Source of the DNA: Bacteroidota bacterium
GTDB lineage: Bacteria; Bacteroidota; Bacteroidia; B-17B0; Aurantibacillaceae
Direction: 5' to 3'
Assembly (NCBI GenBank): GCA_023251755.1
Contig: JAHEYF010000010.1
Location: 12,323-76,322 of the forward strand
DNA: 64,000 nt
The translations under genes were made by a program, and so were the position numbers. The notes beneath the pieces are model-generated. The model worked only from the letters and a program-made list of their open reading frames with translations, searched no databases and had not been told where the DNA came from. Of the stretch, positions 1 to 64,000 are shown piece by piece; position 1 is the first letter of the stretch, and each line of letters opens with the position of its first letter.

Positions 1-311
1 CGCTCCAATCTTCTGTTGGGGGTACACATGGGGTACAAAATCACCGTTCCATCCGGGTGAAAAGAAACCCAGTTGTTGGGGAAAATTGCATCCGGTTTTA
101 CAGGGCTTTGCGTATCATCACACACAATTGCATTGACTCCTTTCGAAATTAATAAAGTAGCAAAGTTATCACATTCACTAAGCACCCTTTTAGTGATTTC
201 ATCCGAAGATAAATCAGGATTGTTCTGAAAGGCGTTGGACACAGCTGTTTCAGCATTAAAGCCAAAATTAGCGGGACGTATTAACAAAATATGTTGACTG
301 GCCTGGTTCAA
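1..311 (-). CDS. CtlX-like amidinotransferase (partial)
   Basis: This is the N-terminal part of a protein of the arginine deiminase/amidinotransferase superfamily (CtlX type); the rest lies beyond the window edge. About 103 codons are open. The blocks HILLIRPANFGFNAETA and NWVSFHPDGTVILYPM are typical of this Bacteroidota family, whose members hydrolyse guanidino or citrulline-like substrates in the cytoplasm. No ATG lies at the expected N-terminus. I chose a TTG (311) because it gives MNQASQHILLIRP, which matches the usual start. The frame stays open further upstream, but only through terminator sequence. The gene is separated by a hairpin terminator from the M43 protease gene on the same strand. 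Function is inferred from motifs only. Confidence 0.75.
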   Translation of the reverse strand, partial: MNQASQHILLIRPANFGFNAETAVSNAFQNNPDLSSDEITKRVLSECDNFATLLISKGVNAIVCDDTQSPVKPDAIFPNNWVSFHPDGTVILYPMCTPNRRLE

Positions 312-343
312 GAGAATAAAATAGAATGCATAAATGTATAAAA

Positions 344-372
344 AAAACGCCTTCGATAATGGAAGGCGTTTT
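344..372 (-). terminator. Rho-independent terminator after the M43 protease gene
   Basis: There is an 11-bp perfect stem (344-354 with 362-372) with a 7-nt loop. A T-run follows on the minus strand (A-run at 341-347 on the plus strand). It sits 23 nt past the stop codon of the metalloprotease gene. Confidence 0.85.
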
Positions 373-394
373 TAAGGTTGTAGTGATTTAAATA

Positions 395-2593
395 TTATTC
401 AACAATAATTTTTTGTGTAAACAATCGCCCGTCCACATTCAGGTTCATAAAATAAACCCCGGGACTCAGTTGTACATCGTTACCTAAAATATACTTGTGG
501 GTTCCGGCTGCTAATTGAGTGTTTACCATATTTTTAACAGACTTGCCCAATATATCGTATACCGAAAGGGACACCTGGTGTTTTTCGGCCAGTTCAAAAC
601 TAATGTTCACTAAGCCTTTCGAAGGATTTGGATAAGCCTGCAGGTTGAGTAGATTTTCGATCTGATGGTCTTCAATGCCAATTGAACCGCTAATATTTAT
701 ATCATCAACATAAATATTGTTGCCTGCACCAAGGGTATCGCAGGTGAATACAAATTTAAACATTACGTTGTTGGAACCTAAAAGGGCTGCGCAGTTCACT
801 GTTTCTGTTCTCCATTGTGTAGAGGTAGGCGTAAAAGCAGATGCACTCACACTACCCGCAGTGGCCAATGCCGATCCGCTTTTGCTGTAGCGCGCAGTCC
901 AGGTTTGCCCGCAATTTGACGAGCTGAACACCTGTAGTTTATCTTTTTGAGTGGAAGCGCTTTGCTGATGAGCCACCTTAAAGGTAAAAGAAATGGAACC
1001 GGTGGTGGTATTGATATTTTGAATATTAATAGAAGGGCCTACCATTTCATCCACGGAACCGGCTGTGTTTTGTGTATTGTCAACTTTAACCGACTTTGTT
1101 CCGGTTGCAGCTGCGGAGCTTACGGTTGCCCAGGTTACACCCCCGGCATTGGTAATAGCCCAATCGGTATTGGGAATTGCAGCCGCTTCAAAACCTTCTA
1201 TAAATTGTGTCTGATACGCAGCTGTTCCACTTAACACAGTGATATAAGCTGTTTTGCTAATATTGTTGGACCCCGCCGACGTAGTAGCTGTATAAGTAAC
1301 CGCATAAGTTCCCGGTGTATTGTAAGTGATAACAGGTATTGAATCGGTTGATGTTGCCGGTGTACCCCCTGCAAACGACCAGCTCCAGGCTGTAGGATGG
1401 GCATTCATGGAGTTGTCGGTAAATTGTACCGTCTGACCCGAACAAACATGTGTTTTATTGGAATTGAATTCGGCTACCGGAACACAAACCTGTGGGTTTG
1501 TAACACCTGTTGCTACAAGGTTGCTTGATCCCGACAGGGTACTACGACCCGATGTAGAAGAGGTTGCTGCTGAACGCATACGGGTTACCTGCCCTTTTGT
1601 AAACATAATTGAGCAATAAGAATAGTCCATGTAATTCTGGTAATTTTCACTTACACCTGCATTGCAAACCTGGTAAGCAGCCGTATTGCTTGATGCAGGG
1701 CAGCTCGTAAAGCCTTTGGTGGTTGGGGTATCTGTTACATTGTCGGTTCCGGAACAACTCACTCCCGGTTGATTGGTATCGCCCCAGGGGTGAGAAAGGT
1801 TGAACCAATGTCCGATTTCATGTGTTAATGCACGGGAGGAGAAAGCTGCGCCTGTTCCAATTGAGCCTACATAACTGTGTAAAATAGCAATGGCATCCTG
1901 CGCCGCGCCAGAACTCCACGTTCCGGGTTTGTAAGTATAACCGGCAATTCCACTGGTGCCGGTTGAAGATGTGATGGATTTTACAACATACACATTCAGG
2001 TATTTGCGCGGGTCCCATTTACCTGCGGTGGTTCCTGTATAAGCATAATAGGCTGAATTCCCTTCTATCCAGTCGGTATTGGTCGTCTGGTGATAAATAA
2101 TCCCGTTGGTGCAATTGCCGTTCGGATCAATCGTCGCCAGGCGGAATTCAATTTCAACATCGCCAATAAGCGGTTTAAATACAGCAAGTGCATTTGTTGT
2201 ATCTGCATTCAATTTCCTGTAATCGCGGTTCAATATTCTTACCTGGTCAATGACCTGCGACTCATCAATTTTTTCGGAACCATTTTCATGAAGGATATGA
2301 AATACAATTGGAATAAGATATACAGTACCGTTCACCCCTGATGTTTTTTGAGCGATGGATTTCAAATTAGTGGTATTCCCAACGTTGTATCCGTTTTTAT
2401 ACCCTTGTTTAGCAGCTTCCTTATCCAATTCATCCAATTCGGCATCGCTTTCCTGGTGAGCTGTTTTAATTTCAGGGTGCTGGGCATACACCGCATTCAT
2501 GGCTTCTGTATAGCCACAACGCAGGTGCTGCTGTGCTGTAATTGCAGACGAGATCAGTACTCCCGCAACAAGGCATAGGTAACTTTTTTTCAT
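395..2593 (-). CDS. Secreted M43 (pappalysin-like) zinc metalloprotease with PKD domain and T9SS sorting domain
   Basis: This 732-aa extracellular protease has a signal peptide (about residues 1-20, ending ITAQQ), a propeptide-like region, and an M43 catalytic domain with the zinc motif HEIGHWFNLSH at residues 258-268. An N-terminal PVVFH-like strand (YLIPIVFHI, about 92-100) is usual for the family. A PKD-type domain follows (about 378-455, with AWSWSFAGGTP), then a jelly-roll-like region, and a type A T9SS C-terminal domain from about residue 650 (YPNPSKG, VYDILGK, PGVYFMNL). Such proteins are exported by Sec and then by the type IX system and degrade external peptides. It is monocistronic, with its own terminator downstream. 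Confidence 0.93.
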   Translation of the reverse strand: MKKSYLCLVAGVLISSAITAQQHLRCGYTEAMNAVYAQHPEIKTAHQESDAELDELDKEAAKQGYKNGYNVGNTTNLKSIAQKTSGVNGTVYLIPIVFHILHENGSEKIDESQVIDQVRILNRDYRKLNADTTNALAVFKPLIGDVEIEFRLATIDPNGNCTNGIIYHQTTNTDWIEGNSAYYAYTGTTAGKWDPRKYLNVYVVKSITSSTGTSGIAGYTYKPGTWSSGAAQDAIAILHSYVGSIGTGAAFSSRALTHEIGHWFNLSHPWGDTNQPGVSCSGTDNVTDTPTTKGFTSCPASSNTAAYQVCNAGVSENYQNYMDYSYCSIMFTKGQVTRMRSAATSSTSGRSTLSGSSNLVATGVTNPQVCVPVAEFNSNKTHVCSGQTVQFTDNSMNAHPTAWSWSFAGGTPATSTDSIPVITYNTPGTYAVTYTATTSAGSNNISKTAYITVLSGTAAYQTQFIEGFEAAAIPNTDWAITNAGGVTWATVSSAAATGTKSVKVDNTQNTAGSVDEMVGPSINIQNINTTTGSISFTFKVAHQQSASTQKDKLQVFSSSNCGQTWTARYSKSGSALATAGSVSASAFTPTSTQWRTETVNCAALLGSNNVMFKFVFTCDTLGAGNNIYVDDINISGSIGIEDHQIENLLNLQAYPNPSKGLVNISFELAEKHQVSLSVYDILGKSVKNMVNTQLAAGTHKYILGNDVQLSPGVYFMNLNVDGRLFTQKIIVE

Positions 2594-2695
2594 GTTGTAT
2601 AGGTTAGTTATAGGTAAGCAAATAAAAGTAAAAAAATCAATTTATAAAATCAAATAGTTGACAAATGATTAGCAATCAGTATGAACGGAAAAAAA

Positions 2696-3844
2696 TCAGG
2701 CCAAAGCCTGTTTTAAATCTGCTAACAGGTCTTCTATATCTTCCACACCAACACTTAAACGCAATAAATTATCTACCACTCCGGCCTTTTCCCTTTCGGC
2801 TTTGGGTATGGATGCATGCGTCATGGTAGCCGGGTGATTAATCAATGATTCAACCCCACCAAGGGATTCGGCCAGTGAAAACACCTGAAAAGAGGAAGCA
2901 ATCTTAAATGTTTGTTCTTCCGAAGCGTCTTTCAATACGATTGAAATCATCCCTCCAAAATCACGCATTTGCTTTTTCGCAATGGCATGGTTGGGGTGGT
3001 CTTCAAAGCCGGGCCAGTATATTTTTTCTATGCGCGGATGCGTCTTTAAATAGGCCGCCACTTTGCGTCCGTTAAAGCAATGGCGTTCCATTCGCAAATG
3101 CAGGGTTTTTATGCCGCGCATCACTAAAAAACTATCCATTGGGCCGGGTGTGGCACCACAGCTGTTGTGAATAAAAGCCAATTGTTCGTATAAACTATCA
3201 TTATTGGTAACCAGGGCGCCCATCACTACATCGCTGTGACCACCAAGGTATTTGGTTACCGAGTGCATAATAATATCGGCACCTAATGCCAGGGGGTTTT
3301 GCAAATACGGAGAGGCGAAAGTATTGTCTACCGCCAGTATTACATTGGCTGCTTTGGCAATTGCAGCACAGGCTTCAATATCTACAATCTGCATGGTAGG
3401 ATTGGTAGGGGTTTCAACCCATATCAATTTGGTATTGGCATTTATATAATTTTTTATATTGGAAGCCTCGGTCATGTTAATAAAGTGAAACTTTATTCCA
3501 TAATTAGCAAATACTTTGGTAAACATCCGGTACGAGCCTCCGTATAAATCATCTCCTGTTATCACCTCGTCCCCGGGGCGTAATAGTTTTATTACCGCAT
3601 CCATTGAACCCATTCCGCTCGAAAAACACAAGCAATGTTTTCCATCTTCAAGGGCTGCAATGTTTTTTTGCAGGGCTTCGCGTGTGGGGTTTTTTCCCCG
3701 CGCATAAGCATATCCTTTGTGTTTGCCCGGGTATTCCTGAACATAAGTAGAAGTTTGGTAAATAGGCGTCATTATCGCACCTGTTGAAGGATCTGGGTCT
3801 GCGCCGGCATGTATGGCTTTGGTTCCGAAACGGTAGTTTTTCAT
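2696..3844 (-). CDS. Trans-sulfuration PLP enzyme (cystathionine gamma-synthase/gamma-lyase)
   Basis: This 382-aa cytoplasmic enzyme belongs to the Cys/Met metabolism PLP family and has the usual family length. The PLP Schiff-base lysine is K198 in HSVTKYLGGHSD, with the ring-binding aspartate in AVDNTFASPY (about D173). YAYARGKNPTR and the C-terminal SLGGVESLINHPATMTH are family signatures. It makes or cleaves cystathionine in methionine/cysteine interconversion. Synthase and lyase cannot be told apart by eye. The gene stands alone, with AT-rich repeat spacers on both sides. Confidence 0.93.
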   Translation of the reverse strand: MKNYRFGTKAIHAGADPDPSTGAIMTPIYQTSTYVQEYPGKHKGYAYARGKNPTREALQKNIAALEDGKHCLCFSSGMGSMDAVIKLLRPGDEVITGDDLYGGSYRMFTKVFANYGIKFHFINMTEASNIKNYINANTKLIWVETPTNPTMQIVDIEACAAIAKAANVILAVDNTFASPYLQNPLALGADIIMHSVTKYLGGHSDVVMGALVTNNDSLYEQLAFIHNSCGATPGPMDSFLVMRGIKTLHLRMERHCFNGRKVAAYLKTHPRIEKIYWPGFEDHPNHAIAKKQMRDFGGMISIVLKDASEEQTFKIASSFQVFSLAESLGGVESLINHPATMTHASIPKAEREKAGVVDNLLRLSVGVEDIEDLLADLKQALA

Positions 3845-4185
3845 TTTAATTAATAGTGATTAGCTGGGTATTGATTGATTTTATATGATATTGGTTGATA
3901 TTAATGGATATTAGCAGAAGTAGTGATCTTTATAAATTATTAAGTACGAATTATTACTCGCAAAGTATGATGGGGGGGTACAAACAACATACAAAATACA
4001 TTATACAACATTCAATATTTTTTGTAAGGGTACTAATATACTAATTACCCCTGTTAAGTCCAATTAATCAAGCTATTTGTCCGTTAAAATGCTTATTTAT
4101 TCGTTTATATGTTTATTCGTTCATTCGTTCGGGATCACAAACCATTGAACGAATAAACATATAAACGATTAAACTATATTTGTCT
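3845..4185. other. Gene-free spacer with degenerate repeats
   Basis: This 341-nt AT-rich spacer lies between divergently transcribed genes. It holds direct repeats of a GATATTGGTTGATATTAATG-like sequence (about 3870-3915), a G7 run near 3971, and the perfect 22-bp inverted repeat annotated separately. I see no ORF, RNA gene or convincing promoter box. Confidence 0.6.
4102..4167. repeat. Perfect 22-bp inverted repeat
   Basis: The arms are 4102-4123 and 4146-4167, separated by 22 nt. They are built from GTTTATTCGTT(C/A) words. A related but imperfect dyad lies at 14952-15045. It is 18 nt upstream of the ArsC/Spx-like start, so the downstream gene is transcribed through or just after it. Confidence 0.85.
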
Positions 4186-4542
4186 ATGAAAAAAATCTAT
4201 TTTTTATCCAGCTGCGATACCTGCAAGCGTATTATTACTGAATTGGGTTTAAAAGAAAAAGGCTTTGTTTTTCAGGATATAAAAACCGAAAAAATCACTC
4301 CCGCACAACTCGATGAAATGTGTAAAATGAGTGGGTCTTATGAAAGCCTGTTTAGCCGCGTAGCCCTTAAATACAAAAGTTTAGGGCTGAGTGCTATGAA
4401 ACTGAATGAAACAGATTACAGGAAATACATACTGGAAGAATATACTTTTTTAAAACGCCCGGTGATTATTGTGGGGAAACAAATTTTTGTGGGTAACTCG
4501 AAAAAGAGTATTGAGATGTTAGTATTGAGATTTGAGATATGA
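4186..4542 (+). CDS. ArsC/Spx-family thioredoxin-fold protein
   Basis: This 118-aa protein has the CxxC redox motif near its N-terminus (FLSSCDTCKRI, Cys10 and Cys13 from the ATG at 4186) and the ArsC-family pattern FVFQDIKTEKIT, FSRVALKYKSLG, LKRPVII. ArsC/Spx-like proteins act as arsenate reductases or as RNA-polymerase-binding stress regulators; the sequence alone does not decide which. No ars genes are adjacent. A TTG two codons upstream is a possible alternative start, but the ATG gives the standard N-terminus. The last residues (EMLVLRFEI) and the stop are encoded by the intergenic repeat that follows, so the original C-terminus may have been different. Confidence 0.85.
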   Translation: MKKIYFLSSCDTCKRIITELGLKEKGFVFQDIKTEKITPAQLDEMCKMSGSYESLFSRVALKYKSLGLSAMKLNETDYRKYILEEYTFLKRPVIIVGKQIFVGNSKKSIEMLVLRFEI

Positions 4543-4638
4543 GTATTGAGATGTTAGATATTAGTATTGAGAGGTTAGGGTATTCGTTTCACCCACTGCC
4601 TGCCCCATCTCAATACTAATATCTAACATCTCAATACT
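4542..4638. repeat. Perfect 31-bp inverted repeat between convergent genes
   Basis: The arms are 4542-4572 and 4608-4638 with a 35-nt loop, made of repeated (A)GTATTGAGATGTTAGATATT words. The left arm begins at the last base of the ArsC/Spx stop codon and the right arm ends inside the stop codon of the opposing methyltransferase. It is well placed to end transcription from both sides, although it lacks a T-tract. Confidence 0.85.
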
Positions 4639-5341
4639 ATTTATAAACAGCAAATATACAAGGCTTCTTATGAATATCAGGTTTCATCCTTTTCCATTGT
4701 GCAAGGGGCAAAGATTTGATGTACTCATCCGGCAAAGAGATATTACAGGCTAATTGCAGCATCGTCGAAGGATTTAACGTACTTATCAGCTCTTCGAACA
4801 ACTGAATATTCCGGTAAGGTGTTTCAATAAACAATTGAGTCTGGTTATTCGAATAGGCTAATTTTTCAAGCTCCTTTAATTTTTTTGTGCGCATGCTTTT
4901 TTCTTTGGGCAGGTACCCGTTAAAAGCGAAATTTTGTCCATTGAAGCCACTTGCCATTAGGGCCAATAATATGGACGAAGGGCCTACCAGCGGGATAACT
5001 TTGATTCCGTTTTTATGTGCCAGCTTTACAAGTTCAGCTCCGGGGTCTGCTATGCCGGGGCAACCGGCATCGCTCATTAAACCCATATCTTTGCCATTAA
5101 ACAAAGGCTTTAATAAGTCTGCACTATCGGCAGGATTGCTGTGTTCATTGAGTTCGTAAAAAAACAATTCCTGTAAAGGCTTTACCAGGTTGATGCTTTT
5201 TAAAAACCTGCGCGCACTTTTACCTTCTTCACATACAAAATGGGTCAATTGGTTGATGACCGCTATGTTGTAGGCAGGTATTACCTGTAAAGGGTCCTGT
5301 TCACCCAGGGTTACAGGTATCAGATATAAATTTCCGGTCAT
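4637..5341 (-). CDS. RsmI-like SAM-dependent methyltransferase (tetrapyrrole-methylase fold)
   Basis: This protein of about 234 aa has the RsmI/tetrapyrrole methylase fold: LYLIPVTLGE at the N-terminus, then GLMSDAGCPGIADPGAELV (SAM-pocket loop, about residues 95-113) and VIPLVGPSSILLALMASG. Members 2'-O-methylate 16S rRNA C1402. This is the short form seen in Bacteroidota, and its rRNA target is inferred. I prefer the ATG at 5341 (MTGNLYLIP), which lies just after the recQ stop. An upstream ATG at 5383 would add 14 residues and overlap recQ by 41 nt. It is probably co-transcribed with recQ. Confidence 0.88.
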   Translation of the reverse strand: MTGNLYLIPVTLGEQDPLQVIPAYNIAVINQLTHFVCEEGKSARRFLKSINLVKPLQELFFYELNEHSNPADSADLLKPLFNGKDMGLMSDAGCPGIADPGAELVKLAHKNGIKVIPLVGPSSILLALMASGFNGQNFAFNGYLPKEKSMRTKKLKELEKLAYSNNQTQLFIETPYRNIQLFEELISTLNPSTMLQLACNISLPDEYIKSLPLAQWKRMKPDIHKKPCIFAVYK

Positions 5342-5342
5342 G

Positions 5343-7256
5343 TTAGTTGGTACTGCTTTTTGAACTGATGTATTGTTGCTCATCTTTTATTACTTCTTTG
5401 TCGTCAATCATTTCATTAATGGTTTCAATCACTTTTTCTTTTTCATACCGGTATAAACTGCTTACCAACTCATCTATCCTGTAAGGCTTGTGATGTAGCA
5501 ATGCAAACACCTGTGATTTTATTTCATTTATATCTATACTGCGTTGCCTGCGTTTTTTTTCGAGGCAAACATCACAATGTCCACAGTCTTCAAACTCATT
5601 TTCGTTAAAATAATTCAATAGTTTACGGCTTCTGCACACCTTTGTATCGTTCACATAATCTGTTACACTATTGATGCGTTCAATTGCTTTTTGTTTTAAC
5701 AGGGCGTAATTTTCTTTACTAAAATAAAGGTGTTTGGCATCTATTCTGTTTTCCGTAAACACAAGGCGGGGCAATTGCTGGCGGGGTATATAATCCATTA
5801 TTTCCAGCTCATGCAGGCGCTTTAGTTGTTTCTCCAACTCATCCTTGCTTATTCCGCAACGTTTGGCCAGACTGAATTCATTCAATGCCACGTATTGCTC
5901 CATTACCCCACCATAACTTCTGAGTATAGTTTTTATCAATAAGTCGTACTTTATATTTTTCACCTGAAAGTTATAAAGTTCCTCTTTGTTCACTTTTACG
6001 TATAACTTCGAAGGCTCAAATGAAACATCAGAAAAAGCCAGGTAGCCTTCCTTCTCCAGAAAACGAATGGAGTTGAATACCTGCTGGTGTTTTAAGTTGT
6101 ATTTATCACAAATCTCATCCATGTTAAAATCAACCGACAGGCCCTGCCCCGCTCCAACGGCCACCTGAAAATAATTCGCAATGGCCTGGTACACCTGTTT
6201 CATTTCATCATGCGTTGGAAAGGAAGTGGCAATGCTTTCGGTTAACTGAATAATGTCTAAGGGCTGAACGAGGGCAATGGCATAGGCTGTTTTTTCATCC
6301 CGGCCTCCACGCCCCGCTTCCTGAAAATAAGCTTCAAGGCTATCCGGTAAATCAATGTGTACAACAAAACGGACATTGGGTTTATCGATACCCATACCAA
6401 AAGCATTGGTGGCCACTATTACCCTTACTTTGTTGCTGACCCAGTTGTGTTGTTTTTCTATGCGTTGTTCTGCCAGAAGCCCCGCATGGTAATAATCAGC
6501 GGTAATTCCATTCAACTGAAGATACCTTGCTATCTCCTGTGTTTTTCTACGATTACGAACGTATACGATTCCGCTTCCTTTAATGTTGGTGCAGACTTTT
6601 AACAACCTTTCGTATTTATTTTCTTCCAGTTGTACAATGTAATGCAGGTTTTTTCTTTCAAAACTTGTCCTGAAAACATTGTTTTTTTTAAATAAAAGTT
6701 TTTGCTGAATGTCTTCTACCACTTCCTTTGTTGCACTGGCTGTAAGCGCAATCAATGGAATTTCCGGCAAGCATTCCCTGAGTTTTGCAATGTGTAAATA
6801 AGCCGGCCTGAAATCGTAGCCCCATTGTGAAATACAATGCGCTTCGTCAACGGCAATGAGTGATACATTTAAAGCTGGTAATTTTTTTTGAAACAACTCA
6901 CTCTGGAGCCGCTCCGGGGACACATACAAAAATTTATAATTACCGTAAATACAATTGGTAAAAGCTATTTCTATTTCTGTTTTGCTCATGGCCGAAGTGA
7001 TGGCCATTGCCCTGACCCCTTTTTTTTTAAGGTGATCCACCTGATCGTTCATTAAAGCAATAAGCGGGGAAACAATTAAACACAATCCTTTTTTTGCAAG
7101 GCCCGGAACCTGAAAGCAGACTGATTTGCCCCCACCCGTAGGCAAGAGGGCAAGGGTATCGTTTCCGTTCAAAACCGACTGTATGATTTCTTTTTGCAGT
7201 GGCCGGAATGAACTATGCCCCCAGTTTTTACGTAATATATCTTCTAATGCTTCCAA
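5343..7256 (-). CDS. recQ: ATP-dependent DNA helicase RecQ
   Basis: This 637-aa 3'-5' DNA helicase acts in recombinational repair. Visible motifs are Walker A LLPTGGGKSVCFQ (about 38-50), DEAH box VDEAHCISQWGYDFRP (about 137), motif VI EAGRGGRDE, and the RecQ zinc site CRSRKLLNYF plus CGHCDVC (about residues 540-565). A winged-helix RQC region follows. The end (about residues 580-637) does not look like an HRDC domain, so this is the HRDC-less form. It lies upstream of, and probably in an operon with, the RsmI-like gene. Confidence 0.95.
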   Translation of the reverse strand: MEALEDILRKNWGHSSFRPLQKEIIQSVLNGNDTLALLPTGGGKSVCFQVPGLAKKGLCLIVSPLIALMNDQVDHLKKKGVRAMAITSAMSKTEIEIAFTNCIYGNYKFLYVSPERLQSELFQKKLPALNVSLIAVDEAHCISQWGYDFRPAYLHIAKLRECLPEIPLIALTASATKEVVEDIQQKLLFKKNNVFRTSFERKNLHYIVQLEENKYERLLKVCTNIKGSGIVYVRNRRKTQEIARYLQLNGITADYYHAGLLAEQRIEKQHNWVSNKVRVIVATNAFGMGIDKPNVRFVVHIDLPDSLEAYFQEAGRGGRDEKTAYAIALVQPLDIIQLTESIATSFPTHDEMKQVYQAIANYFQVAVGAGQGLSVDFNMDEICDKYNLKHQQVFNSIRFLEKEGYLAFSDVSFEPSKLYVKVNKEELYNFQVKNIKYDLLIKTILRSYGGVMEQYVALNEFSLAKRCGISKDELEKQLKRLHELEIMDYIPRQQLPRLVFTENRIDAKHLYFSKENYALLKQKAIERINSVTDYVNDTKVCRSRKLLNYFNENEFEDCGHCDVCLEKKRRQRSIDINEIKSQVFALLHHKPYRIDELVSSLYRYEKEKVIETINEMIDDKEVIKDEQQYISSKSSTN

Positions 7257-7373
7257 TTGTGTATAATCAAAAGTACGAGTTATAAGTGAAATGCGAGGGG
7301 GTGAGAAAGTGAGAGTGTAAGAAAGTAAGAAGGGGGATCCAGGAAAATGAATGAGATAGTGGTTAAATTGAAT

Positions 7374-7400
7374 AAAAAAAGCCGGTACAACCGGCTCTTT
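7374..7400 (-). terminator. Terminator of the LytTR response-regulator gene
   Basis: A 6-bp GC-rich stem (GCCGGT 7381-7386 with ACCGGC 7390-7395) has a 3-nt loop. Complementary A/T runs flank it (an A-run up to 7380 on the plus strand). It lies just past the stop at 7404. Confidence 0.85.
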
Positions 7401-7403
7401 TTA

Positions 7404-8105
7404 TTAAAACATTTTCAGTTTTTTAACAAGGAATTCTTTATTGGATCTGCTAACCGGTATTACCTTGTCGGCTATCTGAATGCTGCTGTCTTCAAAGGTT
7501 TTAATTTTATCCAGCCTTACGATGTAGCTTCTGTGAACCCTGCAAAAATCACGCACAGGCAATTTCGCCTCTACCGATTTCATAGTCGACAACACTGTTA
7601 AACGCTCCACATGGTTGGCAGGTTTTTCAACAAAAATATTTACATAATCGGCCAATGCTTCCACATAAGCAATATCGGTAAGGTTGAGCTTAATCAGCTT
7701 GGAATCTTTTTTAATAAAGAACTCATTTTCATTGCTGTTCAGCTGATTTTGCGCTTCGTGCAATTCGCGGGCTTTTGAAACGGCTTTTTTAAAGCGTTCG
7801 AAATCGAAAGGCTTAAGTATATAATCTGTAACATCGTATTCAAATGCTTCAACAGCGTAGTCGCGTTTACCGGTGATTAGAATAATCTGGGGCACGGACT
7901 TTAATTGTTCTATCATTTCAAGACCTGAAATTTCAGGCATTTCAACATCCAGAAAAATTAAGTCGACACGGTCGTTTTTTAAATATTTGATCGCATCTTT
8001 TGCATTGGAAAATGAAGCGGCCAATTGCAGGAACTCTGTGCGTTCTATACAACCTTCTACCAGCTTTCTTGACAATTCGTCGTCGTCAACTACTATACAC
8101 TTCAT
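7404..8105 (-). CDS. LytTR-family response regulator
   Basis: This 233-aa two-component regulator has a receiver domain at residues 1-120, with acidic pocket VVDDDE (7-9), phospho-acceptor D53 in FLDVEMPEISG and conserved K98 in DYILKPF. A LytTR DNA-binding domain follows (about 130-233, with VEALADYVNIF, FCRVHRSYIVRLDKI and IPVSRSNKEFL). It binds DNA when phosphorylated by a 7TM/5TM-type sensor kinase in related Bacteroidota systems, but no kinase gene is adjacent. It is monocistronic with a strong terminator. Confidence 0.95.
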   Translation of the reverse strand: MKCIVVDDDELSRKLVEGCIERTEFLQLAASFSNAKDAIKYLKNDRVDLIFLDVEMPEISGLEMIEQLKSVPQIILITGKRDYAVEAFEYDVTDYILKPFDFERFKKAVSKARELHEAQNQLNSNENEFFIKKDSKLIKLNLTDIAYVEALADYVNIFVEKPANHVERLTVLSTMKSVEAKLPVRDFCRVHRSYIVRLDKIKTFEDSSIQIADKVIPVSRSNKEFLVKKLKMF

Positions 8106-8199
8106 AGGTTTTTTTTATTAGTTAATGTCCCATGGAAATTATTCCACGTTGATTTTTAGTATTAAATACGTCTACTAATGTAGGGTAAAAATAGGAAAA

Positions 8200-9411
8200 T
8201 TACTCAATTTTTAACTCATGGCCCATTTTTTCTTTTTTAGTCTGCAAATAATTTCTGTTAAAAGGGTTGGCAGCTATCTCAATTGGGATGTTTTCAACAA
8301 TCTCCAGCCCGTATCCAATCAGTCCCGCCCTTTTTTTAGGATTATTGCTCAACAGGCGCATTTTTGTAACACCTAAATGCCTTAATATCTGCGCACCAAC
8401 CCCGTAGTCGCGTTCATCCATTTTAAAGCCGAGTTCTATATTGGCTTCAACCGTATCTCTTCCCTCTTCCTGTAACTTATATGCTTTTAATTTATTCAGC
8501 AAACCTATGCCGCGTCCTTCCTGGTTCATATATAAAACAACCCCTTTCCCTGCTTTTTCAACCATTTCCATTGCTTTTTGCAATTGTGGCCCGCAATCGC
8601 AGCGGCAGGAACCAAATATATCGCCGGTAAGGCAGGAAGAATGCACCCTAACCAATACAGGCTCATCAGTTTTCCATTCCCCTTTTACCAGGGCCAAATG
8701 TTCCATATCATTGGTGGTTTGCCTGAAAGCAATCAGTTTAAAACTACCAAATTGTGTGGGCATATCCACTTCCACCTCTTTTAAAATTATACTTTCAGTT
8801 GAAAGGCGGTAAGCGATTAAGTCTTTTATAGATACTAATTTCAGGTCGAATTTTTCGGCAATTTTAATTAAATCAGGTAAACGGGCCATAGTCCCGTCTT
8901 CGTTCATTATCTCCACCAGCACGCCGCAAGGCTCCATGCCGGCTAACTTAGCCAGGTCGATGGTTGCTTCGGTGTGCCCGGTGCGCCTAAGTACCCCGCC
9001 GTTTTTAGCTTTTAGCGGGAAAATATGTCCTGGTCTTCCAAAATCTTCGGGTTTGGTCTTTGGATCAATCAGGGCCTGCATGGTTTTTGCCCTGTCCGAA
9101 GCCGAAATACCTGTTGTACAACCATTCCCCAATAAGTCTATTGAAATGGTAAATGCGGTTTCGTTGGTAGAAGTGTTGTTGCTTACCATCATCCCTAACT
9201 TCAGCTCCTCAGCCCTTTCTTCGGTAATGGCTGCGCATATAAGTCCACGGCCATGAGTAGCCATAAAGTTAATGATTTCAGGGCTTGCATTGCGGGCAGC
9301 GGTAATAAAATCACCTTCGTTCTCCCGGTCTTCATCATCCACAACTATCACTAATTTTCCGGCTTTTATGGCGTCAATGGCCTCCTCTATCTTGTTCAGC
9401 TTTATTTCCAT
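8200..9411 (-). CDS. ribBA: Bifunctional 3,4-dihydroxy-2-butanone-4-phosphate synthase / GTP cyclohydrolase II
   Basis: This 403-aa enzyme catalyses two riboflavin-pathway entry steps. Its N-terminal half is DHBP synthase ([37 protein letters not shown]). Its C-terminal half is GTP cyclohydrolase II with the zinc cysteines in [17 protein letters not shown] and the loop [16 protein letters not shown]. Both active sites look intact. I start at 9411 ([11 protein letters not shown]). An ATG five codons upstream is also open but is less typical. No riboswitch is seen upstream; that space is taken by a dyad repeat. Confidence 0.95.
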
Positions 9412-9434
9412 GCCGTAAATATACAAAGAAAAAT

Positions 9435-9492
9435 AGTTCTTAGTTCAGCGTTCTTAGTTGTGGAAGGCCCTAAGAACTCTGAACTAATAACT
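9435..9492. repeat. Imperfect 23-bp inverted repeat (GTTCTTAGTTC family)
   Basis: The arms are 9435-9457 and 9470-9492 with two mismatches and a 12-nt loop. The right arm touches the msrB stop codon, so this dyad probably acts as the msrB terminator. Related words occur near 10071-10099, 48281-48316, 53087-53118 and 53284-53305. Confidence 0.75.
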
Positions 9493-10010
9493 TACTTCAG
9501 TGTGTCGTTAGCAGACTTAAATTCTAAGGATAAGGAATTTACACAATACCGTAATCCGGTTTTTGTAGGCCCGTCGTCAAATATATGCCCCAGATGTCCG
9601 CCGCATTTCCCACACAGTATTTCTGTTCGTGCCATGCCCAATGAATAATCTGTCTGTTTTTTTATTCGCCCATTACCTATTTCATTGTCAAAACTCGGCC
9701 ATCCGCAATGGCTTTCAAACTTATTGTCCGAATCAAACAATTCGTAGCCGCAGGCCGCACAGGTGTATTTCCCTTTTTCAAAATGCATGTTGTATTTCCC
9801 TGTATTTGGCCGTTCCGTACCTTTCTCACGCAGAATATGGTATTGTTCTTCGCTCAATGTTTTTTTCCATTCTTCTTCGGTTTTATTTACGGTAAAATTA
9901 CTCATGGTCTGATTTTTTTGAATGGTTGAATGTACAGGTTTTTCGGTGTTTTGACAAGCTGCCAGCAATGTAGCCGTACTTAGCTTTAAGATAAAAATAA
10001 TTCGTTTCAT
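9492..10010 (-). CDS. msrB: Peptide-methionine (R)-S-oxide reductase, lipoprotein form
   Basis: This 172-aa MsrB reduces methionine-R-sulfoxide in oxidised proteins. A lipoprotein signal ([10 protein letters not shown], Cys19) places it in the cell envelope. The MsrB domain covers about residues 40-170, with zinc ligands in CAACG and [10 protein letters not shown], the HCGWPSF block, and the catalytic cysteine in RYCVNSLSL. The ATG at 10010 is chosen because it starts directly with the signal peptide; an open start 13 codons upstream would add a non-signal leader. No msrA is adjacent. Confidence 0.93.
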
Positions 10011-10095
10011 GGTTGCTGTTTTGTTATATAGGACGAACAGAAAATACAATCCTTACAAAGTATTCATTTTTAGTTCGAAGTGCATTGTTCTTAGT

Positions 10096-11241
10096 TCAAT
10101 CCTTTTTTGACCTTAATTTAACTTCGTCCAAAATAGCACTTTCGGCTTGCTGACTGTTTTTAATTCTGATAAAAGACCCCTTTCCTTTGGCTGCTATGTC
10201 CTTTAAATTTTTAATTGCAGCATGGTCATTGCCAAAAGCAATGGCAGACAATATTATTTTTTTATCGCCCTGCTTCTCTACCCATTGTTTGTAATGCCCC
10301 TCGTAAAAAGCAAATTTGCCGTCCGTTGCCATAAAAATCTGGTTGTTCCCTTCGGGGATATAATTATTTAAAGCAATATCCAAAGCATACAAAATGGCCT
10401 TTGCCCCTTTTGTATAGCCCTTTGAATGAAGTCCGTTTACAATTGTCTCCAGTTCCTTTTTTGCTGTTCCCGGAGTAGCTTCATGAACAAGGCTTACCGA
10501 ATCGGCATAAGTAATGAAAGTAATTTTGTCTATATCCCGCAGGTTTTTTATAAGAAAATGCAAAGCCTTTTTCATCAGGGGCAGTTTTAATGAATCGCCC
10601 ATTGAACCTGATACATCAATAAGAAAAACAATGTTATTGGGTTTGTATAGCCTGTTGTCCAATAATTCAATTGATGGGAGCGGCTCCACATTATTTTTCG
10701 GGATGGAATCCACTGCTTTTTTTTCTTCTACAGGAATTTGTTGAGGAAGATCAGGTTTCTTTTCCACCGGTAGTATTACCTGTAAGCCGGCAACTTCCTG
10801 GTTATTTCTGTTTTTTGAGCTGAAATTAAAACAAGCAGTTGTATTGTCTATGCGTATACTTTTTATAGTTCCTTTTATGGCCAGTACAAAGGGGTCGCCA
10901 GAGGCACTTGTAACCAATTTAATTTTCTCGTTAAAATTACCTGTGTTTCCGGGCTGGTAAATCACCGTAAGCATAGAGGTATCTCCCGGTAGCAGTGCTT
11001 TTTTGTTGATTCGTACCTTTAAGTTTTTTGCAACATCGGCCCTGAGAAAATACAGGTTTTTGTCTGAATTGTTTTTAACAATAAATTCCGATTGCAGTAA
11101 ATTCACATTTTCCAGCACCCCGTAATCGTGTACAGCCTCATCAACCGCGATCCCTGTATTTTGCCCCAAAACTTTTTCACACAAGCCTGTTAGCAACAGT
11201 GTGGATATAACAAATGAAGATATGTACGAAATCCTTGTCAA
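10096..11241 (-). CDS. Secreted DUF1573-like/VWA-domain protein
   Basis: This 381-aa protein has a signal peptide (about residues 1-26). A DUF1573-like immunoglobulin-fold region follows (about 30-130, HDYGVLENVNLLQSEF, VKNNSDKNLY), then a linker, and a von Willebrand factor A domain (about 200-375). The VWA metal site (MIDAS) is seen as FLIDVSGSMGDS, with MATDGKF further on. VWA domains bind ligands through a divalent metal, and the partner here is unknown. A GTTCTTAGTTC-type repeat lies directly after the stop. Confidence 0.85.
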   Translation of the reverse strand: MTRISYISSFVISTLLLTGLCEKVLGQNTGIAVDEAVHDYGVLENVNLLQSEFIVKNNSDKNLYFLRADVAKNLKVRINKKALLPGDTSMLTVIYQPGNTGNFNEKIKLVTSASGDPFVLAIKGTIKSIRIDNTTACFNFSSKNRNNQEVAGLQVILPVEKKPDLPQQIPVEEKKAVDSIPKNNVEPLPSIELLDNRLYKPNNIVFLIDVSGSMGDSLKLPLMKKALHFLIKNLRDIDKITFITYADSVSLVHEATPGTAKKELETIVNGLHSKGYTKGAKAILYALDIALNNYIPEGNNQIFMATDGKFAFYEGHYKQWVEKQGDKKIILSAIAFGNDHAAIKNLKDIAAKGKGSFIRIKNSQQAESAILDEVKLRSKKD

Positions 11242-11321
11242 CAGCTCCTTTTTAGCTCTAAAACTATAAAAACCATACCATATTGTATAATTTTTATTTA
11301 AGTATAATTTTTCCCGTTCAA

Positions 11322-11351
11322 TTGAAAATCTGATAAAAAAAGTTATTTTTG
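11322..11351 (+). promoter_or_regulatory. Bacteroidota-type promoter of sucC
   Basis: A -7 box TATTTTTG (TAnnTTTG consensus, 11344-11351) is preceded after 19 nt by TTG (11322-11324), matching the spacing of the primary sigma factor in this phylum. The sucC ATG is 33 nt downstream. Confidence 0.65.
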
Positions 11352-11384
11352 GAAATTATTTACTTCTTACAGAAAGCAATCATT

Positions 11385-12578
11385 ATGAATTTACACGAGT
11401 ATCAGGGAAAACAGATATTAAAAAGTTTTGGGGTTACCATTCAGGAAGGCATTGTAGCTGATACACCGGAAAAAGCAATTGAAGCGGCTAAAGAACTGAA
11501 AGTGAAGTATGGTTCCGACTTTGTAGTAATAAAAGCCCAGATACATGCAGGTGGCCGTGGTAAAGGCGGCGGGGTGAAATTAGCCAAAAATTTAGACGAG
11601 GTAAAAGAGAAGGCAAGCGCTATTATTGGGATGAATTTAGTTACCCCGCAAACTAAAAAAGAAGGCAAAAAAGTAAACAAGGTGTTGATTACCCAGGATG
11701 TTTATTACCCGGGAGAAAGCCCAACCAAAGAGTTTTACATGAGCGTTCTGCTCGACCGCAGTAAAGGCCACAATGTAATTATTTATACTACCGAAGGCGG
11801 TATGGACATTGAAGAAGTGGCTGAAAAAACCCCGCATTTAATCTGGAAAGAAGAAGTAGACCCCAAAGTAGGCTTACGCGATTACCAGTGCCGCAAAATA
11901 GCTTTTAACCTAGGGCTTTCGGGCAATGCCTTTAAAGAAATGACCAAATTTGCAGCCAATTTATACAAGGCTTACGACAGTTGTGACGCTTCTTTGTTTG
12001 AAATTAACCCCGTTTTAAAAACATCCGACAATAAAATAATTGCTGTTGATGCCAAAGTTACCTTAGATGGTAATTCTCTTTTCCGCCATGCCGATTATGA
12101 AGCCATGCGCGATTTGAGTGAAGAAGACCCTATTGAGGTTGAAGCCGGTAATGCAGGGTTAAATTATGTAAAATTAGACGGCAATGTGGGTTGCATGGTG
12201 AACGGAGCCGGTTTGGCAATGGCCACCATGGATATTATTAAATTATCGGGTGGCGACCCTGCTAACTTCCTGGATGTGGGCGGAACAGCCAATGCTGAAC
12301 GGGTTGAAAAGGCCTTCCGTATTATTTTACAGGATAAAAATGTAAAAGCCATCCTTGTTAATATTTTTGGTGGGATTGTTCGTTGCGACCGTGTAGCACA
12401 GGGCATTGTAGACGCTTATAAAAACATGGGCAACATCGAAGTTCCTATTATTATACGTTTACAGGGCACTAATGCCATCGAAGCTAAAAAGATTATTGAT
12501 GATTCGGGCTTAAAAGTTTTTTCGGCCATACAATTACAGGATGCTGCTGATTTAGTAGCAAAAGTTCTTAAAAATTAA
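11385..12578 (+). CDS. sucC: Succinyl-CoA synthetase (ADP-forming) beta subunit
   Basis: This 397-aa TCA-cycle enzyme subunit has the normal family length. It has an ATP-grasp domain (MNLHEYQGKQILKSFGV, QIHAGGRGKGGGVKLA) and a CoA-ligase domain with GNVGCMVNGAGLAMATMD, LDVGGTANAERV and NIFGGIVRCD. A TTG at 11349 is open in frame, but the ATG at 11385 gives the invariant SucC N-terminus. The alpha subunit gene is not adjacent, which is common in this phylum. The next genes start 24 nt downstream and may be read from the sucC promoter. Confidence 0.97.
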   Translation: MNLHEYQGKQILKSFGVTIQEGIVADTPEKAIEAAKELKVKYGSDFVVIKAQIHAGGRGKGGGVKLAKNLDEVKEKASAIIGMNLVTPQTKKEGKKVNKVLITQDVYYPGESPTKEFYMSVLLDRSKGHNVIIYTTEGGMDIEEVAEKTPHLIWKEEVDPKVGLRDYQCRKIAFNLGLSGNAFKEMTKFAANLYKAYDSCDASLFEINPVLKTSDNKIIAVDAKVTLDGNSLFRHADYEAMRDLSEEDPIEVEAGNAGLNYVKLDGNVGCMVNGAGLAMATMDIIKLSGGDPANFLDVGGTANAERVEKAFRIILQDKNVKAILVNIFGGIVRCDRVAQGIVDAYKNMGNIEVPIIIRLQGTNAIEAKKIIDDSGLKVFSAIQLQDAADLVAKVLKN

Positions 12579-12604
12579 TTTTAATAATTAATTAAATCAT
12601 AGTT

Positions 12605-13513
12605 ATGAAGAAAATATTTATTTGCAGCATGATAGCGATCCCCTTGGTTACCGGGATGTTCGTGAGTTCATGCAGCAATGGTAAAACCGATGGCGACGAC
12701 CACGCTGCTGATTCCTCAAAAGTTGATTCGTCGGCCACAGGCGAGCTGACCGCTGAAAACAATGAAATGATGTACTTAGTCCCTGCACCCGGTGAAATGC
12801 TCAGGTTTGTGCGCGACATCAGCGATAAAAGCAATAAAAACACCAGCTTTCTGAACCCGATTGACAATGCTAAAAAATACGCAATAATGAAAGCCAAAGC
12901 CCTTAACTTTGGTATTTACTCCTGTGATTTAAGTTATTGCTCAACTTTCGAAATTGGAACGGACGCCCTTAAATATTTAAAAGTGGTGAAACAGTTAGGC
13001 GAAGACATCGGTGTATCATCAACCGTTCAGCCGGATATGATTAAACGTATTGAGGCCAATATCGGTAAACCGGATTCATTGGAATACCTTTCTAATGATA
13101 TTTACCTTTCTTCCTTCGAAACCCTTCAGAATGGTAAGCAAGGCACCACACTGGCTTTGGTAATTGCCGGTGGTTATATTGAAAGCCTGCACATTATTTG
13201 TAATTTAACAAAGTATGATGCAAAAAGTGCTGCTATTGACCGTATTGCAGAACAAAAATATACGCTCGATAACATTATTGAATTCAGTAAAAAATACGAG
13301 TCGGATGCTTCTGTTGCAGAGGTTATAAAACAATTAACGGAGTTAAAAGCTTTGTTTGACCTGTTAAAGGAAAAAACGGTAGAAACTCCCAAAGCTGAAA
13401 AAGGAAAAACAGTTCTTGGCGGGGGTACAATTATTGAAATAACTGCCGATCAATACAAAACGATCAGCGAAAAAATAAAATCAATCAGAAATTCATTTGC
13501 ACAAATAAATTAA
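12605..13513 (+). CDS. Conserved lipoprotein of unknown function
   Basis: This 302-aa protein has a lipoprotein signal (MFVSSCSNG, Cys23) and a short acidic linker. The rest is a mainly helical domain, which is why I expect attachment to the periplasmic or outer-membrane face. No enzymatic motif is recognised. It starts 26 nt after sucC and ends 2 nt before the next secreted-protein gene, so the three are probably co-transcribed up to the terminator at 14033. Confidence 0.75.
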   Translation: MKKIFICSMIAIPLVTGMFVSSCSNGKTDGDDHAADSSKVDSSATGELTAENNEMMYLVPAPGEMLRFVRDISDKSNKNTSFLNPIDNAKKYAIMKAKALNFGIYSCDLSYCSTFEIGTDALKYLKVVKQLGEDIGVSSTVQPDMIKRIEANIGKPDSLEYLSNDIYLSSFETLQNGKQGTTLALVIAGGYIESLHIICNLTKYDAKSAAIDRIAEQKYTLDNIIEFSKKYESDASVAEVIKQLTELKALFDLLKEKTVETPKAEKGKTVLGGGTIIEITADQYKTISEKIKSIRNSFAQIN

Positions 13514-13515
13514 TT

Positions 13516-14010
13516 ATGAAGAAGCTACTATTTTTTTCATTCATTGTTTCTCTCTTCTGTTTATCAACGGAAACCTTTGCACAGGCTACCATTTGTGGGC
13601 AGTTTCATAAAAAACATTGTGTTTTTGAAACCGGGGACGACGACGATGGTGACGAATTTTTTTACAATGCACAATCTAAAAGTGGTTTGTTTGCACAAGG
13701 TTCTACCTCGCGTATGCGCTGTACCATATACAGGGGCATGGACTACAGGATTACCGTTTGTTGCGAAACTTCTTTAGGCGAACAATTGGTGTTTAAAATT
13801 ACGGATGCTAAAACAAAAGAGATGTTGTACGACAATAGTACTGATGAAAACAAAAAGCAATTCGAATTTCAATCCAATTCTACACGCCAATTAGTTATTG
13901 AAGTGGCTGTTCCGGCTGGAGAAACAAAAGCTGAAAAAGGAAAAGCTGCAAATGCTTCCTGTGTAGGACTTTTAATTGAACATAAAAAAACAGACCGGGT
14001 AGGTTTTTAA
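13516..14010 (+). CDS. Secreted hypothetical protein
   Basis: This 164-aa protein has a signal peptide (about residues 1-22, cleaved after TFAQA). The mature part has several cysteines (CGQFHKKHC, CTIYRG, CCETSLGE), suggesting disulfides, and a beta-rich pattern. The family is not recognised. It follows the 302-aa lipoprotein gene by 2 nt, so a shared function is likely. Confidence 0.7.
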   Translation: MKKLLFFSFIVSLFCLSTETFAQATICGQFHKKHCVFETGDDDDGDEFFYNAQSKSGLFAQGSTSRMRCTIYRGMDYRITVCCETSLGEQLVFKITDAKTKEMLYDNSTDENKKQFEFQSNSTRQLVIEVAVPAGETKAEKGKAANASCVGLLIEHKKTDRVGF

Positions 14011-14032
14011 CCAAAAAAATATGTGTAAAAAA

Positions 14033-14050
14033 AGCCGCTGTTGAGCGGCT
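14033..14050. terminator. Bidirectional terminator
   Basis: A 7-bp stem (AGCCGCT 14033-14039 with AGCGGCT 14044-14050) has an A-run before it and a T-run after it. It serves the rightward sucC-linked genes and the leftward gene ending at 14055. Confidence 0.88.
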
Positions 14051-14054
14051 TTTT

Positions 14055-14951
14055 TTATTTTGGAGTATAGATGGGTTTTTCCTTTTTGCTTTTATGTTCA
14101 ATGAGATCGTTTCTGTTTTTTAAATTCTTCACATCCACATCCTCTTCGTATTTCCATTTTCCTTTGTGGTATTTAAACGAATCGTAACTAAAATCGGGGC
14201 CGTAAAACTGAAACTGCCCTTCCATAAAAGGGTCTTTAGGGGCCAAATGATCGAATACAATCATTTTTTTATCCTCGTGGTATTTTAAAGACATCACTAA
14301 TTCCGATGAATATTCAAACATGATCCGTCTTGGATTTTTCTTAGGCATTTTAAATACATCTTTTCCGAACACAGGCTCGGCATTGTCTTTAAAACTTAAC
14401 ACATCAATAAATTTCCGGCAGGTGAGTTTATCGTTGCCATCCCAGGCCAACAGAGCATAATAATCGTCGCAGGGAATAATTTTATAATACAGCATCCCAA
14501 ACCACTTGGTATGGTCGCCTGTGTGGGTTTCAGGGCTTTTTATTGTTCCCGAACGGTCCTGTAGTTTATACAGTTCAAATTTGCCCTTTTCGCTTTGCAC
14601 CTGAATAAAACCAAAATAAAAATGCGAGCCGTCTTTCCGGTTCAGGTCCCAGTTGATAATACGGAATTTTTTGTCGGGCGATGTTAAGCGGGCCACGTCT
14701 TTTAAAGAATCGAAAGGAAACTCAAAAGATAAATTGTTCAGCAATACTTCTTCCCAGACATCGATAAACTGTTTGTTTGATTTTACTTTTATTGAATCGT
14801 CTTTGCTGTAAAAAACAAGTTTTTGTAAATACCTTAAAGTGTCCTGGTATTTGGTAAAATAAGCAATGTCTGCTGCTTCCAGCTTTCGCTGCGCTTTAAC
14901 TCCAGTAAAAAGAAGTGAAATGAATAATATGAAGAAGTGTTTTTTATTCAT
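14055..14951 (-). CDS. Secreted hypothetical protein
   Basis: This 298-aa protein has a signal peptide (cleavage near GVKAQ, residue 20). The mature part contains YFTKYQDTLRYLQKLVFYSK, a repeated aromatic/acidic pattern and a basic tail. It resembles uncharacterised Bacteroidota secreted proteins, and I can assign no domain. It stands alone, with a GTTTATTCGTT-type dyad upstream and a bidirectional terminator downstream. Confidence 0.7.
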   Translation of the reverse strand: MNKKHFFILFISLLFTGVKAQRKLEAADIAYFTKYQDTLRYLQKLVFYSKDDSIKVKSNKQFIDVWEEVLLNNLSFEFPFDSLKDVARLTSPDKKFRIINWDLNRKDGSHFYFGFIQVQSEKGKFELYKLQDRSGTIKSPETHTGDHTKWFGMLYYKIIPCDDYYALLAWDGNDKLTCRKFIDVLSFKDNAEPVFGKDVFKMPKKNPRRIMFEYSSELVMSLKYHEDKKMIVFDHLAPKDPFMEGQFQFYGPDFSYDSFKYHKGKWKYEEDVDVKNLKNRNDLIEHKSKKEKPIYTPK

Positions 14952-15045
14952 TCGTACATTAGTTTAATCGTTCAATTGTTTATTCGTTCAATTGTTGTGC
15001 CGAAAACCAGTAAACGAATGAACAAATAAACTAAAGAACAAAATT
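14952..15045. repeat. Imperfect inverted repeat of the TTATTCGTTCA family
   Basis: Words of TTTATTCGTTCAATTG on the left and AAACGAATGAACAAATAAAC on the right form an imperfect dyad between a gene start (14951) and a gene end (15051). It is related to the perfect dyad at 4102-4167. Confidence 0.6.
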
Positions 15046-15050
15046 TAAAA

Positions 15051-15398
15051 CTATAAATGCAAAGACGCTTTTTTAGCCAACAGCTCTTCTTTTGTTTCAC
15101 GATGGTCCATGTCGTCTACACAACAATCAACCGGGCAAACTGCCGCACACTGTGGTTCATCGTGAAAACCAACGCACTCCGTACACTTATCTGTTACAAT
15201 ATAATATAAATCCATTGAATTGGGCACCTGGGGTTCTTCTGCATCAGCAGTAAGGCCTGTACTTGAAGTAAAAGCTCCTTTCAGGCTGGTTCCATCTGCA
15301 AAACGCCACTCCGCACCGCCCTCGTAAATTGCATTATTGGGACATTCAGGTTCACAGGCTCCGCAATTAATACATTCTTCCGTTATTTTAATGGCCAT
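15051..15398 (-). CDS. 2[4Fe-4S]-type ferredoxin
   Basis: This 115-aa low-potential electron carrier has a first cluster motif CINCGACEPECP near the N-terminus. The second is CTECVGFHDEPQCAAVCPVDC, which has an 8-residue insertion between the second and third cysteines as in Alvin/clostridial-variant ferredoxins. An approximately 45-residue loop (GGAEWRFADGTSLKG...) separates the two. The start at MAIKITEEC (15398) is chosen; the open region upstream would overlap the divergent LuxC-like gene. Confidence 0.92.
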   Translation of the reverse strand: MAIKITEECINCGACEPECPNNAIYEGGAEWRFADGTSLKGAFTSSTGLTADAEEPQVPNSMDLYYIVTDKCTECVGFHDEPQCAAVCPVDCCVDDMDHRETKEELLAKKASLHL

Positions 15399-15429
15399 TT
15401 TTAAGTAATTTTGTTCTGAATTTAGCTTA

Positions 15430-15460
15430 CAAATATACGTTTTATATGCTTTCGATACAA
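15430..15460 (-). promoter_or_regulatory. Putative ferredoxin promoter
   Basis: On the minus strand TATATTTG (plus-strand 15430-15437) fits the TAnnTTTG -7 box, with a TTG box 20 nt upstream (15458-15460). The start codon is at 15398. It overlaps the first codons of the divergent gene. Confidence 0.5.
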
Positions 15461-16495
15461 CAACGCGCAAACGCTTTTATCAGTCTGGGAATTTTTTTAA
15501 AAGATTACAGGGAGAAGGCTGCAAAGCCCAATCACCAGAAATTTCACTCCGACTTGGAAAAGCTTATTGAAATGTGTTACATCTACAACGGCTGGTTTAC
15601 CCCTGCCAGTGTAAATAAAGCTTTAGCGGGGATAGAAAGCATGTTAAATGAAAACGAGGTGCAGGCATTTGTAAAGACCAGCGCAGCGCCTTCTTCACCC
15701 AAAACAGTTGCGGTAATTATGGCTGGAAATATTCCGGCTGTTGGCTTTCACGATATGCTGTGTGTATTAAATTCGGGCAACAAGGTATTAATTAAGTTGT
15801 CTTCCGACGATCACCTGCTTATTCCTTTTCTGGCCGGTATGCTGATTTATTTTGAACCCGGATTTGCCCCCTTCATTCATTTCGCTGAAAATAAATTAAG
15901 CGATTTTGATGCTGTTATTGCAACCGGAAGCAACAACAGCTCGCGTTATTTTGATTATTATTTTAAAAAATATCCGCACATTATCCGCAAAAACAGGAAC
16001 TCAGTGGCTGTATTAAGCGGAGAGGAAAGTAAAGCAGACTTACAATTACTGGGGCATGATATATTAGACTACTTCGGCCTCGGTTGCCGCAATGTATCTA
16101 AATTGTTTGTTCCTGAAGGTTATAATTTTGCCACTTTTTATGAGGCCATTTTTGATTTCAAAACGGTTATCGACAATAAGAAATACGGTAACAATTACGA
16201 CTACACCCGTGCTGTTTATTTATTGGACAGTGTAAAGTTTTTAGACAATAATTTTTTAATGCTGAAAGAGGACAAAGCCTTTGCTTCTCCTGTATCAGTT
16301 GTTTTTCATGAGCCCTATACCAATATTAGTGATGTGGAAGAATTGTTGTTGCAACACAAAGAACAATTGCAATGTATTGTGGGAAAAAATTTAACTCAAC
16401 TAAAAACTCTTAACTTTGGGCAAAGCCAATGCCCTACGCTTAGCGATTATGCTGATGATGTAAACACATTGGATTTTTTAAGCCGTTTAATTTAA
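15446..16495 (+). CDS. LuxC-like acyl-CoA reductase
   Basis: This 349-aa protein of the aldehyde-dehydrogenase superfamily (LuxC branch) would reduce acyl-CoA to aldehyde with NADPH. Family features are VAVIMAGNIPAVGFHDMLCV (nucleotide-binding strand), GNKVLIKLSSDDHLLIPFL, VIATGSNNSSRYFDYYF, and the probable catalytic cysteine in GLGCRNVSKLFVP (about residue 214). It is a standard member in Bacteroidota, where it usually sits beside this ferredoxin. The ferredoxin gene is divergent, and the ABC ATPase follows by 10 nt. Confidence 0.85.
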   Translation: MLSIQQRANAFISLGIFLKDYREKAAKPNHQKFHSDLEKLIEMCYIYNGWFTPASVNKALAGIESMLNENEVQAFVKTSAAPSSPKTVAVIMAGNIPAVGFHDMLCVLNSGNKVLIKLSSDDHLLIPFLAGMLIYFEPGFAPFIHFAENKLSDFDAVIATGSNNSSRYFDYYFKKYPHIIRKNRNSVAVLSGEESKADLQLLGHDILDYFGLGCRNVSKLFVPEGYNFATFYEAIFDFKTVIDNKKYGNNYDYTRAVYLLDSVKFLDNNFLMLKEDKAFASPVSVVFHEPYTNISDVEELLLQHKEQLQCIVGKNLTQLKTLNFGQSQCPTLSDYADDVNTLDFLSRLI

Positions 16496-16505
16496 ACCGA
16501 TTTTT

Positions 16506-17516
16506 ATTTTATCCGTTCAAAACATATCGTTTAATTACCAAGCCAATACTAAATTTAAAGGCTTGCGTGGGATTTCATTTTCATTGAACACCGCTTGCCT
16601 GTTAAGCATATTGGGCAAAAGCGGAAGTGGTAAAACAACCTTATTAAAATGTATTTATGGCCTGGAAGACCTTCCCAAAGGCTCCGTATTAGTTGAAGGC
16701 GAAAAAGTACTGGGCCCTTCCTACAAGCTCATTCCGGGCAACGAAAACATGAAACTGGTGAGCCAGGATTATTATGTATTGGAAAACCATACGGTTGAAG
16801 AAAATATCAGCGATAAATTATCTGGGTATACCAACGAGTACAAACTGAAAAGGGTAAATGAATTATTAAAGGTATTGGACCTTAAAAAATTCAGGGATAA
16901 AAAAACCTCGGAACTTTCATCGGGCCAGAAACAAAGGGTTTCCATTGCCCGGGCTTTGGCCGATTTCCCAAAACTACTTTTATTGGACGAGCCTTTTAGC
17001 AACCTTGATTTTCAGTTAAAAGACAATATATTTACTTATATCCGGCAGAACATTGAAAAACAAAATGCTTCCTGTATATTGGTTACCCACCAGCCGGAGG
17101 AAGCCCTGCGTTATTCATCGGAAATTATAATAATGGAAGAAGGGAAAATTGTGCAGCACAATAAACCGGAATACATTTATTTCCGCCCCGAATCCCTTAA
17201 AATTGCAAGGCTTTTTGGCAAATGTTTTGAATTGGAAAAAACAGACTTCAATAGCAGCAAAGGCCTGAAGTTTAAAGAAGGAAGAATATGGCTGAGGCCG
17301 GAAAAATTAAAAACAAGCGCCAGGGGACAAGAGAAACACCTGGAAGTAAAAATCACCAATAAATTATTTGCTCAGGACAAATACGAAATTATAGCTGAAA
17401 CCCTCAGTGGTGAATGCATCTCCTTTTACCATCCCGACCCCTCTTTCAAAATTGGGGATGTAAAATATTTAACAGTAGACCTATCCTTCCAACTTTCCAA
17501 CTTTCTAACTTTCTAA
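16506..17516 (+). CDS. ABC transporter ATP-binding protein with C-terminal TOBE-like domain
   Basis: This ATPase drives an importer or exporter. Motifs are Walker A GKSGSGKTT, signature LSSGQKQR, Walker B LLLLDEPF and switch VTHQ, followed by a TOBE-like tail (IWLRPEKLK). The first recognisable strand, LSVQNISFNYQ, lies before any ATG, GTG or TTG. The codon in the expected start position is ATT (16506), 10 nt after the previous stop. A TTG at 16563 would delete the first beta-strand. The last residues (FQLSNFLTF) and the stop come from a CTTTCTAA tandem repeat. No permease gene is adjacent. Confidence 0.82.
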   Translation: MLSVQNISFNYQANTKFKGLRGISFSLNTACLLSILGKSGSGKTTLLKCIYGLEDLPKGSVLVEGEKVLGPSYKLIPGNENMKLVSQDYYVLENHTVEENISDKLSGYTNEYKLKRVNELLKVLDLKKFRDKKTSELSSGQKQRVSIARALADFPKLLLLDEPFSNLDFQLKDNIFTYIRQNIEKQNASCILVTHQPEEALRYSSEIIIMEEGKIVQHNKPEYIYFRPESLKIARLFGKCFELEKTDFNSSKGLKFKEGRIWLRPEKLKTSARGQEKHLEVKITNKLFAQDKYEIIAETLSGECISFYHPDPSFKIGDVKYLTVDLSFQLSNFLTF

Positions 17517-17535
17517 CTTTCTAACTTTGCAACTA
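17484..17535 (+). repeat. Tandem CTTTC(T/C)AA repeat
   Basis: About five copies of an 8-nt AACTTTCT unit run across the 3' end and stop codon of the ABC ATPase gene. The complementary type (GGTTGAAAAGTTGG) occurs at 46437-46510. Confidence 0.75.
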
Positions 17536-17917
17536 CTGTTAGGTTAAGCTTATAATGACGCATGGAAATAGTAGTAAGCATTGGTCTAACCTTGATTTTA
17601 ACCTTTTAAATTTTGACTTTTTACTTTTAACTATAAACTGATTCACTGTATTAAACTAATTTTCAGTTAATTAGACTTGCTACTTTCTTTTTGGTTTAAA
17701 CATGGTTTAAATTCAAGGCGATAAAACATAAAAGCAAAATTATGTTTTTTCACTTAATGTAAGAAAAGAACTTATTCATTCTTTTGCACTTGAAAAACCT
17801 CTCCTCACTCCAATTCCTTTCATTTTTCAATTGCTATCTTCATTTGATGGAGCCTTTCATTATCTTCAACCGGGCTGTTGCACGGCATTCTTCTATCTGC
17901 TATGTTTGTTTTCGTAG
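17517..17917. other. Gene-free spacer
   Basis: About 400 nt of AT-rich sequence with no ORF that I trust. The right part (near 17872-17895) carries a GGGCTGTTGCACGGCATTC stretch of the kind seen beside cassette-like genes in this phylum. Otherwise I see nothing. Confidence 0.5.
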
Positions 17918-18313
17918 TCAATTGAAATATATTGTCAAAAACAGAATACTTAAATAGGCCCAAAGTATCGAAAATAGTATGTGCATTAGCGTTTCAAAAG
18001 TTTTTCCTTTCCAAAGGTCTGATGAATAACCAAAAAACTGAATGAACAATCGAACAGTCCAGAATATACCAAGTCCAAGCGATATTTTTTTTCCAAGACT
18101 CGTTTCAATTAATTCGCCTGATGATGTCAGGCAAAGTAAACCCATTAGAAATACGGTCAATGCAATGAAAAATGTATGCACCGTCATCATTTGACGATTG
18201 ATTACACTCAATGATTTAAGTTCGTTGTCCCAGTTAAAATACTTTGGAAAGGGAATATGTATCAATGCCAGCGCGACTAAAAGTGCCCCGGTTATTTTTA
18301 GATGGAAATGCAT
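17918..18313 (-). CDS. Small four-helix membrane protein
   Basis: This protein of about 131 aa has four predicted membrane helices (about residues 5-22, 40-62, 75-95, 108-128). Its motif RQMMTVHTFFIALTVFLMG recurs in uncharacterised Bacteroidota membrane proteins. I take the ATG at 18313 as start; one 12 codons upstream (18349) would overlap the preceding gene by 10 nt. It is the last gene of the DoxX-like/DUF2071/methyltransferase operon. Function unknown. Confidence 0.7.
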   Translation of the reverse strand: MHFHLKITGALLVALALIHIPFPKYFNWDNELKSLSVINRQMMTVHTFFIALTVFLMGLLCLTSSGELIETSLGKKISLGLGIFWTVRLFIQFFGYSSDLWKGKTFETLMHILFSILWAYLSILFLTIYFN

Positions 18314-18339
18314 TTTGTAAAAAGAGTTCGTGGTAAAAA

Positions 18340-19092
18340 TTATGGACAACAGGTGAAGATAGACATAAATGGTGTGAATTTAATTTCCATAAATGTAGAA
18401 AACCCCGCACTTTCAAATGCTTTTTTCCATGCTTTCCGTGAGAAAAAGTGAGTGAATCCTACTGAAAACGCCAGAAAATTTGGAAAGTCTCTTAAGTGTT
18501 CAACCATAATTACTTTTCCGCCTGGTTTGCAAAGCCGGTAACATTCCTTTAAGAATTGAACCTTTTCTTCATGTGACCTAATTTCATGGGCCGCCGAAAG
18601 AAGAAAGATAAGATCAACTGATTTGTCTTTTAAAGGTATCGAATTGGACCTTATTTGTTGTGTATCAGGATATACTAAACTTACTTTCCGTGCTCTTATA
18701 ATAGCAGGTTCAGTATGTCGTTTAGCATCGTAAAAATCAAACACTTTTAAATCAGATTGGGGGAAATTATTTTTAATAATAAAGCTGGTTTCATCGAAAC
18801 CAGCGTTAATGTTAAGTATTTGATTTGTACCTGAATCTGCCAGCGTACAATTTTTCAACCAGTGGAAATCATAATATCCGGAAAAGTCATACACATAAGC
18901 AGATACTATTAAAGGCATTATCAAACCATATAGAAAGGATGCGACAATTACCCAATACAACAAATCTGACCATTTAATCAGTACATGGCTTGTTAATATT
19001 AAAACCAAATTCCCAAGGCCAATTACATAAAAGTGCCTGTTAAAACTTAAAATATTTAATACTCCCTGAAATGGTCTTCTTTTTATTTCCAT
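18340..19092 (-). CDS. Class I SAM-dependent methyltransferase with N-terminal membrane segments
   Basis: This 250-aa protein has two hydrophobic helices (about residues 20-65) and then a methyltransferase-like domain. LNINAGFDETSF occupies the motif I position, VDLIFLLSAAHEIRSHEEK motif II/post-II, and CYRLCKPGGKVIMVEH motif III. The glycine-rich motif I is weak (NAGFDE). The substrate is probably a lipid or small molecule, which is an inference from the membrane anchor. It overlaps the DUF2071 gene upstream by 10 nt, indicating an operon. Confidence 0.8.
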   Translation of the reverse strand: MEIKRRPFQGVLNILSFNRHFYVIGLGNLVLILTSHVLIKWSDLLYWVIVASFLYGLIMPLIVSAYVYDFSGYYDFHWLKNCTLADSGTNQILNINAGFDETSFIIKNNFPQSDLKVFDFYDAKRHTEPAIIRARKVSLVYPDTQQIRSNSIPLKDKSVDLIFLLSAAHEIRSHEEKVQFLKECYRLCKPGGKVIMVEHLRDFPNFLAFSVGFTHFFSRKAWKKAFESAGFSTFMEIKFTPFMSIFTCCP

Positions 19093-19820
19093 TGTTCAAT
19101 TTTACCTTTCTTCCAATAGTACGGAATGTTTTTAATAATAAAAGTATTTGCTAAACAGGAGTTTTGAAGTTTCAACGAGCTTAAAAACGCGAAATCATAA
19201 TCTATAATTTTTACAGGATCAGGTGTCCAGTTTTCTCTTACGCCTTCAATGATGAGAACTTCATTGGTTTTTTTGTTATATGTAAAAGTAAAAGGCAGAG
19301 GGCCGGCAAACCTTCTCGCTTCTTTCCAGTCTGAAAATGGTGAATGTTCGGGTAAAGAAATCTCCTCTTCCGTCTTGTCTATTGTTATTTTGAATTTTGA
19401 AGTGACTGAGCTTATTTCTTTTGTATTTATATTTTCAATTTGATTGATTTCGGTTGTTGTGTAATTGTAATGGGTGAAAATATTGCCCATCAACTCCATT
19501 TTCTTTTTGTTTGTTTCCGATTTAAGAATGTATAAGCCCCGCAAATTTTTCCCTGCCTTGTTTCGGTAACGAACAAATACACGATAACCAATCAGAAAAA
19601 AGTCGTTGCCCATAAATTTTGGAAATCCTTTTGGGCGCAAATCTTTTGTCTGAACCATTGCAATTGCTATAAATGCCCATTTATCCTGAAATGTGTCAAG
19701 CGTCAAACATTCCGGAATAAGATGTTGTAGTTGTTCTTTTGGAACTGCAAATGTTAAAACAAGCGAGCTTTCAAAAAACGCTTCAACGGCAAAGGGATGA
19801 TTTTTTAGAAATGAAAGCAT
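19083..19820 (-). CDS. DUF2071 (YqjF-like) family protein
   Basis: This 245-aa protein shows the DUF2071 pattern: LVLTFAVPKEQLQHLIPECL near the N-terminus (choice of pocket), FFLIGYRVFVRYRN and RGLYILKSETN. The acetoacetate-decarboxylase-like fold of this family is known, but its reaction is not. The start ATG overlaps the stop of the DoxX-like gene (19820), so translation is probably coupled. Confidence 0.8.
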   Translation of the reverse strand: MLSFLKNHPFAVEAFFESSLVLTFAVPKEQLQHLIPECLTLDTFQDKWAFIAIAMVQTKDLRPKGFPKFMGNDFFLIGYRVFVRYRNKAGKNLRGLYILKSETNKKKMELMGNIFTHYNYTTTEINQIENINTKEISSVTSKFKITIDKTEEEISLPEHSPFSDWKEARRFAGPLPFTFTYNKKTNEVLIIEGVRENWTPDPVKIIDYDFAFLSSLKLQNSCLANTFIIKNIPYYWKKGKIEQWK

Positions 19821-20209
19821 TAGTTCTGTTGGGCTATTTTTTTGTGTAAATTAAATTCGTTGTAATAGATTAATAAAATTAACAGGAAAGCAAACATTGA
19901 ATTCATTTTTCCCCAAAGTAATAAGTCGGGAACTAAAATAAACTCAAGAGTATTCATTGTCGCCACAACAGCGATTTGCACAATGGCATTTATTCTTGTC
20001 TTAAACCCGCTTAAAATCCAAATTGCCATGAAAATTTCTGATAGGCCAATTAAAATTGTCAAGAGTCGAGAATAATCGTTTCCTAAAATTCTTGAAACTA
20101 TTTGTTCATGCCTGGGAACAAGATTTAAAATCTTGCAAAAAAGCCCGTTTGCAATCCAAACTGTTGCAATACAATAGGTCAATATTTTATGAACGTTTCT
20201 GTTTGTCAT
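19820..20209 (-). CDS. DoxX-like membrane protein
   Basis: This 129-aa protein has four membrane helices with the DoxX-like pattern YCIATVWIANGLFCKILN, LLTILIGLSEIFMAIWIL and TMNTLEF. DoxX relatives are quinone- or redox-linked membrane proteins, and the precise role of this branch is unknown. It is the first gene of a four-gene operon running to 17918. The upstream spacer resembles the one on the far side of the next gene. Confidence 0.8.
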   Translation of the reverse strand: MTNRNVHKILTYCIATVWIANGLFCKILNLVPRHEQIVSRILGNDYSRLLTILIGLSEIFMAIWILSGFKTRINAIVQIAVVATMNTLEFILVPDLLLWGKMNSMFAFLLILLIYYNEFNLHKKIAQQN

Positions 20210-20351
20210 CGTATGGTTTGTTTGTTCTTACACTTGCTGGCTCCCGAAGCATCTTTCAACACAGGGTTAAATCGCAAACTGCCTGAAGGGGAAATCTTAC
20301 GTTTAATCCGTATATCTTACCTGCTGTTTTTCCTGCCCGCTTATACGTGTC
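20210..20351. other. Cassette-border-like spacer
   Basis: The spacer contains CTTACACTTGCTGG, GAAGGGG and a later AATCCGTATATCTTACC stretch. In the same order, the spacer at 20910-21011 has CCTATACTTGCAGG, GAAGGGG and ACTATCTATACCGAC. The shared order suggests related border elements around the gene between them. No ORF is supported. Confidence 0.4.
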
Positions 20352-20909
20352 CTACAGTAATTTTCCATCAAAGTCTAATTTGTATTTTGTTTTTCCAAAG
20401 TCTGTAAGCATAATGTGATCGTCTGCCAATTTAAATTCTTCTTCACCTTCAATTGAAACAAAAATGTCTGCGCCACCAAATTGCCATTCTATTTTACCGT
20501 CCTTGTCCAGTCGAGTTATTTGAAGTTCTCCATGAACTAAATAGTCGTTTTGAAATTTGAATAATTGAAAGCAAGTCGCTTGGTCAGCTTGAGTTTTCCA
20601 CTTTAATTCAAGGTCAGGAAGTGTCAAGCAAAAGACTGTGTCGCAACAACAAATTACTAATTTGTCATCGTCAATAAGCGATGAATTTTGATGAATACCT
20701 GTCGAGCCACCAGAGCCAATTATTATACAACTGTCAATTATTTCATTGACTCGAAAAAGTTTTACACCGTGCCTTGAAGTTGGATATTCCTTTGCACCGT
20801 CACCGAAGTGATGCGTTGAATAATTGAAATTGTTGCCAACCGAACCATATTTGTAAGTTGGTTCATCAATCACTTCAATTGTCAAATCTATATATTGGTG
20901 TCGGTTCAT
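20352..20909 (-). CDS. Hypothetical protein (cassette gene)
   Basis: This 185-aa cytoplasmic protein has no signal peptide. It is beta-rich, with alternating short strands (ICCCDTVFCLTLPDLELKW, DNGKIEWQF-like KDGKIEWQFGGADIFVS), reminiscent of half of a PQQ-type propeller. No enzyme motif is seen. Its isolated position between two related spacers suggests a single-gene cassette. Immunity proteins can look like this, but no toxin is present. Confidence 0.6.
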   Translation of the reverse strand: MNRHQYIDLTIEVIDEPTYKYGSVGNNFNYSTHHFGDGAKEYPTSRHGVKLFRVNEIIDSCIIIGSGGSTGIHQNSSLIDDDKLVICCCDTVFCLTLPDLELKWKTQADQATCFQLFKFQNDYLVHGELQITRLDKDGKIEWQFGGADIFVSIEGEEEFKLADDHIMLTDFGKTKYKLDFDGKLL

Positions 20910-21011
20910 TTTGTTGTCGTCCTATACTTGCAGGTAACATTTTGCCAGCTACCCCGAAGGGGCGGTTTGGAATACTAAACTATCTATACCGACAAAAGGT
21001 AACCGCATTTT
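20910..21011. other. Cassette-border-like spacer (second copy)
   Basis: Partner of 20210-20351, with CCTATACTTGCAGGTAAC followed by GAAGGGGCGGTTTGGA. It lies between the start of the 185-aa gene and the end of the DyP gene. Confidence 0.4.
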
Positions 21012-22250
21012 TTATCCTTCAAACAATTCATAACCCGGAATTTTATTCATATCATTTGCCGGTGGAAGAATATATATCCCTGCCCCCCATATTTTAAGAA
21101 TACTATTGTCTATAGTTTGATTGTTGTCTGAGCCACCAAAATTTACACCGCCAAGCCAGGTATCCTGGGTTAAAATCCTTATTAACCTTTCAGGGGTGTC
21201 CTGAAAGCTTACAAAATTTAAACCTATTTTTACTTTTGGGTTGTTGTCCGACACCTCAAAAAATTCATAGCCCTGCCTGAATATCCTCAAGGAATCACGG
21301 TGGCTTATGGGTTCTCTATGGTGATTGGCCCTTTGTACATGACTTGTTAAAACCAAAGCATCAGAGGTTTTAGGTGTTTCAAAAAAGTCCTTGTTGGGGT
21401 ACTCTCCATTTGAGGCCTGGTCAATAATTGAAGCTGTACCGGCAAAGGGGCATTTGCTAACTGTTACGGGGCGGTTATTAACAATGTTTTCGAGTGGACA
21501 TCCACTCAGCTTATCCCTTCCCACTAATAACTCCTGAGTGATCCGGTCTAACTTTATCCAGGTATCAATGTTTACTTCAATTCGCATAAAAGCTAAGAAT
21601 GTTCCACCAATAGTCCACTGTTCACCTTCGGTGTTATTCTCTTTAATTCTGATTGCATCAAGTCTTTCATCGCCACTTTTAAGATTGGATATCCCATCGT
21701 GAAAATCTATCCAGCTCCTTCTGTCCTCTCGTTGAAACCCTGAATAAAATTTAACCAACTCAAAAGGAAATAATTCATTGTCTTTCTCACCTGCAATAAA
21801 CTTATAGGATTCCATATAACATCTGTAAGTGAGCAGTTCTGAATCAGAAATGAATTGTAAAGCGATGTCTTCTGTAGCAGGGTTTTTTGTAATCGTTTCT
21901 GCGTAACTTAACCCTGAAGCTAAAAGCACCTTGCCTCCTCCTGTGGCCAATGGAGGCCGAAAGTTGGCCTGGGTAATTTCTCCGGGAAGCTTCTTTTTAA
22001 TACCTGTCCGGGCAAAAATATTTTTACCATATCCTATTGTTACCTGAAGGCCCGATGGAGGAGTTGGTAAGGTAATAGTGGGTAAGTCGTTTATTGCTCC
22101 TGTTTTTAACTTTTGTAAAATACTCCAAAGCGGATTGAGTGCTTTGTAAATTTCTTCTGCATTCGCATCTGATTTCACCCGGATGAACAGTAATCCCCAA
22201 TGCTTACCCGGCGTTGAGCCTTGCTGATAAAATATTCCTTCCTGAAGCAT
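21012..22250 (-). CDS. DyP-type heme peroxidase
   Basis: This 412-aa protein has the ferredoxin-like DyP fold. The WIDFHDGISNL block (about residue 180) matches the GXXDG distal-aspartate motif. SHVQRANHHREPISHR and LRIFRQGYEFFE (about 302-330) contain the proximal heme-ligand histidine region and the conserved Arg. GTFLAFMRIEVNIDTW and GLNFVSFQDTPERL are the other family blocks. DyPs oxidise dyes and phenolics with H2O2. No Tat or Sec signal is visible, so it is likely cytoplasmic. Its ATG overlaps the stop of the 417-aa gene (TAATG), so the two are translationally coupled. Confidence 0.85.
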   Translation of the reverse strand: MLQEGIFYQQGSTPGKHWGLLFIRVKSDANAEEIYKALNPLWSILQKLKTGAINDLPTITLPTPPSGLQVTIGYGKNIFARTGIKKKLPGEITQANFRPPLATGGGKVLLASGLSYAETITKNPATEDIALQFISDSELLTYRCYMESYKFIAGEKDNELFPFELVKFYSGFQREDRRSWIDFHDGISNLKSGDERLDAIRIKENNTEGEQWTIGGTFLAFMRIEVNIDTWIKLDRITQELLVGRDKLSGCPLENIVNNRPVTVSKCPFAGTASIIDQASNGEYPNKDFFETPKTSDALVLTSHVQRANHHREPISHRDSLRIFRQGYEFFEVSDNNPKVKIGLNFVSFQDTPERLIRILTQDTWLGGVNFGGSDNNQTIDNSILKIWGAGIYILPPANDMNKIPGYELFEG

Positions 22251-23503
22251 TACACAATGGTTTTTACATTTCTGGGTGAAGTCTTTACCAACAGGCTTCC
22301 GTTATTGTACTCGTCAAGCAGTTTTTTAATTAGTCCGCAAATATCAGCCTGACCACAAACTATTCCATCGTCAGTTTCGGTTAATACAACATAATCTGCA
22401 TCATTCAATGGACTTGGCTGGCCCACCTGAACAAGAGGGCCGACTTCAATATGTTGCAATACTTCAAAGCCTCCTTTTATATTTACATCTTCACCACCTT
22501 TATCAATTGTAATGTCGTCCAGGTAAATATCTTCTGCATCACTCGGGCCAAATACCAATCGCTGGTGTAAATTGTTCTGACCTCTTGATAATTGGACCCA
22601 GTTATCCGGAACAGGGTTTCCATTGTATGCAAAATTGTTTTTTGAAAACGATAAAATATACATTCCTAATGTTTCGTTGAAGGCGATGTGCCGGCCTTCA
22701 TAAACTGCGTCGTAAGCACCCATTGCTGCGGCCGGGTCCGCATGGCGACAAGCCAGATGCTGCACCCCAAATGTTTTGAAAATGGCTTCTTTCTTGACTT
22801 TTTCAAATGTTGTTCCATATTTCCTTGCATAAGGTTTTGCACCAAACATTACAATGTAAAGCAAATCGTCCAAACCATTAATCGGATGGGTCATAAAAAG
22901 GGCATTGTCCCTGTTTAGTTTTCCTATGGGTTGGCCCGGAACCCCTAACTTGGCCAACCTGTCATCATTACCATTTCCGGCGACTTGTGTTGAAAAACTA
23001 ATTTCACGTTGTTCTATTGTCATGTTCGTAGGGTCGTTCCCGTATAATTGATCCCAGGCTATTTGTTTACCAAGAATTGAAGATGCTAAGGTTTTCAAAA
23101 AAGCCGGGTCGTGTTTGGCCAATGTGACCCAATATTCCCTCAGCTCTGTTGTGATTTGAACTCTTTTGGGTCTAAGTTTCCCTTTAGCATCGGTTCTATA
23201 CTCAATTGTGTATTCGCAATACTCGTTGTGCAAATTGTGTCTGCCTTTGATGCCCCAGTCTGAAAGTTTTTGTGCGACCTCAGCGTTTTGACAGAAGGCA
23301 GGTTCTGCCGGATCTCCAAACCATTTAACGCTGTTAACCACTATTGAGTTTTGAATTTCCGCAGGGTCAAGGTGGAAGAACTTTGAACCAAAATCACCTG
23401 CAAGCAATTGATATTGTCTTAGAATTTCTTCATTCCATTTTTCCAATAACACATTTGATAAATTGTCGGCCTGACCTGGTGATTTGAAAATAATTTTTGC
23501 CAT
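22250..23503 (-). CDS. Unrecognised 417-aa protein coupled to the DyP peroxidase
   Basis: I do not recognise this family. The protein is soluble, without signal peptide or membrane helix. Conserved-looking parts include GIKGRHNLHNEYCEYTIEYR, THPINGLDDLLYIVMFGAKP, FGVQHLACRHADPAAAMGAY and VQLSRGQNNLHQRLVFGPSD. The tail has two further cysteines (GIVCGQADICGL). Several His, Cys and Asp residues could bind metal. Because its stop overlaps the DyP start, it is probably a partner, substrate-supplying enzyme or scaffold of the peroxidase. That role is inferred. Confidence 0.7.
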   Translation of the reverse strand: MAKIIFKSPGQADNLSNVLLEKWNEEILRQYQLLAGDFGSKFFHLDPAEIQNSIVVNSVKWFGDPAEPAFCQNAEVAQKLSDWGIKGRHNLHNEYCEYTIEYRTDAKGKLRPKRVQITTELREYWVTLAKHDPAFLKTLASSILGKQIAWDQLYGNDPTNMTIEQREISFSTQVAGNGNDDRLAKLGVPGQPIGKLNRDNALFMTHPINGLDDLLYIVMFGAKPYARKYGTTFEKVKKEAIFKTFGVQHLACRHADPAAAMGAYDAVYEGRHIAFNETLGMYILSFSKNNFAYNGNPVPDNWVQLSRGQNNLHQRLVFGPSDAEDIYLDDITIDKGGEDVNIKGGFEVLQHIEVGPLVQVGQPSPLNDADYVVLTETDDGIVCGQADICGLIKKLLDEYNNGSLLVKTSPRNVKTIV

Positions 23504-23566
23504 GCGTTTGATTTTTTAATATTGATTAATGATGGTAGAAGCGTTGGAAATTTTTCAAAACAATTT

Positions 23567-23655
23567 TTTCTTTGGTCGGCTTTGCAAACTCTTTGACAAA
23601 ACTTTGGTTTGTGCTTGGGCTTGTGCGGCTTTGGCAATGTGCTTGCAAAATGTGT
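23567..23655 (-). repeat. AAAGCCGCACAAGCCCAAGC-type repeat after the defence operon
   Basis: On the minus strand this low-complexity stretch begins right after the ATPase stop codon and runs ACACATTTTGCAAGCACATTG, then repeated CAAGC/CAAAC words. Read in frame it would give peptides rich in KAAQAQAQT, but no start supports translation. Similar sequences sit at the 3' side of acquired genes in related bacteria (from memory). Confidence 0.5.
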
Positions 23656-23659
23656 GGGT

Positions 23660-25558
23660 TTACCATACGATTGCAGTTGTTATGGGTTGATAATTTCCTT
23701 GTTGGTCTAAATACTCAATGTCGTCAAGATAGTTTGCTGATTTTGCAAAGGCACCAATAGCAGGGGTCATAATCATAAATGCGTGAAGTCTGTCATAAGC
23801 ATCTTGCATTGAATTGAAATTGTATCTTGGTAATTCTCTTTCCTCTTTTGAAAATGTTTTACCTTTTCCAACGATTACAGCTCCGTTTTTCTCTCCCCAA
23901 CACCTTTCAGCAATACAATTGACACCTAATATATCTGGCGAACCAGCAGCATTGCATTTTAAAACAAGCGGTTCGGTTATTCTTAATTCATAAAGGCTGA
24001 AATGGCCAGTCGCAGCATCAATGATAAATTTTATTTTGATTTTGTTCCGCCCTTCCAAAACACTGCTTTTAAAATTATTTTTAATGTCGAGTGCTTTTAA
24101 TTCAGCTATAAGTTTTGGAATATGGTTTTCAATTATTTCAAGTTCGCCTCTATAAACTGGTGAAGTAATTTCGTGATGAGATAATGGGTGTAGCAAAGAA
24201 GATAGAAGTGTAATAATCTTATTTAGTGAATCACTTGAATTACCAGTTTTGTCAAGGAATCGCTTTGTTCGATAAATTAACCCCCCTAATTTATAATCGG
24301 GAAGTTGAGTTATTTCTGCATCTGCCGTTTCCCATTCAGGAATATAATCTTGAATTACTTTCTCCAACGCTTTCCTGAAATAATTTGCAGAAGCAGGATA
24401 ATCCGGCTTAACTCTGTCGTGCAAGTATTGAGTAGCTTTTTCAAAGTGTGTTTGTCCTACAACCAAAATTGGCCTGTTAACGGGCTGATTGTCGATTGAA
24501 TCTTTACCCACATATAGTTCAACCGATTTCCATCTGTCAGGTGTTTCGGTTTCAAATTTCCTTTTTGCTAGTTCATACAAATGTCGGTCGTAGGTGCTGA
24601 TGAATACCTGATAATCGGAAAATTCATTTTTAATAATGTCCAGTATTGTTAAACGATTGGTAAGGTCTAAACCAATGAAAACATCATCTAAAAACAAAAC
24701 CTTGTAATCAATCGGCTGCGGATTCCGTTTCAAAATCGCCAAGTAAAGGCATATTGCCAAAGCGGATAACCTTGCCTCATTCAGATAGTCGGATTGATGA
24801 ATGACTAACTTTCCGTTTAACTTTATTTCGAGTTTTAGTTCTGTTGGAATGTATCGCCAATTATCAGGTGGAGCAACAAGTGGCGTTAATGAATACCAAA
24901 CACGAAGATTGAGTTTAAAATACTTTATCAGAAATGCATTCAGTTGCAGGAACACACCTTTCAAAACGGTTCTCAATAGTGTTTCGTAAGCAGCCATCTC
25001 AGGAACGCCATCCCAATAGTCATTGGTATTTCGAGTGTAAGCTTCTGTTACTTTCTTCTTTAACTCTATAAATCTTTTTCCCATTGGATTAGTGCCACCC
25101 ACAGGTATAAATTCTTTTAGGAGTATTTCAACAATCAGTTCAAATAAATTCGGCTGTGCTTCGCTATGGTTATAAACGGCAAGCAGGCCTCTGTAATCTA
25201 AGAAACCTTTTGTTTGCTCTGCTGTTTTCAGGAACTGCTCTGTATCGGTTGTTACTGAACCAGTTCCAAAATTAATTACCTCACCAAAGGCAGAAGTAAC
25301 TGCATTGGTAGCAAGATTGTAATCATTGAAGGTAAAAGTAACATTGCCATCTTCGGTATCTTGGTTGTGATGCCTAATGTATGGATGTGCCGTATCCTGA
25401 CTGCTGCTTAAAAAGTTACTCAACGATTTATAAAATGAACTTTTACCACTGCCATTCTCGCCATAAATAAGCAAGTTCTCTCCTTTGTTTAGTTCAATTT
25501 CATAACTATCAAAAAAGGCACGAAAATTCGATATTTCTAATTTTGTTATCCGCTTCAC
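23660..25558 (-). CDS. ABC/SMC-like AAA ATPase of the defence operon
   Basis: This 632-aa protein starts with ISNFRAFFDSYEIELNKGEN and Walker A YGENGSGKSSFYK (about residues 33-45), the RecF/SMC/RloC-type N-terminus. Walker B is VLFLDDVFIGLD (about 290-301). The D-loop and switch follow in VFISTYDRHLYELA. The region after about residue 370 is unassigned and has a helical section (NYFRKALEKVIQDYIPEW). No nuclease motif is obvious. It is the third gene, with its ATG overlapping the methylase stop by 4 nt. Likely a DNA-sensing or effector ATPase of the module. Confidence 0.8.
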   Translation of the reverse strand: MKRITKLEISNFRAFFDSYEIELNKGENLLIYGENGSGKSSFYKSLSNFLSSSQDTAHPYIRHHNQDTEDGNVTFTFNDYNLATNAVTSAFGEVINFGTGSVTTDTEQFLKTAEQTKGFLDYRGLLAVYNHSEAQPNLFELIVEILLKEFIPVGGTNPMGKRFIELKKKVTEAYTRNTNDYWDGVPEMAAYETLLRTVLKGVFLQLNAFLIKYFKLNLRVWYSLTPLVAPPDNWRYIPTELKLEIKLNGKLVIHQSDYLNEARLSALAICLYLAILKRNPQPIDYKVLFLDDVFIGLDLTNRLTILDIIKNEFSDYQVFISTYDRHLYELAKRKFETETPDRWKSVELYVGKDSIDNQPVNRPILVVGQTHFEKATQYLHDRVKPDYPASANYFRKALEKVIQDYIPEWETADAEITQLPDYKLGGLIYRTKRFLDKTGNSSDSLNKIITLLSSLLHPLSHHEITSPVYRGELEIIENHIPKLIAELKALDIKNNFKSSVLEGRNKIKIKFIIDAATGHFSLYELRITEPLVLKCNAAGSPDILGVNCIAERCWGEKNGAVIVGKGKTFSKEERELPRYNFNSMQDAYDRLHAFMIMTPAIGAFAKSANYLDDIEYLDQQGNYQPITTAIVW

Positions 25559-28500
25559 TTTCTGCCTTCAATTATATTTACTTCTTCAATCGTTAAAAGT
25601 TTAAGCAATACTGCACTGATAGGATGCTTAGGGTCTGAAAGTTCTTTGTAAGCCTTTTCTATGATTTTCAAATTCTTTTCGTCCTGCCCATCTTTTAGTT
25701 CAGGTAAATTGCTTAGGTGCTTTAGAACTTCTGCACCACCTGCTTTTATTTCTTCGGGCAAATACAATTCATAAACCATTGCATCAATAAGGCGTTCGAA
25801 GAAAATTGAGTCCTTATTAGTTTCCTTAAGATTAATAATGAAATCAACAATCCTTACAAATGGATTAATATTCTTTGGTTCTTTAATTGGAAGCTGTTTG
25901 CAATTTGCAATCAGAATTTTTTGAAAAACTACTTTTTCAGTATCTAGGAACTTATTCTTGTGATAATAGTTAAGGGTGTTCGAGTTTAAAAGTGCAAGAA
26001 TAAATTTTAAGCTATCGTTATCATTGGTTTTAGATATTAGTGAAAATCCAATTTGAGTGAAATACCTCGGAGAATCTGAATAACCGGACACAATTTTCAG
26101 TTCTTTACCGCCAACAATTTGTCTAACAATAATTTTAGGATTTTCAAAGAATATTTTTTCTCTTGGTGCACCCAACCAATCCCCATATTTTAAGTATTCT
26201 TCAATTTCATCTGAGATGTAATAAGGATGAATGTTTTTCCCAGATATTAGCGGTACATATTGCTTTGAAATCTTTTTTAAGGAGTGAAATTCCCTATTCT
26301 GAATAAGCTCATCGGAATGTCCTTTATATTTATCGTAAGGAGTAATCCCGAGTGAAGTTTTTACGTAGGTTTCTAGTTTTGTACTTTTATTTTGAATTTT
26401 CTTTAATATTTCAGTTCCTTTTGTATTCCCAAAAATATTGAATCTGGAATCTTCATCGCTCTTCCATTCATCCCTTGAAAAGGGATTGAAAACAAGATTC
26501 GAGAAATCTATTTTATCATTATTTGCAAAATAAACTCCAAGTATATTTGAACTTAATGACTTTTTTCTTGAAAATAGAATTATAGTTTCAACTGTTGCGG
26601 CCTCAAAAACAGAATCTGGAAGTTTAATTATTTTTTCTACACCATTTAAAATATGCTTTCTTATCTTAGTATAAGATTCATTAATGAGAATTGAATTTGG
26701 ATTTATATAAGATAGTAACCCAGTGCCATTAAGAATTGATATTCCTTTTTCAATAAAAATAGAATAGAGGTTAATTCTGTTTTCTGTGGTCTTGAAAATT
26801 TTGAAATATAATTTTACATCTTCCTTAGGCAGAGCTTTTATATCGATATAAGGCGGATTGCCAATTACAATATCAAATCCAGTAGTCAAACCAAACATCC
26901 ATTCAGGATCAAACCAAGGTGCAAAGTTGTTTTGGTCGTAAGGGTCAAAAGCCACAATTTGTTTGGCTACTGCTGTTTGCCAACCATCACTTTCAAGCAT
27001 TTTGGCAATTTCCTGTCTAAGTTTTTTATCCTGCTTTTGGTATCGAAGTTTTTCTTTTCGGGTATTTGCTGTAAAGTATTTGTGGCGGAGCTCTTTTAGT
27101 TCGGTTTCTTTTTCTTCAATTTGCGGGTTGCGTAAAAGCGTTTGAGCAGGCTTGTCTAATCCAATCAAGGTATTGGCGGCTACAAACTTTGTTTCTAAGT
27201 TTGGCAAACTCCTTATACCAAAATTTTCTTTGCTTGCTTGTTTGTTTTGGTCAATAATTAAAGAAATAAAAAAACGAAGTTTCGAAATCTGAACTGCGAT
27301 GGGTTGTATGTCTATTCCGTAAATGCAGTTTTCAATCAAATACAATTTACGACCGTAATCGCTGGCGTTGTTTTCAAATACATCGTTTATTTCAGCCAGT
27401 CGTTTGCCTCTTTCTTCTTTGTCGCCAATTTTAAAAGTGGCTTCTGTTTCTTCCATTGCCTTTTGGCGTTGCAAGGCTTTCCAATGTTTGTTTTCAGGGT
27501 CTAGCTTTTGCAGCAAATGCACCATTTTGTGCAAAATGCCCATTGGATATGCACCCGAACCACAGGCAGGGTCCAATATCTTGCAATTGTTTATGCCTTC
27601 TATTAATGCTTTGGTTTCTTTTTCATCAAAAGGGTTTGGTGTTTCGGCATACGAAATCAAATCTCTTAAACGAGTTTCAAAACCTTCGCTTTCGTTCTTT
27701 ACATTTTGTTTAATGTATTCCAATAGTGATTCGTCCACCATATAGTTTACAATCTCACGTGGCGTATAAAAGCTACCTGTTTGTTTTCTTGCAGTGGTTT
27801 TTGTTTCGGGATTATAGCTTGCCAATAGGTTTTCAAATACTTTACCCAATAATTCAGGATCAAGGGCAATTTCTTCTTCTATTGGGGTGTTTTCTGCAAC
27901 GGTAAATTTGTAGCTCTCTAAAAGATTTATTAACCCTCTTGATTTGTATTTTTTATTCTTGGTGGCATAAATCTCATTCAGGTCAACTTCTCTTTCTTCG
28001 CCAAAGAAAACGTAATCAGGCACACTGGCTTGTTTCTTCGGGTTGCGGCTAAAGCCATCTACATAAACAATTTTGCCTTCTTCGTTGGGTTTGTCCAAAC
28101 AGTCGAACAATCCACCATTTAAGAAAGGAACATCTTTAAACAATTGCGTTACTTCCTTTTCAGAAATATTAAACAAGTCAACATAGCGGAACAGGTTTTT
28201 AACACCGTATTCCTCTCCATTTGTTCTAATATTGCCCCCATCTTTTGCAAATTTGCGTTCATCTATTTTTTGGTTCAATGTTCCAAAGAAAAGGTTCTGC
28301 AATATGGCGTGGTAATAGTTTTGCGATTTCTTGTTCTTGTTGAAGTCTTTTAGAATTTTCTCTAGGTATGCCTTGTTGAACAAAGCATTTGGAACAAGCG
28401 ATTTTTCTTTGATGAACCAAATAAAAACTACCCTTGTAATTAAACGAATAAGGTTGGTAGCATTGCGAACATCCTTCTTTTTCTCCAAGTCGTCAGGAAA

Positions 28501-29187
28501 CGAAACATTTTCCATTGCCCAAAAATACCAGTTTGCCAAATCCTGAAAGAACTTTTTGTTGAGGATATTTACGTCCAAAACCTGCAACCAATGCTGATGT
28601 AGTTGGTCGTAATTGTTAACGCCAACTGGTTTTACCAAATCCAATAAAATACGTTCGTGTCCTGCGTGGGTGGTTTGCGTATGTATATCACGAAGGATAA
28701 TTACTTTCCCTGACTTTTCACCTTGTCGCCAGTTTTGTTTGTATTTAAAACGTTCGCTAATGGCTATCGAAAAGCAAGCTTCCTCTCCTGTTGCATATTT
28801 CAACACCAAAGCCACAGGCATTTTTTGACTTATGCGGTTGAAGGTTCTTGTAAGTTCTGATATTTCGGTGCGACTAGGTTGTTTACTTAGTTCTAAGGCA
28901 AACAGCATTAGGCCGTCATAGTTTTTGTCGCCTTGTTGCAATGCGTCTTTGTAAGAATAATTTACATCAAACATTCCAGTGGCTTGAAAAACGGTATTGT
29001 CAATTATTCCAATGAAATAGGTTTTGCCAATGGTTTTAAAAGTATCGTTGTCTTTGTAATACTGCTTTAGCAAATCCTTTACGGGCAATGACTCGGCAGT
29101 GTTGGAGTTGAGTTTTATACCCAACTGTTGAAACAGATTGGTGGCTGCTTCAAAAAGATTGGCTGTTTTGAATATGTATAGTTTCAT
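25555..29187 (-). CDS. Eco57I-type N6-adenine DNA methyltransferase
   Basis: This 1210-aa enzyme has SAM motif I KILDPACGSGAYPMG (about residue 538) and catalytic motif IV VIGNPPYIDIKAL (about 775). The region around about 480 (TGSFYTPREIVNYMVDESL) is the usual pre-motif of Eco57I/HsdM-like methylases. The C-terminal third, including SGKNIHPYYIS, looks like a target-recognition domain. The N-terminal 450 residues have no PD-(D/E)xK site that I can identify, so it may modify only. It lies 3 nt after the PLD-helicase gene. It would protect host DNA in a restriction-type system. Confidence 0.9.
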   Translation of the reverse strand: MKLYIFKTANLFEAATNLFQQLGIKLNSNTAESLPVKDLLKQYYKDNDTFKTIGKTYFIGIIDNTVFQATGMFDVNYSYKDALQQGDKNYDGLMLFALELSKQPSRTEISELTRTFNRISQKMPVALVLKYATGEEACFSIAISERFKYKQNWRQGEKSGKVIILRDIHTQTTHAGHERILLDLVKPVGVNNYDQLHQHWLQVLDVNILNKKFFQDLANWYFWAMENVSFPDDLEKKKDVRNATNLIRLITRVVFIWFIKEKSLVPNALFNKAYLEKILKDFNKNKKSQNYYHAILQNLFFGTLNQKIDERKFAKDGGNIRTNGEEYGVKNLFRYVDLFNISEKEVTQLFKDVPFLNGGLFDCLDKPNEEGKIVYVDGFSRNPKKQASVPDYVFFGEEREVDLNEIYATKNKKYKSRGLINLLESYKFTVAENTPIEEEIALDPELLGKVFENLLASYNPETKTTARKQTGSFYTPREIVNYMVDESLLEYIKQNVKNESEGFETRLRDLISYAETPNPFDEKETKALIEGINNCKILDPACGSGAYPMGILHKMVHLLQKLDPENKHWKALQRQKAMEETEATFKIGDKEERGKRLAEINDVFENNASDYGRKLYLIENCIYGIDIQPIAVQISKLRFFISLIIDQNKQASKENFGIRSLPNLETKFVAANTLIGLDKPAQTLLRNPQIEEKETELKELRHKYFTANTRKEKLRYQKQDKKLRQEIAKMLESDGWQTAVAKQIVAFDPYDQNNFAPWFDPEWMFGLTTGFDIVIGNPPYIDIKALPKEDVKLYFKIFKTTENRINLYSIFIEKGISILNGTGLLSYINPNSILINESYTKIRKHILNGVEKIIKLPDSVFEAATVETIILFSRKKSLSSNILGVYFANNDKIDFSNLVFNPFSRDEWKSDEDSRFNIFGNTKGTEILKKIQNKSTKLETYVKTSLGITPYDKYKGHSDELIQNREFHSLKKISKQYVPLISGKNIHPYYISDEIEEYLKYGDWLGAPREKIFFENPKIIVRQIVGGKELKIVSGYSDSPRYFTQIGFSLISKTNDNDSLKFILALLNSNTLNYYHKNKFLDTEKVVFQKILIANCKQLPIKEPKNINPFVRIVDFIINLKETNKDSIFFERLIDAMVYELYLPEEIKAGGAEVLKHLSNLPELKDGQDEKNLKIIEKAYKELSDPKHPISAVLLKLLTIEEVNIIEGRK

Positions 29188-29190
29188 TGA

Positions 29191-32100
29191 TTACTTATTG
29201 GAAATTATAAACCAATTAATTAAATCGAAATTCTCACTCTTGAATTTATCTTCCAGTTTCTTTTGTTCGGGAGATATTTTCTTTGGTGTTACATCGCCTG
29301 TAAACAAATCCTGAATTTGGTTAACAGCAACTGGTGTTGCTTGTGATTTTACCCAAAACCCAACAGAAGTAGCCAACTTATCTAAGACAGCTTGTTCGCC
29401 TTTGTCAATATTGTTGGGAACATGTCGGGCTTCCAATTTGTGGTTGCGAAGCAGGGTTAAAATTTCCTGATTGTTGCTTAAAACCAACTTGCCGCTTTTG
29501 CCATCTTCAATGCTTTGATGGAGCAAATGGATCTCTTCATAAACGTGGTCTATGGCTTCATCTGGTCTTTTAGGATAACCCAAAACAGCCACAATGCTAT
29601 CAGACATTAATTGCCATTTGGCATTAGGTCTGAATTTGAAACCTGTAAAAACTCCGTTTGGTATCTTCTTGAAAAATTCTTCGTTCTTTTTGAAGAACTC
29701 AAACAACTCTTGTCGGAACTGCTCTAATGACAAGTCATTTAAACCAAGTGTTTCGTCATTTACTTCTAAATCGTCCCAAGTGATTTGCAACTGATCCAGC
29801 ATCTTTTGAGCTTGTTTTGGCAACAATGGATTTTCTTCCACCATTCGCTGAAACTCAGGAGTCATTTTATCATCCAGCTCCGTTCCCACCACACTCATCA
29901 AAGCCATTCGGTTTTCTACTCTTGATTTGAGCCTTAAATAATCTTCATAGTTCTTGCCAGGCCAAAAGTTGATTCCCTTAATGGTTTTGTTTGGCGAGCC
30001 AATACGGTCTATACGCCCCATACGTTGAATTAGGCGAACAGGATTCCAGTGTATATCATAATTTACTACAGTGTCGCAATCTTGCAAGTTTTGTCCTTCG
30101 CTCAAACAGTCGGTGGCAATCAAAACATCAATCGGGTTTTCAATTTTCTTTAGCGTTTCTTTATCGTATTTGCTAATCAGTTCAAGCCACTTCTCATAAG
30201 GAACTTTCCATTTATCTGCCTCTTTGTAATCTTCTGAAAGGTGGGCTTTTTCATATAGCTCTGTCCAGTCCTTTTCATTATATAGTTTGGTGAAAGGGGC
30301 GAAGCGTTCCAAAATAGGTTCAAACTTGTTGCCTGAATATCCGTCAAAAGTTTCGCTGATAGAACCTGAAATAAAAGCAAGGTTTTTGATTCCCTTCTTT
30401 TTCAATTCTTCAAAAAGGAATTTTGCGGTGTCTTTGAACACTGTAAAAACCAAAACCTTTTTATTGTCTGATTTCTTTTGTTTGGTAGTGATGTGTTCAA
30501 TGAGTTTGTTGAGTTTATCATCATCGGCTTTACCTGCATTGAACTCCGCTTCAAATTTGACAAGGCTTGTTTTGAGTTGCGTTAATTTTGTCACATCGGC
30601 TTCCAAATGTTTCTTGAAAAGGTCAATGTTTGTGATAGAAGAAAGAGGAACAGGGTTTTTCTTGCCAAGCGTTATTGGCTGGTCGTTTTCGGCTTCTATC
30701 TCTGCTGCGGTTTCGTCAATTTCTTCCTGTTCTTCTTCTGTAAAATCATCTTCTAATGAACTGTCCGTTTGATTTTTAATAAACAGATTTACTTTGTCTA
30801 ATGCGTTGGTGTGATGATTCAAAATATTTTCAACGGTGCTTTTGAATGAAAACCAACTTGATTCCAAGCGTTTCATCAAAAGGATATACATCATTTTCAC
30901 CAAGAATTTTTCACGTTGTTTTGGGTTTTCCAAAACACTTTCCACTTTCAAATCTTTGATGTATTCAGAAGGTCTGTAAGCCGTAAGGTTTACCCGCAAG
31001 GCATTTAGAATATCGTCAAAAGATTTAAGGTCGCCTAAATTTTCGGGCGTGATGTATTCATTAATTGGGTCATCCTTTTTTGGGAAATTCATTTCTCCGA
31101 ATTCACCTTCAATCAATTTTCTTGTTCGGGCTACAATCAAAGCATCCGTTAGCTTCTCGAATTTTTGCGGAAGTTTAGCAATGAAGTCAGCAATTTTTCT
31201 ATCGTCAAGGTCAGACCATTCGTTAAAGTCTTTTTGTGCTGTTTTGAAAATATTTTCAAGGCTGTCAATTGCCAAATCGGTTTCTTTAAATCCGTTGTCT
31301 TGCCCTTTGGTCATTAACTTAAACTGATTACGAATGTCCATCAGTTTGTTATTGATTGGTGTTGCTGAAAGATGCAAAACCTTTACATCACGATTCGTTC
31401 TTTCGGGCAACAAAACATTGTCAACAAAGAACTTGTATCGGGAAGATTTGTCGTTACGTAGGTTGTGACTTTCATCAATTACCAAAAGCAGTTTTTGCTT
31501 TCGTTGCAATTTGGAAAGAGGAAAGTCGGGATAATTATTAGTTAGTCTTTCGTCTTGAAAGTCTGTGTGGTTTCTTACATAGTATTCAATTTCGTCTTTT
31601 TCAAACCGTGAACCTCTGTGAGATTGATATTGCTCCCAGTTGTTACGTAGTTTTTTAGGACAAAATAGAACAACGGTGTAGCCTTTGATTTCAAAATATT
31701 TCATTACTGCCAAGGCAGTCCAGGTTTTACCTAAACCAACTGCATCAGCTAAAATTGCTCCATTGAATTTTTGAAGCATTTTAATCAAGCTGATTGCTCC
31801 CTTTTGTTGATAGGAGAAAAGCGTTTTGTAAATAATGGTTTCTTCTAAGTGGGCAATTTCACGTTTGAATTCCGCATCACCTGAAAGTTCCAATAGGTCG
31901 TCCTTAAAAAGTTCGTATAGAACTTTGAAGTAAAGGTCGTGTGGTGTGTATTCTTTGAAAAGGTTTTTAATCAGGTCAATAATATGTTGCTTTACTTCAA
32001 CTTTTGTTTTGTCAGGTAGTTCTATTTTTTCAAGAGCAACATTTTCCCACTGATGTTTGAACCATTTTTTTAATTCTTTATAGTCATTGTCATTTCCTGT

Positions 32101-32571
32101 TGCTGCTGTGTTTAACTCTATATTACTGCTTTCTTTAATTCCAAGTCCAGCGTCTGTTAGGTTAGAACTGCCAATAATGTGAAAGTTCTTTCTTGAATCT
32201 TTGTCGTTGTAGATGTATGTTTTTGCGTGGCAAAAATTCCGTTGAATGGATTTTACTAATACTTTGTCTTGTTGCAGAAACTCAACTGCCTTTTGTGCTG
32301 CTGCACTTAGTGCAAGTGTCCCCTTAATGCTGGTGTTTCCGTTAAGCAGGTCAATTACTTTATTTAATTGTGCTTCGTCCTGCATTAGATTACCCAAAAT
32401 CAGTCTGAATTTCTCTGCTTGGTTAATGTCGTCTTTCATTAAAGCCAAAGCATTAACAGAGAAGAAACCTGTCACAAGGTCAAGGCTACCTCTTTCAGTG
32501 TAATTTTTAATAAAATCAAACACTTTGTAGTGCTCGCTGTCATCAATCTTAGTTTTATTGTCTAATAGCAT
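29191..32571 (-). CDS. PLD-nuclease/SNF2-type helicase
   Basis: This 1126-aa protein is a fusion. The N-terminal phospholipase-D-like domain (about 1-190) has [11 protein letters not shown] and [13 protein letters not shown]. An SF2/SNF2 motor follows, with Walker [14 protein letters not shown] (about 283), box [15 protein letters not shown] (about 367), motif [13 protein letters not shown], motif [16 protein letters not shown] and [13 protein letters not shown] (about 850). The HKD is single, so the nuclease would act as a dimer. Such proteins translocate on and cleave unmodified DNA in class-I-DISARM-like or type ISP-like settings. It is first in the operon. Confidence 0.9.
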
Positions 32572-32633
32572 TAATTATCTCTTAAAATGATACTGTGAAT
32601 ATCGTAATTTATTCCTGATACAATTGTTCCGTA

Positions 32634-33143
32634 TTATAACTTAATTGCCGCCAGAGAGCTTGATTTAGGACATGTTCCTTGCAAAGTAAAAAATACTCCG
32701 TCCCAAAACATTATTATTTCGTTGCCATTTTTAACTATCAATTCTTTGGAAGGAGTATCTGTACAATTAGTTCTAATGAGTTGAATTGCTTTTACTAATA
32801 CCGAGCTTAATATGTTTGATTTTAAATTGTTCAAAATATTTTTCGGTAGATACAATTGCGTCCGGGTGCAAATACCGTTTTTCAATATAGCCGCAATAAC
32901 TATTGTTTTAAAGATGTTTTTATGTGAAGGAATGTCGTAAAATGGAAAATGAATCGTTTTTGCAACAGTCACTTTTCCCCCTTTCCATTCTTTTGCTACC
33001 TTGTCAGTCATTGATCTTTTGTCCGCAAATATATATTTACTAATTATCCAGGAATCTTGTAAAATACAATCATTTGTTCGCTTTGTCGTTTGTCCATTTA
33101 AAGAAGTTGTTAAGAGGAGTATGAATATTACTAAAGATTTCAT
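32634..33143 (-). CDS. Secreted hypothetical protein
   Basis: This 169-aa protein has a signal peptide (about residues 1-18, cleavage near SLNGQ). The mature part resembles small uncharacterised Bacteroidota proteins (DCILQDSWIISKYIFADK). It lies 62 nt upstream of the defence operon on the same strand, but there is no sign of a functional link. Confidence 0.65.
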   Translation of the reverse strand: MKSLVIFILLLTTSLNGQTTKRTNDCILQDSWIISKYIFADKRSMTDKVAKEWKGGKVTVAKTIHFPFYDIPSHKNIFKTIVIAAILKNGICTRTQLYLPKNILNNLKSNILSSVLVKAIQLIRTNCTDTPSKELIVKNGNEIIMFWDGVFFTLQGTCPKSSSLAAIKL

Positions 33144-33328
33144 TTTTTATCTAACGGAATGTCCGCAGTAATTAGCTAAAAGGTCTTTATAATTGGCCAA
33201 AGGTTCTCTTATAAAACCAATAGGTATTCTACAAGCGAACTATTTTGAGTAGTTATTTTCAAGTTTCTAATTTACCCAATTTTTCCCAATTTTATTTCAA
33301 AATACGAAGCCCGGTACTAAAAATAAAA

Positions 33329-33544
33329 TCACCCCTCATTTTTCCTAAAACCCACCGGAATATTCTTAATCTGAAACTTCACCCTGAGCTGCATTATACA
33401 GGGAACGCAGAGCTCTTCTGTATACAATTCCCGGATAAAGTTTTTTTCTTCCGGGCTAAGCGTAAAAAAATCAGTGTTTTTCAAAACAAAATCTTTGTTG
33501 TCCCCACAGCGTGGACAAGGCTGCATTTGATTTTCTTTAATCAT
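33329..33544 (-). CDS. Small CWC-like zinc-ribbon protein
   Basis: This protein of about 71 aa has cysteine pairs CPRCG (near residue 9) and ELCVPCIMQL, spaced as in cysteine-rich CWC proteins but without their central cysteines. TLSPEEKNFIRELYTEELC matches the helix of that family. I start at MIKENQMQPCPRCG (33544) rather than 16 codons upstream. Probably a zinc-binding housekeeping accessory; assignment to CWC is tentative. Confidence 0.6.
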   Translation of the reverse strand: MIKENQMQPCPRCGDNKDFVLKNTDFFTLSPEEKNFIRELYTEELCVPCIMQLRVKFQIKNIPVGFRKNEG

Positions 33545-33592
33545 AAAAAACTTCCTAATTAACCGGACAAAATGTCTGCCTAAAATAATCAA

Positions 33593-33916
33593 TAATATTG
33601 AATCCTCATTATTATCAATATATTAAGTTTATTCCTGTTAATAGACCATTAAAGGGCTGGTTGTTTTGAGTTCACAAAATTGTCTGTGTACAAATTTGTC
33701 AGTAATGTCCGGGCAAACTTTAGTTTCTCTTATATTGAAAAAAATATCCAAAAAAACAGTAGCTTTATTGGTAAAGATTGTTTTGAAAATTATACTTGAT
33801 AAAACACAAAACATTTTTAGTGGAGCAGAACCCAATCAAAAACGAACCTTCCTGCAAAGGTAAATTGTGGGGGCGATACTGAAAAGCCTTATGAGTAGGG
33901 AAATAAACACAAATCA
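33593..33916. other. Gene-free AT-rich spacer
   Basis: I find no convincing gene here. It is promoter-like upstream DNA for the GH64-like gene, without a clean TAnnTTTG box. A 65-codon ORF at 33666 does not look coding. Confidence 0.5.
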
Positions 33917-36025
33917 ATGGATACCCTTAACGAACCGGTAGTTTCTCAAACCACAGAAGAAACAACAAATATGTTTACCACTTCTCTCATCATTCATCAA
34001 AATGCACTTCAGTTCGGGCCCATCCAGGTGGTGATGTATGGACAATTGCTCGAAAGTTATACCCCGGCTTATGGCCCGCAGGCAGGTAATGTACTCAACG
34101 TAAATACATGGGTTTGTTTAACAGCCACTGCTGCCGGGGAGCCTTTTGATTATACGACCACACCTGCACCCGGATCAACCGTGCAGGCCTTCAATACCTA
34201 TACTGCTGCCGGAACCTTTAGTATGCAATTGCCCACTGTTCAAATCCAGGCTGCGCATATTGTATTCCTGTTCGGGCCAGGGGCCAATGTGGTGACTGAT
34301 TCAAGCGGATTGCCCCAACAACCTATTCCTACGGCACAAAGTGGTGTGTATGATTTTGTCGAGTTTACCTACAATACATCCAATGTAATTTACATCAATA
34401 CTTCTATGATTGATCAGTTCGGTATGCCCATCTGTATTCAGATCAATCCTACCGAAAGCTTGTTACCAGCCGGGGCCGGGGTGTTTATGTCCCGTGATGA
34501 AGTATTCAGTAATTACCTTCAATTCATTCAGGCCGATAGTTCGCGCAGCGCATTTGCCCAATGTGCAAATGATGCTTTCGGGAATCTGAGCAGCGCCCGC
34601 ATTGTTTCCCCGAAAACAGCGGTGCTGGATTATGGTGTGGCAGGTGTGATGCTTAGTTTGCTCAACCAGGGGACAAATCCTCCCCCATCTACACTTCCCG
34701 CCGGAACCTATTATTATGCTGTATGTGCTTTAAACAGTAGCGGGGCTTCTACTTATGCCCAGTCTTATATTGCTTCCATCCAGGTGTCTGCCAACACAGC
34801 GGTTAACATCGCCTGGGCAGGCAACAGTTCACAGCCCTTAAATACAGCTTCCTATAATGTTTATCGGGGCTGTTTTATAAATAATGAATTGACCTGGGTA
34901 TGTATCGCCAATCCTGCCGCATCAAGCTTTACGAGTGGATGCGCAACAATGGACAATGGACAGGCGACAGTTTCAGGGCAAGTTGCTTTACAGTTTAATC
35001 CTATGAGCACCTTGTTTGATGCGGAAATTAAACAATTTTTTGCCCATTACCGTAGCGGCCAGGCCCAACCAAAACAGTTAACGCTTACAGCTACAGACGG
35101 AACCAATGATGGTTATGTTTACACTTTCTCCGGTAACACGGTGATGACCGTTGATGGAAATTATGATAATTACCTTTCACTTTTACTCACCTCCGTAGTG
35201 CAAAGCAATGGGACTGTGGTGGCCCATCCTCCTATACCTTTAAATACAGCTTTCAATATTTATTTCCCGTTTTGGAATACCAATACCTATAATCCCAATT
35301 TACAATCGCCTCCAGCCTGGGCGGCTTATCAAAATGTTCCGGCTTCAGTTATGGTATTGGCTGCCGAAGGGGTGTTTGCCGATAACAGCACTCAGCCCGT
35401 GCCGGCAGGCGCTGATGCTGCTAAATATGTAGTTTTGCTTGGCGCCTTAGAAAATCAGGTGGTGGCGGCCATTACAAGGGGCATTGCGAACCTGCCCGCT
35501 AATCCACAAAATTGGGGCAATGGCACCTCTCCTATTCAAACGGCACCTTCGATTGAAATTGGAACAACCAGTTTAAAGCCCGGCCAGGTCTATTATTATT
35601 TATTAACGGCCAGCAATGCAAATGGTGAGAGCTTTGCCGGTCTTGAGTTCAATATGATGACTATTGCACCGAACCAATGCATTCAAATTAACTGGGAGGC
35701 CATGCCTTCGTCTGCAACTTTCATCAATGTATATCGCGGAACAAACTCATACGCCGAAAACGAATTAATTGCACAGGTGGCCAATATAGGCGCGGTTCCG
35801 CCGACTTCCTATATTGACAATGGGAGTACCATCAAACAGGCAAGCCCACCCATGTATTTTCCTACGGGCATTCCATCCAGTTCTTACGATCAGTTTTTCC
35901 ATCTTACGAGTGTAAGCCTTAATGGTGCTGCTTATGCGGGGCCCTACGACGATCAGGGTGGACAATCGTCTACACTGTCTACGGCAAATCCAACGGCTAC
36001 TATCATTACGCTTGGAACGATATAA
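33917..36025 (+). CDS. GH64/TLP-like beta-1,3-glucanase-type protein with two FN3-like insertions
   Basis: This 702-aa protein carries the glucanase-64-like pattern VYDFVEFTYN, INTSMIDQFGMPICIQIN, FMSRDEVFSNYLQFI (about residues 140-205), then ARIVSP, LFDAEIKQFFAHYRSG (about 370) and VVLLGALENQVVAAITRGIA. Two fibronectin-III-like segments interrupt it (about 250-345 and 540-645, each ending in NVYRG...). No signal peptide and no T9SS domain is visible, which is unusual for a glucanase, so export or activity is uncertain. GC content and style differ from the neighbouring defence genes. A strong palindromic terminator follows. Confidence 0.7.
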   Translation: MDTLNEPVVSQTTEETTNMFTTSLIIHQNALQFGPIQVVMYGQLLESYTPAYGPQAGNVLNVNTWVCLTATAAGEPFDYTTTPAPGSTVQAFNTYTAAGTFSMQLPTVQIQAAHIVFLFGPGANVVTDSSGLPQQPIPTAQSGVYDFVEFTYNTSNVIYINTSMIDQFGMPICIQINPTESLLPAGAGVFMSRDEVFSNYLQFIQADSSRSAFAQCANDAFGNLSSARIVSPKTAVLDYGVAGVMLSLLNQGTNPPPSTLPAGTYYYAVCALNSSGASTYAQSYIASIQVSANTAVNIAWAGNSSQPLNTASYNVYRGCFINNELTWVCIANPAASSFTSGCATMDNGQATVSGQVALQFNPMSTLFDAEIKQFFAHYRSGQAQPKQLTLTATDGTNDGYVYTFSGNTVMTVDGNYDNYLSLLLTSVVQSNGTVVAHPPIPLNTAFNIYFPFWNTNTYNPNLQSPPAWAAYQNVPASVMVLAAEGVFADNSTQPVPAGADAAKYVVLLGALENQVVAAITRGIANLPANPQNWGNGTSPIQTAPSIEIGTTSLKPGQVYYYLLTASNANGESFAGLEFNMMTIAPNQCIQINWEAMPSSATFINVYRGTNSYAENELIAQVANIGAVPPTSYIDNGSTIKQASPPMYFPTGIPSSSYDQFFHLTSVSLNGAAYAGPYDDQGGQSSTLSTANPTATIITLGTI

Positions 36026-36031
36026 TCAGGC

Positions 36032-36065
36032 GGGGAGTTCTAAAAAATATTTTTTAGAACTCCCC
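36032..36065 (+). terminator. Perfect 34-bp palindrome terminator
   Basis: A 17-bp arm (GGGGAGTTCTAAAAAAT) meets its exact reverse complement with no spacer, 6 nt after the stop of the GH64-like gene. A T-run follows at 36067-36070. It folds into a long hairpin and should stop transcription. Confidence 0.8.
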
Positions 36066-36109
36066 ATTTTAAATGGAAAAGCTTTGTTTGTTACTCGAGG
36101 GGGAATCAT

Positions 36110-36541
36110 TCAGGGGTTTGCCTTAAAAACCTGCCTGGCAATTTCTTTTGGATTGATAATAGGGAAATACTGATCTTCATAGGGAGTGCCTAATGTGCCC
36201 TTAGCTAATAGAGCCCTGGTGTGGGAAATGGATAAACTTAACATGGTTATCATCACATCTTCCGGCAAATCAAGACTTCTATCTTTCTCAACAACAAATT
36301 TTTTCATTTCATTAATAAAAAATTTGTTTGAAGCCTTGATATGAACTACATTTTCATTCGTAACTTTATCTTTAAAATCTATCGTTATCTGAAAATCGAT
36401 CTCTTGTTTTTCAACATCAGTTGTATTGGCCACTGCAAATCCAACATTGAACCCTTCTTTGGGATTGAAAGTAATGGAGGGTTGAATGCTGAATTCAATC
36501 TCCTTTATTTTAGCAATTGCTATTTCAACTTGTGTTTCCAT
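36110..36541 (-). CDS. SecB-like chaperone of a toxin-antitoxin-chaperone (TAC) module
   Basis: This 143-aa protein has SecB-like spacing: N-terminal strands (EFSIQPSITF, GFNVGFAVANTT), then a helix and the end SISHTRALLAKGTLG and YFPIINPKEIARQ. These match the SecB-family C-terminal half (helix, then hydrophobic-P-hydrophobic-N-P). In TAC systems such a chaperone binds the antitoxin tail and lets it neutralise the toxin. It is the third gene, 8 nt after the HigA-like antitoxin. Assignment rests on pattern and gene order; identity is low by eye. Confidence 0.6.
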   Translation of the reverse strand: METQVEIAIAKIKEIEFSIQPSITFNPKEGFNVGFAVANTTDVEKQEIDFQITIDFKDKVTNENVVHIKASNKFFINEMKKFVVEKDRSLDLPEDVMITMLSLSISHTRALLAKGTLGTPYEDQYFPIINPKEIARQVFKANP

Positions 36542-36549
36542 TTAAATTC

Positions 36550-36987
36550 TTAAGCGGCTAAATGTGCATTCATTTTAATGATTTTCCCTGAATTTTCAGG
36601 GTTTACATTAATATAGTGCGATACAGGAGAAATATTCATGTGAACATTTTTACCTTTTTCAATGGTTATATAAAAAGATTCATTGGTTTCCTTATCAAAG
36701 TATTGCGTGAGCTTTTCCACTTCATAATAGACATCTGCCGGAACATATTGTAGAATGGGCGCTTTACCCATCGCCAGCGAAAGTTCTACCAATTTTTTTA
36801 TAGTAAAATTAGAGTTCCCTTTTAATATTTGAGAAATGTAGCCTTTGGATACCCCCCATTTTTCAGCCAGTTCATTTTGATTCAGGCTGTTTGCATTCAT
36901 AAACTCAGTAACTTGTCTGTATAACTCATTCTGAATTTCCTCTACCCAATATTCGGGTTGTTGATATAATTCTTTCTTGGTTAACAT
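36550..36987 (-). CDS. HigA-like antitoxin with XRE helix-turn-helix
   Basis: This 145-aa protein has an HTH_3 domain (about residues 25-85; NQNELAEKWGVSKGYISQIL). A C-terminal extension of about 50 residues follows, ending PVSHYINVNPENSGKIIKM, as expected for a chaperone-addiction segment of a TAC antitoxin. It would bind the toxin and repress the operon. It lies 2 nt after the toxin gene. Confidence 0.8.
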   Translation of the reverse strand: MLTKKELYQQPEYWVEEIQNELYRQVTEFMNANSLNQNELAEKWGVSKGYISQILKGNSNFTIKKLVELSLAMGKAPILQYVPADVYYEVEKLTQYFDKETNESFYITIEKGKNVHMNISPVSHYINVNPENSGKIIKMNAHLAA

Positions 36988-36989
36988 CT

Positions 36990-37376
36990 TTATTTAGTTT
37001 TAAAATAAGCTTTTTTAATATTCCTGAAATGCTTGATATCACTTTGTTGCGAAGTCTTTTTACCTCCTGTTACCACAATTCTTCCATTTTCTTTCTCATG
37101 AAACATATAGACTCTTAAATGTTTCGTCTTGATTTCATATTCTTTTACCAGGTCATTTTTTGGGGTAATGTCCCTGTGCTTTTCCTGCGGTAAAGTTTTT
37201 AATGCTGATACCTGTTGCATTCTGGCTTGTATGGTGACTAATTCACTTTTCAAGTTCCCATCCTTTTCACATTCTTCAATAAACTCGTCAAATTCACAAA
37301 CGTTATCCACAGAAAGTTTATAAAAGGCAATCTTCCCCTCAACTCCAGTTATTTTGTTTAACGCGAAAATAGCCAT
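36990..37376 (-). CDS. HigB-like RelE/ParE-superfamily toxin
   Basis: This 128-aa protein has the RelE-family C-terminal beta-sheet: VKEYEIKTKHLRVYMF, GRIVVTGGKKTSQQ, then a helix with basic residues (HFRNIKKAYFKTK). Such toxins cut mRNA on the ribosome. It is first in the operon, the usual order for HigBA. A short inverted repeat (37381-37398) lies at its upstream edge, a plausible autoregulation site. Confidence 0.75.
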   Translation of the reverse strand: MAIFALNKITGVEGKIAFYKLSVDNVCEFDEFIEECEKDGNLKSELVTIQARMQQVSALKTLPQEKHRDITPKNDLVKEYEIKTKHLRVYMFHEKENGRIVVTGGKKTSQQSDIKHFRNIKKAYFKTK

Positions 37377-37380
37377 TTTG

Positions 37381-37398
37381 GTTTAGTTATATCTAAAC
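37381..37398. promoter_or_regulatory. Putative TAC operon operator
   Basis: Inverted repeat GTTTAG (37381-37386) and CTAAAC (37393-37398) with a 6-nt spacer, 5 nt upstream of the toxin ATG. Its position suits antitoxin binding. Confidence 0.45.
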
Positions 37399-37459
37399 TT
37401 TTTCTATAAAAAAGTTAATAAAACACTAACAAACTATTAATCAATGAATTAATTTTATC

Positions 37460-37726
37460 CTACACATCAAAAAACACATTCGCATCAATGCCATAATCCA
37501 CTACCATCGCCCAGAGCAATTTCAACGGGACATCCGACCTGCCATTGGCTATATTGGACATTATTTTTCCATCGTAACCATATTGCACACAAAAATCGCC
37601 GTATTCTGCAAACACCCCTTCCCTTTTCAGCTTATCAAACACCTCTATAAATTTATTCGACACTATGCTCTTTTGCCTGTACTTGCCTGTGAAACTCTTG
37701 TCTTTTTTTACCGGTGTTTTGCTCAT
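37460..37726 (-). CDS. Small HTH-like regulator
   Basis: This 88-aa basic protein ends in a helix-turn-helix-like block (FCVQYGYDGKIMSNIANGRS, then VPLKLLWAMVVDYGIDANVFF). The 205-aa regulator next to it has the same order of motifs (KREG, LL-A, Y-ID--F-F), so they are probably related DNA-binding proteins of the mobile element. Targets unknown. Confidence 0.6.
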   Translation of the reverse strand: MSKTPVKKDKSFTGKYRQKSIVSNKFIEVFDKLKREGVFAEYGDFCVQYGYDGKIMSNIANGRSDVPLKLLWAMVVDYGIDANVFFDV

Positions 37727-37799
37727 GGAGTAAAATTACCGAAAAAATTACAGCCTCCAAATCCAAAATCAACAAGCTTTCAGTACTCAGTAATTTCAT

Positions 37800-38417
37800 T
37801 TATTTTTTCTCCTTCTTAGCCAATGCATCGTGCAGCTCTAATAATTTAGCCTGCAGCTCAATGATCTGTTTGTCCTTGTTTGTTATTTCCTCCTTCATCT
37901 TATTCGTTGTTTTTTTTAAGCCTTCCAATTGTTTGGCCAGACGATCAGGATCCACATCAACACCACCATATTTAACAAGATGCGTAAATCCCTGCTGAAC
38001 CCTTTCCGGAGCTGACAAAAACACCTGGTCACCCATTGTTACATTTCCCTTTATATTCCCCACCACAGCATATTTCGCTGAATTCCCCGTCGCCACATTG
38101 TTTTTGCTCCCTTTGCTGCTCACCTTGTTGCCGGTATAAAAAACATTTTTAGTTTTCTCCACCGCAAATAAAAAACGGGGGTCAATGTTATACTTGTGAA
38201 TGGCCTTGAACAATAAATCCACCGTTACATAACGGCCTTCCCGCTTTAGCCCTGATATTTTAGACTGGTCATCCGTAATGGCAAAGGCAAATTCCTTACC
38301 CGTTTTAATGACCTTGTCTCTCAGGAGTTGCTTCATCGCATCAAAAAACAAAGCCGTGACTTCCTTTTTAATTGTTGCTTCATCATCGAATTCTAAAATT
38401 TTATTTACCTGATTCAT
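37800..38417 (-). CDS. HTH-like regulator with coiled-coil tail
   Basis: This 205-aa protein has an N-terminal XRE-like fold (about 20-90; GKEFAFAITDDQSKISGLKR, KYNIDPRFLF). A glycine/asparagine-rich middle section resembles short beta repeats (NNVATGNSAKYAVVGNIKG). A C-terminal coiled coil follows (about 160-205, KEEITNKDKQIIELQAKLL). It is divergent from the rightward module and has two operator-like sites in its upstream region. It is a good candidate for the element's repressor. Confidence 0.65.
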   Translation of the reverse strand: MNQVNKILEFDDEATIKKEVTALFFDAMKQLLRDKVIKTGKEFAFAITDDQSKISGLKREGRYVTVDLLFKAIHKYNIDPRFLFAVEKTKNVFYTGNKVSSKGSKNNVATGNSAKYAVVGNIKGNVTMGDQVFLSAPERVQQGFTHLVKYGGVDVDPDRLAKQLEGLKKTTNKMKEEITNKDKQIIELQAKLLELHDALAKKEKK

Positions 38418-38436
38418 AGTAACTTGTGTTTATATA

Positions 38437-38505
38437 TTGTCTTTTATTCAATTTATTTTGCAAATGAGGATAAATATACAATAATTTTGTTGTCTAATAA
38501 ACAAT
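38437..38505. promoter_or_regulatory. Pair of 16-bp operator-like sites
   Basis: Sites 38437-38452 and 38490-38505 share TTGTCT(N6)CAAT, with partial dyad symmetry (ATTG...CAAT). They are 53 bp apart, close to five helical turns. They lie between the divergent regulator and the rightward module. Confidence 0.5.
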
Positions 38506-38607
38506 TTTTAGCCCTCTATAAATTGTTTTTTCGTCATCAAATTTAAAGTAAAATAAATCAATTAAACAAATCAATTTTCTATTAACATTTAAAATCAATC
38601 ATCATTC

Positions 38608-38919
38608 ATGGAACTCATCATTTTTGAAAAAGAAAGCTATTACCAGGCTTTGGCAGAGATGAAAAAATTCATCAAAGAAGCCATCAGCGAAATCAAACCC
38701 TCCGCCTCACAGGCACCCATTGAGAGCAAAGAACAATGGGTGAACGCCAAAGAAGCGGAAGCCATTCTGCATTGCAGAAAAACCAAACTCAAAAAGTTGC
38801 GCGACGCTGCCCTCATCCGGGTGTATAAACACGAACGCAAAATACTTTACCACAAAAAAAGTCTGCTTGAATACCTTGAAGATTTTGCCAATAAGAGCAG
38901 AGGGACTTTCAAAACATAG
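38608..38919 (+). CDS. Excisionase-like HTH protein
   Basis: This 103-aa protein has a MerR/excisionase-type winged HTH: EQWVNAKEAEAILHCRKTKL then LRDAALIRVYKHERKIL and YHKKSLLEYLED. In related mobile elements such proteins direct excision or regulate transfer. It is the first rightward gene of the module. No integrase is visible nearby. Confidence 0.75.
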   Translation: MELIIFEKESYYQALAEMKKFIKEAISEIKPSASQAPIESKEQWVNAKEAEAILHCRKTKLKKLRDAALIRVYKHERKILYHKKSLLEYLEDFANKSRGTFKT

Positions 38920-39012
38920 TAAACAAAACAACATACAGGATTTTTAAGCAGTAGGCCTTTCGTTTTTTTTCACGGTTCAACCTAAACAAGCCCATCAAAA
39001 AAAACACCTATC

Positions 39013-39258
39013 ATGCAAATTAAACCTTTGGAATGGACCTATATTGGTTCCATTCACTGCCTGTGGACAGGAAAAACAGATTTCCTCCTGGGTGAGCTCT
39101 ACTTTTTTATTGACCCTATCCCGGATGAACCGGACAAGGTTTTTTTGCGTACAGAAATAAATGGCATACCCAATGTCACCTGTACCAACATTGCTGCGGC
39201 CAAAATCAAAGCCCAGCAAATATTAGACAACTATTCCATCAGTTTAGTATTGCCCTGA
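39013..39258 (+). CDS. Hypothetical protein of the mobile element
   Basis: This 81-aa protein has a beta-rich start (LEWTYIGSIHCLWTGK) and a helical tail (AAAKIKAQQILDNY). Similar tiny proteins occur in replication regions of mobile elements. No function can be assigned. The frame is supported by codon use and by position in a closely packed rightward series. Confidence 0.55.
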   Translation: MQIKPLEWTYIGSIHCLWTGKTDFLLGELYFFIDPIPDEPDKVFLRTEINGIPNVTCTNIAAAKIKAQQILDNYSISLVLP

Positions 39259-39283
39259 TTTTTTTAACAAAACACTTCATTCC

Positions 39284-39598
39284 ATGAACATCCGACTTGA
39301 ATACTCGGCCAGTACTGGTGCTTTTCATTTTGCAACAATCAATGAAGCCGGGGCCAACAAATTTACTTACGGCATACTTGCAGCCTCCATCCAAAGCGAC
39401 AAGGCCCTGCGCTTTTGTGCTTTGATGGAACTTAAATTCCCGGTATTAACAGACCCTGTAGAAGGCAAACAAAAACTGTTTCCAACATTTTTAGAAATAC
39501 GAAACGAGTATTTAAACTTTATTTACGAAGAAACGAATGCAATTGCCAGGAGCATGATCGCAACATTTAAAAGAAGATCAACACTTTTTAACAAATAA
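39284..39598 (+). CDS. Hypothetical protein of the mobile element
   Basis: This 104-aa protein has no signal peptide (MNIRLEYSASTGAFHFATIN) and a helical C-terminal part. It begins 25 nt after the previous stop and ends 11 nt before the replication-type gene. Family not recognised. Confidence 0.55.
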   Translation: MNIRLEYSASTGAFHFATINEAGANKFTYGILAASIQSDKALRFCALMELKFPVLTDPVEGKQKLFPTFLEIRNEYLNFIYEETNAIARSMIATFKRRSTLFNK

Positions 39599-39609
39599 AA
39601 ATTCAAACC

Positions 39610-40872
39610 ATGATAATAGTCAACTACTCTGTTGCTTTCAAAGCTTTAAACAGTTTTGTAGACAAGTACAACGAGCTGTCCGGGCCGGCCCTCCACAAAT
39701 TAAAAACAGGGGCCGTCTGCTGTGCGAAAGAACTGATCCGTATTTACGGTATCTCCTTACTGAAAGTCAACAGCTTTGCAGAAATAGACAAACAGCAGCT
39801 TCCCTCCCTGCACACCAATAACCAGCAGCTTGCAAAAATGGTTAAATGCAGTTCGCGCAGCATCCAGCGCTATATCCTCCACTTGCAAAAAGCAGGAATC
39901 ATCAGCGGCAAAAAATACCACGGCTCCAATGCAAATTACGAAGTCTGGATTAAACCTGAGATACTTTGCATTGGTGAAAAATTAGATGTTGATAAGGTGA
40001 ACAAAGAGCTTGAAGAGGCTTTGGAGGAGGCAGAAAAAGAGGAGCAGAAACAGGGGCTTGCAGCGGAGCAAAAGACAAATTGTCCACATACATATTCTTC
40101 TAACAGTAAATACACTACTAATTTATTAATAGACGTTGAAACTGTTGAAAACCCCAGACAAAAAAATTCTTTTACCGGAAACACAGGGGAAATAGCCAGC
40201 CTGTCTTCAAAAAACCGGAAACAGGTTGCGCGCAAAATTTTTGAAAGCAGTAGCACTGCAAGCAGTATAAATACAGGGGAAATAGCCTCGCGTTTGGAAG
40301 AAGCAGACAAAGGGCCGGTGGCCCCTGCCGATCCTGAACGCGAGCTTTTCCTCAATATTTATCCTAAGCTACTATGGAATATGGCCAGAAACCTCCTATA
40401 CAAGAACATGGATTTAACAGAACACCAGATTGAATCCGGAAAAAAATTAGTACGGCATCTGTATTCAAAATCAAGCATAGAAAAAATTCCGGATTCTCAC
40501 CAGATTTATGTGGACCGCATTGCCTTAGTGGCTAAATACATAGCCAAAAAACCGGAGTGCCGTTTTGTACCTATTCCCACTATTTATTTTGATACCACCA
40601 ACCCCACTGGTTTTGTGGGAACAAAAAACTGGTACATCGCCGACCAACAAAGAAAAAAAGAAATTGAACGTGAACTGATTTTAAAAAGGCTCATCAGAAA
40701 ATACACCAACAACCTTAAACAGGAAGCCTGCAAACGGTTACCCCCTTTAAAATTATTCCGCCAATGCGAAAACACCTTAGGCAAATTAGGGGAACCAGGC
40801 CTCGTGCAAAAATTTCATGCATCGGTTTTACACTATGAATGTTATGGCCAACTCGAATATTCCCACAATTAA
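39610..40872 (+). CDS. Winged-HTH replication/regulatory protein
   Basis: This 420-aa protein has an N-terminal wHTH region (about 65-120; LAKMVKCSSRSIQRYILHLQ). An acidic Glu/Gln-rich linker follows, with two NTGEIAS words about 30 residues apart (near 192 and 221), and then a helical C-terminal domain (LFLNIYPKLLWNMARNLLY). The layout resembles plasmid or conjugative-element replication initiators, but no initiator motif is definite. It could also be a transcription factor. Confidence 0.6.
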   Translation: MIIVNYSVAFKALNSFVDKYNELSGPALHKLKTGAVCCAKELIRIYGISLLKVNSFAEIDKQQLPSLHTNNQQLAKMVKCSSRSIQRYILHLQKAGIISGKKYHGSNANYEVWIKPEILCIGEKLDVDKVNKELEEALEEAEKEEQKQGLAAEQKTNCPHTYSSNSKYTTNLLIDVETVENPRQKNSFTGNTGEIASLSSKNRKQVARKIFESSSTASSINTGEIASRLEEADKGPVAPADPERELFLNIYPKLLWNMARNLLYKNMDLTEHQIESGKKLVRHLYSKSSIEKIPDSHQIYVDRIALVAKYIAKKPECRFVPIPTIYFDTTNPTGFVGTKNWYIADQQRKKEIERELILKRLIRKYTNNLKQEACKRLPPLKLFRQCENTLGKLGEPGLVQKFHASVLHYECYGQLEYSHN

Positions 40873-40918
40873 TTTTTTAGAACAAATCCAAATAAATTAA
40901 CCATCAAAACAAAACACC

Positions 40919-41332
40919 ATGATCGATTTATTCAACATCGAAAAGCAGGCCGCCAAACGCATCCATGCTTTCTTACTCCACAAGGCGACAGAAGAAAACT
41001 TAGACGTCGAACAATTAAAATTTATCCTGAACAGCAAAGAGGCTAAAGCCGGCTTGCGCCTGCATTACCGACAAAGCTTTATTAAAAACCTTGATTTAAA
41101 AGAGCTCTGCGACTTTTTCGGCAAACCATACAATGCCTCCACAGAAACACAAGTCGGCCTGGTGTTTCAACAAAAGGCGGAAGAAGAAAAAATAAGTCTG
41201 GATGAAATGAACATCATTGTTTGCCTGCACAAGGGAACGATTGGCACTTTTCTTTACCGGGAAAAATATTTTGTTAAGCGCCTTTCCAATTTAGAATTAA
41301 TCAAACACTTTTTTTTAGAAGGGGGGCAATAA
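40919..41332 (+). CDS. Hypothetical protein
   Basis: This 137-aa mainly helical protein is rich in Lys and Glu, and contains FNIEKQAAKRIHAFLLHKAT and IVCLHKGTIGTFLYREKYF. No domain is recognised. It is followed 1 nt later by the next gene, so they are co-translated. Confidence 0.55.
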   Translation: MIDLFNIEKQAAKRIHAFLLHKATEENLDVEQLKFILNSKEAKAGLRLHYRQSFIKNLDLKELCDFFGKPYNASTETQVGLVFQQKAEEEKISLDEMNIIVCLHKGTIGTFLYREKYFVKRLSNLELIKHFFLEGGQ

Positions 41333-41333
41333 G

Positions 41334-41633
41334 ATGCCCTGGAAAATAATCAGAGATTCCTTTTACAAATGCTGGGTAACTTTTATGGATGGAAAGACCG
41401 GTACTTTTTTCTCCCGGGACTGGAAACATAAATTTTCAAAAACAAGAAGCCCCACGCTGGGATTAAACCGGCTGAGAAAACTTATTTCCAAATGGAACGG
41501 CCAGGCAAAAGTGGCCATTATTTATGAACTGGAAAACCGAACAGAAATAGAACGTTACTACAAAGGGATTAAACACGAAAAACAAGATGCAACTAACCAA
41601 ACCATTAATAAAAAAGAAAATGAACACACTTAA
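41334..41633 (+). CDS. Hypothetical protein
   Basis: This 99-aa basic protein (MPWKIIRDSFYKCWVTFMDG) has a helical middle and a polar tail. It overlaps the start of the glycosyltransferase-like gene by 14 nt. Unrecognised family. Confidence 0.55.
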   Translation: MPWKIIRDSFYKCWVTFMDGKTGTFFSRDWKHKFSKTRSPTLGLNRLRKLISKWNGQAKVAIIYELENRTEIERYYKGIKHEKQDATNQTINKKENEHT

Positions 41634-42789
41634 AAAACTCTATGCGCATTTAAACAGTGCCAAAACTTTTAAAGACAAATACCCCGCTTATAACCCGGAG
41701 GACGAAAAAATCCATGTGCTGTTTATTTCCCCCTGCCTCAATGAAAGCGGCTATTACAGAATGATCCTGCCTGCCCTTGAAATGAACAGGACGAATTCCC
41801 ACAGGGCCATCCTCCTCCAGATACACAAATGGGACTTTAATAAATCGTTTGAGGAATACGACAACCCGGTGGATGTTCGTTTAATCAAATGGGCGGATTA
41901 TGTGGTCTTGCCTTTTACGATGACAGACATCAGTTATATCCTTAAGGCGATGAAAGAAATTAATTCCAATATTGATTTTGTGATGGACATGGACATCAAT
42001 TATTTTCAGTTGCCGGACTCGCACCCGGAGGCTAAAAAAATTACAGCCGAAGGAAAAAATACCCTGCTAAATAATTTATTTTTAATCGATATGCTGACCG
42101 CTCCCAACGAAGCCATCACCACTTATTTTCTGGACCTTGTGCAACAACACCAAAGGGAGTACCTGCTTTATTTTGAAAGCTATCCCAACCTGCTTTCTAA
42201 TTTTACCTTTGATGAGATCACTCATATTCAGCGCAACGAAACGGATAGAATTAAAATCGGCCTGCTACTGGAACACTACCAGGAAGCAGATCTAAGGCTC
42301 ATTGAAAAGCCCCTCGGCAGCCTGCTTGAGAAGCACGGGGATAAAATAGAATTCATCCTGTTTGGCTTTACAGAAAAAGCAGCAGAGCAGTGTAATTTAT
42401 TTAAAGGCCTCCCGGTCCGCTATGAAAGAACCGTCCACTTTACACTTTATTACGGGCAGCTCAATGAGCTTCGTTTTGATATAGGCTGGCTTCCCCTTTG
42501 CAACAGCCCCTTCAACGCTGCATCCAAAGCCTTTATGCGCTGGCTGGATTTTTCCTCCTTGATGGTTCCTGTGCTTGCCCCCAACATGGCTCCCTTCACA
42601 ACTTTAATAAAAGAAGCGGAGACAGGCTTTTTAATTTCAGACGAGCAGGAATGGATTGAAAAAACAGAAAGGCTGCTGGAAAATTTACAATTCAGAAGGG
42701 ACATGGGAGCCGCTGCATTTAAAGAGGCCTGGGAAAATTACAGCTACACAGCAAAAGGAATTCAAAGGCTCCGGGCGGTGTTCATTTAA
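41620..42789 (+). CDS. Glycosyltransferase-like (GT-B/GT4-type) protein
   Basis: This 389-aa protein has a GT-B pattern: KIHVLFISPCLNESGYYRMI at the N-terminus, an acceptor-side helix, and a C-terminal donor-site region (DIGWLPLCNSPFNAASKAF, ETGFLISDEQEWIE). It would transfer a sugar to an unknown acceptor, perhaps surface glycan or DNA. The ATG at 41620 is preferred; an earlier start at 41587 would extend into the previous gene. The start is inside an A-rich leader. Confidence 0.65.
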   Translation: MNTLKKLYAHLNSAKTFKDKYPAYNPEDEKIHVLFISPCLNESGYYRMILPALEMNRTNSHRAILLQIHKWDFNKSFEEYDNPVDVRLIKWADYVVLPFTMTDISYILKAMKEINSNIDFVMDMDINYFQLPDSHPEAKKITAEGKNTLLNNLFLIDMLTAPNEAITTYFLDLVQQHQREYLLYFESYPNLLSNFTFDEITHIQRNETDRIKIGLLLEHYQEADLRLIEKPLGSLLEKHGDKIEFILFGFTEKAAEQCNLFKGLPVRYERTVHFTLYYGQLNELRFDIGWLPLCNSPFNAASKAFMRWLDFSSLMVPVLAPNMAPFTTLIKEAETGFLISDEQEWIEKTERLLENLQFRRDMGAAAFKEAWENYSYTAKGIQRLRAVFI

Positions 42790-43201
42790 AAAAAGTCCCT
42801 ACAGAAAAGTCCGGGCTTTTCCAGTCCGGTATATTAAGGGCTCCCGTATCCCCGTCTAAAAAGCCGATCACCAGCCACTTCTCGCCGCCGTTGTATTCGG
42901 CCAGAAGTGGGATGCGCGAAGGAAGGGAGCTGCGGTTAATGCTATACCGATAGAAACCCTCTTGCCTGGAATGGCTCTTTATGAAATTTATTTTTAACAG
43001 TTCTTTGGTAGTGGTGAATTCTATGCACTCGGCTTCGAGGCCGGTGGAAGAATGAACTTTATTTTCTATAATCTTATACAAGTGCTGTTGTTTTTCTAAT
43101 TGCAATTTAGAAAAAGTTTGCCGTTTTTTTTTGAAATGTGAATAAGCTAAATAGCTGGATGTCACGGGGAAGAAAAAAAAGAAATTTAAAACTTGCCGCA
43201 A
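42782..43201 (-). CDS. Hypothetical protein, opposite strand
   Basis: This 139-aa protein has a hydrophobic N-terminus (VLNFFFFFPVTSSYLAY) that could be a membrane anchor or signal. The soluble part contains GLEAECIEFTTTKELLKINF and EKWLVIGFLDGD. Its 3' end overlaps the convergent glycosyltransferase-like gene by 8 nt. It is the only leftward gene inside the rightward module. Not recognised. Confidence 0.55.
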   Translation of the reverse strand: MRQVLNFFFFFPVTSSYLAYSHFKKKRQTFSKLQLEKQQHLYKIIENKVHSSTGLEAECIEFTTTKELLKINFIKSHSRQEGFYRYSINRSSLPSRIPLLAEYNGGEKWLVIGFLDGDTGALNIPDWKSPDFSVGTFFK

Positions 43202-43282
43202 ACGGCAACTTTGGTCTTAGGATTTTGAAAAAGGGCGTATTAGTTTTACAGCCGTAAATAAAAAAAAGCAGATGGCAGGGTA

Positions 43283-43579
43283 AAGCCGGGTTTTCAAGAG
43301 TCCCGCTTCGATTGCCGGAGAGCTTTGGTTAACAGTGGATAAAGGAAAACTTCGGTAGAGAAATAGTTTCAAGATTATTTTTCCGGGTTCCCTCCGGCAT
43401 TCACAAACTGTTAATTGAATAAAACAGGCATACCGGCCTGCGGGCTTTGGTAGAGAAGTGGTTTCAAGACTGCTTTTCCGGGTTTTCCAATCAGTGGTAT
43501 TTCCTGTTTCCTTATTGAACAGTAAAAGCAAGTTTGATCTGCCTTGGTAGAGGAATAGTTTCAAGACTATTTTTCCGGG
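43283..43579 (+). ncRNA. Array of four RNA hairpins with a TTCAAG loop
   Basis: Hairpins lie at 43283-43308, 43358-43383, 43453-43478 and 43550-43575. Each has a 10-bp stem and the same TTCAAG hexaloop. The last three also share flanking GGTA and CGGG. Across the last three copies, stem changes keep pairing on the plus strand, including one A-U to G-C change and several G-U wobbles; on the minus strand these would be mismatches. The first copy has one C-C mismatch. Spacing (75, 95, 97 nt) is not a multiple of three, which argues against a coding repeat. They form a leader upstream of the methylase gene. Confidence 0.75.
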
Positions 43580-43630
43580 ACATACAGCAGCCTTTTCTTT
43601 CCTGTTTGTTTTACTATCCAAAAATTTTAA

Positions 43631-43648
43631 AGCCCGTAAAGGCGGGCT
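43631..43648 (+). promoter_or_regulatory. Hairpin just before the methylase start codon
   Basis: AGCCCG (43631-43636) pairs with CGGGCT (43643-43648) across a 6-nt loop, 5 nt before the ATG at 43654. It could hide the ribosome entry site or act as a weak attenuator. Confidence 0.5.
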
Positions 43649-43653
43649 CCGCC

Positions 43654-46449
43654 ATGAACAAAAAACATCCGATCAAAGCTGCCGCTCCTGAGAAGTGTGC
43701 AGACAGTTTTAATGTTGCAACAGGTACAAAAACAATTGAACTGAATTTTAATCTGAGGCCCTGCCCTGAATTAGAAGCCAAACTGAGGGTAAACGGTTTC
43801 CGTTCTTATCCCTTACCCGGACAACTAAGTTGGTATCAAAAGCCTTCAGTTGAAGTGGAAGCCTTTATAGAAAAATTAAAGTCTGCCTTGACCAATCATC
43901 CCGAAGGCCCTGAACTACACCTGGAGCCTTCGTATGAAGCAGGCATTAAAAATTTAGAAAACAAACAGTTCAGCTATGTTCAGTTTTTTATGAAGGATAA
44001 TACAGCCATCAACTACATTGTCTTTGAGCCTTCCAAACCAAGGGCAGAAGTTATTGCTTTCGCTTTTGCCCGTCAATTGTTTGCGGAAAAATTTAATTCG
44101 CTACTGGTCAGCCCCCGCACATTTATCCGTGAAGCAAGAATTTTATTTACTGAAGGCAAAGTAATTTTTTCTGAATTAAATAAAGGCATAAATTTTGAAC
44201 CAATTGATATTACTGAACCGGAGCCACTTCAATTAGATAAACCTGTTGAAGATAAAATTGAAAAAGCCATTCCTGAACAGGAAAATAAACAGGTTGAATC
44301 AAACAATTCAAAAGCCGAACACATAAAAGTTCAGCCTTATTCCACTATTTATTCCAGGCTCATTCAGGTGATCCCCGGCTTGGAACAGCATCTAAGGGAA
44401 GGCATTGAATCCGGTAAATCAACATTAAATACTGCGGCCATAATGGATTTGAATTATGATTTTCTGGGCAAAGATGCAAAGGGGCAATACAGCATTGCCC
44501 TGGCACATTATTACAAACAAAACGGGGACATGGTTCCTGATCCCGATATGCAGATCAGGGTGATGCCAGATACTAAAATGGCCGAAGCCCTGAGCTATCA
44601 GGATATTTACGGTTTTCAGGAAATTTATTCTGAAAGGGATGGCAAAGAAACAGTAGACCTGCGCCTGAAAAAAGACCTGAATGGTTTTCTGAAAACCTGG
44701 CTGGGCAACCTCATTCAACAGGGGCATAAAATTATTTTAACAAAAGAGCAGGAATTACCTGATACCTCTTCAATAAAAACAGAAAACTTGGGCGATGACC
44801 CCTTAACAAATGAGTTTGGAGTGTTTACCGCTGGGACAGCAAGAAAAAATTTTGAGAAAATTATTGTACCCATTTCAAAAGGGGCAGGTTTTAAAGCAGA
44901 GATTTCCCTGGCCCAGACTTCCAACGGAGATTTCAGAATGGGGCTTACCTGCATGAAAAACTTCGGGGATGCTTCGGGAAGCTCATACAGCCCATCCATT
45001 GAAGGGAGTTCCTACTCTGATAGAAAATCAGCTCTGGCAGCTGCCTTGCATGAACTTGAACTGGACATAGAAAAAAAAATGCTGGAACCAGACCTTATTT
45101 TAAACAATGAAGACAATAAAAAAAACAGGTTAATACTTGCACGACGTGATGTCAGAGAGTTCGCAAAAAAGAACGGTGTTCTTCTTCCACAAATAAAGGA
45201 AGTTAGAACGGAGGAAAATGCCGGCAACAAAAAACAGGAAGTGATAAAGGCTTTGTCAACTGCCTATTGGCGCAAGGAAGACGAAGCCTATCCGGGCAAT
45301 AAAATTAACATCAACGGAACTGATTTTCAGTCTGCACGTTTGCGGGAATTGTTAATGGACAAGTTTGGCAAGCTTCCCCTCTCGACACAATTGTCTGTTG
45401 CAGATGAAATGGCCCGCTTGTTTAAAGAGCGTCGTCCGATAGAGCACTATGAAAAAGATTTAATCAGCCCCGGTAAAAAAGGAAATGAAAAAAAAATGAT
45501 CATCATCCGCCATTATATCGAGGACATGATTATTGACAACGACCTGCTTAAAAGGACAGGTAATAAACAAGGTGTCCTGCAATTTTTAATTCAAATCCTC
45601 ATTAACACAACTGAAAAATTAGTGGATATGCCCAACGAAAAAACAACAACAGCACTACCTCACACCTGTACTGAGCGCAGCCGAAGTAGCAGAAAATCCC
45701 CTTTTGAACTCAATAAAGACATAGAGGCTTTGATTGATAAAAAGGATAGGGAAAACAATACTTACACAGAGGAAGACAGGCTGTTGATGCAATCCTATAC
45801 CGGATCGGGAGGCCTGTTGAATGCAGGCGCCACAGGCCGTGGGGTCTTGTATGAATATTTTACACCTGAAGAAATTGTAAAAAAAATGTGGGGGCTTGCA
45901 TTTAAATACGGTTTTACGGGCGGTGCTGTATTGGAGCCTGCCTGCGGTACAGGCAACTTTTTTAAGTATGCACCGGCCAGGACAAGTTTATTTGCTTATG
46001 AAACCAATCACTACTCCAAACGGATTACTCAAATACTTTACCCCAAAGCCATCATCAGGGAAATGGCTTTTGAGAGTATTTTCTACCTGGGCAATGTTCA
46101 CCTCAAAGGGAAGCCGGGCATAACACAGCGTTTTGATTTAATAATTGGCAATCCGCCCTATGGTGAGTTCACGGGCAAGTATGCAGGCATGGGCGAAAAA
46201 CAATACACGGGTGCAACGGAATACGAGCAGTACTTTATTTTACGCGGCCTGGATGTTTTAAAAAAGGAAGGCCTCTTGATTTTTATTGTACCCAGTACTT
46301 TTTTACTGAACAATGATAAGTTCAATAAGACCAAAGAGAAAATTGCTGAAAAGGCTGATCTCATTGATGCGTACCGCTTACCAACAAGGCTGTTTAAAAC
46401 AACAGACATTGGAACGGATATAGTCGTTTTTAGAAAGTTGGAAGGTTGA
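43654..46449 (+). CDS. DarB-like N6-adenine methylase half
   Basis: This 931-aa protein ends in a methylase domain with YFTPEEIVKKMWGLA, motif I VLEPACGTGNFFKY (about residue 758), motif IV IIGNPPYGEF (about 830) and EYEQYFILRGLDVLKKEG. A DUF6908-like block (IALAHYYKQNGDMVPD) is near residue 290. In DarB-type proteins the methylase is fused to a helicase. Here the ORF stops after FRKLEG and the helicase is a separate gene. A 20-bp ACTGAGCGCAGCCGAAGT-type repeat is translated at about residues 672-678 (TERSRSS). Starts at 43654; the upstream open frame crosses the hairpins and is unlikely coding. Confidence 0.82.
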   Translation: MNKKHPIKAAAPEKCADSFNVATGTKTIELNFNLRPCPELEAKLRVNGFRSYPLPGQLSWYQKPSVEVEAFIEKLKSALTNHPEGPELHLEPSYEAGIKNLENKQFSYVQFFMKDNTAINYIVFEPSKPRAEVIAFAFARQLFAEKFNSLLVSPRTFIREARILFTEGKVIFSELNKGINFEPIDITEPEPLQLDKPVEDKIEKAIPEQENKQVESNNSKAEHIKVQPYSTIYSRLIQVIPGLEQHLREGIESGKSTLNTAAIMDLNYDFLGKDAKGQYSIALAHYYKQNGDMVPDPDMQIRVMPDTKMAEALSYQDIYGFQEIYSERDGKETVDLRLKKDLNGFLKTWLGNLIQQGHKIILTKEQELPDTSSIKTENLGDDPLTNEFGVFTAGTARKNFEKIIVPISKGAGFKAEISLAQTSNGDFRMGLTCMKNFGDASGSSYSPSIEGSSYSDRKSALAAALHELELDIEKKMLEPDLILNNEDNKKNRLILARRDVREFAKKNGVLLPQIKEVRTEENAGNKKQEVIKALSTAYWRKEDEAYPGNKININGTDFQSARLRELLMDKFGKLPLSTQLSVADEMARLFKERRPIEHYEKDLISPGKKGNEKKMIIIRHYIEDMIIDNDLLKRTGNKQGVLQFLIQILINTTEKLVDMPNEKTTTALPHTCTERSRSSRKSPFELNKDIEALIDKKDRENNTYTEEDRLLMQSYTGSGGLLNAGATGRGVLYEYFTPEEIVKKMWGLAFKYGFTGGAVLEPACGTGNFFKYAPARTSLFAYETNHYSKRITQILYPKAIIREMAFESIFYLGNVHLKGKPGITQRFDLIIGNPPYGEFTGKYAGMGEKQYTGATEYEQYFILRGLDVLKKEGLLIFIVPSTFLLNNDKFNKTKEKIAEKADLIDAYRLPTRLFKTTDIGTDIVVFRKLEG
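45669..45688 (+). repeat. Translated ACTGAGCGCAGCCGAAGT repeat
   Basis: This short imperfect-dyad repeat is of a type common between genes in Bacteroidota. Here it lies inside the methylase gene and is read as TERSRSS. It keeps the frame. Confidence 0.7.
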
Positions 46450-46680
46450 AAAGTTTAAAAGTTAGAAGGTTGAAAAGTTGGAAAGTTGTAAGGTTAGAAA
46501 GTTTAAAAGTAGCAAAATGAGAGAGCTACTATCAGGCACAAGAACCCTGCTCACTACTCAAACCAATATCAATTAATTTCTACTAATATCAAAACTCAAT
46601 ACTAACACCTCACTACTCCAACCAATATCAATTAATATCCAACAATATCCCAATATCCACTAATATCTAAATATAAAAAA
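46437..46680 (+). repeat. GGTTGAAAAGTTGG and AATATCAATTAATAT repeat spacer
   Basis: The first part (46437-46510) is a GAAAGTTGGAAGGTTG tandem repeat that starts in the last codons of the methylase gene and ends that ORF. The second part (about 46555-46675) repeats CCAATATCAATTAATATC-like words. There is no ORF. Confidence 0.7.
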
Positions 46681-46983
46681 ATGATTCATAATTACCTGAT
46701 CGGCTCAGGAGTGTTTTACAACAAGAACAAAGGAGGCGATCAACAATTAAACTTACAGGCTATGGCAAAGGACAGGAACCAAATTGCGGAACTCAAAAAA
46801 CTCATCCGTGAAGAGCTCAAAGAATGCAATTCCATACTCTGGCCAAAGGTATGCGAGATGCAAAGCACAGAAAAAGGTTTGGAAAAAATTGAAGAACTAA
46901 TTATCCGAAACATTGCCGAAGAAGGCATGGGCATTGGCTCGGCCATTGCACTGATTGAACAGGAATTAGGCCATCAACAATAA
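46681..46983 (+). CDS. Hypothetical 100-aa protein between methylase and helicase
   Basis: The first ~27 residues (LIGSGVFYNKNKGGDQQLN) precede an internal ATG at 46762 (MAKDRNQIAELKKL) that could be the true start. The rest is helical and acidic. It starts directly after the repeat spacer and ends 19 nt before the helicase gene. No family recognised. Confidence 0.5.
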   Translation: MIHNYLIGSGVFYNKNKGGDQQLNLQAMAKDRNQIAELKKLIREELKECNSILWPKVCEMQSTEKGLEKIEELIIRNIAEEGMGIGSAIALIEQELGHQQ

Positions 46984-47002
46984 GCGGGAAGGAGGAACAC
47001 AC

Positions 47003-50000
47003 ATGAAACAGGATGATAAAATAAATTTTGAAGAACTGCAATATGTGGTGGACGAGCCTGTGCCCGGAAAGGAACTGGCCTGGCAGCTCACACCCATTGA
47101 ATACCAGTCTTCTCAGGCTATCATCAGAAGTGGTATGCCTTATCCTTTGGAGGAAAAAGACAAGGATCTGCACAAACAACTTGTAGCCTGGGCTGTACAG
47201 CAGGGAAAAGATGTGCCTGAAGAGATACTGGAATTTTACCCGGAATTAAATTTTGATTCAACACAAAATTTATCCGGTATCGAACAGGAGTATAAGGAGG
47301 CCATTGATAAAAAAGATTTTTTGGAAGCAGCAAGGGTTCTATACAAATTGTTTGAGAATGTTATTAAAGGGGAATACATTGAACTCGTTCCATTTTTTAT
47401 ACGTGAAGGGAACAATCCCCTCATAAAAAAAGAATTAAAACTAATAGGCCTCGGCAACTTAACTATTGAGTTGTTGGACAATGAAGAATTTAAAGCGCAG
47501 CTACAAACAAATATCTGGAACCTTATACCCGAAGAATATAAAAAACCTGCACCAACAATTAAAGCCATTGAATGGGAAGCTGACCCACAGAACAAGGCTT
47601 TAGCTGGACTTGTGAAAGAATTTTTAGGCACGGATGAATTTAGGTTAAGTACACTCGGAGTTGATTTTGAAAAAGAAGGGACTGTGGCCACCGATGCACA
47701 AAAACTTATTTTTCTGAACAAGGCTTTTGAAGGGAAAAAGGGTATCTACTGCATGAGCAAAAAATGCAACGACACCTTTCCTGAAAACAATCACCTTCCT
47801 ATTGATGTAAAATTCCCGGACTATATCAGCATTTTACCTAATGAGTTTTCAGTGGTGCTGACTGTACAATTGGAAGTGCTACGCAATTATTGTAAAAGCC
47901 TTATAAAAACTTTTTTAACCAGAAAAACCCTTTCCCTCAAATTCCAATATAATCCTGATGGACTCATTGGTTTTAATGCCAGCTATCTATTGGATTGTAT
48001 AGAAGCCTTTATGAAACTGGGGTTTAAAGAAGCGGACTTTGGTTTTATTGCTCCCGATAAATTAATACTCATCACTCCTGTTGGCAAAAACAGCGAGGCA
48101 ATTCAGCAGACTGTTCCATTTATTGTACTCATGCCTGTAATGCTCCAGGTAAAAAAAGTAAGTGAGATGGAAAAGGGTATTCTTTATTTTGATTTGATGG
48201 ATCAGTCCATTAAAACATCAGGCATAAACGACCCTGTTAAGACCTCAATATCAAACAAGGAATTGGGTACTTCAACGATTGAACTAAGAACGAAGAACTT
48301 TGAACTAAGAACTCCTAATCATGAACTGTTAAAGGGCGATGAATGGTTCAAACAACATCCGGGTAAAGTTTTAGGAGAACCTTATGAAACCACCAACCGC
48401 TTTAATAAAAAGGTCATCAAAATCAGGGGGGACATGGACAATGTTGTACAAGGCATCGATGTGCCTGCTGTCCATATTGCTGATGAAAATACGGAAGCCC
48501 TTGAAACAATTATCAAAGAACCACTTGATGATTTATTAAATGATGAAAGTAAAAAGGCCAATATCGAAAAAGTCATTGCCGAAACAAAAATTGCCCGTAC
48601 CGAAAAACAACTCAAACAACTCAAAGGAGAAAAAGACAAGTACGAAGAGGGCTGCCCGGAGGAATATTATTGTTTTGAAGAAATCATGCAGCAATACAAC
48701 AAAGGGATTGCTGATGATGAAATTAAAGCCTGGATCTGGTACAAAAGAAAATCAGGAGGCTTTAACGATGAGAAGGTTATTCTCAACACCAAAAACGGCT
48801 GGTCAAAATATGTAGTTCCTTTAGCAGAAGTATCACGATATCTTGAAGGTTGGTTAAAACAGGGCATCCTTTGTTTTTACCAGGCTGATTATATCCCCGC
48901 TGTTTTGTATTACGCCGAAAATATTTATCAACGGCTGGAGGTATTGCAAAAAGAAAAAGCACAGCTCATTGAAAAGTTTGGAGAAGATCAATACGAAAGA
49001 CAGTTCAAAGGCCTTCAAAACATTTTGCCGGCAAGACTAAGTTTAACAAACCCAGTTGCTGATGATCGTTTATTTATTAAACCGGATGCAGCTTTTCTTA
49101 AAGATTTTTCTATTCAACAATTAGCGGATGGAACGAAGTTGAATCAGGAGGATGAAAATTCAAGCGGTGGCATTGGCCTTGTAATAGCCTTTAAAAAATG
49201 GCTGAAAGAAATCCCCAAAGAAGAATTTAAAAAATCAACTGATTTTAACATCATACAATATTACCTCGACAAAAAAAACCTGCCCCGTTACATTGACGAA
49301 GAGCAAAAACAACGCACAAAACAATACGCCAGGCAGGAAGGTGATCAGTTTTTCGTGCGTTTTCTTGCAGAAGCTTTAACAGCCGAAGATCAGTTAAGGC
49401 TTGAAGAAAGCTGGAACGCCCGGTACAATGCGTATATCGACATCAATTATTTTAAAGTACCGGTGGCTTTTACCTGCTCCAGCACATTTAAAAACAAACC
49501 TTTGTTCATTCGTGCTGCACAAAGAGAAGGCATAGGATTTATGTCCGTGCATGGTTCGGGTTGTGTGGCTTATGATGTAGGTGTAGGCAAAACCATGACG
49601 GCTATTCTTTCCCTTGCCCAGGCCCTTGAAACGGGGCAATGCAAACGCCCCTTTGTTGTTGTGCCCAACCAGACTTATTCCAACTGGTTGAACGAATTAA
49701 GAGGTTTTGTTGAGGATGGAAAAATTGTTTTAAGCGGTATACTCCCCCAGTACCCTGTAAACGACTTGTACAACCTGAGTGAGGAGTACATTGAAAAATT
49801 AAAAGATAAAAATGGGGCCGTTCAATTGTTACCCGAAAACAGTATCACCGTTTTAACTTACGAGGGTTTTAACCGCTTGTGTTTTTCAGAACCAACCTGG
49901 GAGACTATAGGAGAGCAATTGTTTGAAATGCTGAACCAGGGTATGGAAAAGCAGGACAAAAAATCTAAACGGGAGCGGGAACAATTGTATGAAAACATTG

Positions 50001-52201
50001 AAGAAATGATGGGCAAGGGTATTAGAGGCGGACTTGTGAACATTGAAGACTTAGGCCTGGATTATATAGTGGTGGATGAAGCCCATGCCATGAAAAAATC
50101 CTTTACCCATGTTCGTGGTGAAATAAAAGGCAATGAACGGGAAAAATCCAATTACGATATCAGTTCCGGCGAAGCCTCCATGATTGCCCTGCGGGGATTT
50201 ATGATTGCTCAGTACATTTTGCACAACAACAACATGCGCAATGTACAATTGCTCACCGCAACTCCTTTTACCAACAGCCCTTTGGAAATTTATTCCATAC
50301 TCGCTTTAATTGGTTTTCAGCAATTGGAACAATGGGGCATCAAAAACATCAAAGACTTTTTTGATACGTTTATTAAAACAAGTATAGAATTGGTGATTAA
50401 CGCCAGGCTTCAGCCCGAGCGCAAAGAGGTGGTGCTTGGTTTTCACAACCTCATTGCATTGCAGCAATTGATCTTTAAGTTTATCATTTATAAATCAGGC
50501 GAAGAAGCAAACATACAACGACCAAATAAAATTGTATTGCCCCTGTTGAATAAAATGGTAAACGGGCAGCTTATCCCGCTTTCAGCGGATGAACAGGTGT
50601 CCACCAACCTGCCCATGAGTGCCCTGCAAAAGATGTATATGCAGGACATTGAAGCCTATATTACCGGTAAAGGCGACCCCGATAACTTTTGTGTCAACAG
50701 CAAAGGCCAGACGGAAGATGAAACGGAAAAAGGAAGTACTACAGGCAAGGCCATTCCTGTTGATGAAAATAAATTAAGCAAGGAAGAAAAAGAAGGTGCA
50801 AGGGTTTTGCGTGGATTAAGTTTTGCAAGGCAATTGGCCCTGAGCCCATTTTTGTATGCCTGCAACCCGAACCACAATCCTTCTTTTACAGAGTATGTAG
50901 AAACCTCTCCCAAGTTGTTTTATATTATGCAGTGTATACAATCCGTTAAACACTACCATGAATCAAAAGGAGAAGAAGTTTCAGGGCAGGTGATTTATAT
51001 GAATGCAGGTGTACATTTTTTTCCCCTGCTTAAAGAGTATTTAATTAAGAAGATAGGCTTTAAAGAAAATGAAGTGGGCATTATCAGTTCCGGTATCAGC
51101 CGCAGCAAAAAGGAAGGCATTAAAGAACGTTTCCAGGCCGGTGCTGTAAAAATTATTATCGGAAGCGCCACCATTAAAGAAGGCATCAACCTGCAAAACC
51201 GTACAACGGTATTGTACAATTGCTGGCTGGACTGGAACCCAACGGATGTAAAACAATTAGAAGGAAGGGTCTGGAGGTTCGGGAACATCTTTGCCAATGT
51301 GCGTATCGTAAACCCCCTCATGGAAGACTCTGTGGATATGTTCATCTTTCAAAAGCTGGAAGAAAAAACCAGCCGCATCAATGAGATCTGGCAAAGAGCC
51401 GGGAAATCAAATTCACTCAAGCTCGAAGAATTTAACCCGGCCGAATTAAAGATGGGTTTGGTTACCAATCCCCGTATGCTGGCGGAACTGATGCTGATGG
51501 AAGAAAAAGAAAAGTTGAACGATGAGATCACAGACCTTTTTAACAAGCGAACGATTATTGAACAGGTGAACGCTCATCGTAAACTATTTAATGAAAACAT
51601 TCCCCACATCAAAAAAACAGCTGACAAGTACCGGCCACAAAAGGAAGGTTCGAAAGGAAGAAACACAGACACCTACCTGAGTATTTTCAGGGACTACTTA
51701 GACGATGAAAATGCCAACCATAATTATAAAGACGAGGGTATTTTTCAACAGGTAAGAAGCGCCAATACAGCTCTGAACCGGGCTTTAAAAGAAGTGCTTC
51801 AACCCAGAGGCCTTGTCATGGACTTTGATGAAAAAACAGTCTTGCTCCGCATCGACAAGGAAATAAAAAAATTACAGCGTACACTCGATGATACAACCGG
51901 GGCTGTGGCCATTGAAACCAAAATGGAGGATATTGAAAAGGAAAGAATCAAAAAAGGTTTTAAACGAAAAACAGTGAAAGAACGTGTGGAAGAATTTGCC
52001 CGGCTGAACCCCCACTTGCTATCAGAATTGATGGTATATGCCCAGGGAGAGGAAGCTGAGTTTAAACGAAAAAAACAAGTTACCAAAGGAGAAGAACTGG
52101 AAGGCTCAGCGGATGCAGTGGAGGAACTGGAATCGCTTATAAAGGACATGGAAGAAATGGAACAACTACTTGCTGAACTGGACCGCTTAAATGCAGCCTG
52201 A
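47003..52201 (+). CDS. Giant DarB-like SNF2-type helicase
   Basis: This 1732-aa protein has an N-terminal ~850 residues of unknown function and then a SNF2-type motor: Walker A AYDVGVGKTMTAILS (about 855), DEAH-like VVDEAHAMKK (about 1023), LLTATPFTNSPLE, and IIIGSATIKEGINLQNRTTV and QLEGRVWRFGN (about 1390-1425). A coiled-coil tail follows. The partner methylase is the gene before. Phage P1 DarB and related proteins fuse both and protect DNA from restriction. A GAACTAAGAAC-type repeat is translated near residue 427 (IELRTKNFELRTPNHELL). A role in protecting the element during transfer is inferred. Confidence 0.85.
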   Translation: MKQDDKINFEELQYVVDEPVPGKELAWQLTPIEYQSSQAIIRSGMPYPLEEKDKDLHKQLVAWAVQQGKDVPEEILEFYPELNFDSTQNLSGIEQEYKEAIDKKDFLEAARVLYKLFENVIKGEYIELVPFFIREGNNPLIKKELKLIGLGNLTIELLDNEEFKAQLQTNIWNLIPEEYKKPAPTIKAIEWEADPQNKALAGLVKEFLGTDEFRLSTLGVDFEKEGTVATDAQKLIFLNKAFEGKKGIYCMSKKCNDTFPENNHLPIDVKFPDYISILPNEFSVVLTVQLEVLRNYCKSLIKTFLTRKTLSLKFQYNPDGLIGFNASYLLDCIEAFMKLGFKEADFGFIAPDKLILITPVGKNSEAIQQTVPFIVLMPVMLQVKKVSEMEKGILYFDLMDQSIKTSGINDPVKTSISNKELGTSTIELRTKNFELRTPNHELLKGDEWFKQHPGKVLGEPYETTNRFNKKVIKIRGDMDNVVQGIDVPAVHIADENTEALETIIKEPLDDLLNDESKKANIEKVIAETKIARTEKQLKQLKGEKDKYEEGCPEEYYCFEEIMQQYNKGIADDEIKAWIWYKRKSGGFNDEKVILNTKNGWSKYVVPLAEVSRYLEGWLKQGILCFYQADYIPAVLYYAENIYQRLEVLQKEKAQLIEKFGEDQYERQFKGLQNILPARLSLTNPVADDRLFIKPDAAFLKDFSIQQLADGTKLNQEDENSSGGIGLVIAFKKWLKEIPKEEFKKSTDFNIIQYYLDKKNLPRYIDEEQKQRTKQYARQEGDQFFVRFLAEALTAEDQLRLEESWNARYNAYIDINYFKVPVAFTCSSTFKNKPLFIRAAQREGIGFMSVHGSGCVAYDVGVGKTMTAILSLAQALETGQCKRPFVVVPNQTYSNWLNELRGFVEDGKIVLSGILPQYPVNDLYNLSEEYIEKLKDKNGAVQLLPENSITVLTYEGFNRLCFSEPTWETIGEQLFEMLNQGMEKQDKKSKREREQLYENIEEMMGKGIRGGLVNIEDLGLDYIVVDEAHAMKKSFTHVRGEIKGNEREKSNYDISSGEASMIALRGFMIAQYILHNNNMRNVQLLTATPFTNSPLEIYSILALIGFQQLEQWGIKNIKDFFDTFIKTSIELVINARLQPERKEVVLGFHNLIALQQLIFKFIIYKSGEEANIQRPNKIVLPLLNKMVNGQLIPLSADEQVSTNLPMSALQKMYMQDIEAYITGKGDPDNFCVNSKGQTEDETEKGSTTGKAIPVDENKLSKEEKEGARVLRGLSFARQLALSPFLYACNPNHNPSFTEYVETSPKLFYIMQCIQSVKHYHESKGEEVSGQVIYMNAGVHFFPLLKEYLIKKIGFKENEVGIISSGISRSKKEGIKERFQAGAVKIIIGSATIKEGINLQNRTTVLYNCWLDWNPTDVKQLEGRVWRFGNIFANVRIVNPLMEDSVDMFIFQKLEEKTSRINEIWQRAGKSNSLKLEEFNPAELKMGLVTNPRMLAELMLMEEKEKLNDEITDLFNKRTIIEQVNAHRKLFNENIPHIKKTADKYRPQKEGSKGRNTDTYLSIFRDYLDDENANHNYKDEGIFQQVRSANTALNRALKEVLQPRGLVMDFDEKTVLLRIDKEIKKLQRTLDDTTGAVAIETKMEDIEKERIKKGFKRKTVKERVEEFARLNPHLLSELMVYAQGEEAEFKRKKQVTKGEELEGSADAVEELESLIKDMEEMEQLLAELDRLNAA
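48281..48316 (+). repeat. Translated GAACTAAGAAC repeat inside the helicase gene
   Basis: Two GAACTAAGAAC words linked by GAAGAACTTT are read in frame as part of IELRTKNFELRTPNHE. The same word family occurs between genes at 9435, 10071 and 53087. Confidence 0.75.
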
Positions 52202-52222
52202 TTTTAATTAAAACAACAACAC

Positions 52223-52828
52223 ATGACTCATTACAATCCATACGAATTGCTCAAAAAAGAAGGTATCGCAAAAAGCCTGTTGAGCGGGAAGTCCAAAAAA
52301 GTACTGGAGATTTACGACAAGTCAAAAGGCTTTTATGATAAACGCCCGGACAACGAAGGCGTTGCAGCCAATTTTGAAACAACAGCAGAAAAGGTTTTTA
52401 AAATTATTGAAGAAGACATCCATAGGATAAAAAAGGAAGCTATTGCGGAACAGGAAAAAAGAAAGGATACAGCGGAGCAAAAAGCGCTATCGAAAAAGGT
52501 ATTGGAAAAAACGGCTGTGATATTAGACGACTTAGCCCTGTGCAGGCAAAGGTTGAGGGAAGACCGCAAAGCAAAAATAGCGAGCGGTGAAATTAAAACA
52601 CCTAAGAAAAAAACAATCCTTGAGAAACTAAGAATGGATTTGATTCAGATCAGCATACTCATCCCTGAAAAATTAAGAGGAAATAAAAAGATTATGCAGG
52701 CCACAGAAAAAGCCATCCTCAATTTTTTACATGAATTAAAAAAGATCTGGAGCCTGAATAAAGTGAAGATCATAGAAGATGAATTGGCAGAGAAATTTAA
52801 AAAGATGGCAGACAGGTTTAAAAATTAA
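52223..52828 (+). CDS. Charged hypothetical protein
   Basis: This 201-aa protein is Lys/Glu-rich and strongly helical (EEDIHRIKKEAIAEQEKRKD), likely a coiled coil. No signal peptide, no motif. Second in the tight downstream series, 21 nt after the helicase gene. Confidence 0.6.
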   Translation: MTHYNPYELLKKEGIAKSLLSGKSKKVLEIYDKSKGFYDKRPDNEGVAANFETTAEKVFKIIEEDIHRIKKEAIAEQEKRKDTAEQKALSKKVLEKTAVILDDLALCRQRLREDRKAKIASGEIKTPKKKTILEKLRMDLIQISILIPEKLRGNKKIMQATEKAILNFLHELKKIWSLNKVKIIEDELAEKFKKMADRFKN

Positions 52829-52849
52829 TGGATAGAAAAAAATAAAATC

Positions 52850-53083
52850 ATGAACAGAAATGCAGTGATTATTACCAGTGTAGGCCTGGTGATTGGTGTG
52901 GCGGAAGCCCTGCTCTATCGAAGCCTGGGGGAAAGTGCCGGTGGAAAATTTGTTTTTAAAATACCCCCGCCCAAAGAATTTGCAACAACGATTGCGGTGG
53001 TGTTTTTTACTTCCATCCTGACAGCAGCCATTACCAATGGTATCGAATCCATGTTGCCAGAAGATAAAAAAGTTCCTGCATAG
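52850..53083 (+). CDS. Small two-helix membrane protein
   Basis: This 77-aa protein has two membrane helices (about 5-25, and 45-65; AVVFFTSILTAAITNG). Tiny membrane proteins of this kind are common in phages and conjugative elements. Function unknown; it sits between two charged soluble proteins. Confidence 0.6.
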   Translation: MNRNAVIITSVGLVIGVAEALLYRSLGESAGGKFVFKIPPPKEFATTIAVVFFTSILTAAITNGIESMLPEDKKVPA

Positions 53084-53163
53084 AAGTTCAATGTTCTTTG
53101 TTCTTAGTTCTTAGGGATCAACTATGCAAAAAGAACAACGGGCAAAATGCAGAACAAACAAAG

Positions 53164-53219
53164 ATTCGTGCATTCGTGGCAAATATTAATTGAAATACAA
53201 TTGCCACGAATGCACGAAT
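53164..53219. repeat. Perfect 19-bp inverted repeat (ATTCGTGCATTCGTGGC family)
   Basis: Arms 53164-53182 and 53201-53219 with an 18-nt AT-rich loop. GTTCTTAGTTC words flank it at 53087-53118 and 53284-53305. The spacer 53084-53303 has no gene. Confidence 0.8.
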
Positions 53220-53303
53220 GAAAACCATGAAAAACACATTTGATTGCACCCAATTCCTATTCACTAATCGCTATTAATTATAACAAACTAAGAACTGAGA
53301 ACT

Positions 53304-53999
53304 ATGAACAAAGAACTATTTCCCCATGAAAACTTTCTCGAACTCAATGCCCCTGAGTTGAAGAAAATAGAATTACCCGGTGAATTGCAAAAACGCATAA
53401 CCGGTTTTGAAGAACTCAAAGAAGGCCTGGACTTCACGCAGGGTGAAGACAAGCCCGAGCTGGAAGAAAAACTCGAATCCCTCTCCCATGAAATTGTGGA
53501 AGACCTGGAGGATTTTTTAGCGCATCACATTGAAAACAACGATGAGATCGAAGAGCGTGATGAACAAATTAAAGAACAGCAAGAAGAAACCCAATTACCC
53601 ATTATACAAAAACCCTTAATTATGGAACCAAAAATTAAACAAGAGGAAGCACTTTTGGAAGACCAGCAAGGAGAAAACACCAATGAGCAACACAGTGCAG
53701 ATGCGCCGCAGCAGCCCAAGGAGGAGCAGCCAGTGCCTGAGCAGTCGGAAGAAAAACAGGAAGCAGAAAAACCTGCTGAACCCGAAAAAGAACTCATCCC
53801 CGAAAAGACTGAACCCACAGATGAGGAGATACTTCAGCTTTTGTGGAACGATAAAAAACACCTGCTGCACCACAACGAAATTAAAGCCAGGGGTTTTAAA
53901 GCTCAACTCAATGACCGGAAAATCAATGTAGGGAAGTTTTGTTTGCACAAAGGGAAGTTTGACCGTTGTTATACACTATTCATCCGCCGATTTAAATAA
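53304..53999 (+). CDS. Acidic Glu/Pro/Gln-rich hypothetical protein
   Basis: This 231-aa protein has a low-complexity middle (about 90-165, rich in E, Q, P) and a C-terminal basic patch (FKAQLNDRKINVGKFCLHKG). The start codon is embedded in a GAACTATGAAC repeat word. The next gene's open frame overlaps, but I use its later ATG. Unrecognised. Confidence 0.6.
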   Translation: MNKELFPHENFLELNAPELKKIELPGELQKRITGFEELKEGLDFTQGEDKPELEEKLESLSHEIVEDLEDFLAHHIENNDEIEERDEQIKEQQEETQLPIIQKPLIMEPKIKQEEALLEDQQGENTNEQHSADAPQQPKEEQPVPEQSEEKQEAEKPAEPEKELIPEKTEPTDEEILQLLWNDKKHLLHHNEIKARGFKAQLNDRKINVGKFCLHKGKFDRCYTLFIRRFK

Positions 54000-54012
54000 A
54001 TCAAAAGCTACA

Positions 54013-54468
54013 ATGACTCAGGAACCTACAGAAGAATTTAAACGGCTGAAAAAACTGATGAACATACTCATTGGTAAAATAGGTGTTGACAGCCTCAACA
54101 ATCTATTGGACAACTTTATAAACGACACCAGTATTGATACCAGCCGGCCCGATAAATTATTTATGATTTATAAATTTATTTCGGATAAAGCAGTCGCTGT
54201 ATTTGAGCTGGATGCCCAGCTCTTTTACACCTGCCAGGTTACAGAATACAGAAATGCCCGGATGTGTTGTTACCACCTTTTGCGGGAATACACAGCCGAT
54301 ACCCTGGCCGGGATCGGTCTTGCCTTTCACAGCAGTGAAAAGGCCGTGCGGTATGGCTCCTCCAAAATAAAGGAACGTTTATCTGTTCCCAAAAGCCATC
54401 CGCAACTGATGGCTCGCTATGAAATAATTGAAAAAGCCCTCATCAACTTCTTATCCAAATTAAATTAA
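54013..54468 (+). CDS. Hypothetical helical protein
   Basis: This 151-aa protein has the HTH-like pattern DTLAGIGLAFHSSEKAVRYG in its middle. The ATG at 54013 (MTQEPTEEFKRL) is chosen over an open start at 53959, which would overlap the 231-aa gene. It ends 5 nt before the next gene. Possibly DNA-binding. Confidence 0.55.
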   Translation: MTQEPTEEFKRLKKLMNILIGKIGVDSLNNLLDNFINDTSIDTSRPDKLFMIYKFISDKAVAVFELDAQLFYTCQVTEYRNARMCCYHLLREYTADTLAGIGLAFHSSEKAVRYGSSKIKERLSVPKSHPQLMARYEIIEKALINFLSKLN

Positions 54469-54473
54469 GTGTT

Positions 54474-55307
54474 ATGACCGATCAAAACAAAGAACTCATT
54501 GAAACTGTTCTGAAAAAAGAATCAGCCGATATTGCTTTTGAAGAAATTCCTGATGAAGGAGATAGCCCGCTTGCACAGCCTGTTGTTCAACAGAAAGCTT
54601 CTGCGGGGAAGAACCCTTCAGAAAAAGAACCAAATGAAAAAACTACAGAACAAAAGGTTCTTCAAAAGGAAAAAGAAAAACAAAGCGATGCACCGGAGCA
54701 GGAAATAAATGCAAAAGCGGAAGCCGGAACAACAGCTGCAAACACCGCAGCGCCGGAAGAAGAATTTACAGTTCCGCTGGAAACTGCCCGGCTAATGGCC
54801 GATACAGTGCTGGGGGTCAGCAACAATATATTGGAAGTAGGTGGAGGCTTTTTTGTAAAGATCAGTAAGCACGATGACTTTTACGATTTTGAAGAAATCA
54901 TCCAGGTGATTGATGAGCAGAACATCAAAAACATAAAGCGCTTAAAATTGGACGAGGAAGACAAGGCTTTGTTAAGGCCTTTGCTGATACAGGTGTTCCG
55001 AAAAAAATCACAACTATTAACACCGGAGCAACAATTGCTGACGGCCTGTTTATCCATACTGATTAAAAAAGCAAAAATTGTGTATGAAATAAAAATGGAC
55101 AATATACAATTGGAACTGCGCATCCTTAAAGTTATCCGGGCCAGCAAAACAAATTTTTCTACAGAGGAAGAAAAAGAAAAGAATGAGGAGGAAGAACAGG
55201 AAAAGAAACCTGAAGAAGTTGTTGATACAAGTACTGTACACAGAGAAAAGGCCGGCCCTGAAATAAACTTCGGCATCCCTCCCGAAGTACTTGAAATTGC
55301 TGAATAA
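54474..55307 (+). CDS. Acidic hypothetical protein
   Basis: This 277-aa protein has a disordered acidic/Lys-rich N-terminus (about 1-95), a helical core (ETARLMADTVLGVSNNILEV) and a Glu-rich tail. It lies 11 nt before the ATPase gene. Partner of the ATPase is plausible, not shown. Confidence 0.6.
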   Translation: MTDQNKELIETVLKKESADIAFEEIPDEGDSPLAQPVVQQKASAGKNPSEKEPNEKTTEQKVLQKEKEKQSDAPEQEINAKAEAGTTAANTAAPEEEFTVPLETARLMADTVLGVSNNILEVGGGFFVKISKHDDFYDFEEIIQVIDEQNIKNIKRLKLDEEDKALLRPLLIQVFRKKSQLLTPEQQLLTACLSILIKKAKIVYEIKMDNIQLELRILKVIRASKTNFSTEEEKEKNEEEEQEKKPEEVVDTSTVHREKAGPEINFGIPPEVLEIAE

Positions 55308-55318
55308 ATTCCCTCCGC

Positions 55319-56239
55319 ATGGCAAGTGAACAGGCGCTAAATTTCAACGGGATGCTTTCGCCAGAAGAACAAAAGGCAAAGGGAGAGAAGCGCCAGCCCA
55401 TGCTTATTGTTGTGTGCGGGGAAACAGGTGTGGGCAAAACCTATCGTAACATTCTTGAAATTGAAAATTACCTGCGTGATCATATCCTTATAGATCGCAA
55501 AGGACGCAAGGTGCTGATCTTTGATGTGAACGACGATGATTACGAGTGTTACAGAACGGTGAGCCCCGATCACATCCGGGATTTAAAACTGATACGCGCA
55601 AGGAGGATACGGCCGCTTACACGGGCAGGAGAAACAATGTCGACCGAAGAAAAAAGAGACCTGGTGGAGCGCATGGTGAAACAATTTACGGATGGGCTAT
55701 TGGTGCTGGAGGATTTGGATAAATACATGGTGGGTGCAAAGGGACAAACGATTGTTAGTTTATTGACCACGAATCGCCATCATGGTCTGGATATCATGAT
55801 TTCACACCAGTCGATTGCCAAGGTAACTACGACGGAGTTTCAGAACTGTACCTGGCTGCGCCTGCATAAGCAGGTGGACGATGTGACCCGTTACCGCAGC
55901 CGTATACCTAATTATTTTATTGTTCGCATTGCTACATTAATTGTGGAGGAACAATACCTGATTGGCAACACCCGCTTTTTTGTGTATGTGAATATGCGCA
56001 AGCTGGCCATACGCGGTTGTAGCCGTGATGCTTATATCCGGGCCTGTAAAAAATACTTAGACACGGAGGAAAATGGAATGGTAAAACGCATGATGCTGGA
56101 ACGGAATTTTTATGGGAAGCTGATTTATAAAAGCAGAATTGAGGTGGTGGTGAAACTCATTAATGAATTGTTGCGTTACCACGAAGTAAATTATAAAAGC
56201 CCCATTGCAACAGAAAGTATTGAAAGGGAGGCGGCGTGA
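55319..56239 (+). CDS. Zot/HerA-like P-loop ATPase
   Basis: This 306-aa protein has Walker A VVCGETGVGKTYRN (about residues 33-46), Walker B GLLVLEDLDKYM (about 125) and a sensor-like MISHQSIAKV (about 160). This order matches Zot-like and HerA/FtsK packaging or transport ATPases. No membrane helix is visible. It is the last gene but one of the rightward module, after small acidic and membrane proteins, as in phage assembly or conjugation clusters. Confidence 0.72.
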   Translation: MASEQALNFNGMLSPEEQKAKGEKRQPMLIVVCGETGVGKTYRNILEIENYLRDHILIDRKGRKVLIFDVNDDDYECYRTVSPDHIRDLKLIRARRIRPLTRAGETMSTEEKRDLVERMVKQFTDGLLVLEDLDKYMVGAKGQTIVSLLTTNRHHGLDIMISHQSIAKVTTTEFQNCTWLRLHKQVDDVTRYRSRIPNYFIVRIATLIVEEQYLIGNTRFFVYVNMRKLAIRGCSRDAYIRACKKYLDTEENGMVKRMMLERNFYGKLIYKSRIEVVVKLINELLRYHEVNYKSPIATESIEREAA

Positions 56240-56302
56240 GGCAGGTAACGAATCCTGCCTGTGAAGTGTAAGGGTACTATTTTTGAATTTAAAATTTGAA
56301 TT

Positions 56303-56587
56303 ATGGAAACGAAAAAAACAAAAAAGAACGTAGAGGATAATTTATTCGGCTCCTCTATGAAAATAATCAGCCTGTTAAAAAAAATAGATGCCCTGATCTA
56401 TAAAAAAAAGACGGGAAATGCCTGGATATTGTCTGCCAAATTAAACATAGCTGAAAGGCAGGTCTACCGCTACCTGAGCTTAATTAAAAAACTGGGGGCT
56501 GAAGTTCAATATGATTATGAAAAAAAAAGCTATTGTTATTCTAACAGGAAACGATTGAATATTGAAATCGGAACAAAGAAGTTTTGA
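56303..56587 (+). CDS. Small HTH protein
   Basis: This 94-aa basic protein has an HTH_11-like fold (GNAWILSAKLNIAERQVYRY, LSLIKKLGAEVQYDYEKKSY). Likely a transcription regulator at the element's right end. Its leader after the ATPase gene has no repeat. Confidence 0.65.
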   Translation: METKKTKKNVEDNLFGSSMKIISLLKKIDALIYKKKTGNAWILSAKLNIAERQVYRYLSLIKKLGAEVQYDYEKKSYCYSNRKRLNIEIGTKKF

Positions 56588-56659
56588 TCATTGATACAAA
56601 CAGTGAAGCGTTTATTAATAATTTATTTTCACACACAGCAACTATTGAATTGATTCCAG

Positions 56660-56745
56660 GGACAACCCCCCGTATACCAGACCGGTACGTAAGGTAGTGT
56701 GAGAGGACAGATAACCAACTAATGGTTACCTTCTTACTCGATTAG
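56660..56745 (+). ncRNA. Group II intron 3' fragment (domains V-VI)
   Basis: The block CCGTATACCAGACCGGTACG, then GTAGTGTGAGAGGACAG, the small hairpin TAACCAACTAATGGTTA and the end CTTACTCGATT match the 3' end of bacterial group II introns, including the short domain V and the branch-point hairpin. An AAGG replaces the usual ACGG, so domain V may be damaged. No maturase ORF is upstream. Only the 3' end is present. Confidence 0.7.
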
Positions 56746-56797
56746 TACTGTAGGATTTTCCTCTCTCATCATATTTTGAAATACCGTGGCAGGTAGT

Positions 56798-57172
56798 TCA
56801 TTTCAATTTCCAGCCGATCCCTGCTGTCACAACCCAGTTTTTGGTGTTGGGGAGATAATAAAAAGGTGCGGCAACAATAAATCTTTTAAAATAAATTTGC
56901 AGGCCTGTTCCTAAAAATGGCTTAATGTCTGCATCCGTCGACGAATATTCATAACGCAAGCTTGGGAACATATTGACTGAAACAGCTATTTTAGGTGTGA
57001 TCTCCATTTTCAGGCCTGGCCCTCCCATGTTGAAAAACAAGCCCTTTCCATCGGTGGTGAGCGAAACCTGCCCTGAAAACGTAGCCGTTATTGGTTGTTG
57101 ACTTTTATCTTTTTCCTGTCCCGAAACAATAATTGCATAAAGAGAAAAAATCAGTGTGAAAATTATTTTCAT
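56798..57172 (-). CDS. Small outer-membrane beta-barrel-like protein
   Basis: This 124-aa protein has a signal peptide (IIVSGQ) and four or more amphipathic strands (FIVAAPFYYLPN, NWVVTAGIGWKLK at the end with an aromatic-rich finish). Function unknown. It lies 32 nt downstream of a membrane-protein gene on the same strand. Confidence 0.65.
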   Translation of the reverse strand: MKIIFTLIFSLYAIIVSGQEKDKSQQPITATFSGQVSLTTDGKGLFFNMGGPGLKMEITPKIAVSVNMFPSLRYEYSSTDADIKPFLGTGLQIYFKRFIVAAPFYYLPNTKNWVVTAGIGWKLK

Positions 57173-57204
57173 AAATTACAAGGAGCTTGGTTTATTGTAT
57201 CAAA

Positions 57205-57894
57205 CTAAATTGAAGAAAGAGAATTTTTGAAATACCGTACATAATTCCTTCCGCTGGAAAAAGAAACAAGAGGATACATCAATCCGAGCATCCATCCATA
57301 AATGATATGCCCCGCTAACACGATACCGCCTTTAAATAAATCGGGATTGAACAGATAAGTCCTACCTGCCGAAGATAGATAAATAGTAGCTAAAAGGCAG
57401 GTAAAAATAGTGAGGCCATAGATTACTCCTGTAATTCTGAGGTTAGACTTCCACTTTGCAGGGAAGATAGGAACAAGCATGCAAAAGGCCATTCCCATTC
57501 CTCCGCCATTTCCTATGTATCTCCATGTATAGCCAACCGTCCAATGAACATTGGTGGTATTCAATAGATAGTTGCCCACTTTCGGAATAAAATCATCCAT
57601 GTATCCCAAGAAAACAAAAGTCAGGCGAAAGCTATCGTATATGAGTACAGAAATGATCCCGATAATTAATCCTTCCAGAATAAATTTGCGCATGTAAGAA
57701 TATTTCCTGCTCAAAAACACAATTAATAGTATTGCAGGCAATACGATAAGTGGTCCGCTGTAGTTGAGCGGGATCAACCCGAAGGCCGACAGGGAAAGGC
57801 TTGCAATTGGGGAAAATCCAACACAACAAACTAATAAACGAAGAACTGTTTCTTCAAATTTCATGTTAGCGGATAAAGGAGTTTTCAGTTTCAT
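57205..57894 (-). CDS. Multi-pass membrane protein
   Basis: This 229-aa protein has about six membrane helices (for example LLVCCVGFSPIASLSLSAFG, GPLIVLPAILLIVFLS). A start at residue 11 (MKFEETVLRLLV) is also possible. No family recognised. It forms a pair with the small beta-barrel protein, and the frameshifted gene lies just upstream. Confidence 0.65.
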   Translation of the reverse strand: MKLKTPLSANMKFEETVLRLLVCCVGFSPIASLSLSAFGLIPLNYSGPLIVLPAILLIVFLSRKYSYMRKFILEGLIIGIISVLIYDSFRLTFVFLGYMDDFIPKVGNYLLNTTNVHWTVGYTWRYIGNGGGMGMAFCMLVPIFPAKWKSNLRITGVIYGLTIFTCLLATIYLSSAGRTYLFNPDLFKGGIVLAGHIIYGWMLGLMYPLVSFSSGRNYVRYFKNSLSSI

Positions 57895-57904
57895 TTTTAA
57901 AAAT

Positions 57905-58478
57905 TTAAAAGGTTATAGCAATAAACCGGATCGTTGACAAGTGTAGCCTGCTTTGTTGTGTGTATACTGTTGTCTGGAAAATGGAAACAGTATCTTCCTG
58001 TGTGTTCTGGTAAACAAATCCATCGAGACCAAAATAGAAATCACCTGTTATTGCAATAGGTGGGACAAAAGGTACAAGAGTTGGAGTTCCATCGGTAGTC
58101 ATATTTGCAATCGGAAGGTTAACCGAACCCAACCCGGTATTTGGTAATCCGCCTGTACCGCTTGCATCCCAATAAGCTGGCCTCCATGGTTGTTGGAGTA
58201 GCACCATCATCAACCTGTGCTATGAACATAAATCCTGCTACCACATTGTAACCTGCAGTATACGAAGTGCTCAGGAATTTTTCAGCTTTCGATTTACCCT
58301 CGTAATTGTTGTGACCGTTCACAGATCCACGGTCAGGGCTTTCAAGAACATAGACCACTGCCGCCTGTCTGGTTGACGATTCATTTGAATTATGCACAGC
58401 GGTTCGGGTTATATGGGTCTGCGCTATTCCGGCAGCAACAACCTTTACACAATGAGAGGTAAAGTACAGCTTTTCCAT
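57905..58478 (-). pseudogene. Frameshifted hypothetical gene
   Basis: Two overlapping frames make one protein: residues to GATPTT in the first (58119-58478), then PWRPAYWDASGTGGLPNTGL in the second (to 57905). One base indel near 58190-58200 joins them. Either the gene is broken, the read is wrong, or it is a programmed shift; no slippery sequence is clear. Family not recognised. Confidence 0.6.
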
Positions 58479-59214
58479 TTTGATTGGGTTTTAAATTTAT
58501 CTAACAATTATAGGTATGTAAATAATGTATTTGGAAATGGTTATTATTCACATACTTTATAAACTTAATATGCTCCTTCCTGACATGTTTCTATATTAAA
58601 TTCTTTAAAAAAGATCGGACGAATTCACGTTGAGCAAAACGACCGGCCTCCTCAACCAATTGAGGATTTCAACATTTTGCGAAGTAATAAAATGCCTTTG
58701 CAGAAGAGGATTTATTTACCCCAAACCGGATTATTTGAGGCTGAAATAAAATTGCATAAAATAAGAAGCAATTCAATTATTTTAAGTTTTGCGTTTTCAA
58801 TTGCGGTTGGCTTTATTGCATGAATAAGCTTGACGAAGTTTCCAAAGCCTTAAGCTTTGTTCTTAACAACAAATTCACTTTCGATATTCTGAATACCTCG
58901 TGTATCAAAGCCTTAAACACAGCGTGATCGGAGTTCTGCACGGAGTTCACGGAACTACATCCGGTTTGTATCTCCTTGTATCTTTTGTTTCCGGTTTAAC
59001 CACGGAGTGGATTTACACAGTTTCACAGTTAGTGCTCTGTGTCCTTAGTGTTTTCTGCCTTTTAATGGGGCTCGTTGTATGGGATCTGGAACTTCGCTTT
59101 CAATATTTTGAAAACCCGTAATAATCAAAAATTATTCGTGCAACAAAGTCTGTGTAGCCTATGAGTTCGATGCCGACTACGAAAAACTACCCATCTTGTG
59201 TAGCTTTTTTGTTT
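58479..59214. other. Gene-poor spacer
   Basis: About 730 nt. A frame of ~80 codons (58583-58823) ends in a hydrophobic stretch but has no clear start. A 73-codon plus-strand ORF at 58900 looks fortuitous. Otherwise I see degenerate sequence, probably gene remnants. Confidence 0.5.
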
Positions 59215-59460
59215 GTGCGTCAGGCACATTCTTTTACTATAGCGTGCAAGTCTCAAACGAGAGTTACTGTACTTATCGTTAGCAGAGAGCAAGGGTGTCG
59301 CGGGTAACTACAAATCTGAATGAAGCTTAATGCAAATACTTGGGCCTACGAACAGAAACTATATACGAGGCGGAAGCATTAGGGTGATGTTGCAAACGAA
59401 ACAAAAGTCCGATACTGTACAGAAGATGATTACGTAAATGCAGAGACCACATGACACTAT
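59215..59460 (+). ncRNA. Group II intron 5' fragment (domain I)
   Basis: The start GTGCG (59215-59219) fits the 5' consensus. Further on GGGTAACTACAAATC, CTTGGGCCTACGAACAG and AAAGTCCGATACTG are strongly conserved domain I pieces. The sequence breaks at 59460, where an IS inverted repeat begins. No maturase or 3' end follows. A short hairpin and T-run lie just upstream, the usual insertion context of class C introns. Confidence 0.75.
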
Positions 59461-60774
59461 CGTCCTAACATTATAAATTGACTTTCAATTAATTACAATT
59501 TTGTTCATTGAAATTTTGTAGATAAGAGTTGTCAAACAGTTGCTGTAAGGGGATTTTGTCGATTAATGAGAAATTCAAAAATCTGTAATATTTCGTAATT
59601 CGTCTGTTTCAGCTTTAGTTTCTCCTTCATAATCGAAATTGTAAGGTATGCAATGATTGCTGAATAAATTTGTATTCGTACAGTATTTTCAGAATGCCCC
59701 CAAAATGTTTTTATTCTCAGGTGTTGTTTAATCCATTTAAAGAATAGTTCTACCGACCATCGATGCTTGTATAGGAGCGCGATCTTTAAAGAAGGTAATC
59801 GAAAATTTTTTGTATTAAAATTAAATTCGTTATCTGTTTCAATGTCGTAATATTTTTATTCTACGAATTTTTTCAGGGTAATCTTTTGCTGAATAATAAT
59901 TGTTGAGCAGAATAGTTTGATCATATTTTATTCCTTTTGATTTATTAACTTTTGCTGAATACAACCTTCGATAATTCATGTTCTCCTTGGCCCGTGTAAC
60001 AAAGAATGCTCCGGTTTGTTGGATAACAAATAGCCGTTCAAAATCAATGTATGCTTTATCGGCAATATAAAATGCCCCAGGTTCATACACTATTTTGTCC
60101 AGAAAATTAACATCATGGGTCAAGCCATCGGTAATGTCAATGAAGCTTGGAACATTTGCTTTTACATCAAATTGTGTATGCAACTTTATAGCTCCTTTCT
60201 CCTTTCTCCTTTCTGAATTTTGCCCACCAAAATACATTGAGGCATAAATCAACAGTAGAAGAATCAATGGAGTATACATTTCCTTTAATGGTTGGAAGAA
60301 CATCTGAATTATTTCTGCGAAGAATTTTTGCTTCTGCAATGAGTGTATTTGCAAAGCCAGCAAATATCCTCCAATCACAATTTTCGTTTGCGTAAGCTAA
60401 ATTTGATTTTGATAAACCAGTACCCATTCCCAAATGATACCATTTGTTTCTTTGGGCTGTAAGCCCAACTGTTAAATCAGATAAGCTGTCGCAATTAGAA
60501 AGCTGTCCGAACATCATACACATCAATTGATGCCAACAGGTGAAATGAAGTACTTTATAATTACCCTTATATTGATCAACATATTTATTGAAATCATTTG
60601 CGCAGAGGAATGAAGTAATTTGAGAGAAAACAAATTTTCCTGTATTCATTGGCTTTTAGAGCCAAAAGTACCTCAAGAAAACGGAAATCAATTCAAATCG
60701 TTTAGACCTTCAATTGCCTCACAACCCTTATCTTTCAAGAATTTCAAAGAACTGTAATGTAAAACGTTAGGACG
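59461..60774 (-). mobile_element. IS4-type insertion sequence (DUF4372/DDE_Tnp_1)
   Basis: Terminal inverted repeats start CGTCCTAACA at 59461 and, on the other side, end CGTTAGGACG at 60774. The transposase is on the minus strand. The flanks show no clear target duplication. The left flank is a group II intron fragment and the right flank is not, so the site has been rearranged after or during insertion. Confidence 0.78.
59532..60649 (-). pseudogene. IS4-family transposase with two frameshifts
   Basis: The N-terminal frame (60167-60649; MNTGKFVFSQITSFL, WHQLMCMMFGQLSNCDSLSD, YSIDSSTVDLCL) is followed by a second (59839-60378; KLHTQFDVKANVPSF, FYIADKAYIDFERL) and a third down to 59532 (YKHRWSVELFFKWIKQHLRI, including the YREK-like region). 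Two single-base shifts, near 60180 and 59855, break it. It is probably inactive. Confidence 0.8.
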
Positions 60775-60803
60775 CCAGTGACAAGCTCTGAAAGAATAAA
60801 AAA

Positions 60804-60830
60804 AGCCTTGTAGCAGCCAACTACAAGGCT
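60804..60830 (-). terminator. Terminator of the M12B-like protease gene
   Basis: Stem AGCCTTGTAG (60804-60813) with CTACAAGGCT (60821-60830), 7-nt loop, an A-run before it. It lies 34 nt beyond the protease stop on the minus strand. Confidence 0.87.
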
Positions 60831-60864
60831 TATAAACTAACTTACCATTATACTTCAAAAAAAC

Positions 60865-63165
60865 TTATTGTTTTACCAATTTTGAAACAGCTTTTTTGTT
60901 TGTTCCTGTAACCTCTATAAAGTATATGCCTTTGCTGTACTCAGCAATGTTGTAGTTCAACTCGTACGTTTCTTTACCTGTTAATACTTCTTTTGTTATT
61001 ACATTGCCTAACATATCGTAAATAACAAGGTTTATTTTTTCGTTTCGGTTTAAACCAAAAACACTCACCTTCACCTGCTCGTTAGCGGGGTTCGGAAACA
61101 ACTGCATGGCCATGTTGGTGGAAACAACTTCAGTTATTCCCACAGAACCAGCTGTAACCGTAAAATTCTTGTCGTTGATGTCGAAGAAAATATTTCCCGC
61201 GGCCTCTACTTTTATACGGCAGATTGTTTTGGTAGTGCTAAAGGTTGGGGCAGTAATCAACTGACTTCCGCTGTTGGCTACATTGCTCATAAGCGTAGTA
61301 AAGGTTTGCCCTCCGTCGCTGGAAAAAAGAATGTTTACATTGGCGCAATTCACAGGTGCCGCAGTGGTTCCGTTTACATTCCAGGTAATGGTTTGAGCGC
61401 TACCACTTGCCCAGGTTACACCGGTTGCATTGGGATACGTAATGCTAAATGGCCCGGCTGAAGATACAATTACCTGTGAGTTGGCAAAACATACGCCACC
61501 CCCGCCCATTTTATTATCGCGCACGGTTAAGCGGAAATTTAAGGTTTGAGCTGTAGCAGGTACATATTCGCCAATAATAGTGGTATAAGCAGGGTTGCCA
61601 TTTAATACAATATTAAATCTGGGGAATGTTCTGCTTGGAGAAGATGTAGGATTGTAGCTTCTAAAGTAAGGGGCTTTTCCATCGTTCCAGTTTCCGCCGG
61701 TGCTGTTGTTATCCGTTTCTTCCCATGAATAGGAAAGTGGGTCACCATCCTGGTCGGTAGCGGAACCTGTTAAAATAAAAGCTGTGGACCTAGGAATGGT
61801 GTAGGTTACAGAGCCTGTTACAACAGGAGGGTGGTTACCTGTGTTGGTTTTTACCGGACAGTTATTACCTGAACCTGAATTGGTGTAAGTTATAATTTCA
61901 TCGTAACTGATGGCATGAAAATAAGGGATGCTGTGTGTGGAATCATCGTTGGGAGAACAAATTCCTGCATAAGCCATAATGGTGATACCGCTTCCGGGTT
62001 CAACCATGGTGCCTGGATCCTGGTTGCCTGAGCAGGCGCCTGTAACTGCACGAAAGGTGTGGCCACCTGCAAAGTTATGGCCCATTTCGTGTGCCACATA
62101 GTCTATGTCGTACCCATCGCCAGTAGGACTTGAGCTACCTGTTATACTACTTGCTTTTTGCCCGCTTGTACATACACCGCCCATGGTAGACACTCCGCCA
62201 CCGCCGGTACTAAAAGTGTGGCCACAATCGTAATTTGCATTGCCTATTTTGTTGTCTATTACTGTCTGGCTTTCGTTGATTAAGGTGCCTCCGTTGTTGT
62301 TTCCGTTAAATGGATCGGTGGAGGCATTGGTGAACACAAGTGTTGTTTCCGCAGCCACTAAAACCATTTTTATGGCGAAGTCTGTTTCATACACACCATC
62401 AACGCGGTTTACTGTTGTTACTATACAGGCAAGTGTTTGGGCTACTGTAGGAGAAGCAACACCTGTTGCGGCCACTGCATATTCGCCGGTACAGGCCACA
62501 GCTAAACGGTAGGTGCGAAGGGTGGCGCCAACACAGGGTGATGCAACATTAACTTTTTCGTTTGCATTTCCACCACTTTTTTTTTCTTTTTTCTCAGGAG
62601 TAATTACTCCTATTTCAGGTGTAACCTGACTGGGGTCTTTGGGCAATGCGGCAACATTGTATACAATATAATCTTTTATATTACCCCGGCTGTAGGGATC
62701 AATGTAAACATCGTTGCCAATTTTACGTACCATTGCGTGAAAACCCATTTCAGTCCAATCGAGTTTACCGAAACAATGTTCTCCATCGGCACTAAGTATA
62801 TTAAATGTTTTCATATCCGAAAATTGTGCGGCTAATTCGGGAGCCATTACCGGCGAATAGACTACCCTGAATTTTTGAAGGGAGCCATCGGGCATAGGCA
62901 GTTCGATGATGACTTGTGAGTCGCTCAGCTTTACATTTTTTTCATCGGGTGCCAACCAGAGGGCTTTTTTTATATTATCGTTTGGTAATTCAAACGTTAA
63001 ATATGTTTGCGGAATGGTAACACGCTCGCCCGAAGGAACAATTGTTTTTTCTTCGACAGGGCTCCAGAATTGTTTTGTTGTTTGTGCAATTAGCAAAAAC
63101 TGAAAGGCTAAAAAGAAGAAGAGCAAAGCTACTTTTTTAGTGAATTGTTTTTTGTTTTTTTTCAT
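60865..63165 (-). CDS. M12B/reprolysin-like T9SS-secreted metalloprotease
   Basis: This 766-aa protein has a signal peptide (about 1-26), a propeptide, and a reprolysin-like domain (TYRLAVACTGEYAVAATG, catalytic HEMGHNFAGGH about residue 360 and a Met-turn region IMAYAG). Ig/fibronectin-like domains follow (VTGSVTYTIPRSTAFILTGS), and a type A T9SS tail from about residue 690 (LFPNPANEQVKV, VIYDMLGN, YSKGIYFIEV). It degrades extracellular proteins. The terminator follows; the start is the ATG at 63165. Confidence 0.93.
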   Translation of the reverse strand: MKKNKKQFTKKVALLFFFLAFQFLLIAQTTKQFWSPVEEKTIVPSGERVTIPQTYLTFELPNDNIKKALWLAPDEKNVKLSDSQVIIELPMPDGSLQKFRVVYSPVMAPELAAQFSDMKTFNILSADGEHCFGKLDWTEMGFHAMVRKIGNDVYIDPYSRGNIKDYIVYNVAALPKDPSQVTPEIGVITPEKKEKKSGGNANEKVNVASPCVGATLRTYRLAVACTGEYAVAATGVASPTVAQTLACIVTTVNRVDGVYETDFAIKMVLVAAETTLVFTNASTDPFNGNNNGGTLINESQTVIDNKIGNANYDCGHTFSTGGGGVSTMGGVCTSGQKASSITGSSSPTGDGYDIDYVAHEMGHNFAGGHTFRAVTGACSGNQDPGTMVEPGSGITIMAYAGICSPNDDSTHSIPYFHAISYDEIITYTNSGSGNNCPVKTNTGNHPPVVTGSVTYTIPRSTAFILTGSATDQDGDPLSYSWEETDNNSTGGNWNDGKAPYFRSYNPTSSPSRTFPRFNIVLNGNPAYTTIIGEYVPATAQTLNFRLTVRDNKMGGGGVCFANSQVIVSSAGPFSITYPNATGVTWASGSAQTITWNVNGTTAAPVNCANVNILFSSDGGQTFTTLMSNVANSGSQLITAPTFSTTKTICRIKVEAAGNIFFDINDKNFTVTAGSVGITEVVSTNMAMQLFPNPANEQVKVSVFGLNRNEKINLVIYDMLGNVITKEVLTGKETYELNYNIAEYSKGIYFIEVTGTNKKAVSKLVKQ

Positions 63166-63245
63166 GTGTTTGTTTTTGTTTGATTAGAGTGCGCCTGAAA
63201 AAGTATTTTTCAGGTAAAACTTTGTAAAAGTCAATTTCACCATTG

Positions 63246-63614
63246 CTAAAAACTACTTTTCATGTTTTTCAAACCTGCTTGTAATTTATCTGCAATTTTC
63301 AACCATTCAATAAATCGTTCAATTGTGTTTCTTTGTACACCTGGAAGTCTGTTTTGGGTTTTGGCCCTCTTTTTGATGCGGTCAGAAGTTTTTTCACTTC
63401 TCCCGGCAACTGTTTTATATTTAGGGAATGCGGTGGAATCAACCAACCATTTGCTGTAATCCAATAACCCCTGCTCATCGGGCTTCAATTGTAAATGTGA
63501 AAGGGCTTTATCTATTATCCCCTCTTTAGTCCAACGGTTAAACCTGTGATAAACCGTCTTCCAGGGACCGTACCGTTCCGGAACATTTTTCCAACCGGTT
63601 CCGCTAAATAACAC
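63246..63614 (-). mobile_element. Decayed IS5-type transposase remnant
   Basis: This is the transposase part only, about 120 codons of an enzyme normally of 250-300 residues. The N-terminal ~40 and about 100 central codons are missing. I did not find its inverted repeats. Confidence 0.65.
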
Positions 63615-64000
63615 ACTTGCGCTATATTGCCACATATTCCAATCATAGTAGTCAGTCTGAGTACCTCCTCCACCGAATGTGAATTCCAAAGTTCCGCTCG
63701 TTGCTATTTGAAATGCAATCCAGGTTGCATTTAGCTCACTGGTAAAAAGACAACCTGCATTACTACTTGATGGATTGCTCGAAGGGTTACTGGTTGTACC
63801 GGCCGTACCAATATCAGAAATATTACCTGCCCCATTTGGAGTTATCGCAAAAGTGTTTGAGCCACACGCGGACAGGGGGGCCCCACAATCAGCGTAAGAA
63901 TTAGGTGATGGACAGGCGACACAGGAAATAGTAGCTGCCCATCCGGAAGAATTTGTGCTATTATTTGAGGAAAAATTAAATGTAAGGCAGCCATTGGTAG
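63246..64000 (-). pseudogene. Secreted-protein gene fused in frame to an IS5-type transposase remnant (partial)
   Basis: The reading frame enters from the window edge with secreted-protein sequence (SCVACPSPNSYADCG, TLEFTFGGGGTQTDYYDW), interrupted after QYSAS (near 63615). It then continues as IS5-like transposase VLFSGTGWKNVPERYG, GPWKTVYHRFNRW. The transposase lacks its N-terminus and its middle: after FPKYKTVAGRSEKT it resumes at NRLPGVQRNTIERFIEWLK. No stop occurs at the junction, so a hybrid protein could be made. Confidence 0.75.

Follow-up and report, generated by a model that had tools for sequence, protein, structure and literature searches.

Hairpins with conserved loops are familiar in the control of phage operons. 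The boxB/nut and put elements of lambdoid phages are RNA antitermination hairpins, which carry conserved loops and are found near the operon start. Phage coat-protein operators and CsrA-type multi-hairpin RNAs present a conserved loop on a variable stem, and multiple copies are possible. The iterons of lambda-type origins are tandem imperfect palindromes, while Frpo of the F plasmid is a folded single-stranded DNA promoter located in a conjugative element's leading region, upstream of an anti-restriction gene. The DarB-type dyad of polyvalent proteins couples an adenine methylase to an SNF2 helicase and is associated with anti-restriction (PMC5512222). Short arrays of TAACTGA repeats upstream of genes, some of them in Bacteroidetes, are described in an abstract that proposes a post-transcriptional role (PMC4679880).

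Here we demonstrate that the leader of a DarB-like methylase gene, found within the 64-kb stretch of DNA that we analyzed (the window), contains hairpins that covary on the plus strand, occupy a conserved location and are nearly absent elsewhere in the host genomes. Judged from sequence comparison, the best explanation, to which we assign a probability of about 0.55, is that the region would be a transcribed, structured leader RNA of a DarB-like methylase-SNF2 helicase operon in provirus-like elements of Bacteroidia.

Hairpin array in the window

An earlier note on this DNA had described four plus-strand TTCAAG hairpins with 10-bp stems. All four were confirmed, with loops starting at 43293, 43368, 43463 and 43560 and start-to-start distances of 75, 95 and 97 nt (Table 1). 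They lie between a minus-strand ORF (42782-43201) and the methylase ATG at 43654. The GGTA/CGGG flanks reported for the last three copies are present, and GGTA is also in register at copy 1 (43279-43282), which had been missed. TTCAAG occurs 22 times on the plus strand and 28 times on the minus strand of the window, and a stem of at least 8/10 pairs is found only at the four array copies, all of them on the plus strand.

Table 1. Coordinates of the leader features and of the neighbouring genes in the window.
Feature	Position	Strand	Description
HTH protein	39610-40872	+	O-like/DnaD-like (replication initiation), weak match; synteny kept in relatives
Glycosyltransferase-like protein	41587-42789	+	400 aa; conserved left neighbour of the leader
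Half-site of candidate operator	43116-43123		GTTTGCCG
Candidate operator	43193-43208	.	Inverted repeat TTGCCG-CAAA-CGGCAA
Promoter-like box	43241-43249	+	TAGTTTTAC; upstream of the array; by eye
Hairpin copy 1	43279-43312	+	GGTA; stem 43283-43292/43299-43308; loop TTCAAG 43293-43298; one C.C mismatch
Hairpin copy 2	43354-43387	+	GGTA; stem 43358-43367/43374-43383; loop TTCAAG; then CGGG
Hairpin copy 3	43449-43482	+	GGTA, TTCAAG, CGGG form; 10/10 pairs
Hairpin copy 4	43546-43579	+	GGTA, TTCAAG, CGGG form; 10/10 pairs
Fifth hairpin	43631-43648	+	AGCCCGT[AAAG]GCGGGCT; ends 5 nt upstream of ATG 43654
Methylase	43654-46449	+	Led by the array; DUF6908 + N6_Mtase/Eco57I domain; DarB-like
100-aa conserved protein	46681-46983	+	Flanked by methylase and helicase; 59-70% identity to its counterparts in relatives
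SNF2-type helicase	47003-52201	+	Methylase partner
Zot/HerA-type ATPase	55319-56239	+	Up to 84% identical in relatives

In a gapless alignment of the four window copies, 97.5% of the 40 stem cells were paired versus 80.4 ± 4.4% in shuffles, and the covariation score was reached by none of 500 shuffles. Pairing-preserving changes are two-sided at five of the 10 stem pairs, where the earlier note had seen one. When the partner columns were slid by 1-3, pairing fell to 45-62%. Copy 1, which the covariance model scores at 46.5 bits, has the most altered stem (AAGCCGGGTT/AGTCCCGCTT) and so supplies most of these changes. All stem wobbles of the window copies are G-U when read on the plus strand; in the one register tested there were nine G.T cells and zero A.C cells, so that the minus strand would pair less well, as had been proposed. 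Since the four rows come from one locus and are related to each other, covariation from them alone is suggestive and falls short of proof.

The fifth hairpin reported just before the start codon is also present. It has one copy in the genome and is not conserved among the relatives. An alternative hairpin, GGCGG[GCT]CCGCC (43641-43653), overlaps it beside the methylase start codon, and the two are mutually exclusive, as in a switch; this switch-like pair (43631-43653) is not conserved in the leaders of relatives. Two ORFs overlap the array, namely a minus-strand ORF (43217-43621) and a TTG-started (43534) extension of the methylase frame. Alignment with relatives favours ATG 43654, not TTG 43534, as the methylase start.

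The exact hairpin pattern, searched in degenerate form, was absent outside its own genome in 100 relatives and 395 class genomes, and also from IMG/VR viral contigs. Across the same class genomes, a covariance model of the four copies gave one extra match, which lies inside a coding gene and does not contain the motif. Rfam 15 returned a single match in the whole window, to a group II intron at 59298, and left the array unmatched; matches to the leader at E ≤ 10 were all far under the gathering cut-offs, and seven relatives yielded tRNAs only. The absence of an Rfam match agrees with the previous statement that no described family has this form, and our literature searches found no description of an array of this form.

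Three other identities were considered and rejected. ARAGORN and the tRNA covariance model RF00005 gave no match to a tRNA or tRNA-like element. CRISPR arrays have near-identical repeats and unique spacers of constant length, whereas the stems of the window array vary, its spacing is 75/95/97 nt and its repeat identity is 85%. A type III toxin-antitoxin RNA was rejected because the gene downstream is a DUF6908 methylase, not a ToxN-like toxin.

UUNAAG hairpins in the leaders of related methylases

Relatives of the methylase in about a dozen Bacteroidia genomes have short-motif arrays in the equivalent leader, with most units evenly spaced 23-40 nt apart. Based on unit centres that were obtained from a motif scan and partly hand-picked, the units are spaced at 22-28 nt in L050, L055, L057, L063 and L080, at 37-41 nt in L059 and L060, and less regularly in L062, L081 and L082. 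The array motif GYCCTATAAGRRC occurs solely in the methylase leader in the seven host genomes searched. Among the units are hairpins with a UUNAAG loop, which is UUCAAG in the window and mostly UUAAAG in the relatives; the L056 leader is without a clear hairpin of this class. Recent 116-117-bp duplications, which are 93-95% identical, add whole unit blocks in L050 (8506-9205) and L051 (10341-10716).

Five of the 15 weak matches of the four-hairpin model fall on the sense strand of leaders, far above expectation (p = 1.6e-7), and the alignment in L050 (GTAGA..TTTAAAGA..TTCC) matches the window form, flanks included. We then scored every occurrence of TTTNAAGA, on either strand, in 13 oriented loci. 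Stems of at least 8/10 pairs were found at 19/29 occurrences on the leader sense strand versus 3/193 elsewhere (p = 3e-12), and at 15/25 in leaders when the window was left out (p = 4e-10), counts that overstate independence owing to the close kinship of loci L057/L058/L063 and L055/L080. Per hairpin, G.T and A.C cells averaged 1.10 and 0.38 in leaders, versus 0.97 and 0.98 elsewhere.

Covariation extends to this wider class. The 25 distinct TTTNAAGA hairpins, with rows chosen by motif only and not by pairing, contain 46 two-sided cells versus 21.6 ± 3.5 in shuffles, a value reached by 0/500, and slides of the partner columns score far lower than the true register. The 15 hairpins from relatives alone, in rows picked for their pairing, also covary. 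With a model of the wider class, 30/32 matches at E ≤ 1 lie in methylase leaders on the sense strand (two of the searched loci overlap others), and so do 14/16 matches across 11 whole host genomes; the model was built from these same hairpins, so the informative part is their rarity elsewhere. A class-wide search with it found no new cluster, single hairpins being too short for specificity.

The further copies that the earlier note had asked for were not recovered in the exact TTCAAG/GGTA/CGGG form (none in the 395 class genomes); the equivalent leader did yield them in the broader UUNAAG form. The leaders of relatives carry covarying UUNAAG hairpins, which strengthens the proposal of a structured plus-strand element leading a mobile-element methylase. 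What can safely be claimed is an array whose UUNAAG units are covarying sense-strand hairpins.

The remaining units behave differently. CTATA[AC]G in the relatives' arrays is oriented (24 sense vs 4 reverse), and the flanks of its units pair no better than at the same motif elsewhere. A reading in which all units of these arrays are RNA hairpins was rejected, as it is unsupported for the CTATAAG units and the strand preference in folding is inconsistent; whole leaders or units favour the minus strand in several relatives, with no constant preference. Pooled arm-shuffle tests gave a modest excess of within-unit pairing, and in each of the 11 leaders this excess was greater with G.T than with A.C. 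When all units of the arrays are pooled, G.T and A.C are balanced.

Operon, provirus-like element and proposed mechanism

Upstream of the array is a candidate operator/promoter block, and downstream is the start of the methylase gene. Other, lineage-specific inverted repeats occupy the equivalent place of the operator in relatives (TTGTACC-GA-GGTACAA; AGTTTT-GT-AAAACT). A second clade (L059, L060, L056) has a common inverted repeat, (T)TGTAC-CGAG/CGAA-GTACA, and a half-site upstream of its array, and this repeat is probably a repressor operator. TANTTTTAY can be seen by eye at the equivalent place in several relatives of the clade nearest the window, and we infer a promoter-like function for the TAGTTTTAC/TANTTTTAY box. 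Sigma-70-type promoter hexamers were not found in the leader; Bacteroidota promoters differ from the sigma-70 type. Terminator scans made few plus-strand calls, none of them consistent, and the 3' arms in relatives are U-rich.

An N6 adenine methylase domain is coupled to an SNF2-type helicase, as in a DarB-like dyad. The gene order common to relatives is HTH protein, glycosyltransferase-like protein, variable cargo, methylase, 100-aa protein, SNF2 helicase, additional conserved genes and ATPase. The small minus-strand ORF that separates the array from the glycosyltransferase-like gene (42782-43201) has no Pfam match; since relatives hold different genes in this slot, it has the look of a cargo site. 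Further downstream, past the shared genes, relatives encode a phage-lysis-type amidase, a tail-fibre-like protein and a number of small proteins that contain hydrophobic segments. Together with the Zot/HerA-type ATPase, which is likely a packaging-type ATPase, these genes suggest that the element family is a provirus. This provirus-like family in environmental Bacteroidia comprises window positions 37460-56239 and loci L049-L093.

The ATPase had zero matches in phage and plasmid collections, and no conjugation genes were recognised among the element genes scanned. A capsid candidate folded with low confidence (pLDDT 55) and its Foldseek matches were uninformative. The window copy of the element is probably truncated, since the capsid candidate is absent from the window's genome and a look near the window revealed no structural genes. 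At the element's right edge is an RF02001 group II intron domain (94 bits, 59298-59470), near which a DUF4372/DDE transposase is split over two ORFs (59839-60649).

The simplest reading is a leader RNA: the array lies between a promoter-like block and the start codon and shows sense bias, covarying stems, a constant loop and tolerance of spacing. Transcription would begin at an operator-controlled promoter just upstream of the array, and the RNA would fold into a row of UUNAAG-hexaloop stem-loops, which in relatives belong to an array of mostly regular spacing. Its control of the methylase-helicase operon would be in cis, with protein binding or attenuation as the probable means. A loop that stays constant while its stem varies suggests that a protein, encoded by the element or by the host, recognises it. 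Alternatively, since the arms in relatives are rich in A and U, pausing or attenuation is conceivable, with the A/U-armed hairpins as a series of weak sites at which polymerase could pause or terminate. The array may keep synthesis of a large DNA-modifying enzyme low, or time it to the moment of need; the operon codes for an anti-restriction pair, so close or timed control of its expression is plausible.

A more ambitious version is tentative and, in our view, doubtful. The UUNAAG hairpins would form an undescribed leader-RNA class, and an element-encoded protein would recognise them and thereby gate synthesis of the DarB-like methylase-helicase, while lineages keep the loop and re-invent stems, spacing and copy number. 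The array as such would contribute an RNA motif that is supported by covariation, lacks an Rfam match and belongs to a single gene of a phage-like element family, and it would give access to the question of how large anti-restriction enzymes are controlled in elements of this kind. The element family itself also deserves attention for its conserved ATPase unmatched in phage and plasmid collections.

Alternative readings and comparison with known systems

The earlier note had offered three roles, and its interpretation is partly supported overall. A leader controlling the methylase, possibly via an RNA-binding protein, fits best. A role as origin or transfer signal is unsupported and seems less probable, given that there is no origin-like skew switch at fourfold sites and that, among the genes scanned, phage-type genes were recognised instead of conjugation genes. 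We consider it unlikely that the array consists of double-stranded iterons or operators for a dimeric protein, e.g., an O-like initiator, at an origin or partition site. The near-palindromic, regularly spaced units of relatives, their folding without constant strand preference, the overall balance of G.T and A.C and the weak O-like/DnaD-like match of the neighbouring HTH protein would suit such sites, but the arms covary inside units instead of matching one consensus, the UUNAAG hairpins are skewed to G.T on the sense strand and CTATA[AC]G is oriented. Spacings of 22-28, 37-41 or 95-97 also occur without helical phasing, and shifts of up to half a helical turn suit RNA better than phased DNA binding. 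The array has no consistent skew switch at fourfold sites; an origin called by GC skew was rejected because the apparent whole-sequence switch near 43 kb was not upheld there. Action in single-stranded DNA, as a lagging-strand priming site or as an Frpo-like folded promoter that expresses an anti-restriction gene on entry, seems less likely again. The hairpins do precede an anti-restriction-type gene, a setting resembling that of Frpo, and G.T pairs form in DNA too. However, the amidase, the tail-fibre-like protein and the Zot/HerA ATPase, with no conjugation gene recognised among the genes scanned, imply that the element probably enters as duplex DNA, and the leader has no sigma-70-type hexamers.

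That the array is functionless, a relic of tandem duplication and repeat expansion, is improbable. The duplications in L050 and L051 and the apparently truncated window element are compatible with decay, but drift would neither preserve pairing while altering both sides nor hold a single loop motif in the same position in elements that have diverged. We give least credence to a decoy or sponge role, in which the hairpins would sequester a host RNA-binding protein, a nuclease or an enzyme that acts on tRNA, and would not be cis-regulators. Several copies, a conserved loop and loose geometry would suit a decoy, and GGTAGAG with the loop faintly recalls tRNA D and anticodon arms; against this, neither tRNA search gave a match, and the array is bound to the leader of one gene.

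The structured leader RNA that we prefer can be compared with described systems as follows. The DarB-type dyad matches the gene behind the array and not the leader, a word that is absent from the main text of its description (PMC5512222). TAACTGA repeats are identical heptamers with many loci per genome, for which the abstract mentions no covarying stems, and the UUNAAG array differs in this respect (PMC4679880). Lambda iterons resemble the array in being tandem imperfect palindromes, at roughly similar spacing and with an O-like protein nearby; they differ from it in that the array has covarying arms, single-strand bias and no skew switch at fourfold sites. Coat-protein operators and CsrA-type RNAs share its form, a loop on a variable stem, and Rfam gives no family relation. 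The likeness to boxB/nut and put lies in phage-coded, conserved-loop hairpins near the operon start that are read as RNA, whereas the window class has a UUNAAG hexaloop, several to many copies and other hosts. The array is a candidate new RNA motif within a known general kind, the structured leader.
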